Shown piece by piece: positions 1 to 64,000 of a DNA stretch of 64,000 bases. Source of the stretch: Lysobacterales bacterium 15-68-25 (GTDB lineage: Bacteria > Pseudomonadota > Gammaproteobacteria > Xanthomonadales > Rhodanobacteraceae); NCBI GenBank assembly GCA_002279065.1, contig NCKB01000004.1, forward strand, positions 186,001 to 250,000, read 5' to 3'. The number at the start of each line of letters is the position of its first letter. Positions within the stretch are counted from its first letter, which is position 1. The notes under the pieces were generated by a model, which saw nothing but the letters and a program-made list of their open reading frames with translations, had not been told where the DNA came from and did not search any database. A program made the translations under genes and the position numbers.

Positions 1-2572
1 TGGGCGGCAACGGGCAGAGCGGGATGGCCACGCTGGAGACGATGCCGATCGAGAGCGCCCTGTCGCGCCAGCTGATCATCGCCGGGTCGGTGGCGTAATG
101 CAGGCAGCGTTGCACCTGTCCGGTGCGCCAAGCGCGCCCGCTCGGACCGCCGCCCTGGGGGCTGTCCGAGTTCACCCGGATCGGCGCGGCCTCGCCGCGG
201 GCCAGCACCCGCAGGTATTCGGCAAACGCCTCGCCGCCGACCGCCTCGTAGGTCAGTTGCCCGCTTTCGTCGGGACGGCCGACCGCACATGAGCAGATCT
301 CGTCGTGTTCGGCGAGTGTGTCCACCACCCCCTGGATCAGCTCGAGATAACCGTCCGCCGACCATGCCAGCGCATTGAGGCGCGCCAGCAGGGCCACGCG
401 CTCGCGCTGCAGTTCGCGCATGCTCTCCAGCTGCCACTGCCGCTCCAGCCCCAGCCGCTGCAGCACGATGCTCAGCGGGCGACGGTCGGTCACCGACAGG
501 CTGCCGAAGCGCTGCGCGATGAGGTCCCGCAACCGCTCGACGCTCTCCAGCAGCCAGACCTCCTCCAGGCCGGCCGAGGCATGGAAGCGACCGGCCCGGG
601 TCGCCTGGGAGCGATGCGACTCGATGTCCAGGTCCGGCAGGATGAGCAGCCGCACATGCCGTGCGATGCGCCCCGCCAGCAACAGGTGGTCTTGCTCCGG
701 CAGCACCGCGAACAGCCGCTCGATGCCCTCGTGCGCGCGCAGCTCGCCGATGAATGCGTCGACGAGTCCGGGCACCAGCGGGTCGGCAAGTGCCGACCAC
801 GGCCGCAGCAGGCTTTCTGCGAGTTCGCCGTAGGGGACCAGGCTGCGCCCTTCGAACTCGGGGGCATCGGAGGACGGCCCGCCCGTAGCGAGCGGCGTCG
901 ACCACCAGCGCTCGCGCTGCCGCTTGCGCGCCTTGACCTGATACATCGCCTGGTCGGCGCGGCGCAGCAACTGCTGTCCGCCACTCGCCTCATGGTCGGG
1001 AAACAGGGCGATGCCCAGGCTGGCGGCCAGCTCGAACACCTCGCCGTCGACCCGCATGGGCTCGCGCAAGGCCACCCACAGGCGGTCCAGCAACGGCTCG
1101 AGTTCGGCATCGCGGCGCAGGCCCTCGCAGACGATCACGAATTCATCGCCGCCCAGGCGGGCAATGTAATCGTCCGGCCGCAACGCACCACGCAGGCGGC
1201 GTGCCACTTCGACCAGCAACAGGTCGCCCGTGGCATGGCCGTAGCGGTCGTTGATCGGCTTGAGGTCGTCCAGGTCGAGCATGCCCACGGCGACCAGCCG
1301 TTCGTTGCGCTCGGCACGCTCCAAGGCGCACTCCAGATGCATGTCCAGCGCGCGCCGGTTCGGCAGTCCGGTCAGCGCGTCGTGCAGGGCCAGGTAGGTC
1401 TGTCGCTGCTGTTCCTCGATCTGCGCCCGACGGCGCTCGTGCTGGCGCAGGGCCAGGCCGGCCACTTCGGCCAACTCGTCGAGCACACGGCACATTTCCT
1501 CGTCGAACGCATCCTCCTCGGGCGTGATCAGGGCGAACACGCCGACCGGCGTGGCGGCCCGCCCAGATGCATGGTCGGGTGCCGGGATCGGCCAACAGCC
1601 GGAAGCCCCCATGCCCGACAGCAGCCCATGCCGCCATATCGGTGACATGTCGCTGCGCTCGCTCGGACGGATCCGGATCTGTGGCCTGCCCTCGCGCAAC
1701 GCGCGGAGCGGCAGCGGAACCCTCGCTCCTTCGACCGGCGTCGTGGGGATGAGACGCCCCAGCTCCTCGGCGATCGGACCGGCGAGCGCGACCCGACGAA
1801 GCGACGTTCCATCCGCCTCGGTCACCAGCACGTCCACCGCCGCGGCGCCGGCGATCTCCACCAGCGACTGGGCCAGCGTGCGATAGACCGCTTCCGGGTC
1901 CGGCTGCTCGAGCAGCGCACGCTGGATGGTGCGCTGGGCATCCCGGTAGCGACCGATGCGCTGGTCCCGCTCGACGGCGACCTGGTGGTCCCAGAACCGC
2001 ACCAGTTCATCCACCAGCCGCGGCATCCACGCGCACAGCTCGTCGATCACCCCGTCCTGCGCATGGTCCAGGCAGACCGCGAGCACCAGTCGCCCGCCAT
2101 CGCGCGCCGTGGTGGCCGCCGCCAGGCAGGACGCGAACCCGCTGTACCAGTCATCCGCGCCTTCCGGGGCGGGTACCGGTGAATCCCGCCGCACGATGCA
2201 CAGCGCGGTCGACATGAGTGCTTCGCCTGCCGGGTCCCCGCCCCCCTCGCCTGGCACCTGGCCGCTGGCAAGCAGGCGATCGACCCGGTCCGCCGCCGAC
2301 CCGGCGGCAGCAAGCACCGAGATCCCATCACCGGCAGACGTGTGCCGGCCGACCCAGGCCAGCGGCAGCTCCATCGTGGTCGCGAAGATCGACACGACCT
2401 CGGCCAGGGCAAGCGGGCGGTCGTAACCATGGTCCGTATGCAGCCGGACAAGGGCTTCGGCCAGGCTCTGGTAAAAGCGGGAACGCAGTCCGCTCCCCGC
2501 CGAGACATGCCCCGGCGTCTCCGGCTTCAAGCCACCGCTCCCCGCTCTTCGTTCGCCCTGTACCATCCGCAT
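1..2572 (-). CDS. GAF-GAF-GGDEF-globin-like-GAF signalling protein, 3' end beyond the left edge
   Basis: This minus-strand frame has no stop from 2572 to position 1, so about 857 codons are visible and the C-terminus is missing. The order is two GAF-like segments (about residues 30-180 and 200-365), a GGDEF domain (about 385-550), a globin-like stretch (about 570-690) and another GAF. The GGDEF motif is intact and preceded by RPDD, matching the RxxD product-inhibition site, so it looks like an active diguanylate cyclase. In the globin-like part, GRFHASAGL (His codon at 581-583, about residue 664) followed by a Trp resembles the proximal-heme His segment of globin-coupled sensors. An EAL domain may follow off the edge. 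The start is uncertain: ATG codons at 2572 and 2566 both lack a good ribosome binding site. It is divergent from the YjdF-like gene. Confidence 0.82.
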   Translation of the reverse strand, partial: MRMVQGERRAGSGGLKPETPGHVSAGSGLRSRFYQSLAEALVRLHTDHGYDRPLALAEVVSIFATTMELPLAWVGRHTSAGDGISVLAAAGSAADRVDRLLASGQVPGEGGGDPAGEALMSTALCIVRRDSPVPAPEGADDWYSGFASCLAAATTARDGGRLVLAVCLDHAQDGVIDELCAWMPRLVDELVRFWDHQVAVERDQRIGRYRDAQRTIQRALLEQPDPEAVYRTLAQSLVEIAGAAAVDVLVTEADGTSLRRVALAGPIAEELGRLIPTTPVEGARVPLPLRALREGRPQIRIRPSERSDMSPIWRHGLLSGMGASGCWPIPAPDHASGRAATPVGVFALITPEEDAFDEEMCRVLDELAEVAGLALRQHERRRAQIEEQQRQTYLALHDALTGLPNRRALDMHLECALERAERNERLVAVGMLDLDDLKPINDRYGHATGDLLLVEVARRLRGALRPDDYIARLGGDEFVIVCEGLRRDAELEPLLDRLWVALREPMRVDGEVFELAASLGIALFPDHEASGGQQLLRRADQAMYQVKARKRQRERWWSTPLATGGPSSDAPEFEGRSLVPYGELAESLLRPWSALADPLVPGLVDAFIGELRAHEGIERLFAVLPEQDHLLLAGRIARHVRLLILPDLDIESHRSQATRAGRFHASAGLEEVWLLESVERLRDLIAQRFGSLSVTDRRPLSIVLQRLGLERQWQLESMRELQRERVALLARLNALAWSADGYLELIQGVVDTLAEHDEICSCAVGRPDESGQLTYEAVGGEAFAEYLRVLARGEAAPIRVNSDSPQGGGPSGRAWRTGQVQRCLHYATDPAMISWRDRALSIGIVSSVAIPLCPLPP

Positions 2573-2794
2573 CGCCCCGCGTTGCCGACTGCACGCACCG
2601 CCGCGCCCCAGCGAACCGGTGGCGCGAAGTGCCCCCGAGGGCGCTCCGGACCCGTGTACTCCCTTATCGTCCTCCCCCCTGCAGGCCTTGAACCCGCGCA
2701 TCCTGCGCAGGGCATCATACGCCGGCGTTCGTCGACCTGGGCCACATGCAAGACTTCCGGTCCAACGGCCTGCCACGACCACCAACGGGGTTCC

Positions 2795-3472
2795 ATGAAA
2801 CACACCGACCGCGCCCGCGACTGGCGATTCCCCGCCTTGCTGCTGGCGCTTTTCCTCATCGCGGCGACCCTGCTCGGCATCGCGCCGCGCTATCGCCAGG
2901 ACTGGCTGCTGGAGAACGCGGTGGTGCTCGTGGCCCTTCCGCTGCTCGTCCACGGCTGGTACCGGCTGCGCTTTTCGCAGGGGGCGTGCCTGGCGCTGTT
3001 CGTGTTCCTGCTGCTGCACGAGGTCGGTGCGCACTACACCTATTCCGAAGTGCCTTACGACGCGGTCTTCAGCCGACTGACCGGCCACTCGCTGGACCGG
3101 TTGCTCGGCTTTCCGCGCAACGAGTTCGACCGCCTGGTGCATTTCCTGTACGGACTGCTGGTGACGCCGATGGCGGTGGAGCTGCTCGATCGCCGCGCGC
3201 CCCCGCAGGGCATCTGGCGATGGATCCTGCCGGTGACCTTCATCATGTCCCACTCGGTGATATACGAGCTGGTGGAGTGGCTAGCCGCGGCGCGTTTCGG
3301 CGGCGATCTCGGCGTGGCCTATCTCGGCACCCAGGGCGATCCGTGGGACGCGCAGAAGGACATGGCGCTCGCTGCGCTCGGCAGCGTGCTGGCGATGACT
3401 GCGATCGCGTTGCGCCGCGCCCTCGTCGCACGCCGCGGCCGGGATTGCCGTGCGGAACACCCGGCACCATGA
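2795..3472 (+). CDS. DUF2238/YjdF-type inner-membrane protein
   Basis: A 225-residue, strongly hydrophobic protein with about six membrane segments, starting at residues 9-30. Conserved-looking polar clusters between helices (LLHEVGAHYTYSEVPYD and HSVIYELVEW) match the DUF2238/YjdF family of predicted inner-membrane proteins, whose biochemical function is unknown. The ATG at 2795 was chosen because the membrane domain begins right after it, although the frame is open further upstream. It is followed after 57 bases by an L,D-transpeptidase-like gene on the same strand. It could share that transcript, but nothing ties the functions together. Confidence 0.8.
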   Translation: MKHTDRARDWRFPALLLALFLIAATLLGIAPRYRQDWLLENAVVLVALPLLVHGWYRLRFSQGACLALFVFLLLHEVGAHYTYSEVPYDAVFSRLTGHSLDRLLGFPRNEFDRLVHFLYGLLVTPMAVELLDRRAPPQGIWRWILPVTFIMSHSVIYELVEWLAAARFGGDLGVAYLGTQGDPWDAQKDMALAALGSVLAMTAIALRRALVARRGRDCRAEHPAP

Positions 3473-3529
3473 TGGACGTGTCGCAATGACGATGCCGCAC
3501 GCCCGTCCCGTAACCCGCCGCCGCTCCCC

Positions 3530-4528
3530 ATGTCCAGCCGATGCCCGCCCAAGCTCCTGATCGCACTGCTGCTCGTGGTGCTTTGGTCGGCGTCGCCGCT
3601 CGCGGCCGCAACGCGCTATTTCTGGCATCCGGAGATCGCCCCGGCCGGACCGGTGGTGGTGGTGGTCAGCCTCGACGAACAGTCGATCTACGTCTACCGC
3701 AACGGAGTGGCGATCGGCGTCGGCCCGATCAGCTCCGGCAAGCGGGGATACGAGACGCCACCGGGCGTCTATAGCATCCTGCAAAAAGAGCGCGAGCACC
3801 GCTCCAACCTTTACGACGACGCTCCCATGCCGTACATGCAGCGGCTGACCTGGGACGGCATCGCGTTGCACGGCGGGGTGGTGCCGGGGCACCCCGCCTC
3901 ACACGGCTGCGTGCGGCTGCCACTGGCCTTTGCCGAGAAGCTGTACACCGTCACCCAGCGCGGCGGCATCGTCGTGGTCTCCGACAGCAAGGTCTTCCCG
4001 GCGCCGATCGTGCATCCGGCCGCGGTGGCGCCGATCGACCTGACGGGCGCGCCGATGACGGTTCCCGGCGAGGGCGTCGACGCCTTGTCCGTCGTCGCGG
4101 GCGGTACCCTCGGGGTGGTGGTCAGCACCTACGACCGACGGGTCTATGTGCTGCAGAACGGCGTACTGGTCGGCCAGGCGCCACTGGCGATGGATCCACC
4201 CGACACGCCCGAAGGCACCCTGCTGTACGTGATGACCGGCTCGACGCAGGGCACCGAAGACACACGCTCCGCCCTGCCACGCTGGTCCGCCTACCGGATT
4301 CTCGGGGAGGGGCCGGTGCCCGACCCCGCGACCATGGCCGCACTGATGCACGTGCCGGCCGCCTTCGGACAGCAACTGCGCGACGCCATGGGGCCAGGCA
4401 CGACGGTGCTGGTCACCGATCTGCCGGGCCTGGACGGCAGCCGCGAGGCCCCTTACGCCAAGCTGCTGGAGGCAGTCACCCCCTTGCCTGCCGCTGCGAA
4501 GCCCGTCACACCCCGTGAAAGTCGCTGA
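3530..4528 (+). CDS. L,D-transpeptidase (YkuD) with a degenerate second copy
   Basis: A 332-residue exported protein with a signal peptide (residues 1-27, ending LAAA). Residues 40-155 form a YkuD catalytic domain: His114 in LHGG and the nucleophile Cys127 in SHGCVRLP are present. L,D-transpeptidases act in the periplasm, making 3-3 peptidoglycan crosslinks or anchoring proteins to the wall. From about residue 190 the sequence echoes the first domain (VVVSTYDRRVYVLQNGV against VVVSLDEQSIYVYRNGV) but has no His/Cys pair, so it looks like a decayed internal duplication, perhaps used for binding. ATG at 3530 is the first start giving the full signal peptide. A second L,D-transpeptidase-like gene follows after 80 bases. 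Confidence 0.85.
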   Translation: MSSRCPPKLLIALLLVVLWSASPLAAATRYFWHPEIAPAGPVVVVVSLDEQSIYVYRNGVAIGVGPISSGKRGYETPPGVYSILQKEREHRSNLYDDAPMPYMQRLTWDGIALHGGVVPGHPASHGCVRLPLAFAEKLYTVTQRGGIVVVSDSKVFPAPIVHPAAVAPIDLTGAPMTVPGEGVDALSVVAGGTLGVVVSTYDRRVYVLQNGVLVGQAPLAMDPPDTPEGTLLYVMTGSTQGTEDTRSALPRWSAYRILGEGPVPDPATMAALMHVPAAFGQQLRDAMGPGTTVLVTDLPGLDGSREAPYAKLLEAVTPLPAAAKPVTPRESR

Positions 4529-4608
4529 GTTCGTTCATTTTTTTCTGACAATTCGTTCAGCTTCCGCCGGCCAGACTGGCCGCCGTTCGTCCCTCGTGGT
4601 TGCTCCCA

Positions 4609-5352
4609 ATGCCTTACTTTGCCCCTCGCACCTTGGTGCGTCGCGTGCTCTCCGTTGCCACCCTGCTGCTCGGCCTCGTGCCGGCATCCCATGCGGCGGC
4701 GCCGTCCGGCGACCTCGCTGCCGCGCTCGTCAAGGCCGCGCCGGCGGCCAATCCCCAGGTCATCGCCCTGGCCACCCGCGCCCTGCAGTGCGTGCAGAAG
4801 GCCATGCCGGCACGCACGTTGAGTGTGATCGATTACTCGCGCCCCTCCAGCCAACCCCGCCTCTGGGTGTTCGACCTGACCCGCCGCACCCTGCTGTTCA
4901 AGGAGCTGGTCGCGCACGGCCGCAACAGCGGCAACGAGCTCGCGACGCACTTTTCCAACGCGCCGGGCAGTCTGATGTCCAGCCTCGGCACCTTCGTCAC
5001 CGACGGCACCTACGAAGGCCACAACGGCTATTCGCTGCGACTGAAGGGCCTGGACGGGCACTTCAACGACAACGCGGAGAGCCGCGCCATCGTGATCCAC
5101 GGTGCCAGCTACGTCAGTCCAATGTTCGCCGCCTCCGAGGGACGCATCGGGCGAAGCTGGGGTTGCCCGGCGGTGCGTCGCGACGTGGCCAAGCGCCTGA
5201 TCGACACGATCAAGGATCGCTCGGTCGTGTTCGCGTATTACCCCGACCCGAAGTGGCTCAAGCAGTCGCCCACGCTCGGCGACTGCGGCAGCGAAGTCAC
5301 CGCCAGCCTGGGCCGGGGCGAAGCGCCGCGCCGGGCATTGATGAGCCCCTGA
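4609..5352 (+). CDS. Murein L,D-transpeptidase catalytic domain family protein (YkuD_2)
   Basis: A 247-residue protein with a cleavable signal peptide (about residues 1-27). It belongs to the YkuD_2-like family: an IVIHGASYVS segment (likely catalytic His) is followed about 30 residues later by GRSWGCPAVR, whose Cys is the expected nucleophile. The spacing and the WGCP context differ from the classical SHGC motif of the upstream gene, so the two are different subfamilies rather than a recent duplication. The predicted role is periplasmic peptidoglycan crosslinking or tailoring. The ATG at 4609 is preferred over a TTG three codons upstream. The C-terminus lies 12 bases from the convergent universal stress gene. 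Confidence 0.82.
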   Translation: MPYFAPRTLVRRVLSVATLLLGLVPASHAAAPSGDLAAALVKAAPAANPQVIALATRALQCVQKAMPARTLSVIDYSRPSSQPRLWVFDLTRRTLLFKELVAHGRNSGNELATHFSNAPGSLMSSLGTFVTDGTYEGHNGYSLRLKGLDGHFNDNAESRAIVIHGASYVSPMFAASEGRIGRSWGCPAVRRDVAKRLIDTIKDRSVVFAYYPDPKWLKQSPTLGDCGSEVTASLGRGEAPRRALMSP

Positions 5353-5364
5353 GCGCGGGAGCGG

Positions 5365-6165
5365 TCAGTGCGCCATCAGCAGCGGCAAGTGGGTGTGATC
5401 CAGCACGTGGCGGGTGGCGCCGCCGAGGGCCAGCTCACTGAGGCGTGAGCGCCCCCACGCCCCCATCACCAGCAGGTCCGCCTCCATCCCCTTGGCCGCC
5501 TCGAGCAGGGCCTTGCCCACGTTGGCGCCCTTGTCGAAGTTCTGCCACTCGACCGCCACGCCGTGCCGCTGTAGCCAGGCCCGCAGGGGTAGCGGCGGCG
5601 GCGACAACCCCGGCAGCCCGGTGCGTTCGCCGTCCAGCACCATCACCCTGCCCGCCCGCTTGAGCAGCGGCAGCGCCGCCCTCACCGCACCCGCGGCCTC
5701 CCCGGAGCCGTTCCAGGCCACCACGATCCGCTCCGGCGCTCCGGTGCCCCGCCAGGTTTCGGGTACCAGCAGCATGGGCGCGGCATCGTCGAAGAGCGTT
5801 CGGGTGATGTTGTCGAAGCCGATCGGCGCGTCCGGGTTGCGTACCGGCAACTCGGTGACGATGAATTGCGCCAGCCGCGAGCGCTTGGCGAGGATCGGCA
5901 CATAGGCGCCGCGGATCACCTCCCACTCGCCTTTCACCCCATGCTGTTCGCACAGCGCATCCCATCGTGCGGTATAGGACTGCGCGGCACGCTCCTCGGT
6001 ATCGAGCATCGCCAGTGCCTCGGGCATCGCCATCACCGGTGGATAGACAGCCACCACGTGGATACCGGTCGCGAAGGCGCCAAGCTGACGCGCCATGGCC
6101 AGGCCGACCACGCAGGCCGGCGTATCGTCTTCGAGCCGGTCGAGGTTGATGATCAGGTCGAGCAT
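5365..6165 (-). CDS. Tandem-domain universal stress protein
   Basis: A 266-residue protein with two UspA folds. The second ends in GAWGRSRLSELALGG, the G-x2-G-x9-G signature of ATP-binding Usp domains, while the first has no clear nucleotide motif. Start at 6165 (MLDLIINLDRLEDD): a GGAG lies seven bases upstream, and the open frame further upstream has no Usp similarity. Usp proteins support survival in growth arrest and oxygen or energy limitation. The gene is divergent from a single-domain Usp gene, and a palindromic FNR-type box (6221-6234) sits about 62 bases from this start codon, the same distance as for the acetyltransferase at 24563, which suggests anaerobic activation. Confidence 0.9.
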   Translation of the reverse strand: MLDLIINLDRLEDDTPACVVGLAMARQLGAFATGIHVVAVYPPVMAMPEALAMLDTEERAAQSYTARWDALCEQHGVKGEWEVIRGAYVPILAKRSRLAQFIVTELPVRNPDAPIGFDNITRTLFDDAAPMLLVPETWRGTGAPERIVVAWNGSGEAAGAVRAALPLLKRAGRVMVLDGERTGLPGLSPPPLPLRAWLQRHGVAVEWQNFDKGANVGKALLEAAKGMEADLLVMGAWGRSRLSELALGGATRHVLDHTHLPLLMAH

Positions 6166-6220
6166 GACGGGATCTCCGGATGGCTTGGCCGACATGCTGC
6201 ACGAACCATCCGCGCCCGCG

Positions 6221-6234
6221 TTGACCACGGTCAA
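6221..6234. promoter_or_regulatory. FNR/Anr-type box between divergent usp genes
   Basis: TTGACCACGGTCAA is a dyad with half-sites TTGACC and GGTCAA, close to the FNR consensus TTGAT-N4-ATCAA. Its centre is about 62 bases upstream of the minus-strand usp start and about 132 bases upstream of the plus-strand usp start, so one site could serve both directions. A nearby gene (23718-24476) encodes an FNR protein with the matching ETVSR recognition helix. Confidence 0.72.
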
Positions 6235-6359
6235 CCGGGCGGGCGGACGAGGCGACGGACATCTACCCGCGCCCGAACGGGGCCGCGATTGACGCCCATC
6301 AAGAACGACCGATCCCGCCCGGGGCACCCTGCACAGGCCATTCCCGCCTGGAGCAAGCC

Positions 6360-6797
6360 ATGTTCAAGCACATCCTCGTTCCCACCGACGGGTCGGAACT
6401 TTCCATCCGCGCCGCCACCACGGCTATCGAGCTCGCCCGTACGTGCGGCGCACGCATCCTCGCCCTGCATGTGGTGCCGCCGTTCCACACGATCTCCTAC
6501 ATGGCCGAGATGCTCGCCGCCACCGAACTGGCCTACACCCAGGAATCGGTCGCGCGCGCCGAGCGCTTCCTGGCCGAGGTGCGCGATCGTGCCGCCAAGG
6601 CGGGCGTGCCATGCGACAGCCGCTATCTGCTCGACGAGCAGCCGCACAAGGTGATCGCGCGGGTCGCCGGCGAGAACCACTGCGACCTGATCGTGATGGG
6701 CTCGCACGGCTGGCGCGGCCTGAACCGCCTGCTGCTGGGTAGCGAGACGCAGAAGGTGCTGCTGACCGCCGAGCCGCCCGTACTGGTCTGCCATTGA
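6360..6797 (+). CDS. Universal stress protein UspA, single domain
   Basis: A 145-residue Usp fold that starts with the typical FKHILVPTDGS strand and ends with the ATP-type motif GSHGWRGLNRLLLGS (G-x2-G-x9-GS). It is expected to be a cytoplasmic nucleotide-binding stress protein. A GGAG is placed correctly before ATG 6360. It is the first gene of a probable unit with the P-type ATPase (10-base gap), cydD and cydC, headed by the FNR-type box at 6221-6234. Confidence 0.92.
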   Translation: MFKHILVPTDGSELSIRAATTAIELARTCGARILALHVVPPFHTISYMAEMLAATELAYTQESVARAERFLAEVRDRAAKAGVPCDSRYLLDEQPHKVIARVAGENHCDLIVMGSHGWRGLNRLLLGSETQKVLLTAEPPVLVCH

Positions 6798-6807
6798 TGC
6801 GTACGCG

Positions 6808-9321
6808 ATGAGGGCGGAGGGCATTCCGTCCACGGCTCCCGACGGCGACGGCGGCCACGCCGGCCTCGACCCGGCGGAGGCCGCGCGGCGACTGCGGCGC
6901 GACGGCCCGAACGCCCTGCCCGGCGGCGAACACCGCCCGCTGTGGCGCACGCTGGCCGGCGTGCTGGCCGAGCCGATGCTGCTGATGCTGCTGGCCGCCG
7001 GCGGCATCTACCTGGCCCTCGGCGACCGCGCTGAGGCCGCCTTCCTGATGGGCTCGGTGCTGGTGGTGATCGGTATCACGCTGGCCCAGGAGCACCGCAC
7101 CCAGCGGGCCCTCGAAGCGCTGCGCGACCTGTCCGCGCCGCGGGCGCTGGTCCTGCGCGGGAGGCAGCGGATCCGCATCGCGGCGATCGAGGTGGTGGTG
7201 GGCGATCTGCTGGTGCTGCACGAGGGCGACCGCATCGCTGCCGATGCCACGTTGCTGGAAGGCCAGCTCGACGTCGACGAGTCGCTGCTGACGGGCGAGG
7301 CCGTTCCGGTGAATAAGCTGGTCGGCGCCGCTCCCTCCCCGCTGTTCGCCAGCACCGTGGTGACCCGCGGCCGCGGCCTCGCCCGCGTCACCGCCACCGG
7401 TGCACGCACCCGGGTCGGCGGCATCGGCCTGGCGCTGGCCAGCGCGGTGGAACCGCCATCGCGCCTGCAGCGGTCCTCGCGTCGGCTGATCCGCACGATG
7501 ACCGTCGCCGGCCTGCTGGTCGCCGCCGCCTATGCCCTGCTGCTGTGGTCGTGGGATGGCCAGGGCGCGCTGCCCAGCGTGCTGGCCGGCGTCGCGCTGA
7601 GCATGGCGCTGCTGCCGGAGGAGATCCCGGTGGTGCTCACCGTGTTCCTCGCGCTCGGCGCCTGGCGCATCGCTCGCCAGCAGGTGCTTACGCGGCGCAT
7701 GCCGGCGGTGGAGACGCTGGGTGCGATCACCGTGCTGGCGGCCGACAAGACCGGCACGCTGACCCGCAACCGCATGGAGGTCGCCGAGCTGGCCATCGAC
7801 GGTGGCCACTACGACGCGGCGACGGAAGGCCCGCTGGACGAGCCGTTCCACGCGCTGGTCGAGTTCGCCATGCTGGCCACGCCGGCGCAGCCGTTCGACC
7901 CGATGGAACAGGCGATCCAGGCGTTCGGCCGGAGCCTGCTCGCCGGCACCGAACACGTGCATGCCGACTGGCTGCCGATCGCCGAGTACGGTCTCAGTCC
8001 GGAGATCCTGGCGATGACCCGGGTGTACCCGGAGCACGCGCCCGACCGTCACCTGCTGGCCACCAAGGGTGCGCCGGAGGCGGTCGCCGACCTCTGCCAC
8101 CTGGCCGAACCCGATCTCGCCGACCTGCGCGCGACCGTGGCGGCGATGGCCGGACGCGGCCTGCGCGTGCTCGGCGTGGCCCGCGGCCACTGGCGCGGCG
8201 ACGCCCACCCTGCCAGCCAGCACGATTTCGACTTCGAGTTCCTCGGCCTCGTCGGCCTGCTGGATCCGCCGCGCAGCGAGGTGCCGGCGGCGCTGGCCGA
8301 ATGTCGTGCGGCGGGCGTCCGCGTAATCATGCTCACCGGCGACCATCCGCTCACCGCGCAGGCGATCGGCCACCGTGTGGGCCTCGCCGACACGCCGGTG
8401 GTGCTGACCGGCGCCGACATCGACGCGATGGACGACGCCACGTTGACCGCACGCCTGCGCGACACCGACATCTGTGCCCGGGTCATGCCCGAGCAGAAAC
8501 TGCGGCTGGTGCGCTGCCTGCAGGCCGGCGGCGAGGTGGTGGGCATGACCGGCGACGGCGTCAACGATGCGCCCGCGCTGCGGGCGGCCGACGTCGGCAT
8601 CGCGATGGGCGAGCGCGGCACCGACGTGGCGCGCGAGGCGGCTGCGCTGGTGCTGCTGGACGACAGCTTCGCCAGCATCGTGGCGGCGATCCGGCAGGGG
8701 CGTCGCATCGACGACAACGTGCGCCGCGCCACCCGCTTCATCTTCGCCGTGCACGTGCCGGTGGTGGCGCTGGCGCTGGTGCCGGCGCTGGCGCAGTGGC
8801 CGGTGCTGCTGATGCCGGTGAACATCGTGCTGCTCGAACTGCTGATCGATCCGGCGTGCTCGGTGGTGTTCGAGGCCGACCCGGCCGCCGACACGGTAAT
8901 GCGCCGCCCACCGCGCCGGGCCGCCGACTCGCCGTTCGCTCCCCGCCAGCTGCTGCGCGGGTTGCTGCAGGGCGTCGGCCTCGCGGCGATCCTGCTCGCA
9001 GGTTTCGGCCTGCTGCAGGACGCCGTGGGAGCGGTCCAGGCGCGCACCGGCACGTTCCTCTCGCTGCTGCTGTCGGTATTCCTGCTGACACTCGCCAACC
9101 GCGCGCGCCACCGCGCCGGCGTCGGCAACCCGTGGCTGCTGCCGATGTTTGCCGCCCTGCTGGCGATGATCGCGCTGGCGCTCGGCGTGCCGTGGCTGCG
9201 CCACGTGATGGCGATGGCCTGGCCCGCACCGGCCACGTGGCTCGGCGTGGCAGCGATGCTCGCGGCAGCCGCCGCATGGCTGGCGCTGCTGCGTCGTCGC
9301 GCCTCGCCGCGTAGCGGCTGA
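6808..9321 (+). CDS. Cation-translocating P-type ATPase (PEEIP variant)
   Basis: An 837-residue P-type ATPase in canonical order: N-terminal cation-ATPase region, actuator TGE (LLTGEAVPVNK, about 161-170), the transmembrane-4 motif PEEIPVVLT (about 270), phosphorylation loop DKTGTLT (Asp313), and hinge TGDGVNDAP (about 580). About four more membrane helices follow. There are no N-terminal heavy-metal CxxC domains and no CPC, so it is not a P1B copper/zinc pump. PEEIP replaces the PEGLP of SERCA-like Ca pumps, so the ion cannot be assigned. It sits between a Usp gene (10 bases upstream) and cydD (46 bases downstream) in an apparently FNR-controlled unit, so the ion transport may serve energy-limited, low-oxygen life. 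Confidence 0.9.
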   Translation: MRAEGIPSTAPDGDGGHAGLDPAEAARRLRRDGPNALPGGEHRPLWRTLAGVLAEPMLLMLLAAGGIYLALGDRAEAAFLMGSVLVVIGITLAQEHRTQRALEALRDLSAPRALVLRGRQRIRIAAIEVVVGDLLVLHEGDRIAADATLLEGQLDVDESLLTGEAVPVNKLVGAAPSPLFASTVVTRGRGLARVTATGARTRVGGIGLALASAVEPPSRLQRSSRRLIRTMTVAGLLVAAAYALLLWSWDGQGALPSVLAGVALSMALLPEEIPVVLTVFLALGAWRIARQQVLTRRMPAVETLGAITVLAADKTGTLTRNRMEVAELAIDGGHYDAATEGPLDEPFHALVEFAMLATPAQPFDPMEQAIQAFGRSLLAGTEHVHADWLPIAEYGLSPEILAMTRVYPEHAPDRHLLATKGAPEAVADLCHLAEPDLADLRATVAAMAGRGLRVLGVARGHWRGDAHPASQHDFDFEFLGLVGLLDPPRSEVPAALAECRAAGVRVIMLTGDHPLTAQAIGHRVGLADTPVVLTGADIDAMDDATLTARLRDTDICARVMPEQKLRLVRCLQAGGEVVGMTGDGVNDAPALRAADVGIAMGERGTDVAREAAALVLLDDSFASIVAAIRQGRRIDDNVRRATRFIFAVHVPVVALALVPALAQWPVLLMPVNIVLLELLIDPACSVVFEADPAADTVMRRPPRRAADSPFAPRQLLRGLLQGVGLAAILLAGFGLLQDAVGAVQARTGTFLSLLLSVFLLTLANRARHRAGVGNPWLLPMFAALLAMIALALGVPWLRHVMAMAWPAPATWLGVAAMLAAAAAWLALLRRRASPRSG

Positions 9322-9367
9322 GGCGGCCGGCCGGGCCGTCTCACACTGCTATCCTGCGCGGGCCCGG

Positions 9368-11161
9368 ATGGCCGTCCGGCGACTCCGTCCCCTGCCCACC
9401 GAGCGTGCCTGCCGCGTGTCCGCCGCCTCCGACCTGCCGCGCCCCGAAGTCTGGCTGAAGAGCTTCCGTTCCCGGGTCCGCGCACCGCTGCGCCGGGCGA
9501 CCGCACTCGGTCTCGTCAACGGCCTGCTGCTGGTCGCCCAGGCCTGGCTGGCAGCGTGGGCAATCAATGCCGGCGTGATGCACCGCGCTCCACTGGCCCG
9601 GCTATGGCCGGCGCTGGCCGCCCTGCCGTTGGTGTTCGCACTGCGTTTCGCGCTGGCGCGTGCAGCCGAGCGCGTCGCCTTCCGCGCTGGCGCCATCGTG
9701 CGCCGCACGCTGCGTGCCGACCTGCTGGCCCACCTGCAGAAACTGGGGCCGGCGTGGCTGCAACGGCAGGCGCGCGGCGACCTGGTCACCAGCGTCGTCG
9801 GCGGCGTGGAGGCGATGGAGGGCTACTACGCGCGCTACCTGCCGACCATGGGCATGACCGCGCTGCTGCCGCTGGCGATCCTGGTCGCGGTGTTTCCCGC
9901 CGACTGGATCTCGGCGCTGGTGATGCTGGTCAGCGCGCCGCTGATCCCGTTCTTCATGTGGATGATCGGCAAGGGCACCGAGGAGCTGAACCAGAAGCAG
10001 TGGCGCGTGCTGGCGTTCCTCGGCGCACGCTTCCTGGACACCCTGCAGGGCCTGACCACGCTCAAGCTGTTCGGTGCCAGCCGGCGCGAGGCGGCCGTGG
10101 TGGGGCAGGTGTCGGACGACTACCGGCGCAGCACCATGCAGGTGCTGCGCGTGGCGTTCCTGTCGTCGGTGGTGCTGGAGTTCCTCGCCACGGTAAGCAT
10201 CGCCGTGGTCGCCGTGCTGGTGGGCTTCCGCCTGATGTGGGGTGAGCTGGCCTTCCTGCCCGGCCTGTTCGCCTTGCTGCTGGCACCGGAGTTCTTCGGC
10301 CCGCTGCGCAACATGGGCACGGTCTATCACCTGCGGATGGAAGCGATCGGTGCGGCGGAGCGGATGGTGCAGGTCTTCGCCGAGCCCATCCCGGAGCGAC
10401 GCCCCGGAACGGCGCCGGCCCCTTCCGGAGCGCCGTCGCTGTCGTTCGAAGCCACGGGCTTCGCCTACCCGGACGGCACCGTCGCACTGGACGGCTGCCG
10501 CTTCACCGCACCGGCCGGCAAGGTCACCGCCGTCGTTGGCGCCAGCGGTGCCGGCAAGAGCACCGTGCTGCACCTGTTGCTCGGGTTCATCGGACGCACC
10601 AGCGGTCGCATCACGGTCGGTGATGTCGACCTGACGGACATCGCCGAGACCGACTGGCTGGCACGCGTCGCCTGGGTGCCGCAGCGCGCGCACCTGTTCG
10701 AGGGCAGCGTGGCCGACAACCTGCGACTGGCCCGCCCCGATGCCGATGATGCGCGGCTGCGCGAGGCCGCCCGCGCCGCCGGCGCCGAGGCCTTCATCGA
10801 CGCGCTGCCGCTGGGCTTCGACACGCCCCTCGGCGAGCGCGGCGCCAACCTGTCCGGTGGACAGGTGCAACGACTCGCGCTGGCCCGCGCCTTCCTGAAG
10901 GACGCGCCGGTGCTGCTGCTGGACGAGCCGACCGCCCATCTGGACACGCACAGCCAGCGGGCGGTGCTCGAGGCGATCGAGCGGCTGGCCCGCGGCCGCA
11001 CCGTGCTGCTGGTGACCCATCGCCTGAATGCGCTGGCGCTGGCCGACCACGTGGTGCTGCTCGATGGCGGGCGGGTGGTCGAACAGGGCCCGCTGGAGGC
11101 GCTGCGCGCGGCCGATGGTCCGTTCGCGCGCGTGCTGGCCGCCGCCGCGGGGTCCGCATGA
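9368..11161 (+). CDS. cydD: Heterodimeric ABC transporter for cytochrome bd assembly, CydD subunit
   Basis: A 597-residue ABC exporter half. Six membrane helices (about residues 35-330) are followed by an ATPase domain with Walker A GASGAGKST, signature LSGGQ and Walker B VLLLDEPTAHLD. CydDC in the inner membrane exports reduced thiols (cysteine and glutathione) or handles heme, and is needed to assemble cytochrome bd. The gene overlaps cydC by four bases (ATGA), implying translational coupling. The start is uncertain: ATG 9368 gives a short basic N-tail, and GTG 9416 is an alternative closer to the usual length. It lies convergent to the cydABX operon, so structural and assembly genes meet tail to tail. 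Confidence 0.93.
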   Translation: MAVRRLRPLPTERACRVSAASDLPRPEVWLKSFRSRVRAPLRRATALGLVNGLLLVAQAWLAAWAINAGVMHRAPLARLWPALAALPLVFALRFALARAAERVAFRAGAIVRRTLRADLLAHLQKLGPAWLQRQARGDLVTSVVGGVEAMEGYYARYLPTMGMTALLPLAILVAVFPADWISALVMLVSAPLIPFFMWMIGKGTEELNQKQWRVLAFLGARFLDTLQGLTTLKLFGASRREAAVVGQVSDDYRRSTMQVLRVAFLSSVVLEFLATVSIAVVAVLVGFRLMWGELAFLPGLFALLLAPEFFGPLRNMGTVYHLRMEAIGAAERMVQVFAEPIPERRPGTAPAPSGAPSLSFEATGFAYPDGTVALDGCRFTAPAGKVTAVVGASGAGKSTVLHLLLGFIGRTSGRITVGDVDLTDIAETDWLARVAWVPQRAHLFEGSVADNLRLARPDADDARLREAARAAGAEAFIDALPLGFDTPLGERGANLSGGQVQRLALARAFLKDAPVLLLDEPTAHLDTHSQRAVLEAIERLARGRTVLLVTHRLNALALADHVVLLDGGRVVEQGPLEALRAADGPFARVLAAAAGSA

Positions 11162-12918
11162 CGCGCCGCCCCGACCGCGCCCAGGGACGTGCCGACCTGC
11201 GCCGGCTGGTGGCGCTGTTCCGCCCCTACCGCGCGTGGATGGCCGGCGGCGCCCTGCTGGCGCTGGCCGCCCTGCTCGCCAACGTCGGCTTGCTGGCGGT
11301 GTCCGGCCACTTCATCGCGGCGATGGCGCTGGCCGGGGCCGTCGGCGTCACGCTGAACTACTTCACCCCTGCTGCGCTGATCCGCGCCTTCGCGCTGACC
11401 CGCACTGGCGGCCGCTACCTGGAACGGCTGGTCACCCACGAGGCCACCTTCCGCCTGCTGGCGCAGTTGCGGGTGTGGTTCTACGAACGCCTCGAGCCAC
11501 TGGCCCCGGCACGCCTGCAGTCCCTGCGCGCCGCCGACCTGCTGTCGCGCATCCAGGCCGACATCGACACGCTCAACCAGGTCTATCTGCGGCTGTTCGT
11601 GCCGGTGGTGGTGGCTGCGCTCGGCAGCCTGGCGATCGTCGCGGTGATGGCGGTCTTCAGCGTGCCGGTGGCGCTGGGCACGGCAGGGGGGCTCGTGCTC
11701 GCCGGGGTAGCCTTGCCGGCCTGGCTGCGGCATCGCGGCGAAACGGCCGGCGCCCGCGCCGTGCAGACCCGAGCCGCCCTGCGCAACACGGTGGCCGATG
11801 CCCTCGCCGGGGCCGCCGAACTGCGCGTGTATGGCGCGGAGCACGCCTGGCATGAACGCGTGCAGCAGCTCTCCGACGACCTGCTCGCCGACCAGCGCCG
11901 GCTAAGCGAACTGGCCGGTTTTTCGGCCGGCGCCGTCGGCCTGTGCGCCAACCTGGCGCTGTGGTGGGCGGTGATCGCCGCAGCGCCCGCGGTAGCCGCC
12001 GGCGTGATCGCACCGGCGCAGCTGGCGATGCTGGCACTGTTCGCCATGGCCGCGTTCGAGGCGGTGACGCCGCTGCCGCTGGCGTTCCAGATGCTGGGCG
12101 AGCAGCTCGCCGCGGCACGACGCATTTTTGCCGTGGTGGACGCCGAGCCGGCCGTTGCCACGCCGGACCGGCCATCGCCCGCGCCGCGCGATGCCAGCGT
12201 GCGCTTCGAACGCGTGCGCTTCCGCTACGACGTGGACCGCCCCTGGGTGCTGGACGGTTTCGACCTGGCGCTCGCGCCCGGCTCGCGCACCGCGCTGGTC
12301 GGTGCCAGCGGCGCCGGCAAGAGCAGCGTGCTGCAGCTGCTGGCCCGTTTCCGCGACTTCCAGAACGGCCAGATACTGCTCGGCGGCGAGCCGCTGCGGG
12401 ACTTCGCCCCGGACGACGCACGCGCCTGCTTCGCGGTGGTCTCGCAGGACGCCTACCTGTTCAACGGCACGGTGCTGGACAACCTGCTGCTGGCACGGCC
12501 GGATGCCGACGAAGCGGCCATCGCGGCGGCCTGCCGTGCGGCGCAGGTGCACGAGGTGATCGAAGCCCTGCCAGACGGCTACCACACGGCGCTCGGCGAG
12601 GCTGGCATGCGCCTCTCCGGTGGCCAGGCGCGACGCCTGGCGGTCGCCCGCGCGCTGCTCAAGGACGCCCCGATCCTGCTGCTGGACGAGCCCACCGAGG
12701 GCCTCGATGCCGCCACCGCCCGCGCGCTCCACGACTCGCTGGCCGTCGCCATGGCCGGCCGTACCGTGCTGCTGATCACCCACCAGCTCGGCACGCTGGC
12801 CGGACTGGTCGACGAGGTGGCGGTGCTGGACGGCGGGCGCGTCGTCCAGCGCGGCCGGCCCGACGAACTGGTGCGGCAACCCGGCCCCTTCCTCGACCTG
12901 CAGGACGTGCTGGGCTGA
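11158..12918 (+). CDS. cydC: Heterodimeric ABC transporter for cytochrome bd assembly, CydC subunit
   Basis: A 586-residue partner of CydD. A six-helix exporter domain (residues 20-320, with LALTRTGGRYLERLVTHEATFRLL typical of CydC) is followed by an ATPase with Walker A GASGAGKSS, signature LSGGQARR and Walker B ILLLDEPTEGLD. It forms the inner-membrane CydDC complex that exports cysteine/glutathione for bd oxidase maturation. Its ATG overlaps the cydD stop. It is the last gene of the usp-ATPase-cydDC unit, ending just before a hairpin shared with the convergent cydABX operon. Confidence 0.94.
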   Translation: MTRRPDRAQGRADLRRLVALFRPYRAWMAGGALLALAALLANVGLLAVSGHFIAAMALAGAVGVTLNYFTPAALIRAFALTRTGGRYLERLVTHEATFRLLAQLRVWFYERLEPLAPARLQSLRAADLLSRIQADIDTLNQVYLRLFVPVVVAALGSLAIVAVMAVFSVPVALGTAGGLVLAGVALPAWLRHRGETAGARAVQTRAALRNTVADALAGAAELRVYGAEHAWHERVQQLSDDLLADQRRLSELAGFSAGAVGLCANLALWWAVIAAAPAVAAGVIAPAQLAMLALFAMAAFEAVTPLPLAFQMLGEQLAAARRIFAVVDAEPAVATPDRPSPAPRDASVRFERVRFRYDVDRPWVLDGFDLALAPGSRTALVGASGAGKSSVLQLLARFRDFQNGQILLGGEPLRDFAPDDARACFAVVSQDAYLFNGTVLDNLLLARPDADEAAIAAACRAAQVHEVIEALPDGYHTALGEAGMRLSGGQARRLAVARALLKDAPILLLDEPTEGLDAATARALHDSLAVAMAGRTVLLITHQLGTLAGLVDEVAVLDGGRVVQRGRPDELVRQPGPFLDLQDVLG

Positions 12919-12923
12919 AAAAA

Positions 12924-12949
12924 CGAGGGGACCGTTACCGGTCCCCTCG
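12924..12949 (-). terminator. Intrinsic terminator, mainly for the cydABX transcript
   Basis: A perfect 11-bp stem CGAGGGGACCG with loop TTAC. On the minus strand it is followed directly by six T residues, so it should end the ompW-cydABX transcript. On the plus strand no T-run follows, so cydC transcription may end here less efficiently. Confidence 0.85.
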
Positions 12950-12973
12950 CCCCCTTCCCCGCAAGCGTCCGGC

Positions 12974-13177
12974 TCAGTGGCCGGCCGGCTCCGTCTCGTC
13001 GACGGTGCCGTCGTGCGCGTCCATCCAGGCGCCACCCGCCGCGGCGACCAGCACGATCATCGCGGTGCCGACGAACCAGGCGAAATACCACGAGCCGTAG
13101 TCGCCCAGGATCACGCCCATCACGATCGCCACCACGGCGAGCAGCATGTAGATGAGGAATTGCAGCAAGGTCTTCAT
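12974..13177 (-). CDS. cydX: CydX-like small subunit of cytochrome bd, extended
   Basis: A 67-residue membrane protein, 12 bases downstream of cydB and with a good AGGAGG. Residues 30-38 (WYFAWFVGT) match the hallmark WYFAWxxG core of CydX, the single-helix subunit that stabilises bd oxidase. CydX proteins are usually about 35-45 residues with this motif at the extreme N-terminus. Here an additional helix (residues 5-24) precedes it and an acidic tail follows. Alternatively it is a YbgE-like accessory protein, but the WYFAW motif and position favour CydX. Last gene of the operon, followed by a terminator. Confidence 0.75.
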   Translation of the reverse strand: MKTLLQFLIYMLLAVVAIVMGVILGDYGSWYFAWFVGTAMIVLVAAAGGAWMDAHDGTVDETEPAGH

Positions 13178-13189
13178 GGCTCGCCTCCT

Positions 13190-14323
13190 TCAGTACGCGT
13201 GTTCGTCGTGCTGGATGGCCGCGGCATCGACCTCGCCGCGCATCACCCAGAACGCCCAACTGGTGTACCAGACCACCAGCGGCACGAACACCGCGGCAAA
13301 CCCGGTCGCCCACAGCAGCGTGGTCTGGCTCGACACCGAGTTCCACAGTGTCAGGCTCTGCGACGGCTCGCTGCTGGACGGCATCAGGAACGGGAACAGT
13401 GCCGCGCCCACGGTGCCTATCACACCGATCCAGGCGCCCGCACCCAGCCACCAAGCCAGCGTTGACCGCCCGCCGCGCACGGCCAGCAGGCCCAGCAGCA
13501 TGCCGGCATAGCCGAGCGCCGGCACCGCCCACAGCAGCGGCTGGCTGCGGTAGTTGGCCAGCAGTCCGCCGGCCACCATGCTCGCCTGCTGCTGCAGCGG
13601 GTTCTGCGGCAGGCCGGGCGCCGGCGCATGCTCGAGCACGAAGCCCGGCAGGAACGACACCCAGATCCCACCGAGCGTGAACAGCACGATCGCTGCGATC
13701 GCCGCACCCATCGCCGCCTTGCGTGCGCGGGGGGCAACGGCACCACCGGCGCGCCCCATCAGCATCACGCCGCCCATGTAGATCGACAGCGACAACGACA
13801 GCAATCCGCACAGCACGGCGAACGGGTTGAGCAGGGAAACGAAGCTGCCGGTGTAGTACGAGCGCATGTCCCAGTCGAAGTGGAACGGCACGCCCTGCAG
13901 CATGTTCCCCATCGCGGCACCGTAGATGATCATCGGCACCGCGCCGCTGACCAGCAGCGCCCAGTCCCAGGCGTTGCGCCAGGTGGCCGAAGGCAGCTTG
14001 CTGCGGTATTCGAAGCCGAGCGGGCGCACGATCATCGTCCACAGCAACAGCAGCATCACCACGTACAGACCGGAGAACGCCGTGGCGTAGATCAGTGGGA
14101 ACGCCGCGAAGATCGCACCGCCGCCGAGGATGAACCACACCTGGTTGCCGTCCCAATGCGGACCGATCGCGTTGAGGCACACCCGGCGTTCGTTGTCGTC
14201 ACGACCGACGAAGCGCAGCAGCGTGCCCACGCCCATGTCCATACCGACCATGATCGCCAGGCCCATCAGCAGCACGCCGAGCACCAGCCACCAGAGCACC
14301 TTGAGTACGAAATACAGTTCCAT
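13190..14323 (-). CDS. cydB: Cytochrome bd ubiquinol oxidase subunit II
   Basis: A 377-residue integral membrane protein with about nine helices. The N-terminus (GMDMGVGTLLRFVGRDDNERR) and the NAIGPHWDGNQVWFILGGG segment are typical of CydB. With CydA it forms the high-affinity quinol oxidase that reduces O2 to water under microaerobic conditions. It starts at ATG 14323, four bases after the cydA stop, and is followed by the CydX-like gene. Confidence 0.97.
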   Translation of the reverse strand: MELYFVLKVLWWLVLGVLLMGLAIMVGMDMGVGTLLRFVGRDDNERRVCLNAIGPHWDGNQVWFILGGGAIFAAFPLIYATAFSGLYVVMLLLLWTMIVRPLGFEYRSKLPSATWRNAWDWALLVSGAVPMIIYGAAMGNMLQGVPFHFDWDMRSYYTGSFVSLLNPFAVLCGLLSLSLSIYMGGVMLMGRAGGAVAPRARKAAMGAAIAAIVLFTLGGIWVSFLPGFVLEHAPAPGLPQNPLQQQASMVAGGLLANYRSQPLLWAVPALGYAGMLLGLLAVRGGRSTLAWWLGAGAWIGVIGTVGAALFPFLMPSSSEPSQSLTLWNSVSSQTTLLWATGFAAVFVPLVVWYTSWAFWVMRGEVDAAAIQHDEHAY

Positions 14324-14326
14324 CGC

Positions 14327-15931
14327 TCAGCCCTCCTCGCGCATCATGGCCACGGCGGTCGCACGACCACCCAGCGAAGGACGCGGCGGCGCCTGATGGC
14401 CGTGCCCATGACTGCTCGGCCCCTTGCGGATGAACTTCACCATCAGGGTCATCTCGATCACGATGAACACCGTGTAGAGCGTGACGAAGCCGATCAGCGA
14501 GAACACCATGTAACCCACGCTGTGGCTGGACGCGGACATCCAGGTGGGCAGCAGGCCATAGACGGTCCAGGGTTGCCGGCCGATCTCGGCGGTGAGCCAG
14601 CCGAACTCGTTGGCGATGAACGGCACCGGGATCATCCAGGGCGCCAGCCGCAGGAACCACTTGCGGTTCTCCACGTCGTTGCGCACCGAGAAGATCACCG
14701 CCAGCACGAAGTAGGCGAGCATCGCCAGGCCCAGCCCGACCATCACGCGGAAGCTCCAGAACATCGCGAAGACGTTGGGCACCGCATCATTGGCGGCTTT
14801 CTGGATGTCGGCCGATGAGGCCTTTTCCACGTCCTGGTCCGGCGCGTAGCGCTTGACCAGGAAGCCGTAGCCGAGATCCTGCTGGTGCGCGTTGAATTGC
14901 GCCAGGGCATCGGCGTTGGTCGGATCCCCGGATAACACCTTCAGCGCGGCCACGGCCGGAATGCCGTTGGCGATGCGCCTGGCCGCGTCGGCCTCGATGC
15001 GGTCCACGCCCGGAACTTCCTGGGTCATGGTGTGGGTCAGCAGGGGCGTCAGCACGTAGGGAACCTGCACTTCGAACAGGTTGCGCTTGTGCTCCTGCGA
15101 GGGCCACGCGATCACGTTGAACGGTGCCGGTGCAGGCTCGGTCTGCCACATCGCCTCCATCGCCGCCAGCTTGGACGGCTGCGCCTGGCCACCGACGAAG
15201 CCGAGCGCGTCGCCCAGGGTGATCACGCCGGCCGTGGCCAGCACGCCGAACAGCGCGGCCATGCGGAACGAACGGCGCGCCATCGCCATGTGCCGGTTGC
15301 GGTACATGTAGTAGGCACTGATGCCGGTGACGAAGATCGCCGCCGTGACGTAGCCGGCGATGCTGGTGTGCACGAATTTGGCCTGGGCATCGTGGCTGAA
15401 GATGAGGCTGGAGAAGCTGTCCAGCTCCATGCGCATCGTGACCGGGTTGAACTTCGCGCCCACCGGGTCCTGCATGAAGCTGTTGGCGATCAGGATCCAC
15501 AGCGCCGACAGGTTGGTGCCGAAGGCCACCAGGTAGGTGACCAGCAGGTGCTGCACCTTGGACAGCCGCTTCCAGCCGAAGATCATCAGGCCGACGAAGG
15601 TGGATTCCATGAAGAAGGCCATCAGGCCCTCGATCGCCAGCGGCGCACCGAAGATGTCGCCGACGAAGCCGGAATAGAAGGACCAGTTGGTGCCGAATTC
15701 GAACTCCATGGTCAGGCCGGTGGCGATGCCGAGGGCCATGTTCACCACGAAGAGCTTGCCCCAGAACTCGGCCATCTCGCGGTAGATGGTCTTGCCAGTG
15801 GTGACGTACACCGTCTCCACCGCAGCGATGAAGAAACTGAGCCCGAGCGTGAGCGGTACGAAAAGATAGTGATAGAGCGCGGTGACAGCGAACTGCCACC
15901 GCGAGAGTTCAACGACCGTACTGTCGATCAT
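14327..15931 (-). CDS. cydA: Cytochrome bd ubiquinol oxidase subunit I
   Basis: A 534-residue subunit carrying hemes b558, b595 and d. Visible landmarks are the N-terminal axial-His helix (SRWQFAVTALYHYLF), FVHTSIAGY (second axial His), the quinol Q-loop start GQAQPSKLAAMEA with its Lys and Glu, FWSFRVMVGLG (Met ligand) and EIGRQPWTVYG. The Q-loop is long, as in the E. coli-type L subfamily. The C-terminus has a His-rich tail (SSHGHGHQ). It lies only 42 bases after ompW with no obvious own promoter, so it is probably transcribed from the promoter upstream of ompW. Confidence 0.97.
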   Translation of the reverse strand: MIDSTVVELSRWQFAVTALYHYLFVPLTLGLSFFIAAVETVYVTTGKTIYREMAEFWGKLFVVNMALGIATGLTMEFEFGTNWSFYSGFVGDIFGAPLAIEGLMAFFMESTFVGLMIFGWKRLSKVQHLLVTYLVAFGTNLSALWILIANSFMQDPVGAKFNPVTMRMELDSFSSLIFSHDAQAKFVHTSIAGYVTAAIFVTGISAYYMYRNRHMAMARRSFRMAALFGVLATAGVITLGDALGFVGGQAQPSKLAAMEAMWQTEPAPAPFNVIAWPSQEHKRNLFEVQVPYVLTPLLTHTMTQEVPGVDRIEADAARRIANGIPAVAALKVLSGDPTNADALAQFNAHQQDLGYGFLVKRYAPDQDVEKASSADIQKAANDAVPNVFAMFWSFRVMVGLGLAMLAYFVLAVIFSVRNDVENRKWFLRLAPWMIPVPFIANEFGWLTAEIGRQPWTVYGLLPTWMSASSHSVGYMVFSLIGFVTLYTVFIVIEMTLMVKFIRKGPSSHGHGHQAPPRPSLGGRATAVAMMREEG

Positions 15932-15973
15932 GTCCTTGTTCCCAAGTGGACGAAGGTGATCGCATCTCCGGTA

Positions 15974-16588
15974 TCAGAAGCGGTAACCGATGCTCAGGCC
16001 GTAAGCCAGCGGATCGATGTTGGCCTTGCCGACCTTGGTGCCGTTTACCTTCACGTCACCGGCGATGCTCATCCAGCGTACATCCGCAGTGGCCAGCCAG
16101 CGATCGTTGATGCGGAAATCGAGGCCGGCATGCGCGGCTGCGCCGAAACTGTTTGCGATACTTACGTGCGCTCCCTGCAACGGGCCGACGCCGCGGGTCT
16201 CGAAGAAGCGGGTGTAGTTCAGGCCGACGCCGACAAACGGGGACACCGTGGCATCAGGCATGAAGTGATAGTTCACGCCGACCGTCGGCGGCAGGTGCTT
16301 GGTGGTCGCGGCGGACACGCCATTGAGGCGGACGGTGTGCTTGAACGGCAGCGCGGCCAGCACGTCCACGCCCCAGTTGCGATCGAACATGTACTCGAGG
16401 CTGAAGGTCGGCTTGGTGTCGCTGTCGATGGTGGCCTTCATGCCGGCCAGCGTGCCGTTGTTCGACTTCGGATTGACGGTATGGACGCCGACCCGGAACA
16501 CCCACGGCGAAGTGTCGGCGGCATGGGCGGCGGAGGCGGTACCGAAGGCGAGAGCGAGGACGGTCAGGGCAAGAGCGGATGCTTTCAT
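15974..16588 (-). CDS. ompW: OmpW-family outer membrane protein
   Basis: A 204-residue precursor with a signal peptide (MKASALALTVLALAFGTASAAHA) and an eight-stranded OmpW barrel: SPWVFRVGVHTVNPKSNNG at the N-terminus and a final aromatic strand ending YRF. OmpW forms a narrow hydrophobic channel and is a known FNR-controlled protein in enterobacteria. Start at 16588 follows an AAGGAA; an upstream in-frame start would spoil the signal peptide. An FNR-type box and -10 element lie upstream (16653-16666 and 16626-16631), and cydA follows after 42 bases, giving an ompW-cydABX unit. Confidence 0.92.
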   Translation of the reverse strand: MKASALALTVLALAFGTASAAHAADTSPWVFRVGVHTVNPKSNNGTLAGMKATIDSDTKPTFSLEYMFDRNWGVDVLAALPFKHTVRLNGVSAATTKHLPPTVGVNYHFMPDATVSPFVGVGLNYTRFFETRGVGPLQGAHVSIANSFGAAAHAGLDFRINDRWLATADVRWMSIAGDVKVNGTKVGKANIDPLAYGLSIGYRF

Positions 16589-16625
16589 GGGGCGTTCCTT
16601 TGTTGTTGTGTCGAAAGACGGATGT

Positions 16626-16666
16626 ATTGTCATCAGCCCTTCGTTTCGCCTTTTGACCGCCGTCAG
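16626..16666 (-). promoter_or_regulatory. Probable FNR-activated promoter of ompW-cydABX
   Basis: TTGACCGCCGTCAG (16653-16666) is an FNR-type dyad with one mismatch in the second half-site. On the minus strand a -10-like GACAAT preceded by TG lies at 16631-16626, centred 31 bp from the dyad. This is the spacing of a class II FNR promoter (site near -41). The predicted start of transcription is near 16619, giving a leader of about 30 bases before ompW. Confidence 0.6.
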
Positions 16667-16724
16667 TTCTTTCGAAATCGTCCGCCCCGCTGCGACGCCC
16701 TGCCGCAGCGATCGGCCTGTCTCC

Positions 16725-17192
16725 CTACTCCGCCTCGCTGTGATGGACCAGCTGGCCGTCGCGATCGCGCACGCTCACTTCCACCGGCACGCCATCGCGC
16801 ACGCTGCCGGTCACCACGCAGAAGTGCTCGAACTGCGCCAGCAGGCGCTCGGCCTGCTGATAGTCGGCAACCGCCTCGGGCAGCTCCAGCGTGACGGCGA
16901 TATGTTGCACCCTCAACCGCCCTTCTTCATTGCGGCCCAGCGTCGCACGTGCCCGGGTCACCAGCGTGCCCGGGTTGTTCTTGAACTTGCGCAGCGCGAA
17001 CAGCAGGCTCGCGCTGAGGCAGTTGGCCACGGCCGCCACCAGCAGGCGCGACGGATTGGGTCCCTTGTCGGTGCCCAGCGGCGCGGTCTCGTCGGTAACC
17101 AGTTCGGGAATCGGCGTGTCGTCGAAGGCGATGCGGAAGACGTAATCGCTCTCCTGGGTCAGGGTGAGGGTGAATTCCTGGGTCTCGCTCAT
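16725..17192 (-). CDS. OsmC-family peroxiredoxin-like protein
   Basis: A 155-residue OsmC/Ohr-like protein with the two family cysteines, Cys58 (AVANCLSAS) and Cys125 (FEHFCVVTGSVR). Family members are cytoplasmic thiol peroxidases acting on organic hydroperoxides, and some have been implicated in persulfide removal. Its ATG overlaps the RND pump stop (ATGA), making it the last gene of the sqr-DUF2892-RND operon. This context suggests a role in thiol or persulfide stress. Substrate unproven. Confidence 0.88.
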   Translation of the reverse strand: MSETQEFTLTLTQESDYVFRIAFDDTPIPELVTDETAPLGTDKGPNPSRLLVAAVANCLSASLLFALRKFKNNPGTLVTRARATLGRNEEGRLRVQHIAVTLELPEAVADYQQAERLLAQFEHFCVVTGSVRDGVPVEVSVRDRDGQLVHHSEAE

Positions 17193-20100
17193 GCGTGCGC
17201 TCCTTCATCGGTGATCGCCGCGGTCTTCCGGCGGCGCCGATCAAGCATGGCGTAATACAGCAGCGGGATCACCAGCAGGGTGAGCACCGTGGACACCAGC
17301 ACGCCGAACACCAGCGACACCGCCAGGCCCTGGAAGATCGGGTCGGTGAGGATGAAGAACGCGCCGAGCATCGCCGCGATGGCGGTCAGGATGATCGGCT
17401 TGGCACGCACCGCGCCGGCTTCCACCACCGCCTCCTCCAGCGGCAGGCCGCTGGCGATCGCGTGGTTGATGAAGTCCACCAGCAGGATCGAGTTGCGCAC
17501 GATGATGCCGGCCAGCGCGATCATGCCGATCATCGAGGTGGCGGTGAACTGCGCGCCGAGCAGCCAGTGGCCGGGCATCACGCCGATCACCGTCAGCGGA
17601 ATCGGCGCCATGATCACCAGCGGTACCAGGTAGCTGCGGAACTGGCCGACCACCAGCAGGTAGATCAGCACCAGGCCCACCGAATAGGCGATGCCCATGT
17701 CGCGGAAGGTCTCGTAGGTGATCTCCCACTCGCCGCTCCAGCTGATCGAGTAGTGGTCGTCGCCGATCGGCGCCCCGGTGAAGTGCTGGGTGAGCGTGTG
17801 GCCGTCCACCTTGCCCGCGCCAAGCTTGCCGACCAGCCGGAACATGCCGTAGATCGGGCTGTCCTCGCTGCCGGCGTCGTCCGCGGTGACGAAGGCATAG
17901 GGGCGCAGATCCTTGTGGTAGACCGCGCCGGCCCACGGCTCGTCGCTCACCTTCACCACCTCGGACAGCGGGATCAGCGCACCGCTGCGCGAGCGTACCC
18001 GCAGCGAGAGGATGGTCTGGGTCGACGCCAGCGCCGCCGGCGACAGCCGCAGCAGCGCGGGTACCGCGTACTTGATGCCGGGCTCGCCCAGATACGTGGC
18101 GCGGTCGCCGCCCATCGCCGCCTGCAGCACCGAGACGATCTCGGCCTGGCTCACGCCCAGCGTGGCGGCATGCTCACGGTCGATCTCGAACACCTTGCGC
18201 CGCGCAGCCGGACTTTCCACGCTCGAATTGATGTCGGCGATGCCGTCGGTCTTGCCGAACATCTGCTCCATCGTCCGCGCCAGCTGACGCTGGCCGGCGT
18301 AGGACGGCCCGTAGATCTCGGCCACGATCGGCGCCATCACCGGCGGACCCGGCGGCACCTCGGCCAGCACCATGTGGGCGTGGTACTTGCGCGCCACCGC
18401 GGCCAGCGCCGGACGCACCGAACTGGCGATCTGGTGGCTCTGCCGCGAACGCTCGTCCTTGTCGACCAGGTTGACCTGGATGTCGCCCTGGTACGGCTGG
18501 TTGCGCAGGTAGTACTGGCGCACCAGGCCGTTGAAGTTCATTGGTGCGGAGGTACCGGCATAGATCTGGAAGTCCTTCACCTCCGGCACCTTGTCGATCA
18601 CCTGACTCATTTCCACCAGCACGCGCTGGGTCTGCTCGAGGGTGGAACCCTCGGGCATGTTGAGCACCACCTGGAATTCGCTCTTGTTGTCGAACGGCAG
18701 CATCTTCAGGATCACCGCCTTCACGCCCACCAGGCCCACCGCCAGCAACACCAGCAGGCCCATGCCGGCGAACAGCATGCGGCGCTTGCGCGATGCACTG
18801 CGGCCCGCCAGGAACGGCGTCATCAGGCGCATGAAGAAGCGCTGCAGGAAGGCGTCGATACGCGACGACTTGGCCGCCTCGCCGCCAGGGTGCGCATGGT
18901 GCTCGTGATGACCGAGCAGGCGGAAGGCCAGCCACGGCGTGACCACGAAGGCCACCGCCAGCGAGATCAGCATACCTGCCGACGCGTTGATCGGGATCGG
19001 CCGCATGTACGGGCCCATCAGGCCGCCGACGAAGGCCATCGGCAGCAACGCGGCGATCACCGTGAAGGTGGCCAGGATGGTCGGGCCGCCGACCTCGTCC
19101 ACCGCCTGCGGGATTGCCTCGAGCAGGCGCTTGCCGCCCTGCGCCATGTGCCGGTGGATGTTCTCCACCACCACGATGGCGTCGTCGACCAGGATGCCGA
19201 TGGAGAAGATCAGCGCGAACAGCGAGACGCGGTTGATGGTGAAGCCGATCGCCCACGAGGCGAACAGGGTGATCGCCAGGGTCACCACCACCGCCACGCC
19301 GACCACCACCGCCTCGCGCCAGCCCAGCGCGAACAGCACCAGCGCCACCACCGCCAGGGCGGCCAGCGCCAGGTGCAGCATCAGCTCGTCGGCCTTCTGG
19401 TTGGCGGTGTAGCCGTAGTCGCGGGTCACCGTGACGTGCACGCTGTCCGGAATCGAGACGTTGCGCAGTGCGGCGATGCGCGCCTGCACCTCGCTGGCGA
19501 TGGTGTGCGCGTTGGTGCCGGCCTTCTTGCCGATCGCGATGGTCACCGCCGGCACCAGGCCGGTCAGCGGGCCGGCCTTGCCCGCCGGCGCGCCGAACGA
19601 GGCAAACTGGCTGGGCTGGTCGGCACCTGCCGTCACCGTGGCCACGTCGGACAGGTACACCGGCTTGCCGCCGGACAGTCCGATCACCAGGTGGGCGACC
19701 TCGTCGGCATTCATCAGCAGGCGGCCGGCCTTGACCGGCACGTTGCGGTTGTCGCCGATCTCGCTGCCGACGTCGGCCGCCATGTTGGCCGCCTTCAGCG
19801 CCTGGTCGAGATCGCCGACGGTGAGCTGGTAGTTGGCCAGCTTCGACGGATCGATCTGCACCGTCACCGCGCGGTCGGGCGTGCCGAGGGTGTAGACGTC
19901 GCGCGTGCCGGGGATGCGCTTGACCTCGGTTTCCAGCGTATGGGCGACGCGGGCGAGCTGATCGGCGTCCACCTCGGGGCGGTCCGACCACAGCGTCAGC
20001 GCCATCATCGGCACGTCGTCGATGCCGTACGGCTTGACCAGCGGCTGGCCGACGCCCAGACCCTGCGGCGCCCAGTCGGCGTTCGAATAGATCTTGTTGT

Positions 20101-20452
20101 ACAGGCGGACCAGCGCCTCCTGGCGCGGCACGCCGACCTGGAACTCGACCGTCACCACCGACATGCCCGGACGGCTCATCGAGTAGACGTGCTTGATCCC
20201 TCGGATCTCGGAGAGCTTCTGCTCCAGCGGGAACGACACCAGGTGCTCGACGTTGTCCACGCTGGCGCCGGGAAACGGCACCATGACGTTGGCCATGGTG
20301 GCCTCGATCTGCGGGTCCTCTTCCTTGGGCGTGATGATCGCCGCGGCGATGCCCAGCAGCAGGCCTGCCAAGGCCAGCAGCGGGGTGATCTGCGAAGCCT
20401 GGAAAGCCCGTGCGATGCGCCCGGAAACACCCATCTTCCCTGCTTCACTCAT
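17189..20452 (-). CDS. RND efflux pump inner-membrane permease (AcrB/HAE-like)
   Basis: A 1087-residue RND permease with twelve membrane helices and two large periplasmic loops. The proton-relay motif in TM4 (GILVDDAIVVVENIHRH) is intact. The central loop after the first half carries a His-rich patch (GHHEHHAHPGG) that could bind metal. Start at 20452 (MSEAGKMG) overlaps the end of the adaptor gene by eight bases. Pumps of this family export small molecules by proton antiport through an adaptor and an outer membrane channel. No TolC-like gene is present, so a channel from elsewhere must be used. Substrate unknown; the operon with sulfide:quinone oxidoreductase points to reactive sulfur stress. 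Confidence 0.92.
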   Translation of the reverse strand: MSEAGKMGVSGRIARAFQASQITPLLALAGLLLGIAAAIITPKEEDPQIEATMANVMVPFPGASVDNVEHLVSFPLEQKLSEIRGIKHVYSMSRPGMSVVTVEFQVGVPRQEALVRLYNKIYSNADWAPQGLGVGQPLVKPYGIDDVPMMALTLWSDRPEVDADQLARVAHTLETEVKRIPGTRDVYTLGTPDRAVTVQIDPSKLANYQLTVGDLDQALKAANMAADVGSEIGDNRNVPVKAGRLLMNADEVAHLVIGLSGGKPVYLSDVATVTAGADQPSQFASFGAPAGKAGPLTGLVPAVTIAIGKKAGTNAHTIASEVQARIAALRNVSIPDSVHVTVTRDYGYTANQKADELMLHLALAALAVVALVLFALGWREAVVVGVAVVVTLAITLFASWAIGFTINRVSLFALIFSIGILVDDAIVVVENIHRHMAQGGKRLLEAIPQAVDEVGGPTILATFTVIAALLPMAFVGGLMGPYMRPIPINASAGMLISLAVAFVVTPWLAFRLLGHHEHHAHPGGEAAKSSRIDAFLQRFFMRLMTPFLAGRSASRKRRMLFAGMGLLVLLAVGLVGVKAVILKMLPFDNKSEFQVVLNMPEGSTLEQTQRVLVEMSQVIDKVPEVKDFQIYAGTSAPMNFNGLVRQYYLRNQPYQGDIQVNLVDKDERSRQSHQIASSVRPALAAVARKYHAHMVLAEVPPGPPVMAPIVAEIYGPSYAGQRQLARTMEQMFGKTDGIADINSSVESPAARRKVFEIDREHAATLGVSQAEIVSVLQAAMGGDRATYLGEPGIKYAVPALLRLSPAALASTQTILSLRVRSRSGALIPLSEVVKVSDEPWAGAVYHKDLRPYAFVTADDAGSEDSPIYGMFRLVGKLGAGKVDGHTLTQHFTGAPIGDDHYSISWSGEWEITYETFRDMGIAYSVGLVLIYLLVVGQFRSYLVPLVIMAPIPLTVIGVMPGHWLLGAQFTATSMIGMIALAGIIVRNSILLVDFINHAIASGLPLEEAVVEAGAVRAKPIILTAIAAMLGAFFILTDPIFQGLAVSLVFGVLVSTVLTLLVIPLLYYAMLDRRRRKTAAITDEGAHA

Positions 20453-21533
20453 GGCCGGACGCATCCTTGGCGCGCTGCTGCGCGAGGAAGTTCAGCGCCG
20501 CCACCGGATCGGTCGCGATGGTCTCGCCATCGTCCAGGCCGGCCAGCACTTGCACCCGGTCGCCCACCTGATCGCCCACGCGCAGCTGGCGCAGCGAAAC
20601 ACCATGATCGCCGATCACGTAGACGCCGATCAGCTCGCCGCGCCGCACCAGCGCGGACGCCGGCACCAGCAGCTGCTTCGCGTCACCGACGGGAAAGGCC
20701 ACCTTGACCGACGTACCCGGACGCAGGCCACTGTCCTGCCCCGGCACCTCGACGCGCACCGTGAAGGTATGCGTGGCCGGATCGGCATACGGGAACACGG
20801 TGATGTCCTTCGCCGGCACGCGGCGCCCGTCGGCGATGATGGTCGCGCTCTTCGCGGCGCGGATCGCGTCGACCGAACTCTGCGGCACCTGCACGCTCAC
20901 GCGCAGGGCATCGAGGGACTCCATCGCGATCAACGGCTGCGGCGACGGCGGCCCCGACTGCACCGCTTCGCCCACGTGCACGAACCGGCGCGTGATCACG
21001 CCAGCGTAGGGCGCACGGACTTCGGTGTAGTCCACGCTCTGCTTCGCCTGCGCGAGCTGGGCCTGCGCGGCCTCCAGCGCGGCCTTGGCGGCATCGCGCC
21101 TGGCACGCACGCTGTCCATGTCCGACTTGGACACATAGCCCTTGGGCAACAGTGCCGAGAAGCGTTCGAACGACGCCTGCGCATCGCTGTAGCTGGCCCG
21201 CGCCGAGGCGAGCTGCGCCAGCGCCGCGTCACGCGAGGACCGTTGCTCCACGTCGGTGAAGCGCACCAGCACGGCGCCCGCCGGCACCACGTCGTTGACG
21301 TCGTGGGGCAAGGCCAGCACGCGGGCGTTGGTCTGCGCGGTCAGGGTGACCTGGTTGACCGCCTCGACGACGCCATCCCAGGTCTGCTCGCGGGACGCGT
21401 CGCCGGCATGGATCACCTGCGAGGCAAGCGAAGGCCGGGGCGCCTGGCCAGCCGAGGGCGCGGACTTGTCGCCGCAGCCGGCAAGCAGGGCCAGCGCGAA
21501 AAGGGGAACCAGGTGGCGCACACGCACGATCAT
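20445..21533 (-). CDS. RND efflux periplasmic adaptor (membrane fusion) lipoprotein
   Basis: A 362-residue adaptor. The lipobox LLAGC puts the acylated Cys at about residue 20. It is followed by a biotinyl-lipoyl half (TARVLALPHDVNDVVPAGAVLVRF-like region), an alpha-helical hairpin rich in Ala and Gln (about 95-170), the second lipoyl half VRAPYAGVITRRFVHVGEAV, and a beta-barrel domain. It connects the inner-membrane pump to an outer membrane channel. It starts 25 bases after the DUF2892 gene and its last codons overlap the pump gene. Confidence 0.92.
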   Translation of the reverse strand: MIVRVRHLVPLFALALLAGCGDKSAPSAGQAPRPSLASQVIHAGDASREQTWDGVVEAVNQVTLTAQTNARVLALPHDVNDVVPAGAVLVRFTDVEQRSSRDAALAQLASARASYSDAQASFERFSALLPKGYVSKSDMDSVRARRDAAKAALEAAQAQLAQAKQSVDYTEVRAPYAGVITRRFVHVGEAVQSGPPSPQPLIAMESLDALRVSVQVPQSSVDAIRAAKSATIIADGRRVPAKDITVFPYADPATHTFTVRVEVPGQDSGLRPGTSVKVAFPVGDAKQLLVPASALVRRGELIGVYVIGDHGVSLRQLRVGDQVGDRVQVLAGLDDGETIATDPVAALNFLAQQRAKDASGHE

Positions 21534-21558
21534 GTCGGTCTCTCTTGGGGAAGGTGGA

Positions 21559-21768
21559 TCAGCGGTCGCCGAACGCGCAGCCCGGCTTGAGGCCGACCTT
21601 GCGCAGGATCATCGCCAGCGGGCAGAAGCCGGTGAAGGCCGACTGCAGCAGGTTGGCGCCGACGAACAAGGTGAGCAGCAGCCACCACGGCGAGACGAAG
21701 TGGGCCAGCGCCACGCTCAGCAGCACCACGCTGCCGGCAAACGCGAGGACGAAACGATCGATGTTCAT
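21559..21768 (-). CDS. DUF2892 membrane protein (YgaP-type transmembrane domain)
   Basis: A 69-residue protein with two hydrophobic helices (about residues 5-25 and 28-45), followed by the family signature [18 protein letters not shown] with two cysteines. DUF2892 proteins occur alone or fused to rhodanese domains (as in YgaP) and are common in sulfide and BigR-controlled operons. They are suspected to handle or move sulfur species across the membrane. It lies between sqr (30 bases) and the RND adaptor (25 bases), so it is co-transcribed. Confidence 0.85.
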
Positions 21769-21798
21769 GACGGTTCTCTGGTGGAAAAGGGATCAGGA

Positions 21799-23088
21799 TC
21801 AGTGCTTGCCGGTGCCCGGCTTGATGCGCTCGATGCCGAGCGCCTTCATCACGTACCGCTCATACAGCGGCTCGCTGGTGCCGGCGCGCATCTTGCGCAG
21901 GAAATACTTCTCGTAGGCCACCTTGGCGACGTGTACCCACTTGCCCTCGCGGGCCCAGGTGACGTTGCGCGGCGGGATCTGCGGCAGCGCCACGAAGGCC
22001 GCGCCGCTGTCGCCCATGTCGGCCAGGCACACCGCGTTCCAGGTGGCTTCGGCCTTACCCTCGCGCCCCTCCAGGTCGGCCTTCAGGTTGGCCACCAGCG
22101 TGGTCACCATCGACTCGATCATGAAGCCGGTCTTCGGCGCACCGGTCGGCACCGGCGTGACCTCCACCGGCGGAATCGCCACGCACACGCCGGCCGAGAA
22201 GATGTTGCGGTAGGTCGGGTTGCGCTGGTGCTTGTCGATCAGCACGAAACCGCGCGGGTTGACCAGCCCCTCGACACCACGCACGGCGTCGACGCCGGTG
22301 AAGGCCGGGATGATCATCGAGTAGGCGAACGGCAGCGTGTGCTCGCCGGCCGGCTGGCCGGCGCTGTCCACGGTGGAAACGTGGAACTGCCCCGCTTCCA
22401 CCTTGCTGATCTTCGCACTGGTGATCCAGCGGATGTGGCGCTGGCGGAACTGGCGCTCGAGCAGGCCCTGCGAGTCACCCACGCCACCCAGGCCCATGTG
22501 CCCGATGTACGGCTCGCTGGTGATGAAGGTCATCGGCACCCGGTCGCGGATCTTGCGCCGGCGCAGGTCGGTGTCGAGCATCAGCGCGAATTCGTACGCG
22601 GGACCGAAGCAGCTGGCGCCCTGCGCGGCACCGATCACCACCGGCCCGGGGTTCTTCACGAAGGCCTCGTAGTTCGCCCACGCATCGTTGGCGTGCGGCG
22701 TGGTGCATACCGACTGGGTGTGACCGCCGTGCGGCCCAAGTCCCGGCACTTCGTCGAATGCCAGACGCGGCCCGGTGGTGATGACCAGATAGTCGTAGGC
22801 CAGGCTGCGCCCGTCCTTCAGCTCGATGCGGTTTTCCTGCGGGACGACCCGGGCAACGCCGCAGTCGGTGTAGCCGATGTCACGGCGACCTAGCGCCGGC
22901 GCCACCTCGACCTGGATGTCCGAAGGCTTGCGCCAGCCGATCGCGACCCACGGGTTCGACGGGGTGAAGGAGAAGCTCGGCGCCTCCCCCACGACGGTGA
23001 TCGCGTGACTGCCGCCGATTGCGGCGCGCAGTTCGTAGGCCGCGCACATCCCGCCGATGCCGGCGCCGATGACGATGACGTGTGCCAT
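21799..23088 (-). CDS. sqr: Sulfide:quinone oxidoreductase
   Basis: A 429-residue FAD-dependent oxidoreductase. The N-terminal dinucleotide motif is GAGIGGMCAAYEL. Cys128 (QSVCTTPH), Cys160 (GASCFGPAYEF) and Cys354 (NAVCLADMG) sit where the catalytic cysteines of sulfide:quinone oxidoreductases are expected. The enzyme oxidises H2S to sulfane sulfur and passes electrons to quinone at the membrane. Start at 23088 has AGGAG upstream and begins exactly at the Rossmann fold; the longer frame upstream runs through the operator region. First gene of the five-gene operon and divergent from the BigR-like repressor, whose palindromes cover its likely promoter. Confidence 0.88.
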   Translation of the reverse strand: MAHVIVIGAGIGGMCAAYELRAAIGGSHAITVVGEAPSFSFTPSNPWVAIGWRKPSDIQVEVAPALGRRDIGYTDCGVARVVPQENRIELKDGRSLAYDYLVITTGPRLAFDEVPGLGPHGGHTQSVCTTPHANDAWANYEAFVKNPGPVVIGAAQGASCFGPAYEFALMLDTDLRRRKIRDRVPMTFITSEPYIGHMGLGGVGDSQGLLERQFRQRHIRWITSAKISKVEAGQFHVSTVDSAGQPAGEHTLPFAYSMIIPAFTGVDAVRGVEGLVNPRGFVLIDKHQRNPTYRNIFSAGVCVAIPPVEVTPVPTGAPKTGFMIESMVTTLVANLKADLEGREGKAEATWNAVCLADMGDSGAAFVALPQIPPRNVTWAREGKWVHVAKVAYEKYFLRKMRAGTSEPLYERYVMKALGIERIKPGTGKH

Positions 23089-23184
23089 GAGTGGACTCCT
23101 TACAGGTGGTGCGCCGGGGAGGTCGCGACTGGCCTGACGATGCGCCCACGGGTGACCCACCGACTTGCCGCTGATCAAATGTAC

Positions 23185-23210
23185 ACTAAATTAGTTTTTG
23201 CTAATGTAGT
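23185..23210. promoter_or_regulatory. Proximal operator of the sqr operon (BigR-like site 1)
   Basis: An inverted repeat with arms ACTAAATTAG and CTAATGTAGT (9 of 10 paired) and spacer TTTTTG. It covers the likely -10 of sqr (TACATT on the minus strand, 23208-23203). The AT-rich stretch stands out sharply from the GC-rich surroundings. Confidence 0.72.
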
Positions 23211-23220
23211 GTCATCTTAA

Positions 23221-23235
23221 TTAGCTTCAAGCTAA
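23221..23235. promoter_or_regulatory. Distal operator of the sqr operon (BigR-like site 2)
   Basis: A perfect inverted repeat TTAGCTT-C-AAGCTAA. It overlaps a -35-like TTGAAG on the minus strand (23230-23225), 16 bp from the -10 covered by site 1. The two dyads are about 30 bp apart centre to centre, roughly three helical turns, so both dimers would lie on one face. Confidence 0.7.
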
Positions 23236-23294
23236 AATGTCAACGTCGTCCGCGGGACAAGCTCGCCCCCCGGATCCATCGCGAGACCGATCCC

Positions 23295-23654
23295 ATGAAA
23301 AGCCCCACCCTGCCTCCCTCCGCCGGACTGGACATCGATGCGATGCGCGAGAACGCCGACCAGGCAGCTGCGCTGCTGAAGGTGCTGGCCAACGGGCAGC
23401 GGCTGCGCATCCTCTGCCTGCTGCTGGGCGGGGAGCGTTCGGTGAGCGACATGCACGCATCGATGACGCTCAGCCAGTCCGCGCTGTCCCAGCATCTCGC
23501 CCGACTCCGGCAAGACGGCCTGGTCACGACCAGGCGCGAGGCGCAGACGATCTATTACGCCCTCCCCCCCGGCCCGGCGCTGCAGGTGATCGAGGCGTTG
23601 CACGGGATCTACTGTGCGCCGACCACGGGAGACGACTGCGCGGCAATCGGTTAA
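23295..23654 (+). CDS. ArsR/SmtB-family repressor, BigR/SqrR-like thiol-persulfide sensor
   Basis: A 119-residue winged-helix repressor with recognition region SQSALSQHLARLRQDGLV. Cys41 (RILCLLLGG) and Cys107 (GIYCAP) match the cysteine pair that forms a di- or tetrasulfide bridge in SqrR/BigR and releases DNA when reactive sulfur rises. The metal-binding ELCVC/alpha-3 motif of ArsR metal sensors is absent. It is divergent from sqr, with two palindromes in the shared 206-base region, so it probably represses both sqr and itself. No strong ribosome site is visible. Confidence 0.87.
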   Translation: MKSPTLPPSAGLDIDAMRENADQAAALLKVLANGQRLRILCLLLGGERSVSDMHASMTLSQSALSQHLARLRQDGLVTTRREAQTIYYALPPGPALQVIEALHGIYCAPTTGDDCAAIG

Positions 23655-23717
23655 CCTGCTCGGAAACCCGCAAGAACCTGATGCACCCTCTGCCTTGGAC
23701 AGGGAAAGAGCACCCGC

Positions 23718-24476
23718 ATGGATACCAGCACCGTTCTCGACCTGAACCAGCTTCGTCGCAGTTGTGCCTCCTGCGCACTGCACGAGCTCTGCCTCCCGGC
23801 AGGCATCGACGGCGAAGACCTCAGGCGACTCGACGACACCATCCGCGACAAGCGCACGCTGGACCGGGGTGAACCGCTGTTCCGCCAGGGCGGCCAGTTC
23901 CATGCGTTGTACGTGGTCCGCTCCGGGTCGCTGCGCACCTTCGTCGAGGACGCCTCCGGTAACGTCCAGGTGCTCGGCTTCCACCTGCCGGGCGAGTTGG
24001 TCGGCGTGGACGCGCTGGCCAACGACCACCATGCCAGCCAGGCCGAGGCGCTGGAACGCTCGAGCATCTGCGAACTGCCCTACGACCGCCTCAACCATCT
24101 GCTGGCCCAGATGCCCTCGCTGCAACGGCAGCTGATGCGCGTGGTCAGCCGCGAGGTGGCCGCCGAGCACCAGCACATGGTGGTGATGGGCCGCCAGCCG
24201 GCTCAGGAACGCATGGCGATCTTCCTGCGCAGCCTGTCCGACCGCTATGCCCGCCTGCACCGCGACGGCGGCACCCTGAATCTGTCCATGTCGCGCTACG
24301 ACATCGCCAGCTACCTCGGCCTGGCAGTGGAGACGGTGAGCCGGCTTTTCACCCGCATGGAGGAGGCCGGCATCCTGGAAGTGAGCCGCAAGTCGGTCAC
24401 CATCCTGCGTTCGGACCTGCTCGAGGAGATGTGCAGCAGCTCGCGCACCAGCAGCAAGAAGGGCGAAGCCCTCTGA
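23718..24476 (+). CDS. fnr: FNR/Anr oxygen-sensing transcription regulator
   Basis: A 252-residue Crp/Fnr-family protein. The N-terminal cysteines follow the FNR pattern CASCALHELC (Cys16, Cys19, Cys25), with a fourth at Cys118, so an oxygen-labile [4Fe-4S] cluster is expected. The cyclic-nucleotide-like beta roll spans about residues 45-150. The C-terminal helix-turn-helix YDIASYLGLAVETVSRLF contains E--SR, the residues that read TTGA half-sites. It should activate anaerobic and microaerobic genes as a dimer. Three FNR-type boxes lie within 18 kb of it (6221, 16653, 24494), one directly downstream. No box is seen upstream of itself, so autoregulation is not evident. Confidence 0.93.
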   Translation: MDTSTVLDLNQLRRSCASCALHELCLPAGIDGEDLRRLDDTIRDKRTLDRGEPLFRQGGQFHALYVVRSGSLRTFVEDASGNVQVLGFHLPGELVGVDALANDHHASQAEALERSSICELPYDRLNHLLAQMPSLQRQLMRVVSREVAAEHQHMVVMGRQPAQERMAIFLRSLSDRYARLHRDGGTLNLSMSRYDIASYLGLAVETVSRLFTRMEEAGILEVSRKSVTILRSDLLEEMCSSSRTSSKKGEAL

Positions 24477-24493
24477 CGCTCCGGACCCCGGCC

Positions 24494-24535
24494 TTGACCG
24501 AGGTCAACCCGGCCTCCCGGACAGTTGCCTAGCAT
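24494..24535 (+). promoter_or_regulatory. Probable FNR-activated promoter of the GNAT gene
   Basis: TTGACCGAGGTCAA (24494-24507) is an FNR-type dyad, and TAGCAT (24530-24535) is a -10-like hexamer centred 32 bp downstream. This again fits a class II FNR promoter. The dyad centre is about 62 bases before the GNAT start codon, as at the minus-strand usp gene. Confidence 0.65.
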
Positions 24536-24562
24536 CTGGCGGTATCTCCCCCGGAGTCCGCC

Positions 24563-25132
24563 ATGAACGCACAGCCCCCCGCCGCCCCGCACGAACCGCC
24601 GCTGCCGCCGGAAGCCCTCGAGGGCACGCACTGGATCGATACCCTGCGCGACGGCACTCGTGTATTGATCCGACCGTTGCGTGCCGAGGACCGCGAGCGC
24701 GAGGAGGCCTTCATCGAACGCCTCTCCGGGGAGTCCCGACGCTACCGGTTCCTGTGCGACTTCAAGGAGGTCAGCCCGGCGCTGTTGCAGCAGCTGATGG
24801 ACGTGCACTACCCGGAAAAGATGGCGTTCGTGGCGCTGGCCCACGACAACGGCGAGCTGCGCGAGGTCGGCGTCAGCCGGTACAGCGCCAGCGGTGACGG
24901 CACCCGCTGCGAATGCGCGGTGACGGTGGCCGACGACTGGCGCCATCGCGGTCTCGGCGTGGTGCTGATGCAGCACCTGATCCACCTGGCTCGCCGCAAC
25001 GGCTTCAAGCAGATGTTCTCGATCGATGCAGCCGACAACGATGCCATGCGCGAGCTGGCCCATTACCTGGGCTTCCAGCGCCACATCGATCCGGACGATG
25101 CTTCCCAGGTCATCCACACCCTGGCGCTCTGA
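24563..25132 (+). CDS. GNAT acetyltransferase, Pat-like module
   Basis: A 189-residue GNAT enzyme. The Pro-rich N-tail (residues 1-25) leads into VLIRPLRAEDREREEAFIERLS and a core with the acetyl-CoA loop DDWRHRGLGVVLM (pattern R-x-x-G-x-G/A, about residue 130). The sequence resembles the stand-alone GNAT domain of Pat/YfiQ protein lysine acetyltransferases, so protein acetylation is a reasonable guess, but the substrate is not known. GGAG precedes ATG 24563. The FNR-type box upstream suggests it is made at low oxygen. It ends convergent to the LOV signalling gene. Confidence 0.85.
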   Translation: MNAQPPAAPHEPPLPPEALEGTHWIDTLRDGTRVLIRPLRAEDREREEAFIERLSGESRRYRFLCDFKEVSPALLQQLMDVHYPEKMAFVALAHDNGELREVGVSRYSASGDGTRCECAVTVADDWRHRGLGVVLMQHLIHLARRNGFKQMFSIDAADNDAMRELAHYLGFQRHIDPDDASQVIHTLAL

Positions 25133-25148
25133 CTCCCTCATGCCGGCG

Positions 25149-25203
25149 GCCCGCACCGTCGCGCCCTCGCGCTGCCGCCCCCGGCAAAGCGCGCGGTGCG
25201 GGC
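25149..25203. repeat. Long-range inverted repeat between convergent genes
   Basis: Perfect 10-bp arms GCCCGCACCG and CGGTGCGGGC separated by 35 bases, with further GC-rich complementarity inside. It lies in the 174-base gap between the GNAT gene and the convergent LOV-GGDEF-EAL gene. There is no T-run, so it may be a factor-dependent or RNA-stabilising hairpin rather than an intrinsic terminator. Nothing else is seen in this gap. Confidence 0.5.
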
Positions 25204-25306
25204 CTGCCGAGCATGCTGTCTGGTCCCGAGGTTCCGACCCGGGTCCTGCCTGCATCCGTTGCCCGATACCCGGCATCGACGGGGCCGGGGATGGACCGCT
25301 ATCGAC

Positions 25307-27769
25307 TCAGGCCTCGTGTGTGGCCGCTGTTCCGGCGGGCTGGCGCCGCAGCCAGTCACTCGCTGCGTCGGCGTGCATCGGACGGCTGATCAGGTAACCC
25401 TGCAGCACGTCGCAGCCCAGGATCTTCAGCAGCCGCGCCTGCTCGACCGTTTCCACGCCCTCGGCGACCACTCCCATCTGCAACTGGTGGCCCACCGCGA
25501 TCACCGTGCGGGTGATCGCGACGCTGTCGTCGTCGTCGGGCAGGTCGCGGACGAAGGACTTGTCGATCTTCAGCCGGTCCACCTTGAACTGCCGCAGATA
25601 GGAAAGGCTCGAGTAGCCGGTGCCGAAATCGTCGAACGCCAGCCGCACTCCCTGCGCCTCGAGCTTCCGGATGGTCTGCAGTGCGCGATCGATGTTCTCC
25701 ATCAGCGACGACTCGGTCACCTCCAGCTCCAGCTGCTCGGGCTTCAGGCCGTGCCGCTGGAGCGTCTCGATGACCATCTCGGCGAAGTTGGGGCGCTGCA
25801 CCTGTTGCGCCGCGACGTTCACGGCCAGAACCAGCCCTTCGCCGATGCCTTCGTCGATCCATTGCCGCAGCTGCATGCAGGCATGCTCGAGCACCCACTG
25901 GCCCAGTTCCGGCATCAACCCCATGCCTTCGGCCACCGGGATGAAGCGGTCGGGCATGACCAGCCCAAGCTCCGGGCTGCGCCAGCGCAGCAGCGCCTCC
26001 ATGCCGAGCAGGCGACCATCCTGTGCGCAGACCTGCGGCTGGTAATCCAGATAGAGCTCGTCGCCCTGCATTGCCGATCGCAGCCGGGCGCCGAGCATGC
26101 GGCGATCCTCGGCCCGCAGCATGTCCTCCTGCGCGTACGCGCAGACCATGTCCCGCCCCAGATGCTTGGCGCGGGTCATCGACGCCTCGGCCCGCAGCAG
26201 CAGCTCGGACAGCTCTTCGACCCGCTCCGGATAACTCGCCACGCCGATGCTCATGGTGACCAGCACCTCGCCGGTGGCGATGGCGATGGGTTGCGCCGCG
26301 TCCTGCCGCAGCGACTCGGCCAGTTCCATCGAATCGCCGAGCGCCAGACCAGGCAGCGCGACCACGAACTCGTCGCCGGTAAACCGTGCCACCCGCCCCA
26401 GGTTGCCCACCCGGGTGCGCATGCGCGCGGCCATTTCCGCGACGATGCGATCGCCGACCTCGTGGCCCATGGCCTCGTTGATGGCATGGAAGCGGTCCAC
26501 GTCGGCATAGACCAGCGTCATCGGCTCACCGGGATGCAGTCGTCCGTGCGCTTCCAGCATCGCCTCGATCACCGGATAGCGCGCCAGCCCAGTCGCCGCG
26601 TCGTGCGTGGCAGCGTAGGCCAGGCGCGCCTCGGTATCGCGCTGCTCGGTGACATCGCTCTGGATGCCGATGTAGTGGGTGACCTCGCCACGGGTATCCC
26701 GCACCGGAGCGATGTAGAGCTGGTTCCAGAACAGCGTGCCGTCCTTGCGGACATTGCGCAGCAGCGTGCTGAATTCCTGGTGGCTGGCCAGCGCCTGGCG
26801 GATGCCGGAGCGCTCGGCCTCGTTGTCCTCGCTGCCGTGGAGGAAGCGGCAATTGCGCCCCAGCACCTCCTGGCCGGCATAGCCGGTCATGCGCTCGAAG
26901 GCCCGGTTGATGAAGATCACCGGCATGTCCGGCAGGCGTGCATCGGCGATCACGACACCGTTGCCGGTGGACTGGATGGCCCGCTCCAGCAGGTGTCGGC
27001 GCGCGTCGGCGTGGACGCGCGCACTGACATCCTGCAGGTGGGCCAGCACGGCCCGGCGGCCACGGTAGTCCATTGCGCGATAGATGCCCTCTACCGGCAA
27101 CGACGAACCATCGCCGCGTCGGTGCTCCCACATCGTCGGCTGGCCGTCGAGCAGTTCGCCCGATGCCAGCATCCGGGCGAAGCGCTCGCGCTCGGCGGGT
27201 GCGAGCAGGGACTCGAAGGCACGCCCCTCGAGCGTTCCGCCGGCGCCGCCGTATTGCCTCTGCGCCGCCGCATTGGCGGCAAGGATGCGCCCCCTGCCCG
27301 GATCGAACAGCGCCAGCGGCACCGGCCCTTCGTCGAACAGCAGGCGGTGGCTGGCCTCGCTCTCGCGCAGGACTTCCACGAAACGGGTGTGGTCGACCGC
27401 GTAGCGGATGCTGCGCGCGAGGCGCTCTGCATCGATCAGGCCCTTGACCAGATAATCGCTGGCCCCCGCCTCCATCGCGGCCACGTCGATCGAGGGATTG
27501 CCGCGACCGGTCAGCACGATGAAGGCTCGTGTGAGCCCCTCGCGGTTGACCGTATCGATCAGGTCCAGGCCGCTGGTGGGTCCGAGCAGGTAGTCGACCA
27601 GATAGACGTCGTGCACGCCCTGTCGCAAGGCCGTCAGGCCCTCTTCCGGGGTGGCGCACCAGTCGAACTGGTATCCGCCCGCGCTGGCATCGCGGAGCAT
27701 GTCGCGGATGAGGATGAAATCGTCCTCGTCGTCATCCACCACCAGCACCCGGAGCGGCGTATGGGTCAT
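25307..27769 (-). CDS. Receiver-PAS-LOV-GGDEF-EAL c-di-GMP signalling protein
   Basis: An 820-residue multidomain protein. A receiver domain (1-130, phosphoacceptor Asp59) is followed by a PAS (about 140-255) and a second PAS of LOV type (about 262-378). The LOV core GRNCRFLHG holds the flavin-adduct Cys307, with KDGTLFWN and YIGIQSDVTE carrying the expected FMN-contacting Asn and Gln. The GGDEF motif is altered to TGDEF (464-468) and has no RxxD site. The EAL domain keeps EALLRW (about 591), DDFGTGYSSL and EGVET, so it is probably an active c-di-GMP phosphodiesterase with a regulatory GGDEF. Its start overlaps the upstream response regulator (ATGA). It would integrate phosphorylation and blue light. 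Confidence 0.9.
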   Translation of the reverse strand: MTHTPLRVLVVDDDEDDFILIRDMLRDASAGGYQFDWCATPEEGLTALRQGVHDVYLVDYLLGPTSGLDLIDTVNREGLTRAFIVLTGRGNPSIDVAAMEAGASDYLVKGLIDAERLARSIRYAVDHTRFVEVLRESEASHRLLFDEGPVPLALFDPGRGRILAANAAAQRQYGGAGGTLEGRAFESLLAPAERERFARMLASGELLDGQPTMWEHRRGDGSSLPVEGIYRAMDYRGRRAVLAHLQDVSARVHADARRHLLERAIQSTGNGVVIADARLPDMPVIFINRAFERMTGYAGQEVLGRNCRFLHGSEDNEAERSGIRQALASHQEFSTLLRNVRKDGTLFWNQLYIAPVRDTRGEVTHYIGIQSDVTEQRDTEARLAYAATHDAATGLARYPVIEAMLEAHGRLHPGEPMTLVYADVDRFHAINEAMGHEVGDRIVAEMAARMRTRVGNLGRVARFTGDEFVVALPGLALGDSMELAESLRQDAAQPIAIATGEVLVTMSIGVASYPERVEELSELLLRAEASMTRAKHLGRDMVCAYAQEDMLRAEDRRMLGARLRSAMQGDELYLDYQPQVCAQDGRLLGMEALLRWRSPELGLVMPDRFIPVAEGMGLMPELGQWVLEHACMQLRQWIDEGIGEGLVLAVNVAAQQVQRPNFAEMVIETLQRHGLKPEQLELEVTESSLMENIDRALQTIRKLEAQGVRLAFDDFGTGYSSLSYLRQFKVDRLKIDKSFVRDLPDDDDSVAITRTVIAVGHQLQMGVVAEGVETVEQARLLKILGCDVLQGYLISRPMHADAASDWLRRQPAGTAATHEA

Positions 27770-28224
27770 GCGTCCTCCCTCCGCGTGCCGGATGGCAGTT
27801 GCACGATGTCCATCCAGTAGCGTTCCAGCGAGCGCAGCACCGTGATCAGCTCTTCGAAGCGGCGGGGCTTGGTGACGTAGGAATTGGCGCCGAGCTGGTA
27901 GCTGAGCCGGATGTCCAGCTCCGCCTTCGACGTGGTCAGGATGATCGCCGGCAGATGACGCAGCCGGTCGCTGTCCCGGATTGCCCGAAGCGCCTCACGC
28001 CCGTCCATCCGCGGCATGTTGAGATCCAGCAGCACCAGATCCGGCAACACCTCATCGGCCGCGAGGTCGCGCTCGGCCAGGCGTGCCATCAGCTCGACGC
28101 CATCGGCGACGAATTCGATCGATACCTCGACACCGCTCTCGGCGAACGCGTCGGACAGCAGCACGCGATCATCCGCATCGTCCTCCGCCACCAGTATCGA
28201 CAACGTTCCCTGCAGCTGCGTCAT
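27766..28224 (-). CDS. Single-domain response regulator, Rcp1-like
   Basis: A 152-residue stand-alone receiver. Acidic pocket EDDADD (about 14-19), phosphoacceptor Asp67 in LVLLDLNMPRMDG, a Thr in LTTSK and the conserved Lys in VTKPRRF are present. It is of the Rcp1 type that partners phytochrome-like kinases, with no output domain. Start at 28224 overlaps the kinase stop (ATGA) and its stop overlaps the next gene (ATGA), so all three proteins are translationally coupled. It probably passes or competes for phosphate from the upstream kinase. Confidence 0.92.
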   Translation of the reverse strand: MTQLQGTLSILVAEDDADDRVLLSDAFAESGVEVSIEFVADGVELMARLAERDLAADEVLPDLVLLDLNMPRMDGREALRAIRDSDRLRHLPAIILTTSKAELDIRLSYQLGANSYVTKPRRFEELITVLRSLERYWMDIVQLPSGTRREDA

Positions 28225-31200
28225 GAACTTGCTCCTGGCATATCCCTGTTCAGCAGTGGCGCGTCCGGCAGATCCGGCACAGGCGGGACCGCACGGGAAG
28301 GCATCACGACGACGAAGCGCGCACCCTGCCCGCTTCTTCCCTCGGCCTGGACCGTCCCGCCGTGGCGCTCCACGATACGCCGGACGATGGCCAGCCCGAT
28401 ACCGGTGCCGGGGTAGACATTGCGCGGATGCAGCCGCTGGAACGGTGCGAAGATGCGCTCCGCGTAGGATGGATCGAACCCGATCCCGTTGTCCTGAACC
28501 GAGATTTCCCAGCGCTCGGTGGTGATACCCGCCTCCCCGAGCGGCCGGGCCGACACCGTGATCCGGCATGGGCGGTCCGGCGCGCGGAATTTCAGCGCGT
28601 TCGCCACCAGATTCTGCAACAACTGGCGCATCTGCGTGGGATCGGCGTCCAGCGTCGGCAACGGCCCCGCCTCGATGTGTGCCCCCGCCTCCTGCACGCG
28701 CGCGACCAGGTCGTCCAGCACCGTCGCCAACTCGCCGGAGAGGTCGACCGGCACCAGCGCCACCGAACGCGTGCCGACGCGGGAGTAGGCCAACAGGTCG
28801 TCGATCAGCGTCTGCATGCGCGACGCCGCATCGCCCATGCGCTGCAGGTAGTCGCAGGACGAATCGTCCAGCTGCCCGGCCAGGCGGGACTGCAGGCGGT
28901 CGGAGAACGCCTGGATCTTGCGCAGCGGCTCCTGCAGGTCATGCGAGGCCACATAGGCAAAATCCTGCAGCTCGCGATTGCGGATGCGGAGGTCCTCCAT
29001 GGCCTTTTCCAGCGCCTTGTCGGCCCGGCGTTTGGCGGTGACGTCACGGGCAACCGCGAAGATCAATCCCTCGGGAGAGCGGCGCGAGGTCCACTCCAGC
29101 CACACGTCGCTGCCATCGGCGCAGCGCAGGCGGTTGACGAAGCCCGACAGCGGCTCGCCACTCTCGTGCTGCCAGGAAGCCGCATCCTCCGTCGCCATGC
29201 GGTCCTGCGGATGCACCAGATCGATCAGCGGCGTCGACAGCAGCGTGGCTTCGTCGTAGCCGAGCAACCGGCAGAATGCCGGATTGACCTGTACGAAGTG
29301 CCCACTGCCGCCGTCGAAGATGCAGAACACCTCCAGCGACAGATCGAAGAATCGCTGGCGGTCGCGCAGCGAGCGGCGCGCCTCCTTGATATCGCCAATG
29401 TCGCGGAACGCCAGCACCGCGCCGGCCAGCCGCCCCTCGATGCGCAGGGGCGTGGCAACGTAGGCGACGTCCAGCGTGCGCGCGTCGCCCAGGGAGAACG
29501 ATGCATCCTCTTCGCTGGCCAGGTCGCGGCCGCCCAGGATCCCATCCAGCGCGGCACGGGCTTCGCTTGGCAGGGCCTCCGGCCGCGGCAATCCATAGGA
29601 CGGCAGGTCCAGCAGGCGGGCCGCCGTACGATTGAGGAAGGTCGGCATGCCGTGGGCGTCCACCGCAAGCAACCCCTCGCCGACGCTCTCGGCCACCGCC
29701 GAGAGCAGCGCCAGCTGGTTTACCGTGGCCTGCTGGGCGCTGCGAAGTTCGCGGTGGTCCTGCAGCACGGCGAACAGGCCATGGGCGCGTTGCTCGACCA
29801 GGATCGGCAGGGTCACCAGATAACCCGGAAATCGCTCCTGGGCTGCATCCTGCACCGCCACCTGCAGGCGCCCTGCCTCGCCGCCCGCGGCGCTGGCGAG
29901 TGCCGCTTCGACGCGGGGACGATCATCCCCGACGAAAAAGCGCGGAAACAGACGTTGCCTGAGTTCGGCCGGCGCCGCGCCAAGCAGGGTCGACGCCGCG
30001 GCATTTGCCTGCGTGATGCGCCCCTCGGCATCCAGCGCGAATACCGCGTCCGGATGGTGATCGAACAGTGAGCGGAAGCGTTGCTCGCTCTCGCTCAGTC
30101 GCCGGAAGGCCTGCTCATGCTCGATCGCGATCGACGCCAGGGCGGCCAGGCCGTCGATGGCGGTCAGCTCCGCCTCGGCGGGCTCCCTGGTCTCGCCGTA
30201 GTACACCGCGAACGTACCCAGCACGCTGCCGTTGCGAGCCACGATCGGCGTCGACCAGCACGCCTGCAGGCCATGCGGCAGCGCGAGCGACGCGTAGTTC
30301 GCCCACAGCGGATCGGTCGCGATGTCGCTTACGACCACCCGCTCGCGGCGCCAGGCAGCCGTGCCGCACGAGCCCGCCTCGGGGCCGATCGAGGCTCCGT
30401 CGATCGCCTTCATGTACTGGCGAGGCAGGTGGGGGGCCGCGCCGTGGCGCAGGCGGCCATCCTCCAGCAGCAGCACCGAACAGAGTGATCCGGCCTGCTG
30501 TGCCTCGTAGGCGCGCACGATGGTGTCGAGCACGTCCGGCAGTGACTGCCCGCTGGCGATCGCGGTCAGGACCCGGCGCTGCGCGGCCTCCAGCTCCTCC
30601 GCCCGATGCAATTCGGTGTGGTCGCGCCCGACCACGTAGATGCACTGCGCGCGCTCGGACCACACGCCCGACCACTGCATGTGCAGCAGACGACCATCAC
30701 GGGTGACGTTGCGATTGCGGAAGTTGGGATTCGGATGCCCGGCCACGATGCCCGCGACGGCCTCGAACGACGCCGCGATGTCGTCCGGATGAATCAGACG
30801 GGCCATCGACTCGCCCTCCAGGCTGTCCACCGGATAGCCCCACAGTCGCTCGGCCGCCGCACTGACCCGCAGCAGCCTTCCTTCTCGGTCCAGGACGATG
30901 ATGACGTCGGGCGCGCTGTCCATCACCAGCTGGGTGGCCTCCAGGGCCTGGGTCAGCGCCTCGCGCGCCGACTCCTGCTCGGTGATGTCCTGCACCGCTC
31001 CGGCCACGATCGGATCGCCGTCCTTCGCCACCAGCTCGGCGAGCGCCCGGATCACCCTCACCTCGCCATCGGGCCGGATGATCCGGTAGCGCCGCTCGAT
31101 ACGCACCTCACCGTGTTCCAGCCGGCGCTGGTCCTCCATCAGGGCATCCCAGTCCTCCGGATGGACCCTCCGACGCAGCGCTTCGAGCCCCTGTTCGCCT

Positions 31201-33677
31201 GGACTTTCCGCGACGCCGAAAATGGCGCATGTCTCCGGCGACCAGTGTAGGTAGCCGCTTCGCAGATACAGCTCCCAGCTGCCCATGAGGCCCAGTTGCA
31301 GGGCGTGGCGCGAGTCGGCATCGCGCTTGAGCAGCTCGCGTTCACGGTGCTTGCGCTCGGAGATGTCGTGCATGTACACGGTCAGGCCGCGGGCGTGGGG
31401 ATAGGCTCGCATCTCGTACCAGCGGCCACCGGCCTCGTTCGAGGCTTCCAGCGTGACCGGCCGGTTGCCCTGCATCGCATCCAGCCACCTGCGATGCATG
31501 GAACCGCCCGGGCCGGCGTCGTCGAGCAGGCCGCCCAGCACGGCCCAGCACGAAACGTCCTGCAACGACGGGGCATCGGCCTGGAGCATGCGTGCCGCTT
31601 GCGGGTTGACGTAGGTGAAGCGCCAGGACGGATCGACCATGAAGACGCCGTCGCTGATGCTCTCGAGTACGGCGATCATGTCCTTTTCGGCGTCCATCAG
31701 GGCAGCCTGCATCGCCTCGCGCGCGTGCACCTGGTCCCGCAGCTCGCTGCCTGCCTGCTCGGCGAGCCTGGCGCGCTCGCGCGCCAATGCGGAAAGACGC
31801 ATCGCCGCCGTCAATAACCCAGCCAGCGCAAATCCGAGCAGCAGGATCAATTGCGCCGATCGTTGCCCGGTATCTCCGGAGGACGGGCCGAAGGTCAGTT
31901 GCCACTGACGGCCGTAGATCGGCAACACCTTCGATGCCTGGCCCGGGTCCTGCGGACGCAGCCTGCCGCGCGCATAGATGATCTCACCGTCTTGGCGAAC
32001 CAGCAGGTTGTCCACGCCCTCCTGCGATGCCAGCAATGCCGGAAACAGTCGATCGAACACCAGCACACCGATCACGTAACCACCGCGCCCCGCCTTGGCC
32101 GGCACCGGCGCGACGATCAACTCGCCAGGCTGGCCCAGCAGCAGCGGCATGGGCGCGCTCAGGCGGACACCGCCGCTCGCGTCCACTGCATCGAACACGG
32201 CGCGGCGTACAGGAATGTCGTCCAGCCGCGTCCCCGGGGCCACGCCGGTGGAAGGATGCGCCGCCACCAGGCGAAGCACCCGGTCGCTGTCGGCAAATGC
32301 CACCGCCCGCAAACCCGGAAGATCGGCAAGGAGCCCCTCTGCATCCAGCCCGAACAGTCGTTCGCGGGCCTGGCCGTCGACCAGGACCATGCGCCGCGCC
32401 AGCCGCTCGATCGCGCCGGCCTGGCCGTCCATGCCCGATCGCAGCAGCGTGGCCACACTCCTCTGGCGGTTGTGCATCAACGCCGATTCGAGCGAGGCCT
32501 GCCGGTGCTCCAGCGCCCCCCAAAGCAGCACCGAGAACATCACCACCACGAGCCCCATCGCGGCCGGAATCAGCAACGTGCGATGTCCGCGCTCCCACGG
32601 CGAGCGTGGACCCGCCCCGCTGAGCGCGAGGCCCAGGATGGACAGACCGAGCGGTCCAAGCATCGAGACGGGGCGTGCCGAGGCCGGAAGCAGCCCGGGC
32701 GCCAGCCAGAGCCCGCTGGCCGTGAGCAGACCGAGGATCGCCACCAGCACCCCGGTCGACCAGACCGCCATCCACAGCCCCGGCTTGCGATCGGCCAGAG
32801 CACCACAGATCACCGCCACGGCCACCGCCAGCAAACCCCAGGCGCACAGATGGGTCGGGACCCATCCCGGTCCCGGCCAGGAACGGAGGGACGGGCCGAC
32901 CGCCGGCAACGAGACGATCACGGCCACAATCAGCAACGGCGAGGTCAGCGCACCAAGGAGCATCGCCACACGCCGGAACCCGACCATCAGCAACAGCACC
33001 CCCGCGGCGAGCAGCAGCAGGGCCAGCGCGGTACCCGTCGCCATCCCCGACACCATGTCCGGTGAAGCCGCGGAGACCGCCACGTCCAGCCGGCCGGCCA
33101 GCCCCACCCAGCCGGCCGCCATCGCCGCCGCGCAGGCACTCGACGGCCACTGCCGAACGGAGCTCACGTGCAGCGATGCCACCACTGCGCCAGCCAGCGC
33201 TAGCGCCAGCGCTGCAATCGGCCCGTGACCGACCATCGGATCGGCTGCGGTCGACAGCGTGGACACGAGCGTCCGGAGGGCCCAGACGGGCACCGTCAGG
33301 GCCAACCCCAGCGCGAAGACGGGCCAGGGCGTGGGGCGCCAACGCGTGGATCGCCCGCGGAAAGTGGACCCGGGAAGAAGAACGGCAATCGCAAGAAGAT
33401 TCGGAAAACCCGGGCCGGACCAGCCCAGCCGCAGCCAGGCGGTGAACAACACGCCCAGCGCGGCAAGCGCGATGGTGATGGCTGCCGTTCCCCGCCCGCT
33501 GGCGGAGCACCAGGCTGCCGCGGTGACCAGGAGCAACGCCAGTCCGGGTAGCCAGCCGAAGGGAACCGCCAACGAGGCTGGAAGCGACAGTGCCGCGACC
33601 AGCACGAACGCCGCCAGGTAGCCGGGCGCTATCCTGGCGAGAGCGACCGCATTGGCTCCAGCCCCTTCGCGCGCCAT
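28221..33677 (-). CDS. Very large multi-PAS/GAF hybrid-sensor histidine kinase
   Basis: An 1818-residue inner-membrane kinase. About ten hydrophobic helices (residues 15-390) are followed by a periplasmic CHASE-like domain (about 395-600), another helix (about 608-628), three PAS/PAC units (about 665-1025), a GAF (about 1040-1190), three more PAS units (about 1195-1550), a HisKA domain (DFAYVASHDLQEPLRKI, His about 1579) and an HATPase with N box LVANALKF and G boxes DNGIGF and GTGIGLAIV. The ASHDLQEPL context is that of phytochrome-family kinases, but the GAF lacks an obvious bilin Cys context. ATG 33677 is preferred over a TTG four codons upstream. First gene of the operon. Ligand unknown. 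Confidence 0.9.
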   Translation of the reverse strand: MAREGAGANAVALARIAPGYLAAFVLVAALSLPASLAVPFGWLPGLALLLVTAAAWCSASGRGTAAITIALAALGVLFTAWLRLGWSGPGFPNLLAIAVLLPGSTFRGRSTRWRPTPWPVFALGLALTVPVWALRTLVSTLSTAADPMVGHGPIAALALALAGAVVASLHVSSVRQWPSSACAAAMAAGWVGLAGRLDVAVSAASPDMVSGMATGTALALLLLAAGVLLLMVGFRRVAMLLGALTSPLLIVAVIVSLPAVGPSLRSWPGPGWVPTHLCAWGLLAVAVAVICGALADRKPGLWMAVWSTGVLVAILGLLTASGLWLAPGLLPASARPVSMLGPLGLSILGLALSGAGPRSPWERGHRTLLIPAAMGLVVVMFSVLLWGALEHRQASLESALMHNRQRSVATLLRSGMDGQAGAIERLARRMVLVDGQARERLFGLDAEGLLADLPGLRAVAFADSDRVLRLVAAHPSTGVAPGTRLDDIPVRRAVFDAVDASGGVRLSAPMPLLLGQPGELIVAPVPAKAGRGGYVIGVLVFDRLFPALLASQEGVDNLLVRQDGEIIYARGRLRPQDPGQASKVLPIYGRQWQLTFGPSSGDTGQRSAQLILLLGFALAGLLTAAMRLSALARERARLAEQAGSELRDQVHAREAMQAALMDAEKDMIAVLESISDGVFMVDPSWRFTYVNPQAARMLQADAPSLQDVSCWAVLGGLLDDAGPGGSMHRRWLDAMQGNRPVTLEASNEAGGRWYEMRAYPHARGLTVYMHDISERKHRERELLKRDADSRHALQLGLMGSWELYLRSGYLHWSPETCAIFGVAESPGEQGLEALRRRVHPEDWDALMEDQRRLEHGEVRIERRYRIIRPDGEVRVIRALAELVAKDGDPIVAGAVQDITEQESAREALTQALEATQLVMDSAPDVIIVLDREGRLLRVSAAAERLWGYPVDSLEGESMARLIHPDDIAASFEAVAGIVAGHPNPNFRNRNVTRDGRLLHMQWSGVWSERAQCIYVVGRDHTELHRAEELEAAQRRVLTAIASGQSLPDVLDTIVRAYEAQQAGSLCSVLLLEDGRLRHGAAPHLPRQYMKAIDGASIGPEAGSCGTAAWRRERVVVSDIATDPLWANYASLALPHGLQACWSTPIVARNGSVLGTFAVYYGETREPAEAELTAIDGLAALASIAIEHEQAFRRLSESEQRFRSLFDHHPDAVFALDAEGRITQANAAASTLLGAAPAELRQRLFPRFFVGDDRPRVEAALASAAGGEAGRLQVAVQDAAQERFPGYLVTLPILVEQRAHGLFAVLQDHRELRSAQQATVNQLALLSAVAESVGEGLLAVDAHGMPTFLNRTAARLLDLPSYGLPRPEALPSEARAALDGILGGRDLASEEDASFSLGDARTLDVAYVATPLRIEGRLAGAVLAFRDIGDIKEARRSLRDRQRFFDLSLEVFCIFDGGSGHFVQVNPAFCRLLGYDEATLLSTPLIDLVHPQDRMATEDAASWQHESGEPLSGFVNRLRCADGSDVWLEWTSRRSPEGLIFAVARDVTAKRRADKALEKAMEDLRIRNRELQDFAYVASHDLQEPLRKIQAFSDRLQSRLAGQLDDSSCDYLQRMGDAASRMQTLIDDLLAYSRVGTRSVALVPVDLSGELATVLDDLVARVQEAGAHIEAGPLPTLDADPTQMRQLLQNLVANALKFRAPDRPCRITVSARPLGEAGITTERWEISVQDNGIGFDPSYAERIFAPFQRLHPRNVYPGTGIGLAIVRRIVERHGGTVQAEGRSGQGARFVVVMPSRAVPPVPDLPDAPLLNRDMPGASS

Positions 33678-33779
33678 GGTCCCCCCCAAGGGCCAACGCA
33701 GGTCGTCGTCACGACTGCGTCGCTACAGATAGCACGGGTCCGCGACAGGCTGCCAGTAGGAACATTTCCCGACACGCAC

Positions 33780-34259
33780 CTACCAGCAGGTCGCGGGATC
33801 GGTCGCCCCGCGGGTGCCCGTCTGGTCGATCGAGAGGGTGCCGCATTGGGTGTCGGCCACCTGCCCATTCTGCGGTTGCGCCTGGATCGTGAACGAGGTC
33901 GCCGCCGAAGCCGGCACGTACTTGTAGCTGTCGCCGGTCTGCGAAGCAGACGCGCAATCCAGCATCGCCGGGTTCGCCGTGATCGGGTTCGCCGTGCCGG
34001 AGGCCGGATCCTTGTCGTAGCGAAGGTAGGTCGTGTAGTAACGCTCCATGTAGTTGGCGTACTCCGACAGGCAGGCCTCGGCGGCCACCCGGTGCGACCT
34101 GATGACATGCTTGCGGTACGCCGGCCAGGCGATGGCGGCGAGGATCGCAATGATCGCGACGACGATCATCAGCTCGATCAACGAGAAACCGCCAGTGGAT
34201 CGGCGATGCTCTTTCCAGACTAAATCCGCCGCAACAGCACTGCCAGAGCTCTGTTTCAT
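33780..34259 (-). CDS. pilE: Type IV pilus minor pilin PilE
   Basis: A 159-residue type IV prepilin. The prepilin peptidase site is G-FSLIELMIVVAIIAIL, with an unusually long 24-residue leader. The ATG is supported by AAGGATC just upstream, which overlaps the pilY1 stop. A C-terminal Cys pair (about residues 138 and 158) can form the D-region disulfide. It is expected in the initiating minor-pilin complex with FimT, PilV, PilW, PilX and PilY1. Last gene of the pilus operon. After it lie 102 bases before the kinase gene, with no clear terminator. Confidence 0.9.
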   Translation of the reverse strand: MKQSSGSAVAADLVWKEHRRSTGGFSLIELMIVVAIIAILAAIAWPAYRKHVIRSHRVAAEACLSEYANYMERYYTTYLRYDKDPASGTANPITANPAMLDCASASQTGDSYKYVPASAATSFTIQAQPQNGQVADTQCGTLSIDQTGTRGATDPATCW

Positions 34260-34267
34260 GGTGATCC

Positions 34268-37200
34268 TTACTGGTTGATCAGTTCACGCCAAGAGACACG
34301 CTTGAAACTATTGCCCGATCCGGACGTGTTGATCCAACTGTTACTGCCGTTGTCGAAACTGACCAGCATCGTCCCGCCAACGAAGATGGGATTGTTCGGC
34401 AGCGAAGTGAATCCGACACCCGCAGCCGGCGTACCGCCGACATTGTCGGAAGCGTTGATCTGACCATCCCCGTTGGTGTCGAAGAACGTCGATGACGGAT
34501 TGGTGCCAGTGAACGGATCAATCGCCATGATCCAGCCTCGACCAGACGGATTACACGGATCGACAGCCTCGGGGATACGTGTCGTACCAAGCAAGAGGCT
34601 GCCCTGGAACTGGTTGGGCGTAACCATGCGCTCGCCCTGCTGCACCTGAGCGTTACTGGTGCCGGTTGGAGAAAGCAAGTCGATATACCAGCCAGACTTG
34701 CCAGCAAGGGAGTTCGCACCGCTCAACGTGCTGACTGTCCGCGCCCCGAGGCTGCTTCCTGAGGCGGATGTCTCGGACGTGATGCTGCGCTGGGCAAGCG
34801 AAGAGCGTGTCTTCGTCGAGTCCACGGCCGGATTGGTGGTGCCACTCGACTCCACGATCAGGCCGTACCAGCTCTGCGTGCTGGTGTTGGAAAGATCGGA
34901 AGCGGTGAGGTATTTGCCGGTACCAAAGAACACCCAGAGATTCCCGCTCGTAGGGTCCTTGCCGAGCAGCATGCCCGCAGTGATGGGCTGCGGGTTGCTG
35001 CTCGCGTCCGTGGCGGTGTACATCAGCGTGGTGCCAGCGGAACTCGGTGTCGTGTAGGTCCCGTCGTTCAGCGTAAAGCGCCAGACATGGCCGTCCAAGT
35101 CGCCAGCGTATGCCTCCGTGCTCACATTGTTGCCGGCGGTGCCGATCCAGACAGCCGGCGCGGCGAGCCCCGTGGCGTCGGACGTCGAATAGACGCTTAG
35201 CGTGCCATTCTGGATATTGAACTGAAGCAGCGCCGCCTGCCCTGCTGCACTGTTGTACCCATTGCCAATGAGGACCGACCAGCTACCGTCAGCGGTTTGT
35301 GCCACGACCGGCTTTCCGGTCATCTGTCCGATGTAGTTGCTGTTGCTCAGACCGTCCGACGCCGAGCGCTCCCAAAGCAGCGTGATGTTCGACGGGTCGG
35401 TGATATCAAGCGCATAAATCGCCTTGGCGGTGCCTTTGCCCGTGGTTCCGACCAGAACGGTATGCCAGTTGCCGGAGTAATAAGCATCAGCGACAGTCAA
35501 CTCACCGTCATTGAAATACTGATGTGCCACGTCCGCGCCGTAATCCGGACTGGCCAAGTTGGACAACCCAGCCGTGATCACCGCTCCCGGCAAGTACGCA
35601 TAAGCCTCCGCACCTGTGCTGGCATTGAACCCGTGAAGCATACCGTCATTGGCCGCGACATAGATCATGCCGGTGCGGCTGGTGTTGTTGCTCGCATACG
35701 TGGAAAAGGAACTCGACCCCGTGAAGGTCGATGTATAGAACTGGTTGGGATCCGGGGCCCCCACATACACCGGCTGCGAATCGACGATATCGCCCAGCGG
35801 CGTGTCACGATTGCGATAACTTCCGCCATTGGCCTGGGAGTTCGAGGCATCGCCACGCAGATAATTGATCATATTGGCCTGCGCGGTGGCCCCCGCACCC
35901 AACGCGTTCAACTGGGCAGCAGACAAGGCCGGCAACGTCCCGCTGTTCACCTTGAACGCAAGATAGGTGCCCGCTCCCGGGTTATAGGTATAGATGTTGC
36001 GGCTGGCTGCGGCCGGCAACGTGGATACCGCCGTCCAGTTCGGCGTGGTGGAAATGGCGCCAGTGGTCGAGTTGATCGAGAAGGCCTTGAGATCGCCCTT
36101 CCATTTGGCGGTGTAGTAATTCGCCTGATAGGCCATGGTCCCCGACTGCAACTGGGTCGAGTTCGCCGCGAGACTTGCGCCGGTACCCACTCGCTCGGCT
36201 GCACGCTTGAGCGCGTCCTTCAGGCCACTGGAGAACGCCTCCGGGCTGGTCGCGGAATAGAACCCGCCATGGCCGTTCACGGCTGCATGTGCCAGGTCGG
36301 CAATGTTGTAGATGCTGTCTGCGGAAGGTTGCGGCCAGCTGAAATTCTTGATGGCGGTACCACCGTTGGCCCAAGCGAAAATCTGGTCGATTGTGGTGCC
36401 TGACGGGTTGATACCAGTCGGCGTGAATCCCAATCCCAGGGTGAAGGTCGTCATGTGCTGCCAGAAGGCTGGATCCTCCGTACTGGTCGGCACCTCGTTG
36501 CTGGTGCTCGGGCGCAGGTCGCTCTCCCAGTACTTCATTGCAACGTCGGCAAGGGTATTGCTGTAGGAATCGGAATACGGGGCCGCCGCGGTGTAGGTGT
36601 AACTCTGGCTGTTGGGCCCCGTCACCTTCGTTCCGTTGGTGCCATCTGCATTGCCCGGCCCGCCGCTGAGCGACCCGTTCCAGAAGCCGTCCGTAGTGAG
36701 GATGGTGTACGCCTGTCGGCAAGCCAACTCGCTGGTGTCCATCGGGTTCGGGTCGCTGGACATGGTCGACCAGGGCTGCGAGGAGCCGTAGTACTGGCCC
36801 ACAGCATCCAAGGAACTGCGCAGCGGGGTGCTGTTGTTGGCATATATGTTTGCCACCCAGTTCCAGAAGTAGGCCTTCTGGGTGCCGGACGAGCCGTCGC
36901 CAAACGGCGCAACCTGGGCAATGTACTTGCCGTTGTAGCTGGACGTGTAGTTCCCGGTGGCGCGAACGCCAGTGGCATTGTTGTTGTTGATCGAGCCGAA
37001 GCCAACCCGGAACGAAGGACTAATCCCGACGAACGAATTCATCAGGCCGGTCTTCGCCATCAGGATGCGCGTATGGTAGTAAGAGAACCAGTTGGCGACA
37101 TTCTGCTGACTCGCAGCACTGTCGTCGCACACCGCCTGTTGAGCGGAAGTCAGCACCGAGCAGTCCCCGGTCGCTCCAATGTAGTGCTGCGTGTAGGGAC

Positions 37201-37900
37201 CGCCAGGAACACCGGTCGTATAGGTGAAGAAATACTTGTAGTTGGTTTGGGTGCTCTGGCATACGTTTCCGGAAACGAGGGTGTCACCGGAATTGCACAT
37301 GTAAGTGGGTGCGTAGTAGCTGTAGGTCCAGCCATACTTTCTTGACCAAGTCGCGTGCTGGCACTGCCCACTGTAGGTGCCGCTAGTAACGAGCGTGTCG
37401 CCAGAATTGCATCCAAGCGTCGCGTTGTAGGTGGTGGTGGCCTGGTAGGAAAGCCGCGTGTAGTAATTGAAATTTCCGCTATACCGGGTCACGTCTGTGG
37501 CCGTGGTGTCGGTAAATCCATCCGCATACGCATTGGTCAATCCGGGCGAATTGGGATACGACGTGCCATCGGCGTGCGGGGGCGGCGTGTAGGTGACACT
37601 CGGGTTGTAATAAATCTGATTTACCAGGTGATTCCGGACGCCGTCCGCGCTGGTGTCGGACAGATAGCCCCAATCGGGCATGAAGTCCCACGCCATCGAA
37701 CCCGAATCGTCGAGCATCAGGACAATGTTCGGCGGCAGCGAAGCCTGCACGATCAGGGGCGCCGTGTCGATCGTCACCGTCGTGGCGGCGGCGTTGCTCG
37801 GCGCACAGAGCATGCCTATGCCGCAGACAGCTAGGCTTGTATACAGCAATCTGCCGAGGAACCCGTATACCTTGCTGCACAGACGTGAAGTGATATTCAT
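34268..37900 (-). CDS. pilY1: Type IV pilus tip adhesin / biogenesis factor PilY1
   Basis: A 1210-residue secreted protein with a signal peptide (about residues 1-38). A von Willebrand A-like N-terminal domain carries the MIDAS motif DDSGSM (about 64-69), and the C-terminal half is a PilY1 beta-propeller. An EF-hand-like loop DTNGDGQINASD begins at residue 1141, matching the calcium-binding loop of PilY1 that controls pilus retraction. An RGD triplet occurs in NYLRGDASN. PilY1 caps the pilus, mediating adhesion and surface sensing. The gene is noticeably richer in A/T and in Ser, Thr, Asn and Tyr codons than its neighbours, typical of a fast-evolving surface protein. Confidence 0.92.
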   Translation of the reverse strand: MNITSRLCSKVYGFLGRLLYTSLAVCGIGMLCAPSNAAATTVTIDTAPLIVQASLPPNIVLMLDDSGSMAWDFMPDWGYLSDTSADGVRNHLVNQIYYNPSVTYTPPPHADGTSYPNSPGLTNAYADGFTDTTATDVTRYSGNFNYYTRLSYQATTTYNATLGCNSGDTLVTSGTYSGQCQHATWSRKYGWTYSYYAPTYMCNSGDTLVSGNVCQSTQTNYKYFFTYTTGVPGGPYTQHYIGATGDCSVLTSAQQAVCDDSAASQQNVANWFSYYHTRILMAKTGLMNSFVGISPSFRVGFGSINNNNATGVRATGNYTSSYNGKYIAQVAPFGDGSSGTQKAYFWNWVANIYANNSTPLRSSLDAVGQYYGSSQPWSTMSSDPNPMDTSELACRQAYTILTTDGFWNGSLSGGPGNADGTNGTKVTGPNSQSYTYTAAAPYSDSYSNTLADVAMKYWESDLRPSTSNEVPTSTEDPAFWQHMTTFTLGLGFTPTGINPSGTTIDQIFAWANGGTAIKNFSWPQPSADSIYNIADLAHAAVNGHGGFYSATSPEAFSSGLKDALKRAAERVGTGASLAANSTQLQSGTMAYQANYYTAKWKGDLKAFSINSTTGAISTTPNWTAVSTLPAAASRNIYTYNPGAGTYLAFKVNSGTLPALSAAQLNALGAGATAQANMINYLRGDASNSQANGGSYRNRDTPLGDIVDSQPVYVGAPDPNQFYTSTFTGSSSFSTYASNNTSRTGMIYVAANDGMLHGFNASTGAEAYAYLPGAVITAGLSNLASPDYGADVAHQYFNDGELTVADAYYSGNWHTVLVGTTGKGTAKAIYALDITDPSNITLLWERSASDGLSNSNYIGQMTGKPVVAQTADGSWSVLIGNGYNSAAGQAALLQFNIQNGTLSVYSTSDATGLAAPAVWIGTAGNNVSTEAYAGDLDGHVWRFTLNDGTYTTPSSAGTTLMYTATDASSNPQPITAGMLLGKDPTSGNLWVFFGTGKYLTASDLSNTSTQSWYGLIVESSGTTNPAVDSTKTRSSLAQRSITSETSASGSSLGARTVSTLSGANSLAGKSGWYIDLLSPTGTSNAQVQQGERMVTPNQFQGSLLLGTTRIPEAVDPCNPSGRGWIMAIDPFTGTNPSSTFFDTNGDGQINASDNVGGTPAAGVGFTSLPNNPIFVGGTMLVSFDNGSNSWINTSGSGNSFKRVSWRELINQ

Positions 37901-37971
37901 GGCGGTTATGCCTTTTCTTTACGGCACGGATTGGGGAGCGTAGCCGAGCTCTGCGGCATCGATGGCAACCA

Positions 37972-38586
37972 CTACTGTTGTTTAACCATCCCTTGAAGCG
38001 TCACCACCGCGCGAGTGCCGACCGCCGAGGGATCCGCACTTCGCGCGGTAATTCGGTAGTAGATCGCAGTGGTAGATGCACCTTGGGCGCCGTAGTTGTG
38101 TGCGTTTGCACTCTGGTTGTACCCCGTGTTCGAGGACGGATCGACCCAGTTGCCCATGTTTTCCACGACGAACTGCGGGGCACTGCCATTGACACTCAGA
38201 CTCGAAGTGATGAACTGGCCAGACCCGGTTCCGCTGACCACCGTCTGATAGGCGCTCGGTGGGACATTCGGATCGGTGAAGGGATTGGCAAGACACACCA
38301 CGCCGCCCGCCGCGCAGTTGCGCGCGATGACTCCGGGATTGTTCGGGATCAGATCCGCCGCCGCGCGCATCGCTGCCTCCGCAGCCTGGAACTGCAGGGA
38401 GCGGTCGTACATGTTCGATGCCATCTTCTGCTGCATGATCGTGCCGCGCACGGCGGCCAGCCCGACCAGCGAGATGATCACCAGCAGAAGCAACGCCACT
38501 ACCAGCGCGATGCCGGACTGCCGGTGAACGCCCTTCCCTCGCTGGCGGGTAAACGTGACGTAAGACATCGAGCCGTGCCTGTTCAT
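37972..38586 (-). CDS. pilX: Minor pilin assembly protein PilX
   Basis: A 204-residue pilin-like protein. The N-terminus RQSGIALVVALLLLVIISLVGLAAV has a prepilin cleavage Gly but no Glu at position 5 of the mature protein, as is usual for PilX/GspK-type tip components. QFQAAEAAMRAA after the helix is typical of PilX. Start at 38586 lies one base after the pilW stop. Between it and pilY1 are 71 bases without a recognisable gene. Confidence 0.9.
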   Translation of the reverse strand: MNRHGSMSYVTFTRQRGKGVHRQSGIALVVALLLLVIISLVGLAAVRGTIMQQKMASNMYDRSLQFQAAEAAMRAAADLIPNNPGVIARNCAAGGVVCLANPFTDPNVPPSAYQTVVSGTGSGQFITSSLSVNGSAPQFVVENMGNWVDPSSNTGYNQSANAHNYGAQGASTTAIYYRITARSADPSAVGTRAVVTLQGMVKQQ

Positions 38587-38587
38587 G

Positions 38588-39616
38588 TCATTGCACCCGG
38601 TTGCGGATGGTGGTGGTCGCCGTGAACGACCTCGCAATCGCTTTGGCATTGGTGCCGGCGCGCTTGTCGGTGCTCTCCATCTTCAACGTCACGCGTACCG
38701 CGTCCACCGCGCTCCAGTCGGTGACGCCGGTCGCCGGCACGAAGTTCGTACCGTTCTTCATGTGGTACTGAATCGTCATCGAGGTGACGTCACGGACCAT
38801 TTCCTGCCTGGGCGTCGTGATGGTGGTGCCGTCGTTGCTGATCGACACCAGGTAGAGCGAGGTGCCACCCAGTGGATTGACGCCGATGTACCAGTCTTTC
38901 GCCGTAAGCAGCGCGATCTGCGAATTGGGACCGTATTCGTAAGCATTGCCGTTGGTGGTGCAGACGGTGGGGTAACCAAGGCCCTTGGAGCAATTGCCGA
39001 TCGACCCGGAGCCGGCGCCCGAGTTGTGCACCACGGTCTTGTTGGTGCTCTGGTAATTAGTGACCTGCAGGATTGCCGAGTGGTCCGGGTCGCACACCAC
39101 GATGATGTCGTTGTCGTGCAGGTCGGTGGTCGTCTCGTTGATCTTGAAGTTGGCGGCGTTGATGCGCTGGTTGACCGTGAGACCGAGGTCGCCGGCACCG
39201 ATCAGCTGCAGCGAGTCGGAGTTGGCGGCGCTCGACCGATCGCCGGGAGACGTGCCGAACGCGACTGCCGGGTCGACCTGCGACGGCCCGTAGCCGTGCA
39301 CGGCGTTGTTCCAGTCGGTGTACCACTGGGCCGTGGGGTTGGTTAGGACGTTGGCCACGCGGCCATTGTTGTTGCACCCGGTCAGACCGGCGTCACGGAT
39401 GTCTCTTGCCATCAGCTCGAACGCGATGCGCGCACCGTCCTGGACATCCGCGATCGCCTTGTTGGTCGCGTAGGAGCGCTGGCCGGCGATGAACACGCTG
39501 ACCACGCCACCGATCACCACCAGGCCGAGCAGCATCGCGATCATCAGCTCCACCAAGGTAAAGCCCCCCGCCCGCCGCATGGCGCGTCGACTCGAATGCT
39601 TCGGCTGGAGATTCAC
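38588..39616 (-). CDS. pilW: Minor pilin PilW
   Basis: A 342-residue prepilin-like protein. A 17-18 residue basic leader precedes G-FTLVELMIAMLLGLVVIGGV, with Glu5 present. It is long for a pilin, as PilW is, with the conserved DVQDGARIAFELMARDIRDAGLTGC segment. It is a component of the tip complex that primes pilus assembly. It overlaps pilV by four bases. Confidence 0.92.
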   Translation of the reverse strand: MNLQPKHSSRRAMRRAGGFTLVELMIAMLLGLVVIGGVVSVFIAGQRSYATNKAIADVQDGARIAFELMARDIRDAGLTGCNNNGRVANVLTNPTAQWYTDWNNAVHGYGPSQVDPAVAFGTSPGDRSSAANSDSLQLIGAGDLGLTVNQRINAANFKINETTTDLHDNDIIVVCDPDHSAILQVTNYQSTNKTVVHNSGAGSGSIGNCSKGLGYPTVCTTNGNAYEYGPNSQIALLTAKDWYIGVNPLGGTSLYLVSISNDGTTITTPRQEMVRDVTSMTIQYHMKNGTNFVPATGVTDWSAVDAVRVTLKMESTDKRAGTNAKAIARSFTATTTIRNRVQ

Positions 39617-40086
39617 AGGATCGCCCTCGTCATTACCTGCTGCTTGTCGCTGCCGCCGGCACCGGCGCGGCTATCGTCGAACTGGATCGTCACGGTGCAG
39701 TCGGTGCCGGTGCACTCCACCTTGCCGATGGTGTTTGACGAGGCGCCAAGGGGCGCGAGCTGGGTGCTGCACCACTCGTAGAGCTGCTGCTGCGCCAGGG
39801 TCACACCGGTGCCCGTGGGCGCGGTGCACGAACTGGCCGTCACGGTGCCGTTGTAGGCGCCGGCGTTGGCGGCACCGATATCGGCGCGCATCGCATCGAG
39901 GATGGAATAGCTGGCGATGGTCGCCATGCTCCGGGTCATCGCACTGTTGTTGGTGGACAGCGAGTTGGCCAGCAGCGCGGCGATGCCCAGGAAGGCGATC
40001 GACACGACCAACAGGGCGACCAGCACCTCGATCAGGCCAACGCCGCGCTGGCTGGATTGCTTCGCGTAACCGGAACGACGACTCAT
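39613..40086 (-). CDS. pilV: Minor pilin PilV
   Basis: A 157-residue prepilin-like protein with leader MSRRSGYAKQSSQRG and helix VGLIEVLVALLVVSIAFLGIAAL (Glu5 present). Four cysteines in the globular domain probably form disulfides. Start at 40086 overlaps the fimT stop (ATGA) and its stop overlaps pilW. It belongs to the minor-pilin priming complex. Confidence 0.9.
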   Translation of the reverse strand: MSRRSGYAKQSSQRGVGLIEVLVALLVVSIAFLGIAALLANSLSTNNSAMTRSMATIASYSILDAMRADIGAANAGAYNGTVTASSCTAPTGTGVTLAQQQLYEWCSTQLAPLGASSNTIGKVECTGTDCTVTIQFDDSRAGAGGSDKQQVMTRAIL

Positions 40087-40688
40087 GGGCAGGCCCTCGT
40101 ATCCTTGCCGACGGCGACGACCGATCCACCGGTGATCGAGATCACCCGGTGGTTGTCGGTGGTCAGCGCGCTGGTGCAGATGTCGGCGAGGACGTTGATG
40201 TTTGCGGGTGCGGAGGACCCGGGCACCCGCCCCAGTCCGTCGCCACCGTAGCGGATGGCCTGCACGTCGCCGTCCAGCTGGATACCGCCGGTGATCGAGG
40301 TGATGCCGGAGCGCACCTTGGTGGCAGTCGTGCCGGACCCGGTAGCCGTGGTCAACATGACCGCACCCACTTCGGTCCCGCATGCGCCGCCGAGCGTGCT
40401 GTTCGTGTTCACCGTGGCGGAATTGCTGCAGAACTGCGCGCTCGCGTTGGCCTTGATGGCCTCCATGCGTGCCGTGTTCAGCGAGGCGATGAGGTCATTG
40501 GCCGTGGTGTCCAGCCGGCTCGACAGCATGATGGAGCGGAAGCTGGGCACGGCGATCACCAGCAGGACCGCGGCCACGGCCAGCGTGATCATCAGCTCCA
40601 CGAGGGTGAAGCCGCGGGCGAACGACGCCCCGCGACCACGCACATCGAACCTGGCCGACTGGGTCGGCCGGAACCGGAAGACTCGCAT
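40083..40688 (-). CDS. fimT: Minor pilin FimT/GspH family
   Basis: A 201-residue prepilin-like protein with an N-terminal leader of about 26 basic residues, then G-FTLVELMITLAVAAVLLVIAVPSF and a GspH-like globular domain. FimT homologues in Xanthomonadales have been linked to DNA binding during natural uptake; no DNA-binding residues can be confirmed here. AGGGGG lies before ATG 40688. First gene of the fimT-pilVWX-pilY1-pilE operon. Two tandem AlgR-like sites lie upstream. Confidence 0.9.
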   Translation of the reverse strand: MRVFRFRPTQSARFDVRGRGASFARGFTLVELMITLAVAAVLLVIAVPSFRSIMLSSRLDTTANDLIASLNTARMEAIKANASAQFCSNSATVNTNSTLGGACGTEVGAVMLTTATGSGTTATKVRSGITSITGGIQLDGDVQAIRYGGDGLGRVPGSSAPANINVLADICTSALTTDNHRVISITGGSVVAVGKDTRACP

Positions 40689-40748
40689 GATTCCCCCTGA
40701 GTATTCAGGAGGCGGACGTTACCGTCCGGCAGAGCCCCCGGGGACATC

Positions 40749-40788
40749 CGGCCGACGAGCGGTGTCAAACGGCCGACGAGCGGCATCA
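40749..40788 (-). promoter_or_regulatory. Tandem 19-bp direct repeats with AlgR-like cores upstream of fimT
   Basis: Two copies of CGGCCGACGAGCGG followed by TGTCA or CATCA, with period 21 bp (40749-40767 and 40770-40788). On the fimT strand each contains CCGCTCGTC (40762-40754 and 40783-40775), one mismatch from the AlgR site CCGTTCGTC. They lie 66-95 bases before the fimT start. The second copy runs into the stop codon of the neighbouring GGDEF gene. A small hairpin CGGACG-TTAC-CGTCCG (40713-40728) lies between them and fimT. Confidence 0.55.
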
Positions 40789-42816
40789 GGGCGCCAGCGC
40801 ACTGTGACCCGGTTCAACCCTTGCCGTTTCCCTTTCGTCGCAGCCCTCGCCCGCCTCCTCCACCCGGTTACGGCCGGAGGCCTTTGCCCGGTAGAGCGCG
40901 CGATCGGCACGCTGGATCAACCTGTCCAGGTCGCGCTCGCCATGTTCCCGGGTGGCTACTCCGAGGCTGATCGACACCTGCCGCCCGGGCAGGATGTCGC
41001 CCAGGTCGAGCGCCTGCACCCGACGCCGCAGGCGTTCGGCGACGTCCCTCGCCACCTGGCGATCGGCGCGTGGCAGCAGCACCACGAATTCCTCGCCACC
41101 GATGCGCCCGATGCGGTCCTCCTCGCGAAGTGCGTCGCGGCAGGCCTCCACGATCCGGGTCAGCACCAGGTCACCGGCCTGATGGCCGCAGGCGTCGTTG
41201 ATCTGCTTGAAGTGGTCCACGTCCAGCACTACCACCGCCATCGACTCGTCGCGTTCGATCGCCTCGTCGAGCATCGGCTGGCCCAGATCCTCGATGCGAC
41301 GACGGTTGGCGATACCGGTCAGCGGATCGGTCATCGCCATCCGGTGCAGGCGCCGCGCGGCGCGAACCTGCCTCCGTGCCTGCCACAACAGCAGCACGAT
41401 CAGCAGGCCGCCCAGCACGATGGCCGCCCATTGCCAACGGCGGACCCGCTCGAGCGAGGCCAGTTGCGCGGACTGAAGTTGCCGGTCGGCGGCCAGCCTC
41501 CGGTTCTCCTGCTCCCGGCGCGCGGTGTCGAACTGATAGCTCATCAGTGTCGTGGTGAAGGAGCGGGCCTTGCGGTCCAGCGCTTCGTGGACCTTGATCA
41601 TCTCCTTCAGGTCCGCCAGCGCGAGCACCGTCTTTCCGAGGGCTTCGTAGCTGCGCGAACGCTGCTGCAGAAGATCGGCGTAGTAGCGGAGATTGCCGCT
41701 TTTGCGCAGGAACGCTTCGGACCGGTCGAAATCGCCGATCGCCTGTTCGTGCTCGCCAAGGCCGGCATGCGCCATGCCCTCCTGCAGCGCGATCATGTCA
41801 CCGTTGGAGCGGTCGCCCGAGATCTTCAGGCTAGCCTCCGCCCTGGCCAGCTCGGCCAACGCCCCAGTGTAATTTCCCCCAAGGTTGTCGACCTGGGCCA
41901 GCCCCAGATGCGCCGAGGCCTGCGTCGCGGCACTGTCGATCAGTTCGCCGATCCGCAGCGCCTCGGTGAAATGGCTTCGAGCCGAGGACAGCGCCGCCGT
42001 CTCGGACTCCACGTCCAGGAAGCCCAGTTGCATGTGGGCCGCCATCTGCTGGGGCAGGTCCTTGCGCTGGATCCCGTACTTCATGAGCCGATCGAGGTAT
42101 TCGCGGGCTTCCTTGCGTTCGCCGAGCCGCCGATAGGCGATCGCGATATTGAACAGGTTCTGCTCGCTCTCGACTTGCTCGCCGGTGCTGTCGTAGAACT
42201 TCTCCGCGTCGAGGAAATCCACCAGCGCCAGCGCGTGCTCGCCCAGCAGGGACTGCACCGAACCACGCCAGGTCAGGCCGTCTGCGACCAGCCGGTTGTT
42301 TTCCTCACGCCGGGCAATCTCGATGCCGGCGTTGTAGTCCGGCAGGGCATCCCGCGCCGTGGTGAGCGCCTCCTGATTGGCCCCCCGGCAGAAATGGAAA
42401 TTGACCTCGGCATCGGCGTAGCCGATCCGACGGGCATCCAGCAGTCCCTGCTCGGCATACGCCTTGCCGGCCGAGGGATCGTTATGGATGCCCAGGATGC
42501 AGTACATGTAGCGATAACGCAGCTCGCGCCGCGCATCGCCTGCCGGGATCTCGCTCCTGAGCCTTTCCAGGTCGCGCAGGGCGTCGGCATGGGTCGTGAT
42601 CACCACCTCGCCGCGTTCGAGCTGGTCGGCATAGCGGTCGAACGCCCCGGCACCTGCGCGGGAGCCTCCGTCCTGGGCCGCCGCAACGACAGGGACGAAC
42701 AGCGACATCGCCAGGATGTTTCTGAACCATCGCCAGTATGAGGAGGCAGGAGGCAAGTCGAATGCTCGGCTGAGGCCACTCCGTTGGCGCTGGGATGCGA
42801 TGTCTGTGTGCACCAT
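40786..42816 (-). CDS. TPR-repeat membrane diguanylate cyclase
   Basis: A 676-residue protein. An N-terminal hydrophobic segment (about 30-47, ending AAAQ) leads to a periplasmic region of helical tetratricopeptide-like repeats (about 70-400), a coiled segment, a membrane helix (WQWAAIVLGGLLIVLLLWQ, about 445-463) and a cytoplasmic GGDEF domain (about 485-650). The active site reads GGEEF and is preceded by REED (RxxD), so it should make c-di-GMP with product inhibition. The TPR part may sense a periplasmic protein. It lies immediately upstream of the pilus operon on the same strand, with 97 bases between. Confidence 0.9.
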   Translation of the reverse strand: MVHTDIASQRQRSGLSRAFDLPPASSYWRWFRNILAMSLFVPVVAAAQDGGSRAGAGAFDRYADQLERGEVVITTHADALRDLERLRSEIPAGDARRELRYRYMYCILGIHNDPSAGKAYAEQGLLDARRIGYADAEVNFHFCRGANQEALTTARDALPDYNAGIEIARREENNRLVADGLTWRGSVQSLLGEHALALVDFLDAEKFYDSTGEQVESEQNLFNIAIAYRRLGERKEAREYLDRLMKYGIQRKDLPQQMAAHMQLGFLDVESETAALSSARSHFTEALRIGELIDSAATQASAHLGLAQVDNLGGNYTGALAELARAEASLKISGDRSNGDMIALQEGMAHAGLGEHEQAIGDFDRSEAFLRKSGNLRYYADLLQQRSRSYEALGKTVLALADLKEMIKVHEALDRKARSFTTTLMSYQFDTARREQENRRLAADRQLQSAQLASLERVRRWQWAAIVLGGLLIVLLLWQARRQVRAARRLHRMAMTDPLTGIANRRRIEDLGQPMLDEAIERDESMAVVVLDVDHFKQINDACGHQAGDLVLTRIVEACRDALREEDRIGRIGGEEFVVLLPRADRQVARDVAERLRRRVQALDLGDILPGRQVSISLGVATREHGERDLDRLIQRADRALYRAKASGRNRVEEAGEGCDERETARVEPGHSALAP

Positions 42817-42869
42817 AGCGGCCCGGAACGCAACAACTTGAGCGCCGGCTCCGCGTTGCGGCGGGCCGC

Positions 42870-42898
42870 TTGCACGCCCCTCGCCCGCCCCGTAAACT
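42870..42898 (+). promoter_or_regulatory. Sigma-70-type promoter of tRNA-Thr
   Basis: TTGCAC (42870-42875), 17-bp spacer, TAAACT (42893-42898). The tRNA starts 12 bases after the -10 element. Confidence 0.7.
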
Positions 42899-42910
42899 TT
42901 GCGGCTTACC

Positions 42911-42986
42911 GCCGGAATAGCTCAGTTGGTAGAGCGGCGCATTCGTAATGCGTAGGTCGTAGGTTCGATTCCTATTTCCGGCACCA
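42911..42986 (+). tRNA. tRNA-Thr (anticodon CGT)
   Basis: A 76-base cloverleaf with encoded CCA. The acceptor arms GCCGGAA and TTCCGGC pair, the D-loop has AGCTCAGTTGGTAGAGC, the anticodon stem-loop GCGCATTCGTAATGCGT shows CGT, and the T-loop is GGTTCGATTCC. It reads ACG codons (threonine). It is followed by a strong terminator, so it is a single-gene transcript. No integrase or duplicated 3' end is seen nearby. Confidence 0.98.
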
Positions 42987-42998
42987 GTTAAACGAAAA

Positions 42999-43024
42999 GC
43001 CCGCAGCAATGCGGGCCTTTTCGT
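42999..43024. terminator. Bidirectional terminator between tRNA-Thr and ispH
   Basis: Stem GCCCGCA-GCAA-TGCGGGC followed by CTTTTCGTTTT on the plus strand, and by TTTTCGTTT on the minus strand. It should end both the tRNA and the convergent murJ-ispH transcripts. Confidence 0.88.
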
Positions 43025-43048
43025 TTTCAGGTCCTGGGGGGGCTCGAC

Positions 43049-44005
43049 TCAGGCCGCAGCGGGGCCGTCGGCCAGGCGCAATTCCTTGGGCAAGGCGAAG
43101 GTGATGGTTTCCGGCTCGCCATCCAGCTCGCGCACGCTGCCGGCGCCCCAGGACTGCAGGCGGGCGATGACCTCCTTCACCAGCTTGTCCGGTGCGGAGG
43201 CACCGGCGGTCACCCCGATGCGGGTCACGCCGTCGAGCCACTCGCGGGCGATGTGTTCAGCGCCGTCGATCAGATGGGCTGGCACCCCCTGCTTCTCGGC
43301 CAGCTCGCGCAGGCGGTTCGAGTTGGAGCTGTTGACCGAGCCGACCACCAGCACCAGGTCGACCGCTTCGGCCAGCCGCCGCACGGCGTCCTGGCGATTC
43401 TGGGTGGCGTAGCAGATGTCGTCCTTGCGCGGCCCCTCGATGTCGGGAAAGGTTGCGCGCAGGGCCTCGATGATTGCCTTGGTGTCGTCCACCGACAGCG
43501 TGGTCTGGGTGACGTAGGACAGCTCGTGGGGGAACTTCGGCGCCAGCTCTGCCACCTGTTCCACCGATTCGACCAGCAGGATCTCGCCGGTGTTGGCCGG
43601 ATTCCACTGCCCCATCGTGCCCTCCACCTCCGGGTGTCCGGCATGGCCGATCAGGATCACGCTGCGGCCGATGCGGCCGAGTCTTGCCACCTCCATGTGC
43701 ACCTTGGTGACCAGCGGGCAGGTGGCATCGAACACCTTCAGCCCCCGCTGCTCGGCCTCGGTGCGCACGGCCTGCGACACGCCGTGGGCGCTGAAGATCA
43801 CCGTGGCGCCGTCGGGCACCTCGGCCAGTTCCTCGACGAACACCGCGCCGTCGGCGCGCAGCTTGTCCACCACGTAGCGGTTGTGCACCACCTCGTGCCG
43901 CACGTAGATCGGCGCGCCGTAGGATTCCAGAGCACGCTCGACGATGGCGATGGCGCGGTCGACGCCGGCGCAAAAGCCGCGGGGATTGGCGAGAAGGATG
44001 TCCAC
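43049..44005 (-). CDS. ispH: 4-hydroxy-3-methylbut-2-enyl diphosphate reductase
   Basis: A 318-residue iron-sulfur enzyme, the last step of the MEP isoprenoid pathway, reducing HMBPP to IPP and DMAPP. The three cluster cysteines are Cys12 (PRGFCAG), Cys96 (DATCPLV) and Cys198 ([10 protein letters not shown]). THE catalytic-region motif [10 protein letters not shown] is present. Last gene of the block ribF-ileS-lspA-ispH. The fkpB gene that often sits between lspA and ispH is absent. Confidence 0.97.
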
Positions 44006-44070
44006 GAAAGATCCGGTCGATCAGGTCAGGCGGCGATTATCGCACGCACCGTCCCCTGCCCGCCCCCGGA

Positions 44071-44565
44071 TCAGCCGGCTTTGCGCTTGTCGGCGAACAG
44101 GCCGAACGCGATCAGCAGCACGGCGCCCACGGTGATGCCGCAGTCGGCCACGTTGAACACCGGGTAGCTCCACTGGCGCCAGTAGACCTGGATGAAGTCG
44201 GTCACCGCCGCGGCGTGCAGGCGGTCGATCAGGTTGCCGACCGCGCCGCCGATGACCAGCGCCAGCGGCAAAGCGGTGCGCCAGTCCCGTCGTGACGTGC
44301 GGGCGAGCCAGACCGTCAGCATGGCGCTGATCACCACGGCGAGTCCGACGAAGAACCAGCGCTGCCAGCCTGCGCTGTCTGCCAGGAAGCTGAACGCAGC
44401 GCCGGTGTTGAACGCCAGTGTCCAGTTGAGCAGGCCCGGGATCACCGGGTGCGGCGTACCAGCGGGTGCCAGCGCGTGCAGGGCCCAGACCTTGGTCAGC
44501 TGGTCGACCAGGACAACGAGGCCGGAGAGCAGCAGCCAGGGAAGCGCGCGGGGATGGGAAGACAT
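44071..44565 (-). CDS. lspA: Lipoprotein signal peptidase II
   Basis: A 164-residue inner-membrane aspartyl protease with four helices. It has the catalytic pair Asp123 (AVTDFI) and Asp141 (FNVADCGI) and the conserved NTGAAFSF and GGAVGNLIDR motifs. It cleaves prolipoprotein signal peptides before the lipidated Cys, and would process the RND adaptor in this window. It lies 78 bases after ileS, with a GC-rich hairpin between. Confidence 0.97.
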   Translation of the reverse strand: MSSHPRALPWLLLSGLVVLVDQLTKVWALHALAPAGTPHPVIPGLLNWTLAFNTGAAFSFLADSAGWQRWFFVGLAVVISAMLTVWLARTSRRDWRTALPLALVIGGAVGNLIDRLHAAAVTDFIQVYWRQWSYPVFNVADCGITVGAVLLIAFGLFADKRKAG

Positions 44566-44612
44566 GAAGGACTCGCTGGTGGAGCCGGCCGGGCCGGCGT
44601 CGCATGACGGCT

Positions 44613-44636
44613 TCCCGCGCCCCGTGGGGCGCGGGA
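44613..44636. repeat. Perfect GC-rich hairpin between ileS and lspA
   Basis: TCCCGCGCCCC and GGGGCGCGGGA flank a GT, an 11-bp perfect inverted repeat (a 4-base loop is more realistic). It has no T-run. Being inside an operon, it is more likely an RNA-stability or processing element, or a partial attenuator, than a full terminator. Confidence 0.6.
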
Positions 44637-44643
44637 CCGGAAA

Positions 44644-47505
44644 TCAGAAGCTGCGGCGAACCTCGCCGGCACCGGCCACGTTCTCCACGCAGCGGCCGCA
44701 CAGCTCGGGATGGTCGGCATGACTGCCGACGTCGTCGCGACGGTGCCAGCAGCGGATGCACTTGGCGGCACCGCTGACCTCGGCGGAGACCCAGGCTTCG
44801 GCTCCATCGAGGTCCACCTGCGCCGCCGTCTCCGGCCGCGGCGTCAGCGGCGCCAACGTCAGCTCGGAGGTGATGAAGAAGAATCGCAGCTCGTCCGCCG
44901 CCGTGGCGTAGCGGGCATGCAGGGCATCGTCGGCGTGCACGGTGAGCTTCGCTTCCAGCGCCGCGCCGATCTGCTCGGCCTTGCGCATGCCTTCGAGCAC
45001 GCGCGAGGCGGTCTCTCGGATCGCCAGCAGGTCGGCCCACCAGCGCCGCTGCTCCGGCGAGCCCTGGGTGGCGGCCAGGCCGTCGTACCAGGTCTCGAAC
45101 AGCACGCTCTCGCCACGCTCGCCCGGCAGCGACTTCCAGATTTCCTCGGCGGTGAAGCTCAGCACCGGCGCCAGCCAGCGCACCATCGCCTCGGCGATGC
45201 GGTACATCGCGCTCTGCGCACTGCGCCGCCCCAGGCTCTCGGTGGGCATGGTGTAGAGGCGGTCCTTGGTGATGTCCAGGTACAGCGCACCCAGCTCGTT
45301 GGTGCAGAAGTTCTGCACGCGGGCGATCACCTCGGGGAAGTCGTAGCGCTCGTAGGCGGCCAGCACCGCCTGCTGCACGTCGTGCGCCTGCTGCACCGCC
45401 CACTGGTCGAGCAACAGGCTGTCCTCGACTGCGACCAGGTGCTTTGCCGGATCGAAACCATCAAGGTTGCCGAGCAGGAAGCGCGCGGTGTTGCGGATGC
45501 GGCGGTAGCTGTCCGAGACGCGCTTCAAGATCTCGTCGGAGACGGTCATCTCGTTGCGGTAGTCGGCCGAGGCCACCCACAGGCGCAGCACGTCGGCGCC
45601 CAGGGTATCCATCACCTTCTGCGGCGCGACCACGTTGCCCAGCGACTTGGACATCTTGCGGCCCTGCGCATCCACCGTGAAGCCGTGGGTGAGCACGTGG
45701 TGGTACGGCGCGCGACCGTGGATCGCCGCCGAGGTCAGCAGCGAGGACTGGAACCAGCCGCGATGCTGGTCCGAGCCTTCCAGGTACATCACGGTGTAGT
45801 CGCTGGCCTCGCCGGCCTGCAGTTCGGGGCGCTGGCCGATCACGCCGAAGTGGGTGACGCCGGAGTCGAACCACACGTCCAGCACATCGGTGACCTTCTC
45901 GTAATCCTTGGCCTGGTCGCCCAGCAGTTCGGCCGGATCGAGCGCGTACCAGGCGTCGATGCCGCCCCCTTCCATCCGTTTGGCCACCTGCTCCATCAGC
46001 GCGACCGAGTCCGGATGCGGCTCCTGCGTGGCCTTGTGCACGAACAGCGCGATCGGCACGCCCCAGGTGCGCTGGCGACTGATGCACCAGTCCGGACGCC
46101 CGGCGACCATGCCGGCGATGCGCTCCTCGCCCCACGCGGGCACCCAGCGCACCTGCTTGATCGAGTTCAGCGCCGTCTCGCGCAGGCCGGCCTGTTCCAT
46201 GCCGATGAACCACTGCGGTGTGGCGCGGTAGATCACCGGCGTCTTGTGGCGCCAGCAGTGCGGGTAGGCGTGTTCGATCGTGGCGTGGGCCAGCAGCACG
46301 CCGCGGGCGCGCAGGCCCTCGACGATCATCGGATTGGCCTTCCACAGGTGCACGCCGGCGAGCGCGGTGCCGTCCAGCGCCGGGGTGTCCTCGCGGTAGA
46401 CGCCGCGGCCGTCGACCAGGTTGATCGTGCCGATGCCGTACTGGCGCGACACGGTGAAGTCCTCCACGCCGTGGTCCGGCGCGGTGTGCACGGCGCCGGT
46501 ACCGTCCTCCGCCGAGACATGCTCGCCGAGGACCACCGGCACCTGCCGGGCATAGAACGGATGCTTGAGCTGCATGCTTTCCAGCGCCTGGCCCGCGGCA
46601 TGGCCAAGCACCACCGGCTGCTCGACGCCGTAGCGCTGCAGCGCGCGATCCACCAAGGCACTGGCGATCACCAGCAGCACTCGACGACCGTTGCGCGCGG
46701 GACCTTCGACCAGGGCGTACTCAAGCTCCGCACCCAGCGACACAGCCAGGCTGGACGGCAGCGTCCACGGGGTGGTGGTCCAGATCGGCACGGCAACGAT
46801 GGCGTCGCCCGCATCCACGCCGAACGCCTTCGCCAGCGCCTGCGGGTCGACCGCGTCGTAGGCCACGTCCACCGCCGGCGACTGCTTGTCGGCGTACTCG
46901 ATCTCCGCCTCGGCCAGCGCCGAGCCGCAGTCGAAACACCAGTAGACCGGTTTGGCGCCGCGCACCACGTGACCGTTGGCGACGATGCGCGAAAGCGCGC
47001 GCACCATGTCCGCCTCGTACTTGAAGTCCATCGTGCGGTACGGCTGCTGCCAGTCGCCGAGCACGCCCAGCCGCTTGAAGTCGCTGCGCTGCGTGTCGAC
47101 CTGGCTGGCGGCGTATTCGCGGCACTTCTGGCGGAACGCGGCGGCGTCGAGCTTGTCGCCCGGCTTGCCGTACTGCTTCTCCACCGCGATCTCGATCGGC
47201 AGGCCGTGGCAGTCCCAGCCCGGCACGTAGGGCGCGCGGTAGCCGGCCAGCAGCTTGGACTTGACCGTCATGTCCTTGAGGATCTTGTTCACCGCATGGC
47301 CGATATGGATCGCGCCGTTCGCGTAGGGCGGGCCGTCGTGCAGCACGAACACCTTGTCGCGACCGGCCGCCTTGGCCTGGATCTGCGCATAGCGGTCCAC
47401 CTGTTCCCACTCGGCCAGCCAGCCCGGCTCGCGCTTGGGCAGGTCGCCGCGCATCGGAAATTCCGTCTGCGGCAGGTTGATGGTGCTCTTGTAGTCGGTG
47501 CTCAT
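44644..47505 (-). CDS. ileS: Isoleucyl-tRNA synthetase
   Basis: A 953-residue class I synthetase charging tRNA-Ile. It has the HIGH signature (GAIHIGH, 64-70), KMSKS (about 615) and a C-terminal zinc finger (CIRCW and CGRC pairs) as in the bacterial E. coli-type enzyme. Start at 47505 ([12 protein letters not shown]) aligns with the usual N-terminus; a start 13 codons upstream is possible but unlikely. A -10-like TATTAT lies on the minus strand at 47621-47616 in the 177-base gap from ribF, so an internal promoter is plausible. Confidence 0.98.
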
Positions 47506-47682
47506 CGCTTCGAGTGCCTTCTTCGCTGTCTCGTCCCGGCCCAACGACCCGGACGCTGTTTCGCCGCCCGTCGCGCGCGGCGACAGGCGCTCGCGCTGCG
47601 GGCGGATGCCTTCAGATAATAATGATCGCCGCGACGGCGCGGTCGCGGGCGGGGTACGGCGAGTTGATCGTTTCGCTGAGCA

Positions 47683-48636
47683 TCATGCGCGAGCCAGTAC
47701 CGGATTCATGCCCAGGATGGCCCGGGCCGAGCGCGCATCATGATCCATCTGCGCCGTCAGCGCATCCAGTCCGTCGAATTTCTGCTCGTCGCGCAGCTTG
47801 GCGACGAACTCCACCGCCATGCGCCGGCCGTAGAGGTCGCCCTCGAAATCGAACAGGTGCACCTCCAGCAGCGGCTGGGTCACCTGGTTCACCGTGGGAC
47901 GCACGCCCAGACTGGCCACGCCGGGCCAGGCGCACTCGCTTTCGCCCAGCCCCACCCGTACCGCGAAGATGCCCTGTACCGGGCTGACCCGGCTGTGCAG
48001 GTGGATGTTGGCCGTCGGGTAACCGAGGGTCCGGCCCAGCTGGTTGCCGTACTCGACCTTGCCCTCGATGACGAACGGCCGCCCAAGCAATGGCGCGGCG
48101 GCGGCAAAATCGCCCGCGGCCAGCAATTCGCGCACCCGGGTCGCCGAGACCCGCTCGTCGTGCAGCAACACCGGCGGCATGGTGCGGGCGACAAAACCCA
48201 GCTCATTCCCCATGCGCTCCAGCAGCGCCATGTCGCCGGCACGCTTGTGTCCGAAACGGAAATCCCCGCCCACCCATACCTCACGGGCTGCGAGCCGCTG
48301 GACCAGCACCTGCTGCACGAAAGCCTCGGGCGTCATGGCCGCCAGCGCCGCATTGAAACGCAGCAACAGCGCATGGGACATGCCAGCGGCATCGAAACCG
48401 ACCAGCTTCTCGCGAACGCTGGACAGGCGCGGCACCGGCTGCGGCGAGAAATACGCCCGCGGCAGCGGCTCGAAGCTGACCACTGCCGACTCGCAGTCGA
48501 GCGCAGCGGCACGCTCCCGCACTTCGGCAAGCAGAGCCTGGTGGCCCCGATGAAGGCCATCGAATGCACCGATCGCCACGACGCTTCCGCGTGGCGCCAA
48601 GCAGGGTCCCGCGACGTCCCGTGAAAGCTTGATCAT
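47683..48636 (-). CDS. ribF: Bifunctional riboflavin kinase / FAD synthetase
   Basis: A 317-residue enzyme. The N-terminal FMN adenylyltransferase domain has the nucleotidyl motif GAFDGLHRGH, and the C-terminal kinase domain has GRTLGYPTANIHL. It converts riboflavin to FMN and FAD, which the SQR and LOV proteins of this window need. Start at 48636 (MIKLSRDV) fits the family; the frame is open further upstream into non-conserved sequence. No FMN riboswitch is visible upstream. It follows murJ by 34 bases. Confidence 0.96.
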   Translation of the reverse strand: MIKLSRDVAGPCLAPRGSVVAIGAFDGLHRGHQALLAEVRERAAALDCESAVVSFEPLPRAYFSPQPVPRLSSVREKLVGFDAAGMSHALLLRFNAALAAMTPEAFVQQVLVQRLAAREVWVGGDFRFGHKRAGDMALLERMGNELGFVARTMPPVLLHDERVSATRVRELLAAGDFAAAAPLLGRPFVIEGKVEYGNQLGRTLGYPTANIHLHSRVSPVQGIFAVRVGLGESECAWPGVASLGVRPTVNQVTQPLLEVHLFDFEGDLYGRRMAVEFVAKLRDEQKFDGLDALTAQMDHDARSARAILGMNPVLARA

Positions 48637-48670
48637 TGGCCCAGTATAGCCGCCGACCATCACCTGGACC

Positions 48671-50278
48671 TCAGGCAGCACGCAGATCGCGCAACCGGAA
48701 CCCCTGCGCGAACAGAGCGGCGACGTAGGTGCCGCCACCGGCAACGACCAGCACCATGAGGTGCCACAGCCGGTCGAACACCTTTGCATGGCTCCAATCC
48801 GGCCACAGCCAGCGCCCTGCCAGCAGCACCAACACCATCGCCGCACAGGCCGCCCCTAGCCGCAACCAGTGGCGCGACCAACCCGGCATGCGGCGGTACA
48901 CACCGTCCCGCTTGAGCCAGTGCCACAGCAGCGCGAAGTTCACGTAGCTGGAGAGCGAGCTGGCGATGGCCAGCCCTACGTGCAGGCCGCGCACCTGGGC
49001 GATGCCGGCGATCCAGCTTCCTGCCAGTTGGGCCGGGGTCGCCCACAGCTGGTAGAGCAACGCGATGAACAGGCCGTTGAACACCATGTTGGCCACCAGC
49101 GCCACCACGCCAGCCCGGACCGGAGTGCGCGTGTCCTGCCGCGAATAGAACGCAGGCAGCAGCACCTTTACCAGCGCATAGGCCGGCAGGCCGGCACTCA
49201 GGGCCAGCACCGACATCGCCGCCATCCGCGCATCGGTCGCGGTGAAGCGGCCGTTCTGGAAGAAGGTCGCCACCAGCGGCTCGGCCAGCAGCAGCAACGC
49301 CAGCATCGCCGGCAAGGCGATCAGCAGGGTGATCCGCAGGCCCCAGTCCAGCGCGCGCGAGAAACCCTCTCGATCGGTCCCGACGTGGTGGCGCGACAGC
49401 GACGGCAGGATCACCGTGCCCAGCGCCACGCCGAACACCCCCAACGGCAATTCGAGGAAGCGCGTGGCCTGCCACAGCCAAGTCTGCGAACCGGTCACCA
49501 GATAGGAGATCACCACCGTATCCAGCAGCAGGTTGAGCTGGGCGACCGACGAGCCGAACAGGGTCGGCACCATCAGCCGCATGATCCGGCGCACCATGGG
49601 GTGGTTCCAGCCCCAGCGCGGCCGTTGCAGCAGCCCCAGCCCCCGCACCGCCGGCAGCAGGAACAGCCACTGCAGCACGCCGGCCGCCAGCACCGCCCAT
49701 CCCATCGCCATGATCGGCACCTGCAGCCGCGGCGCCAGCCACAACGCGCCGGCGATCATGCACAGGTTGAGGATCACCGGCGCCAGCGCCGGCAGCGCGA
49801 AGCGGTGGAAGCTGTTCAGCACGCCACCCGCCAGGGCGTTGAGCGATACAAAAAAGATGAAGGGAAACGTCAGCCGCACCAGGTCGGTGGTCAGGTCGAA
49901 CTTGTGCGGATGGTCGAGCGCTCCGGGCGCGAACATCGACGCCACCTGCGGCGCGAACACGATACCCAGCCCGGTCACCACCAGCAGCACGCCACCCAGC
50001 GTGCCCGATACGCGGGCGAGCAGCTCCCTGAGCTGCTCGCGCGTCCCGGTCTCCTTCACCTCCGTGAAGACCGGCACGAAGGCGGTGGAGAACGAACCCT
50101 CCGCGAACAGGCGCCGCATGAAGTTCGGAATGCGGAACGCGATCACGAAGGCGTCGGTCGCCGCGCTGGCGCCGAACACGTGGCTCATCGAGATGTCGCG
50201 GACCAGGCCGAGGACGCGCGAGACCATCGTCATGCTGCTGAACGACAGCAGCCCGCGCAGCATGCTGGGAGACTTCAT
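48671..50278 (-). CDS. murJ: Lipid II flippase MurJ
   Basis: A 535-residue polytopic protein of about 14 helices in the MOP superfamily. The N-terminus LLSFSSMTMVSRVLGLVRDI and IAFRIPNFMRRLFAEGSFSTAFVPV are MurJ hallmarks, with the cavity arginines. It flips lipid II across the inner membrane for peptidoglycan synthesis. It is divergent from rpsT; its 5' region contains GC-rich hairpins (for example 50312-50331). Confidence 0.97.
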   Translation of the reverse strand: MKSPSMLRGLLSFSSMTMVSRVLGLVRDISMSHVFGASAATDAFVIAFRIPNFMRRLFAEGSFSTAFVPVFTEVKETGTREQLRELLARVSGTLGGVLLVVTGLGIVFAPQVASMFAPGALDHPHKFDLTTDLVRLTFPFIFFVSLNALAGGVLNSFHRFALPALAPVILNLCMIAGALWLAPRLQVPIMAMGWAVLAAGVLQWLFLLPAVRGLGLLQRPRWGWNHPMVRRIMRLMVPTLFGSSVAQLNLLLDTVVISYLVTGSQTWLWQATRFLELPLGVFGVALGTVILPSLSRHHVGTDREGFSRALDWGLRITLLIALPAMLALLLLAEPLVATFFQNGRFTATDARMAAMSVLALSAGLPAYALVKVLLPAFYSRQDTRTPVRAGVVALVANMVFNGLFIALLYQLWATPAQLAGSWIAGIAQVRGLHVGLAIASSLSSYVNFALLWHWLKRDGVYRRMPGWSRHWLRLGAACAAMVLVLLAGRWLWPDWSHAKVFDRLWHLMVLVVAGGGTYVAALFAQGFRLRDLRAA

Positions 50279-50311
50279 GCGGGTGGCGCCACCTCTGCGG
50301 ACGGATACGGG

Positions 50312-50331
50312 GCGCGCCGGGGCCGGCGCGC
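50312..50331. repeat. GC hairpin in the murJ leader region
   Basis: GCGCGCCGG and CCGGCGCGC around GG, a perfect inverted repeat 34 bases before the murJ start, followed by a second small dyad (AGCGCCC-GG-GGGCGCT, near 50349-50364). The 254-base murJ/rpsT gap holds these plus the rpsT promoter and no gene. Confidence 0.45.
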
Positions 50332-50462
50332 AAAGCGCGTAGTGTGACAGCGCCCGGGGGCGCTATGACAGGCCCGTCTGTGGCACAATCCGGGCACGCA
50401 GCGAGCACCAACGACGTGCTGCCACCCTGGCGCCTCCAGCGCCTCTCCTCCGCGCCAAGTGC

Positions 50463-50491
50463 TTGACGCCATAGCGCATTGCACGCATAAT
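50463..50491 (+). promoter_or_regulatory. Sigma-70-type promoter of rpsT
   Basis: TTGACG (50463-50468), 17-bp spacer, CATAAT (50486-50491). Transcription should start near 50498, leaving a leader of about 35 bases before the TTG start of rpsT. Confidence 0.85.
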
Positions 50492-50532
50492 TGCGCGTCT
50501 TTTTCCAACCCAAGCGATTCCGGAGTTTTACC

Positions 50533-50796
50533 TTGGCCAACATCAAGTCCGCGAAGAAGCGCGCGCGCCAGTCCGAGCAGCGCCGCCTGCGCAACGTCAG
50601 CGCCCGTTCCATGGTGCGCACCGCCCTCAAGAAGGTCGTCAAGGCCATCGAGGCCAAGGACAAGGCGGCTGCCGTCGAGGCCTTTGCCGCGGCCCAGCCG
50701 GTCATGGACCGCTACGCCGCGCGCGGCCTGATCCACAAGAACAAGGCTGCTCGCCACAAGAGCCGCCTCAACGCGAAGATCCGCGAGCTGGCCTGA
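50533..50796 (+). CDS. rpsT: 30S ribosomal protein S20
   Basis: An 87-residue basic protein ([17 protein letters not shown] at the N-terminus), the same length as E. coli S20. It binds 16S rRNA in the 30S subunit. The start codon is TTG at 50533, supported by CGGAG at the right distance and by the family N-terminus. No ATG is available before the conserved sequence. E. coli rpsT also uses UUG, where the weak start contributes to autogenous control, so the same regulation is likely here. It is followed by a clear terminator. Confidence 0.97.
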
Positions 50797-50825
50797 CGGT
50801 CAGCCTGCTTTTTCGGGTTGGTGAG

Positions 50826-50849
50826 AAAGCCGGCGCAAGCCGGCTTTTT
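50826..50849 (+). terminator. Intrinsic terminator of rpsT
   Basis: Stem AAAGCCGGC-GCAA-GCCGGCTTT followed by TTCTTT, 30 bases after the rpsT stop. Confidence 0.92.
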
Positions 50850-50907
50850 CTTTGGACGGCATCCGCTTCGGGAATCCGGAAGCCGCCACGCACCGCCTGA
50901 ATGCAAA

Positions 50908-50933
50908 AGGCCGGGACGTTGCCGCCCCGGCCT
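50908..50933 (-). terminator. Intrinsic terminator of obgE
   Basis: Stem AGGCCGGG / CCCGGCCT with a ten-base loop. On the minus strand it is followed by TTTTGCATT. It lies 43 bases after the obgE stop and tail to tail with the rpsT terminator. Confidence 0.72.
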
Positions 50934-50976
50934 CTTCCTCAGCGGCCGGCATGACCGGCCCCGGCCGTCGACGCGA

Positions 50977-52465
<1,489 letters not shown>

Positions 52466-52484
52466 GACTCAATGCTCCAGTTGC

Positions 52485-52799
52485 TCAGGCGTTGATGCCC
52501 GTGATTTCCACTTCGGTGAAGTGCTGACGATGACCCTGCTGCTTCTTGTGGTGCTTGCGGCGGCGGAACTTGATGATCCGCACCTTGTCGGCACGACCAT
52601 GCTTGCGCACGGTGGCCGAGACGGTGGCGCCGGCCACGGTCGGCGCGCCGACGGTGATCGACTCGCCCGCACCGACCAGCAGGACCTGGTCGAAATTCAC
52701 GGTGGCGCCTTCTTCGGCGTTCAGCAGCTCGACGCGCAGGACGTCGCCCTGCTGCACCCGATACTGCTTGCCACCGGTCTTGATGACTGCGTAACTCAT
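52485..52799 (-). CDS. rplU: 50S ribosomal protein L21
   Basis: A 104-residue protein ([19 protein letters not shown]) with the L21 barrel and the [16 protein letters not shown] basic hairpin that binds 23S rRNA. Start at 52799 is the family start; the frame is open upstream. A strong promoter lies at 52866-52895. Confidence 0.98.
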
Positions 52800-52865
52800 G
52801 GGAATGTCCCTTCTGTCGTTATTCTCTTGGGTTCCAGCACACCCACCGGGCGCGTTGGACTGCCA

Positions 52866-52895
52866 AGTATAGCGACCCGTCGATCTTCTGGTCAA
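52866..52895 (-). promoter_or_regulatory. Sigma-70-type promoter of rplU-rpmA
   Basis: On the minus strand TTGACC (52895-52890), 18-bp spacer, TATACT (52871-52866). The -35 lies in a palindrome GGTCAA-TCC-TTGACC (52890-52904). Transcription should start near 52859, giving a leader of about 60 bases. Confidence 0.85.
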
Positions 52896-52925
52896 TCCTT
52901 GACCACCTCGTGCCGGACACCCCGG

Positions 52926-53459
52926 TCAGCGACTGGTGGCCGCCGGCGCCGGCACCCCCAGCGCCGGCGGCGACGATGGGGCTGCGCAACGGCCCTGCGC
53001 CGTCAGAGTGCCGTTTTTCTGAAGCTCGGTCATCATCGCCTGGGCCCTCTGCTCGCCCCACTGCTGCCCCATCTGCATGACCTCGGCCATGATCGAAGGC
53101 TGCTCGACCAGCAGCTTTTTCCCGAGCGGCGAGCGGTAAAACCTGAGCAGGCCCTGGACGTCCTGCTCGGTGAAGTGCCGCTGATAGATCGGCACCAGTT
53201 TCTCGGTCAGCTCCTGGGTGGCCTGACCGTCGAGGAAGCCGTTCCAGTAGCTGGCAGGCACGCATGGGAGCTGCTTGCCCATCATCGCCGCCATCTGGGC
53301 ATTCATCTGCTGGAACATCCGGTCGGTACCGAACAAACCCATCAGCTCGTGCACCTGCTTGGCGCTGGCCTGCGCGGCCAGTGCCGGCCCGGTCCCGAGA
53401 GCCAGCAGCATGCCCGCCACCGGACCGATCGAGCGGCGGAAATTCGTCCAGTTCGGCAT
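52926..53459 (-). CDS. DUF2059-family exported protein
   Basis: A 177-residue protein with a signal peptide (residues 1-29, ending ALAAQ). The core, with [21 protein letters not shown], matches DUF2059, a periplasmic domain of unknown function in which this motif recurs. The C-terminus is Pro/Ala-rich with one Cys. Start at 53459 gives the signal peptide. It is divergent from uvrA and upstream of rplU on the same strand, but the strong rplU promoter separates them. Confidence 0.82.
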
Positions 53460-53607
53460 GCGGGGGCTCTCCAGGCAGTCATCAAGACCCCCATTTAGCC
53501 ACAGCAGCAGGACCCCGCGCAGGGCTCGCCGCGTCGCGGGCAGCCACGACAAGCGGGTGGCTGCCGAGCATTGGTATATTGGTCGTTCCCCCCCATCTCC
53601 CGACGCG

Positions 53608-56543
<2,936 letters not shown>

Positions 56544-56547
<4 letters not shown>

Positions 56548-57056
56548 CCACCGAAGAGGGCGCGACCAAGCGCACCCGCAAGACCCGCAGCACGAAAACT
56601 GCAGCCGCTCCGGAGACCACCACCACGGTGCAGGAACGCCCCGCGGCGCCGCTGTTCGTGGCCGAACTGGACGCCCGCTGGCGCGACCTGGATGCGTTCA
56701 ACCACGTCAACAACGCCACCTACCTGACCTACCTCGAGGAAGCCCGGCTGCAGTGGCTGCGCCATGTGCCCGGCCCCTGGTTCGACGAGCATTCGATGCC
56801 GGTGCTGGCGGCCAGCCAGCTCAACTACCGGCTGCCGATCGCCTGGCCGGCGCGGCTGGCGGTGGCGCTGTCCTGCGAGCGGCTGGGCAACAGCTCGATC
56901 ACCCTCGCCCACCGCATCGTCGAGGCCGCCGAACCGGAGCGGCTCTACTGCGACGGCCACGTCGTGCTGGTTTGGATGGACCCGCACACCGGCAAGCCAG
57001 TGCCGCTGCCGCAGGCCATCCGCGACTCGGTGGAGGCCGCATCGGGCGCGGCTTGA
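56544..57056 (+). CDS. Hotdog-fold acyl-CoA thioesterase (4HBT family)
   Basis: A 170-residue protein. Residues 35-165 form a hotdog domain with the catalytic-type motif [21 protein letters not shown], as in 4-hydroxybenzoyl-CoA/YbgC-like thioesterases; the acyl substrate is unknown. The first 34 residues are low-complexity, rich in Thr, Lys and Arg. GTG 56544 overlaps the uvrA stop (GTGA), suggesting coupling. A GTG nearer the domain (near 56627) is an alternative start that would remove the tail. Confidence 0.85.
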
Positions 57057-57162
57057 ACGTACGAGGTGGCGGAACGGGGTTGCGCTCCGCTCGCCCCGGC
57101 TTGCCTGCGCTTCACCTGCGCTGGCTAAGATGGCGGGCGGTTCCACGAAAGGAGTTCGAACG

Positions 57163-58599
57163 GTGCGCTCATTCCGCCTCTCCCTGATCGCCATCGGCAT
57201 CCTGGCCAGCGCCTGCGCGCAGGCCGCCACGGCCGACGGTCCATCCGTCACCATCTACCGCAGCGACGATGCTTCGCTGTTCAACAACGACGCCGCGCCG
57301 ATGGACAGTGGCTACGCGATGGTCCGTGAGCCGCGCAGTCTCGACCTGAAAACCGGTCTGCAGGACGTCGGCCTCGGAGGCCTGCCCCGGTTTCTCGATC
57401 CCGAGGCACTGTCGCTCCATTTCGCGAACGATGCCGCCACGGTTCTGTCGCAAAGACTGCAGCTGGTCCAGGGCGAATCCGCCGGACTCTCGTATCTGGT
57501 CGGCCGCAACATCGACGTGCTCGGCGACGGCGGCAACGTGCTTGCCAGCGGCATACTGCGCTCCGCACGCGGCGGTCTCGAGCTGCGCCAGGGCGATACC
57601 ACGGTGCTGGTGCACGACTACGCCGCCGTGAGGGCGAGCGGACCGATCGAGTACGGCGCACGACTGGACCTGCGCGTGGATGCTCGTCGCGCCGGCACGG
57701 CACGGGCGCAGCTCGGCTTTGTCACTGCCGGACTGGGCTGGCGCGCCTCCTACATCGGGACACTGGCGCCAGGCAGTGCCTGCCGAATGACACTGGAGTC
57801 GCGTGCCAGCGTGGCCAACCGCAGCGGCAGCGACTGGCGCGACGCCGACCTGACCCTCGTCGCCGGCGAGCCGAACCTGGCCAAATCCGATACCCCCGGA
57901 CCGCGTGCCATGGCCTTCAGCGCCAAGGCTGCGCGCGACATGCCGGAGCAGTCCGCACTGGCCGACTATCGCAGCTTCCACCTGCCCGCACCGGTCGATC
58001 TTCCGGACGGCAGCGTGAGCCTGCTGCCGCTCTACGCCACCCGCACGGTGTCCTGCGAGCGCACCGCACTCTACGAGAACGGCAATGCCTACCGGCCGCC
58101 GATGCCGATGATCCAGCCGGGCTTCGATCCGGGCGGCCAGGAACAGGTCACCAGCACGCTGGCCTTCGATGCCTTCGACAGCCTGCCGGCAGGCTACCTT
58201 CGGATGCTGTCTGACGACGTCCACGGCACGCCGCAGGTGATCGGCGAAGGAAGAGTGGAGGACACGCCCAAGGGCGGGAGGGTCACGCTCACCCTGGGCA
58301 ACGCGTTCGACCTGCGGGTGAAGCGGGAGCGTACCGCCTTCCACGTGGACCGCGAAGGCCGCACCATGGACGAAGCTTTCCGTCTCACCCTCACCAACGC
58401 CGGCAGCGAGGCACGTGTCGTCACCGTGCGCGAACATCCTTCGCGCTGGCGAACCTGGACCCTGGCATCGTCGAGCCAGAAGCCATCGAATACCACGCCG
58501 GACACGCTGACCTTCGCGGTCAAGGTGCCGGCCAACGGCAAGGCCACGCTCGACTACGCCGTGCGCTACACCTGGACCTCCGACGTCCAGCCCCAATGA
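57163..58599 (+). CDS. DUF4139-domain exported protein
   Basis: A 478-residue secreted protein with a signal peptide (MRSFRLSLIAIGILASACAQAATA). The body, with LGFVTAGLGWRASYIGTL and VANRSGSDWRDADLTLVAGEPN, matches the DUF4139 mucoidy-inhibitor-like beta-rich domain, function unknown. The GTG start at 57163 is chosen because AAAGGAG lies 8 bases upstream; an ATG at 57130 would place that site inside the gene. It is followed closely by the enoyl-CoA isomerase gene. Confidence 0.82.
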   Translation: MRSFRLSLIAIGILASACAQAATADGPSVTIYRSDDASLFNNDAAPMDSGYAMVREPRSLDLKTGLQDVGLGGLPRFLDPEALSLHFANDAATVLSQRLQLVQGESAGLSYLVGRNIDVLGDGGNVLASGILRSARGGLELRQGDTTVLVHDYAAVRASGPIEYGARLDLRVDARRAGTARAQLGFVTAGLGWRASYIGTLAPGSACRMTLESRASVANRSGSDWRDADLTLVAGEPNLAKSDTPGPRAMAFSAKAARDMPEQSALADYRSFHLPAPVDLPDGSVSLLPLYATRTVSCERTALYENGNAYRPPMPMIQPGFDPGGQEQVTSTLAFDAFDSLPAGYLRMLSDDVHGTPQVIGEGRVEDTPKGGRVTLTLGNAFDLRVKRERTAFHVDREGRTMDEAFRLTLTNAGSEARVVTVREHPSRWRTWTLASSSQKPSNTTPDTLTFAVKVPANGKATLDYAVRYTWTSDVQPQ

Positions 58600-58619
58600 C
58601 CCCGAATCCGGAGCCAGGC

Positions 58620-59372
58620 ATGCTCAACCGCATCACCCACGACTACCTCGTCGAGATCCAGCTGGCACGCCCGCCGGTCAACGCGCTCAACCGCGAACTG
58701 CTGGTCGCGCTGCAGGAAGCCGTCACCGGTGCGATCGATGGCGGTGCCCGCGGCATCGTGCTATCCGGCAGCCCGGGCATGTTCTCGGCCGGCGTCGACG
58801 TGCCGGCCCTGATGGGCCGTGAGCGCGCCGAAGTGCGTGCGTTCTGGCGCGAGTTCTTCGCCAGCTGCGGCGTGCTGGCGCGCTCGCCCGTCCCGGTGGT
58901 GGCGGCGATCACCGGCCACAGCCCCGCCGGCGGCGCGGTGCTGTCACTGTTCTGCGACTACCGCGTGATGGCCGACGGACCGTTCAAGATCGGCCTCAAC
59001 GAAGTACAGGTGGGCCTGGTGGTACCGGACTGCATCCAGTTCGCGCTGCGCCGGATCGTGGGGCCGTATCGCGCCGAGCGCCTGCTGGTCGCCGGCGCGA
59101 TGATCGAATCCGCGGACGCACTGGCATGCGGTTTCGTGGACGAGACCACCGCTGTCGATCAGGTGGTGACACGGGCGTTGCACTGGCTGCGCGAGCTCAC
59201 CGCCCTGCCCGCCCACGCCATGCTGGCGACCCGCGCGCTGGCGCGGGCGGACCTGGCCCAGGCCTACGCCGACATCGACGCGCTGCCGCTGGACGAGTTT
59301 GTCGACGGCTTCTTGCGGCCGGAAACCCAGGCCGTGCTGCAGGCGCTGGTGGCACGCCTGGGCAAGAAGTGA
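58620..59372 (+). CDS. Delta3,Delta2-enoyl-CoA isomerase-like protein (crotonase fold)
   Basis: A 250-residue crotonase-fold enzyme. GHSPAGGAVLSLFCDYRVMADG followed by IGLNEVQVGL resembles enoyl-CoA isomerases, with the single catalytic Glu in LNEVQ and no first hydratase Glu (GGAVL in place of GGG-x-E). It would shift double bonds of unsaturated fatty acyl-CoA for beta-oxidation. GGAG lies six bases before ATG 58620. An upstream ATG (58596), overlapping the preceding stop (ATGA), would add eight residues. Confidence 0.85.
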   Translation: MLNRITHDYLVEIQLARPPVNALNRELLVALQEAVTGAIDGGARGIVLSGSPGMFSAGVDVPALMGRERAEVRAFWREFFASCGVLARSPVPVVAAITGHSPAGGAVLSLFCDYRVMADGPFKIGLNEVQVGLVVPDCIQFALRRIVGPYRAERLLVAGAMIESADALACGFVDETTAVDQVVTRALHWLRELTALPAHAMLATRALARADLAQAYADIDALPLDEFVDGFLRPETQAVLQALVARLGKK

Positions 59373-59376
59373 GGGT

Positions 59377-60231
59377 TCAGTCGGCGACGGCGACCGGTCG
59401 CGACGGATCGCTGATCCAGCCGCTCCACGAGGGCGGATAGAGCCGCGAACCGGTGAGTCCCGCCTGCTCCATCGCGAGCAGGTTGTGGGTCGCGGTGACG
59501 CCTGAGCCGCACATATGCACGATCGTGGCGGGCGCGCGCGCACCGATCAGCGCCAGCCATTCCTCACGCAGAGCCGCCGGCGGCTTGAACCGGCCGTCCG
59601 GCTGGAGATTGCAGGCGAAAGGCCGGTTCAGGGCGCCCGGCACGTGGCCGGCCACGCGATCGAGCGGCTCGACCTCCCCGCGGTAGCGCGGCTCGGCTCG
59701 CGCATCGACCAGGTTTCCTCGTGATGCGGCGCCAGCCGCACCGGCGTGGTCGACGATCATCGACGGCGCGAAGCTGACATCCACATCGGTCGGCACACGC
59801 GGCGCCGGCTCACCGGCCTCCAGCGGGCGTCCCGCGGCCAGCCAGGCAGCCAGCCCGCCGTCGAGCACGGCCACGGCCTGCGCACCGACCGCGCGCAGCA
59901 TCCACCAGAGGCGGGCCGCCGCCAGCGCGCCGTTGCCTGCGTCGTAGCAGACCACCTGGCGATCCGGCCGCCAGCCCAAGCGCCCCAGCGTGGCGGAGAA
60001 TGCCGCCGCGGTGGGCAACGGATGCCGCCCCAGCCCCTCGGCCTGGCGCGACAGATCGGACAGGTCGTGGTCGAGATCGGCATAGACCGCCCCGGGGATG
60101 TGGCCGGCCAGGAAGTCGCGCTGCCCTTTGGATGGATCGGCCAGATCGACGCGGCAGTCCACGATCATGACCTCTTCGGCTGACAGGCCGGCCAATCCGG
60201 CGACGTCGATCAGCGGTGCGGAAAAGCTCAT
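59377..60231 (-). CDS. sseA: 3-mercaptopyruvate sulfurtransferase (tandem rhodanese)
   Basis: A 284-residue protein with two rhodanese domains. The C-terminal one carries the catalytic Cys241 in CGSGVTA, the loop type of 3-mercaptopyruvate sulfurtransferases rather than thiosulfate ones. It moves sulfane sulfur from 3-mercaptopyruvate to thiols or cyanide. It overlaps the upstream Nudix gene by four bases (ATGA), so it is the last of a DUF1289-Nudix-sseA unit. Only four bases separate it from the convergent isomerase gene. Confidence 0.92.
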   Translation of the reverse strand: MSFSAPLIDVAGLAGLSAEEVMIVDCRVDLADPSKGQRDFLAGHIPGAVYADLDHDLSDLSRQAEGLGRHPLPTAAAFSATLGRLGWRPDRQVVCYDAGNGALAAARLWWMLRAVGAQAVAVLDGGLAAWLAAGRPLEAGEPAPRVPTDVDVSFAPSMIVDHAGAAGAASRGNLVDARAEPRYRGEVEPLDRVAGHVPGALNRPFACNLQPDGRFKPPAALREEWLALIGARAPATIVHMCGSGVTATHNLLAMEQAGLTGSRLYPPSWSGWISDPSRPVAVAD

Positions 60232-60830
60232 ACCCGTCCCATCCTCTGCAGCAAATTCAGAAGCATCGCCGCCGTGGCTCCCCAGATGCGGTGCCCGCCG
60301 TGGAGAAATTCCACCATCGGCCGGCGCTGGCCGCGGAAATCCATGGTGTAGCGGCGCAGGTTGGCCGGCTCCAGAAAGAACGAGAGCGGCACCTCGAACA
60401 CCTCAGCGACCTCATCCGGCGCCGGTGCCAGCACCGCCTGCTCGGCGATGCGCGCGACCACCGGCGTCACGCAGTAGCCGCTGATCGTCTCGAACACGTC
60501 GAGGAACCCAAGCGGGGAAACGTGGCCCGGATCCAGCCCGATCTCCTCCTGGCTCTCGCGTAGCGCGGTGTCGATCGCGTCGCGGTCGCCCGGATCGCTG
60601 CCGCCCCCCGGGAACGCCACCTGTCCGGCGTGCGAGGCAAGGTGGGCGGTACGCACTGTCAGCACCACCCGGGGATCCACTCCCTCGCGCACCCCGACCA
60701 GCACGGCGGCCGGCCTGCGCTCGACCGATCCCAGCAGTTCGCTCATCTGCACATGGTTCCAGCCCGGCGGCTGCGGCGGCTCGGCCAGCGGCACGAGTGC
60801 GGGTGCAAGCTGGTGCCAGATGCCGTCCAT
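60228..60830 (-). CDS. Nudix hydrolase, CoA pyrophosphatase-like
   Basis: A 200-residue Nudix protein. VAFPGGGSDPGDRD and ALRESQEEIGL form the Nudix box (REx2EE core), and the wider PGG-x-DPGD pattern is that of NudL/CoA diphosphatases, which cleave CoA and its thioesters to phosphopantetheine and 3',5'-ADP. Start at 60830 overlaps the DUF1289 stop by one base (TGATG). The frame is open upstream through that gene but out of its reading frame. Confidence 0.88.
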   Translation of the reverse strand: MDGIWHQLAPALVPLAEPPQPPGWNHVQMSELLGSVERRPAAVLVGVREGVDPRVVLTVRTAHLASHAGQVAFPGGGSDPGDRDAIDTALRESQEEIGLDPGHVSPLGFLDVFETISGYCVTPVVARIAEQAVLAPAPDEVAEVFEVPLSFFLEPANLRRYTMDFRGQRRPMVEFLHGGHRIWGATAAMLLNLLQRMGRV

Positions 60831-61024
60831 CACGATACCTTGCGGGTGGGCAGCACCACGCGCATCAGGTACAGCCGCTCGGTGTCCGGCATGGTGCCCC
60901 ATCGGGCGATCTCCCCCATGGAACGCTGGCATCCCATGCAATAACCGCGTCCGTCGAGTCGGCAGACGCCGGTACACGGACTCGGCGGGGCATGGGAAAA
61001 GGACGCGCGGGGATCGTTCGGCAT
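60830..61024 (-). CDS. DUF1289-family small protein
   Basis: A 64-residue protein with CTGVCRLDGRGYCMGCQRSMGEIARW, the four-cysteine DUF1289 signature (C-x3-C-x7-C-x2-C), probably a small metal-binding fold of unknown function. Start at 61024 gives the compact family length. First gene of the DUF1289-Nudix-sseA unit; the FKBP gene lies 35 bases upstream on the same strand and may be included. Confidence 0.87.
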   Translation of the reverse strand: MPNDPRASFSHAPPSPCTGVCRLDGRGYCMGCQRSMGEIARWGTMPDTERLYLMRVVLPTRKVS

Positions 61025-61059
61025 GGCCGCCGATGATAGCGCCTGTGGCGTATCGCCGG

Positions 61060-61770
61060 TCAGGGTCCGCCGATGCTCAGCAACTGGATATCGAACACCA
61101 GCGCCTCGTTCGGGCCGATCCGCGGCAATGCACCGCGCTCGCCGTAAGCCAGCCGTGGCGGGATCACCACCTTCCAGCGATCGCCGACGTGCATGCGCGG
61201 GATCACGTCGCGCCAGCCGGGGATCACGCTCTTCACCGTGAAGGTGGCGGGCTGGCCATGCGCCCAGGTGCTGTCGAACTCGGTACCGTCGATCAGCATG
61301 CCGCGGTAGTTGACCGTGACCTTGCTGTCTACCGTCGGGCTGGGGCCACCGTCGCCCTTGGAGATCACCGCGTACTGCACGCCCGAGGGCAGCTGGACCA
61401 CGCCCGGCTGGGTCCGGTTGTGCGCCATGAACTGCTCGCTCTTGCGCTCGTTGGCCTCGGCGATGCGCTTGAACTCGGCCACGGCGTTGGCGTGCATCTG
61501 TTCGTCGAGCGCCCGCAACTGGGACCGCATCTCCGCCGTGGGGACGGACGGCTGTCGCTTGGCGTAGGCATCGGCAATGGCCCGCTGCAGGGTCGGCAGA
61601 TCGACTGCCGGCTGGCCATCCGCGAACTGGCTGCCGATCTGGTAACCGATCGCGTAGGACAGCTTGGACTTGTCGATCGCAGGCGCCGGCGCCGGAGACT
61701 TGGATGGTTGCTGCGCATGCACCGCACCGACCAGCCCGAGTCCCGCCAACAGTCCTGCCCACTTGCCCAT
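61060..61770 (-). CDS. FKBP-type peptidyl-prolyl cis-trans isomerase, exported
   Basis: A 236-residue protein with a signal peptide (MGKWAGLLAGLGLVGAVHAQ), an N-terminal helical dimerisation domain (about 35-125, SYAIGYQIGSQF) and a C-terminal FKBP domain (about 140-235, VTVNYRGMLIDGTEFDSTW and IPPRLAYGERG). This is the Mip/FkpA layout of periplasmic folding catalysts. Start at 61770 has GGAGG upstream; the longer frame has no signal sequence. It is divergent from the enoyl-CoA hydratase gene. Confidence 0.92.
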   Translation of the reverse strand: MGKWAGLLAGLGLVGAVHAQQPSKSPAPAPAIDKSKLSYAIGYQIGSQFADGQPAVDLPTLQRAIADAYAKRQPSVPTAEMRSQLRALDEQMHANAVAEFKRIAEANERKSEQFMAHNRTQPGVVQLPSGVQYAVISKGDGGPSPTVDSKVTVNYRGMLIDGTEFDSTWAHGQPATFTVKSVIPGWRDVIPRMHVGDRWKVVIPPRLAYGERGALPRIGPNEALVFDIQLLSIGGP

Positions 61771-61926
61771 GCCATCCTCCGGATCGTGACGCCAGCCCCG
61801 CATGCTACTTCCCACCGAAGGCCCCGTGCAGGGCCTGGGCGCAAAGCCGGCCCGCTTCAGATTCCGGGGGGCGCCAAAGGTTCCCGCTGCTACCATCGGC
61901 GCTTTTACTCCAAGCAGGTTCAAGCC

Positions 61927-62709
61927 ATGGCCTACCGCAACATCGAAGTCGCCGACCGGGGCGCCGTCCGCACCATCACCGTGGCCCGCCCGGACAAGCT
62001 CAACGCGCTGAATCGCGACACCCTGAATGAGCTGACCCTGGCCTTCGCCCAGGCTGCGCAGGAGGATGTCGTGCGTGCCGTGGTGCTAGCCGGCAGCGGC
62101 GAGAAGGCTTTCGTGGCCGGCGCCGACATCGCCGAGATGAACGGCTACACGCCCGTGCAGGCGCAGGGCTTCTCGCGCACCGGACAGCGGCTGATGACCC
62201 TGATCGAACGCCTCGGCAAACCGGTGATCGCGCGCATCCAGGGCTTCGCGCTGGGCGGCGGCATGGAACTGGCGATGGCCTGCCACCTGCGCATCGCCAG
62301 CGAGAGAGCCAAGTTCGGCCAGCCGGAGATCAACCTCGGCCTGATTCCCGGCTTCGGCGGCACCCAGCGGCTGATGCGTCTGGCCGGCCGCAGCGCCGCG
62401 CTGGAGCTGTGCCTGACCGGCGCCACCATCTCCGCGCAGCGTGCCTACGAGCTGGGCGTGGTGAACCGCGTGGTTGCACCCGAGGCGCTGGACGAGACGG
62501 TCGCCGCGCTGGCCGAGCAGCTGGCGGCCGCCGCACCGCTGGCGGCGGCGGGCATCCTCGACGCCGTGCTGCAAGGTGGTGAGACCAGCCTCGACCAGGG
62601 GCTGGAGTTCGAAACCCAGGGATTTGCCCTGATGTTCTCCACCGAGGACATGCGCGAAGGCACGACGGCCTTTCTGGAAAAACGCAAGGCAAGCTTCCGG
62701 GGAGTTTGA
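61927..62709 (+). CDS. Enoyl-CoA hydratase
   Basis: A 260-residue crotonase. Both catalytic glutamates are present, Glu114 (GGGMELAMA) and Glu134 (GQPEINLGLIPGFGGTQR), with the oxyanion-hole segment AGADIAEM. It hydrates trans-2-enoyl-CoA in fatty acid degradation or a related pathway. ATG 61927 starts directly at the domain; the frame is open upstream. It is followed by a hairpin and the convergent DUF1684 gene. Confidence 0.95.
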   Translation: MAYRNIEVADRGAVRTITVARPDKLNALNRDTLNELTLAFAQAAQEDVVRAVVLAGSGEKAFVAGADIAEMNGYTPVQAQGFSRTGQRLMTLIERLGKPVIARIQGFALGGGMELAMACHLRIASERAKFGQPEINLGLIPGFGGTQRLMRLAGRSAALELCLTGATISAQRAYELGVVNRVVAPEALDETVAALAEQLAAAAPLAAAGILDAVLQGGETSLDQGLEFETQGFALMFSTEDMREGTTAFLEKRKASFRGV

Positions 62710-62717
62710 TCCGGTCA

Positions 62718-62748
62718 CATGCTGCGGGCCGGAACGTCCCGCAGCATG
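62718..62748. terminator. Strong hairpin between convergent genes
   Basis: A perfect 11-bp stem CATGCTGCGGG / CCCGCAGCATG with a 9-base loop, 9 bases after the hydratase stop and 14 bases after the DUF1684 stop. There is no T-run on either side, so it is probably a bidirectional but weak or factor-assisted terminator. Confidence 0.55.
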
Positions 62749-62761
62749 CTCCTTGCCGTGA

Positions 62762-63700
62762 TCAATGGCCGTCGGCGTATTTCTTCTCGCCCGCGGTCAC
62801 CGCGATGCCCAGCCGGTTTTCCGGCGGCGCCAGGGGGCAGGTGGCGTAGGGCGTGAACGCGCACGGCGGGTTGTAGGCACGGTTGAAGTCCAGCACCACC
62901 GAGCCCGGCCGGCTCAGCCCGCTTGCTGGCAGCGCGGCATAGAGGAAGCGTGCCGCGCCGTAGGTCTCCTTGCCCGAGGTGCGATCGGCGATCACGAAGA
63001 ACAGCTCTCCGCCCGGTTCCTCCTGGTAAGGCAGCAACTCGAAGGTCTTGCCGTCGCGGTGGAATACCGCCTTGCCCGGTACCTGCACCTTGTCGATGGT
63101 GCCGATCTCGGTGCCGATCTCCAGCGTGTGCATCGGCTGGAACGGGACCCACTGGGCGACGATCCGCCACGATGGATCGATCGGGAAGTAATCGATGCCG
63201 TGGAAATGCAGGCGGGTGTCGGCCTGCGAATCCTTTACGCGCAGCCCCTTCCGCCCATCGCGATCGATCGCGTAGAAACTGGCGGTGCCGAAGTGCACCG
63301 TGGTGGGACCCGCCTTGCCGGCGTGCATGTCGTCGACCAACGCCGCGTCGGAAACCGACTTGCCATCGATGACTGCCCCGCTGCCGGGTGCAGCGGTGAA
63401 ATGCAGCGCACCATCCGTCGCCAGCGTGACCGTACCCAGGTGATCCGGCCCAGCCTTCAGCACGATGTCGTTGTCCGCTGCGGAACCGACGCGATTGGCC
63501 CCCTCATGCAGCCATTCCAGCCCGATCAGGCTGAGCCAGCCGTCCGGCGCGGTCAATCGCTTGAGCCGGTCGGCTCGCCACTGTTCGGCCTGCTTCACCA
63601 CCTCCTGGGCAGAGGGCTGGTCACTGGCGGAAGCGTCGGTGGCGTGCACGGCGGAGACTCCGAAGGCAAGGGCAAGAACAAACGGAAGACGTCGCATCAT
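62762..63700 (-). CDS. DUF1684-domain exported protein
   Basis: A 312-residue protein with a signal peptide (about residues 1-20, AVHA). The core matches DUF1684: GWLSLIGLEWLHEGANRVGS near the N-terminus and LDFNRAYNPPCAFTPYATCPLAPPENRL near the C-terminus, with two cysteines that may pair. The function of the family is unknown. It is transcribed towards the enoyl-CoA hydratase. mutL lies upstream on the same strand with 69 bases between. Confidence 0.88.
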   Translation of the reverse strand: MMRRLPFVLALAFGVSAVHATDASASDQPSAQEVVKQAEQWRADRLKRLTAPDGWLSLIGLEWLHEGANRVGSAADNDIVLKAGPDHLGTVTLATDGALHFTAAPGSGAVIDGKSVSDAALVDDMHAGKAGPTTVHFGTASFYAIDRDGRKGLRVKDSQADTRLHFHGIDYFPIDPSWRIVAQWVPFQPMHTLEIGTEIGTIDKVQVPGKAVFHRDGKTFELLPYQEEPGGELFFVIADRTSGKETYGAARFLYAALPASGLSRPGSVVLDFNRAYNPPCAFTPYATCPLAPPENRLGIAVTAGEKKYADGH

Positions 63701-63769
63701 CGGGCGGTCGACCTGGGGAGGAAGGAACCCTGAGTATGGCGAGCCGGTATCGCCCGGAGCAATCGGGCG

Positions 63770-64000
63770 TCAGCGGCCGCGCAGGAACAGCTTGTCCAGT
63801 TCGCCGAGACCGAGCTGGGTCCAGGTGGGACGGCCGTGGTTGCACTGGCCGGAGCGCTCGGTGGCCTCCATCTCGCGCAGCAGGGCATTCATCTCGGGAA
63901 TCGTCAGGCGACGGCCCGCACGAACCGAGCCGTGGCAAGCCATGGTGGAGAGCAACTCGTTCTCCAGTTCCTGCAGGCGTCGCGAACTGCCGTGCATGGC
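63770..64000 (-). CDS. mutL: DNA mismatch repair protein MutL, C-terminal end only
   Basis: The last 76 codons of a gene that runs off the right edge. [32 protein letters not shown] and the end [14 protein letters not shown] are the conserved end of MutL, the ATPase matchmaker between MutS and downstream nucleases or helicase. The CNHGRPTW segment is part of the C-terminal dimerisation/endonuclease-site region. No start is visible in the window. Confidence 0.93.

Follow-up and report, generated by a model that had tools for sequence, protein, structure and literature searches.

A gene on the minus strand of the window (the whole stretch of 64,000 nucleotides analysed here) encodes a protein of 820 amino acids which, judging from its sequence, is probably a response regulator whose output is c-di-GMP phosphodiesterase activity and which receives at least two inputs: a kinase, acting through D59, and blue light, acting through C307. 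We give this reading a probability of about 0.6. The window is assigned to Dyella, a genus of soil bacterium, and the corresponding locus of D. lutea is 91% identical. The order receiver (REC)-PAS-LOV-GGDEF-EAL had been proposed in an earlier examination of the letters alone (the sequence-only reading) and is confirmed here by the open frame, the Pfam domains and the matches to solved LOV proteins. That reading identified the domains correctly but missed the overlapping kinase and receiver genes, the NCRFLH variant of the LOV motif and the repeated losses at the LOV site in Rhodanobacter. The features discussed below are:

25307-27769, minus strand: REC-PAS-LOV-GGDEF-EAL protein, 820 aa (open ATG frame; Pfam; homologs in Dyella, Rhodanobacter and a third genus)
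27410-27748, minus strand: REC, residues 8-120, with D12-D14, phosphoacceptor D59, T87 and K109 (Pfam Response_reg)
27020-27343, minus strand: first PAS, residues about 143-250 (second stretch of Pfam PAS_9/PAS_4; flanking helices in the model)
26624-26998, minus strand: LOV, residues 258-382, with adduct Cys C307, H311, N339, N349 and Q370 (solved LOV homologs; residue table)
26150-26611, minus strand: GGDEF, residues 387-540, with T464GDEF (Pfam GGDEF)
25379-26086, minus strand: EAL phosphodiesterase domain, residues 562-797 (Pfam EAL, E=7.7e-76)
27766-28224, minus strand: single-domain receiver of the Rcp1/RcpA (phytochrome response regulator) class (sequence; PDB matches)
28221-33677, minus strand: membrane-spanning histidine kinase with several PAS and GAF domains, about 1818 aa when counted from the ATG at 33677 (Pfam)

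The LOV phosphodiesterase gene is the last of a three-gene module, preceded by the multi-PAS/GAF histidine kinase gene and then by that of the Rcp1-class receiver. Successive genes overlap by 4 bases (ATGA), once between the kinase stop and the receiver start and again between the receiver stop and the start of the LOV protein. The kinase core is nearest to PDB entry 8f71, followed by bacteriophytochromes, and the closest solved relatives of the small receiver include the phytochrome partner regulators RphyB, RcpA and Rcp1. Besides its membrane region, the sensor part of the kinase consists only of PAS and GAF domains. About twelve hydrophobic segments are found at its N-terminus (residues 1-390 of the frame at 28221-33689). 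In two sister Dyella species (L041 and L147) homology to the kinase begins only at residue 370, so these two seem to have lost the membrane part; the frame of the third sister is similarly short.

Among 234 genomes of the taxonomic family, 13 contain a match to the LOV protein (E<=1e-140) and REC is kept in 12 of them. The C-terminus of the kinase (E<=1e-80) is present in exactly these 12 REC-bearing genomes (4 Dyella, 7 Rhodanobacter and a single genome from a third genus), and the order kinase, receiver, LOV protein is conserved. The three components have therefore been inherited together. In a class sample outside the family, none of the matches listed reached into the receiver domain. The thirteenth genome (G225) carries instead a long fusion in which GAF and PAS domains precede a Cys-less LOV domain, GGDEF, EAL and a C-terminal receiver. 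This protein (L144:4361-10423) has 2020 aa, reads NVRFLQ in LOV and AGDEF in GGDEF, and its GAF and PAS domains resemble the sensors of the kinase; the kinase/phosphodiesterase pair may here be united in a single polypeptide.

Since the gene ends a tightly overlapping module that includes a histidine kinase, its REC domain has a likely phosphodonor. The N-terminal receiver with Asp59 announced by the sequence-only reading is indeed present and displays the full set of a two-component response regulator: the acidic pair D12-D14, the phosphoacceptor, T87 and K109. The last three residues (D59, T87 and K109) are invariant in all REC-bearing homologs. However, RavR is a warning for a kinase input through D59, because its receiver serves as a phosphate sink rather than setting EAL activity (PMC6707612).

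Residues 255-385 match a solved LOV protein with E=3.6e-36 (other solved LOV proteins score more weakly), a similarity far beyond chance and accompanied by a PAS_9 assignment. The positions corresponding to the photochemical site read N306-C307-R308-F309-L310-H311, R324, N339, N349 and Q370. They include the adduct-forming Cys, as first noticed from the letters alone, both predicted flavin Asn and the active-site Gln. The sole departure in the LOV core is at the end of the motif, which is GRNCRFLH where GXNCRFLQ is usual. This substitution speaks against dual control, since the residue usual at position 311 is a Gln in contact with the flavin side chain. Its counterpart in YtvA, Q66, is among the residues coordinating the ribityl chain and phosphate (PMC3836802), which places the change away from where the adduct forms. 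In a class-wide sample of exact GRNCRFL[QH] sites, His occurs at 3 of 15, the window being one of the three. NCRFLH is thus uncommon but turns up repeatedly in nature at the predicted flavin-chain contact. Three LOV-GGDEF proteins from another genus of the same taxonomic family (L136, L137 and L138) combine NCRFLH with an intact GGDEF.

The protein is well preserved in the three sister Dyella species (91-92% identity), where the REC, LOV and EAL signatures are all kept. Within Dyella, dN/dS estimated by a simple counting method on four close species is 0.045 for REC, 0.059 for EAL, 0.065 for LOV and 0.128 for GGDEF; by this measure LOV is under strong purifying selection. Among the Rhodanobacter proteins, several of which come from metagenome bins, identity falls from 81% (REC) and 79% (EAL) to 71% (GGDEF) and 66% (LOV). 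The LOV domain is therefore firmly kept in Dyella and more loosely in Rhodanobacter. The least conserved domain is the first PAS, with 17% invariant columns. One metagenome bin, REEB105, exhibits a frameshift within the LOV domain (L048:10941-11080), which may be a genuine lesion or an artefact of assembly.

Drift at the LOV site affects several positions. Q370 is retained in 6 sequences (4 Dyella and 2 Rhodanobacter) and replaced by L, I, M or S in 7, a distribution that requires about four changes on the tree if Gln is ancestral, and otherwise about three regains; some support values of this tree are below 95. At least three or four lineages of the gene family have thus undergone a change at this Gln. 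T12-5 is one of the Rhodanobacter sequences with Gln, FW106 has M, and R. fulvus has L together with the motif SCRQLG. Position 311 is H, D, N or G among the homologs. N306S and N339D are found in R. fulvus and Root480; G229 has N349H and G225 has C307V, the adduct Cys being retained in 12 of the 13 homologs. This drift suggests that light sensing is not essential in Rhodanobacter. Most of its orthologs may nevertheless remain photoreceptors, since the active-site Gln is generally dispensable for LOV signalling: most replacements in the engineered YF1, leucine included, leave signalling largely intact, natural receptors devoid of this Gln mostly carry L or I (S and others also occur) and a natural Met-containing LOV-GGDEF protein still responds to light (PMC9098866). 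It is conceivable, although we hold this only tentatively, that LOV sensing is being dismantled stepwise in this family against an unchanging phosphorelay and EAL output, the losses touching the flavin-chain contact, the Gln, the Asn and, in the distant homolog, the Cys.

The best surviving alternative to dual control is that LOV binds flavin but plays chiefly a redox or structural role, phosphorylation by the kinase being the working input and light having little physiological effect. The recurrent change of Gln370, the drift of the NCRFLQ and flavin-Asn positions up to the loss of the Cys in G225, and the lower identity of LOV than of REC and EAL in Rhodanobacter all fit such a role. Two published proteins point the same way. 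RprR, the one published protein found with GRNCRFLH, shows almost no transcriptional effect of blue light (PMC12802281), and PASd of RmcA, a LOV-like PAS domain lacking the Cys, responds to phenazines as well as to light (PMC8846402). However, the Cys persists in nearly all homologs, the substitutes for Gln include residues (L, I and S) found in natural receptors, and Dyella retains every photochemical residue under a constraint close to that on EAL. We consider this alternative unlikely.

The EAL domain was correctly described as intact. The metal and catalytic set of an EAL phosphodiesterase is complete (E591 of the E591-A-L motif, N651, E683, D713, D714, K734, E770, E773 and Q790) and invariant in 13/13 homologs. 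The GGDEF domain, by contrast with an active diguanylate cyclase, departs from the GG(D/E)EF signature at its first residue (T464GDEF). This Gly is replaced by T, V, S or A in every one of the 13 homologs, which makes the protein most likely a net phosphodiesterase, and the cyclase activity of the domain is likely lost. Such a loss falls short of proof, since enzymes with AGDEF (VCA0965) and SGDEF (ECA3270) are active diguanylate cyclases (PMC3974145). The light- and phosphorylation-tuned phosphodiesterase deduced earlier from TGDEF and an intact EAL is thus retained as the best reading, without TGDEF by itself demonstrating that the cyclase is dead.

The same enzymes lend some plausibility to a bifunctional protein, in which GGDEF would still make c-di-GMP. 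D423, N431, D440, D466 and E467 are all present, and no RxxD inhibitory site was found in the GGDEF domain. However, activity of VCA0965 is reported only with Ala, Gly, Met or His as the first residue, and not with Thr (PMC3974145). Moreover, this position drifts between T, V, S and A, two homologs read TGNEF and have also lost the Asp of the metal position, and GGDEF has the highest dN/dS of the domains compared within Dyella. Bifunctionality is accordingly judged improbable.

The window also contains a type IV minor-pilin operon (33783-40688, minus strand) directly upstream of the kinase gene and on the same strand. It encodes GspH/FimT-like, short N-methyl, PilW, PilX and PilY1 proteins and a pilin that matches the ComP family (DNA-uptake receptor, PF16732). 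A TPR-GGDEF protein is encoded just upstream of the operon (40786-42816, minus strand), so that the pilus genes lie between a likely cyclase and a likely phosphodiesterase. A non-catalytic c-di-GMP receptor controlling these pili, like FimX, which shares the order receiver, PAS, GGDEF and EAL, is nevertheless very improbable and was rejected, because FimX is a degenerate receptor whereas the Dyella protein has an intact EAL; the LOV domain is a further difference. The specific link with type IV pili is itself weakened, as only in Dyella were pilin genes found beside the module, and not at the Rhodanobacter loci.

Under the preferred reading, a phosphodiesterase with kinase and light inputs, the co-encoded histidine kinase would autophosphorylate and hand its phosphate to D59 of REC. 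It would probably also phosphorylate the separate Rcp1-like receiver, which may be a competing acceptor or an adaptor. In the LOV domain, Q370 would pass the light-induced change to the beta-sheet and from there, via helix 374-388, to the GGDEF-EAL dimer. GGDEF itself, presumably no longer producing c-di-GMP, may bind GTP and keep the EAL dimer in register. A precedent is CC3396, whose degenerate GGDEF activates EAL once it binds GTP (PMC7288161), and the closest GGDEF-EAL structure in the PDB by sequence, PA0575 (5m3c), has GTP bound. The output would be an altered local c-di-GMP level. As to the sign of the light effect, activation of EAL is a first guess by analogy with SL2, a LOV-GGDEF-EAL protein whose phosphodiesterase is activated by blue light (PMC8846402).

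The AlphaFold model is compatible with transmission along helices, those at 114-147, 249-266, 374-388 and 547-568 linking all domains. Its confidence is moderate overall (mean pLDDT 81, pTM 0.41) and low at residues 311-313, and for these reasons the geometry of the flavin pocket was not read from it. The best fold matches are DosP (PAS-PAS-GGDEF-EAL), PA0861 and PA0575. A hydropathy scan found no transmembrane segment in the 820-aa protein.

LOV domains combined with GGDEF or with both GGDEF and EAL account for about 18% of bacterial LOV proteins (PMC4844311). Natural Gln-less LOV-GGDEF-EAL proteins are already published (PMC9098866), and so is LOV-controlled phosphodiesterase activity. SL2 from Synechococcus elongatus likewise has LOV ahead of GGDEF-EAL (PMC8846402). 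However, it is described with these three domains only, whereas the Dyella protein adds REC, a second PAS and H311, and has a kinase and a receiver as partners. RprR from Ralstonia pseudosolanacearum (Cache-HAMP-PAS-LOV with GGDEF and EAL) shares the GRNCRFLH motif and the GGDEF/EAL outputs, but is membrane-spanning and plant-responsive, with a periplasmic Cache domain and no reported receiver (PMC12802281). The Gln-deficient LOV-GGDEF-EAL receptors of Mesorhizobium loti have the same outputs and, like them, several Rhodanobacter orthologs lack the Gln (PMC9098866). The Dyella protein keeps it, so that loss and retention occur inside one orthologous family. The RavS-RavR pair of Xanthomonas campestris also associates a histidine kinase with an EAL response regulator containing a degenerate GGDEF; RavR differs in having no reported LOV and in its N-terminal GGDEF and EAL (PMC6707612). 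RmcA (PA0575) is the closest GGDEF-EAL protein by sequence and DosP the closest whole architecture by fold, although DosP senses oxygen through haem.

Two features are specific here: receiver and LOV inputs are joined in a protein whose kinase and Rcp1-like receiver are inherited along with it, and the LOV site decays by degrees among members of one family. This REC-LOV-GGDEF-EAL family was not found in the open-access literature searched, where the papers obtained for LOV in Dyella or Rhodanobacter look unrelated from title and abstract and two others mention receiver, LOV, GGDEF and EAL. If light and phosphorylation both act, it would offer a simple case of a single c-di-GMP phosphodiesterase combining two unrelated inputs, with the kinase encoded in the same cluster. 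If the stepwise dismantling of LOV is real, it would be a natural experiment in the conversion of a photoreceptor into a light-blind or redox-sensing allosteric module. The orthologs form a useful natural series in which parts of the light sensor have been lost to different degrees. Since their substitutions at the Gln and in the flavin pocket occur in an otherwise alignable protein, they would allow a direct test of which LOV residues a full-length natural receptor requires in order to signal.

Two other reading frames near the module deserve mention. An open frame of 874 aa (25196-27820, plus strand) lies antisense to the entire LOV gene; it was not taken as a gene and is most likely an antisense by-product of high GC content. 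A regulator of the Crp/FNR family is encoded at 23718-24476 (plus strand) and carries an N-terminal Cys cluster, CASCALHELC, a feature resembling that of FNR/Anr.

Follow-up and report, generated by a model that had tools for sequence, protein, structure and literature searches.

The promoter of the minor-pilin/PilY1 operon in the window, i.e., the whole 64-kb stretch of DNA analyzed here, is very probably a composite activator site for AlgR and a CRP-family protein. The genome carries the genes for AlgZ, AlgR and a CRP-family protein, and the corresponding sites stand before the operon in a fixed geometry that is conserved together with it. Judging from sequence comparisons, binding of AlgR and Clp would activate the operon. 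The elements of the promoter and the surrounding genes, all on the minus strand, are the following:

43049..44005, minus strand: ispH (lytB), syntenic neighbour
40786..42816, minus strand: gene of a TPR and GGDEF diguanylate cyclase, a neighbour that is not downstream of the site
40803..40818, minus strand: CRP/Vfr/Clp-type site GTTGAACCGGGTCACA, 2 mismatches to TGTGA-N6-TCACA
40775..40783, minus strand: AlgR/LytTR-type box 1 CCGCTCGTC (distal), near-invariant in the family alignment
40763..40774, minus strand: 12-bp spacer GGCCGTTTGACA, initial GG invariant and centre A/T-rich in relatives
40754..40762, minus strand: AlgR/LytTR-type box 2 CCGCTCGTC (proximal)
40738..40743, minus strand: putative -35, CCCCGG, very weak, 10 bp after box 2; relatives have TTGACG or TGGCCG
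40716..40721, minus strand: -10-like TAACGT, at the TAnnnT offset of the family
40083..40688, minus strand: fimT-like minor pilin (GspH domain; Pfam GspH/FimT), first gene after the site
39613..40383, minus strand: ORF with a pilV-type minor pilin (Pfam; methylated pilin in the PilV place), whose true start lies inside the ORF at MSRRSGYAKQ
38588..39616, minus strand: pilW (PF16074)
37972..38649, minus strand: pilX (PF14341)
34268..37900, minus strand: pilY1 (PF05567)
33780..34259, minus strand: pilE/ComP-type minor pilin (PF16732)

Between ispH and the diguanylate cyclase gene there is a tRNA-Thr(CGT) gene at 42911-42986, encoded on the opposite strand.

The two boxes are found between the diguanylate cyclase gene and fimT-pilVWXY1E. 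The minus strand reads TGATG-CCGCTCGTCGGCCG-TT and then TGACA-CCGCTCGTCGGCCG-GATG, i.e., two copies of 14 identical bases with TGA two bases before each, and with a period of 21 bp. This repeat pair at 40754-40783 is real and above chance. No 14-base repeat within 40 bp appeared in 5000 dinucleotide shuffles of the intergenic sequence, and the pair is the sole repeat of this kind across the 64-kb window. The 9-mer alone is unremarkable, as CCGYTCGTC has 5 matches in the window vs 3.1 expected. By pattern search, CCGYTYGTC-N12-CCGYTYGTC occurs a single time in the 3.9-Mb genome, at the minor-pilin promoter. Pairs with two mismatches elsewhere in the genome numbered 15, vs 136 for the reversed control; they look like chance, and thus no wider regulon is claimed.

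The common layout of LytTR targets consists of two 9-bp direct repeats, 12 bp apart and 10 bp upstream of the -35 (PMC6193735). The order here is a 9-bp box, 12 bp, a 9-bp box, 10 bp, a weak -35 and then a -10, with the transcript predicted to begin near 40709. The 9-12-9 arrangement at 40754-40783 has the sole period found across 29 relatives, and the 10-bp distance to the -35 is read from the family promoters, the window's own -35 being poor. In these 29 promoters, T[TG]G begins at +10 after box 2 in 16, and TAnnnT stands at +32/+33 in 20, with no other offset reaching 4; the two motifs would represent -35 and -10 elements at proper spacing. A consensus sigma-70 promoter was not found in the window, which, together with the poor -35, is as expected for an activator-dependent promoter. 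Also, CCGCTCGTC, present twice, is one pyrimidine off the published AlgR core CCGTTCGTC, for which a Kd of ~60 nM was reported at algD (PMC4064291), and AlgR would be the protein that binds the two boxes. The original prediction of tandem repeats with a 21-bp period on the pilus strand is thus borne out. It had counted paired AlgR-like sites; the boxes are indeed of AlgR type, but they are better read as a single LytTR dimer site than as two sites, and a third fixed part of the promoter, the CRP-type site, had been overlooked.

FimT homologs were detected in 72 of the 147 genomes of Rhodanobacteraceae, the window's family, to which Rhodanobacter, Dyella and Oleiagrimonas also belong, and the family comparison covered 29 regions upstream of such homologs, the window's own included. 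A CCG[CT]TCGTC-like pair with the 21-bp period was found with 0-3 mismatches of 18 in 27 of them, the remaining two having 4 and 5. At ≤2 mismatches, 22 of the 29 promoters showed this period, and the remaining periods in the range 12-39 gave no pair in any of the 29. The controls on the same promoters (other strand, reversed sequence) were clearly worse, with 4-8 mismatches. A weight matrix was built from the 29 promoters and then scored on 20 held-out promoters, 19 of which reached 22-39 bits (reverse-complement and reversed controls ≤6.9); the exception, the region upstream of an additional fimT copy (L186), lacks the pair. The repeats were predicted to be kept in close relatives, and the pair is present in 3/3 same-genus genomes examined and, at the exact 21-bp period, in 48/49 Rhodanobacteraceae minor-pilin promoters, window included, counts which are not independent events because the genomes are related, although the spacers differ freely. 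Two fimT copies or minor-pilin operons were seen in several genomes (G065:C45, G024:C27, G119:C7, G073), the second copy having its own pair in G119, G024 and G073 and lacking it in G065.

A one-mismatch scan of the family gave a similar picture: 17 of the 20 loci examined stand directly before a pilin gene, mostly pilV, with FimT undetected there. These loci were chosen for holding the pair, so they are informative solely about which gene follows. In genomes without detected FimT, the pair is located ~65 bp before pilV. Thus, the promoter accompanies the operon regardless of which pilin gene leads it.

Other occurrences were also recorded. In one genus (L256, L258, L259, L262), unrelated genes are preceded by a recurrent one-mismatch pair and, after it, a stretch resembling TTGCGCTTGTTC; this is perhaps another target in that genus. 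Several relatives have pairs 2-4 kb apart (G099:C14:385905/387859; G135:C1:4765756/4767783; G124:C2:326344/328298; G091:C25:486311/490125), of which one precedes a LytS/AlgZ-type kinase-like membrane protein (L280) and the other a PD40/beta-propeller-like protein (L277). These pairs may mark an additional LytTR system that uses the same boxes.

Exact pairs were also sought across 369 Gammaproteobacteria genomes, blind to gene annotation, which yielded 18 matches in 14 genomes. Ten of the 18, including that of the window, are directly before a type IV pilin gene, and for several of these the start codon comes 45-67 bp after box 2. At 80 named pilin loci, 7 of them from the matrix's own family, both strands of ~4 kb were scored with the matrix; in 28 of the loci the best match lay on the coding strand within the 350 bp upstream, whereas length alone would predict ~3. 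These upstream best matches include Thiohalobacter, Thiogranum and Kangiella, as well as weak ones in Acinetobacter, Stenotrophomonas and Xanthomonas. Together, the comparisons point to an old, shared on-switch, in which the AlgR-type pair and a CRP-type site keep a fixed layout before the pilus-tip operon of many bacteria, Pseudomonas included. The ispH gene adjoins the minor-pilin operon also in Pseudomonas and Acinetobacter (L134, L148, L157), which indicates that the neighbourhood itself is old.

Some exact pairs of the class scan have other neighbours. In another family of the order (G036), one is followed at a distance of ~500 bp by the gene of a large filamentous-haemagglutinin-like adhesin (L006), a hint that AlgR may have targets of a second kind. 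In two genomes of one genus (G498, G287), an exact pair precedes a lipoprotein gene with the same layout in both (L086, L095).

The original prediction called for a LytTR-type regulator, and the genome encodes three LytTR proteins. One REC+LytTR gene is preceded by an AlgZ/LytS-type kinase gene (RPHFLFNS and LQPLVENAVRHG boxes) and followed by hemC, and it is therefore identified by position as AlgR, so that this genome holds an AlgR ortholog. The algZ-algR-hemC order is that of Pseudomonas, in which algZR and hemCD are cotranscribed (PMC5790918). AlgR was found in 144/147 genomes of the family, and AlgR-like matches in 221/369 genomes of the class. It is unlikely that the pair is a genuine LytTR-type site bound by a LytTR regulator other than this ortholog. 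The two further LytTR proteins of the genome would be candidates, but no pair within 2 mismatches lies near their genes. Similar pairs are found near AlgR paralogs or kinase genes in some family members, and G287 has pairs while absent among the AlgR matches listed at E≤1e-25; against this, the core is the known AlgR consensus, and AlgR is near-universal where the site occurs.

The stop codon of the diguanylate cyclase gene is 2 bp before box 1 on the same strand, which could suggest that the repeats are the 3′ end of that gene, as a terminator or an RNA element, instead of belonging to the fimT promoter. This is very improbable, as the pair keeps its place before pilin genes despite other upstream sequence and the boxes repeat in direct rather than inverted orientation, with a constant spacing to the -35/-10. 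The terminator or RNA reading was rejected on the basis of this conservation and of the lack of any terminator-like structure at the repeats. As for a neutral, functionless 21-bp tandem duplication, the near-identical side-by-side copies do resemble slippage when this genome is read alone, but such an origin has practically no chance of being right and is refuted by conservation, the same boxes and period recurring with different spacers at this promoter in other genera, families and orders.

The composite promoter that we favor includes, in addition to the AlgR-type boxes, a CRP-type site. In the window, this site begins 35 bp before box 1, within the last codons of the diguanylate cyclase gene. 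TGTGA-N6-TCACA with ≤2 mismatches starts at -34/-35 from box 1 in 26/48 family promoters, and five more sites, at -24, -45, -45, -46 and -57, are close to whole helical turns away, which gives 31 CRP-type sites seen vs 0.68 expected from shuffling. The minor-pilin operon is thus preceded by a CRP-family-type site upstream of an AlgR-type site, as in the composite PfimU promoter. The closest CRP relative in the genome (L206) has 54% identity to E. coli CRP and keeps the recognition-helix residues and most cAMP contacts (G71, E72, R82, T127, S128). In the alignment, it carries a Glu at the position of E. coli Ser83, which we take to be equivalent to E99 of Clp. With this glutamate in place of a cAMP-contacting serine, the CRP protein of the genome looks like the Clp type, and Clp would be the protein that binds 40803-40818. 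In Clp, glutamate E99 marks the c-di-GMP-binding subgroup, and c-di-GMP represses the DNA binding of the protein (PMC10333796). Given this glutamate and the adjacent diguanylate cyclase gene, it is a fair hypothesis that c-di-GMP feeds into the minor-pilin promoter.

We propose the following mechanism. AlgZ/FimS would lead to phosphorylated AlgR, which would bind both boxes as a head-to-tail pair on the same face of the DNA helix. This AlgR pair, ending 10 bp upstream of the poor -35, would then recruit RNA polymerase to a promoter that by itself is weak. A CRP-family protein (Clp here, Vfr in Pseudomonas), bound to an upstream site fixed in helical phase, would add activation.

In P. aeruginosa, fimU is activated by both Vfr and AlgR, with Vfr half-sites whose centres are at -130 and -115 relative to the fimU ATG (PMC8787478). 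The original prediction had matched the boxes to AlgR sites of this promoter; the core stands, but CCGTTCGTC is the algD/algC/rhlA consensus, and the published P. aeruginosa fimU sites are degenerate (CCGTTTGGC, CCCTCGGGC; PMC4064291). According to the same paper, the AlgR sites of P. aeruginosa need not be repeats with a 12-bp spacing, for reasons called unclear. Our Pseudomonas comparison covered P. aeruginosa relatives among the sequences examined. In one genome of the same or a near genus (G660), the P. aeruginosa Vfr site recurs with a single substitution and is centred 123 bp from the start of FimU, and a 9-12-9 pair with 4 mismatches (CCAGTTGTC/CCGACCGTC) begins 33 bp after the Vfr core start. 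Eight further fimU-type promoters of the same genus have a TGCGA-N6-TCACA-like site exactly at -34 from a CCGRACATC-N12-ACGGTCATC pair, and three others have it at -57. In P. gingeri, the degenerate pair is followed by TTGTCT at +10 and TATAGT at +32. The Vfr-site string was found once at a fimU promoter (L209) and at two chance loci (L210, L211), and a joint search for the published fimU-ABS1/ABS2 strings matched only an unrelated locus (L185). Some points speak against the proposed reading: the Pseudomonas boxes are degenerate, with 4-7 mismatches of 18, the published ABS1 is downstream of the pair, and in the window the CRP-type site has 2 mismatches and the -35 can hardly be recognised. 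The matching order and spacing indicate that the layout is common to both orders and that the boxes drifted in Pseudomonas, and this shared geometry supports the regulatory link across orders that had been suggested.

The control of minor pilins by AlgR is already known from P. aeruginosa. The relatives studied here plainly show the 12-bp direct-repeat rule at the operon where the P. aeruginosa AlgR sites seemed exceptions (PMC4064291), and they reveal that the Pseudomonas-genus fimU promoter has a degenerate 9-12-9 pair at the corresponding position. No report of this composite promoter and its conservation was found in the literature searched, most subscription journals being outside it. The data allow the reading of DNA by AlgR to be tested directly by mutation, and they provide a motif with which its targets in many genera can be predicted. 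We tentatively consider it possible, though somewhat doubtful, that the composite promoter is ancestral in Gammaproteobacteria and that its DNA geometry was kept while the second messenger of the CRP-family protein changed, being cAMP with Vfr in Pseudomonas and c-di-GMP with a Clp-type protein in this family, where a diguanylate cyclase gene directly precedes the promoter. This would make it a candidate case of one promoter changing second messenger in evolution; if true, the PilY1 operon would be where c-di-GMP and surface signalling through AlgZ/AlgR come together.

Compared with known systems, the site resembles the promoters of LytTR regulators such as AgrA, PlnC/D and S. mutans HdrR/BrsR, which have 9-12-9 repeats ~10 bp before the -35 (PMC6193735, PMC4064291), but the box sequence is different, the response regulator is proteobacterial and a CRP-type site is added. 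The AlgR sites of P. aeruginosa algD, algC and rhlA share the core but for the one pyrimidine, whereas they are described as single, far apart or in opposite orientation, not as 9-12-9 (PMC4064291). There is also a likeness with PfimU, where the same operon is preceded by AlgR- and CRP-family-type sites, with the centre of the CRP-family site ~123 bp from the ATG and a 9-12-9 pair 33-35 bp after its start. Unlike in PfimU, where the degenerate boxes were undescribed as a 12-bp-spaced pair, the boxes are near-perfect here, the first gene of the operon is FimT-like and the CRP protein looks like the Clp type.
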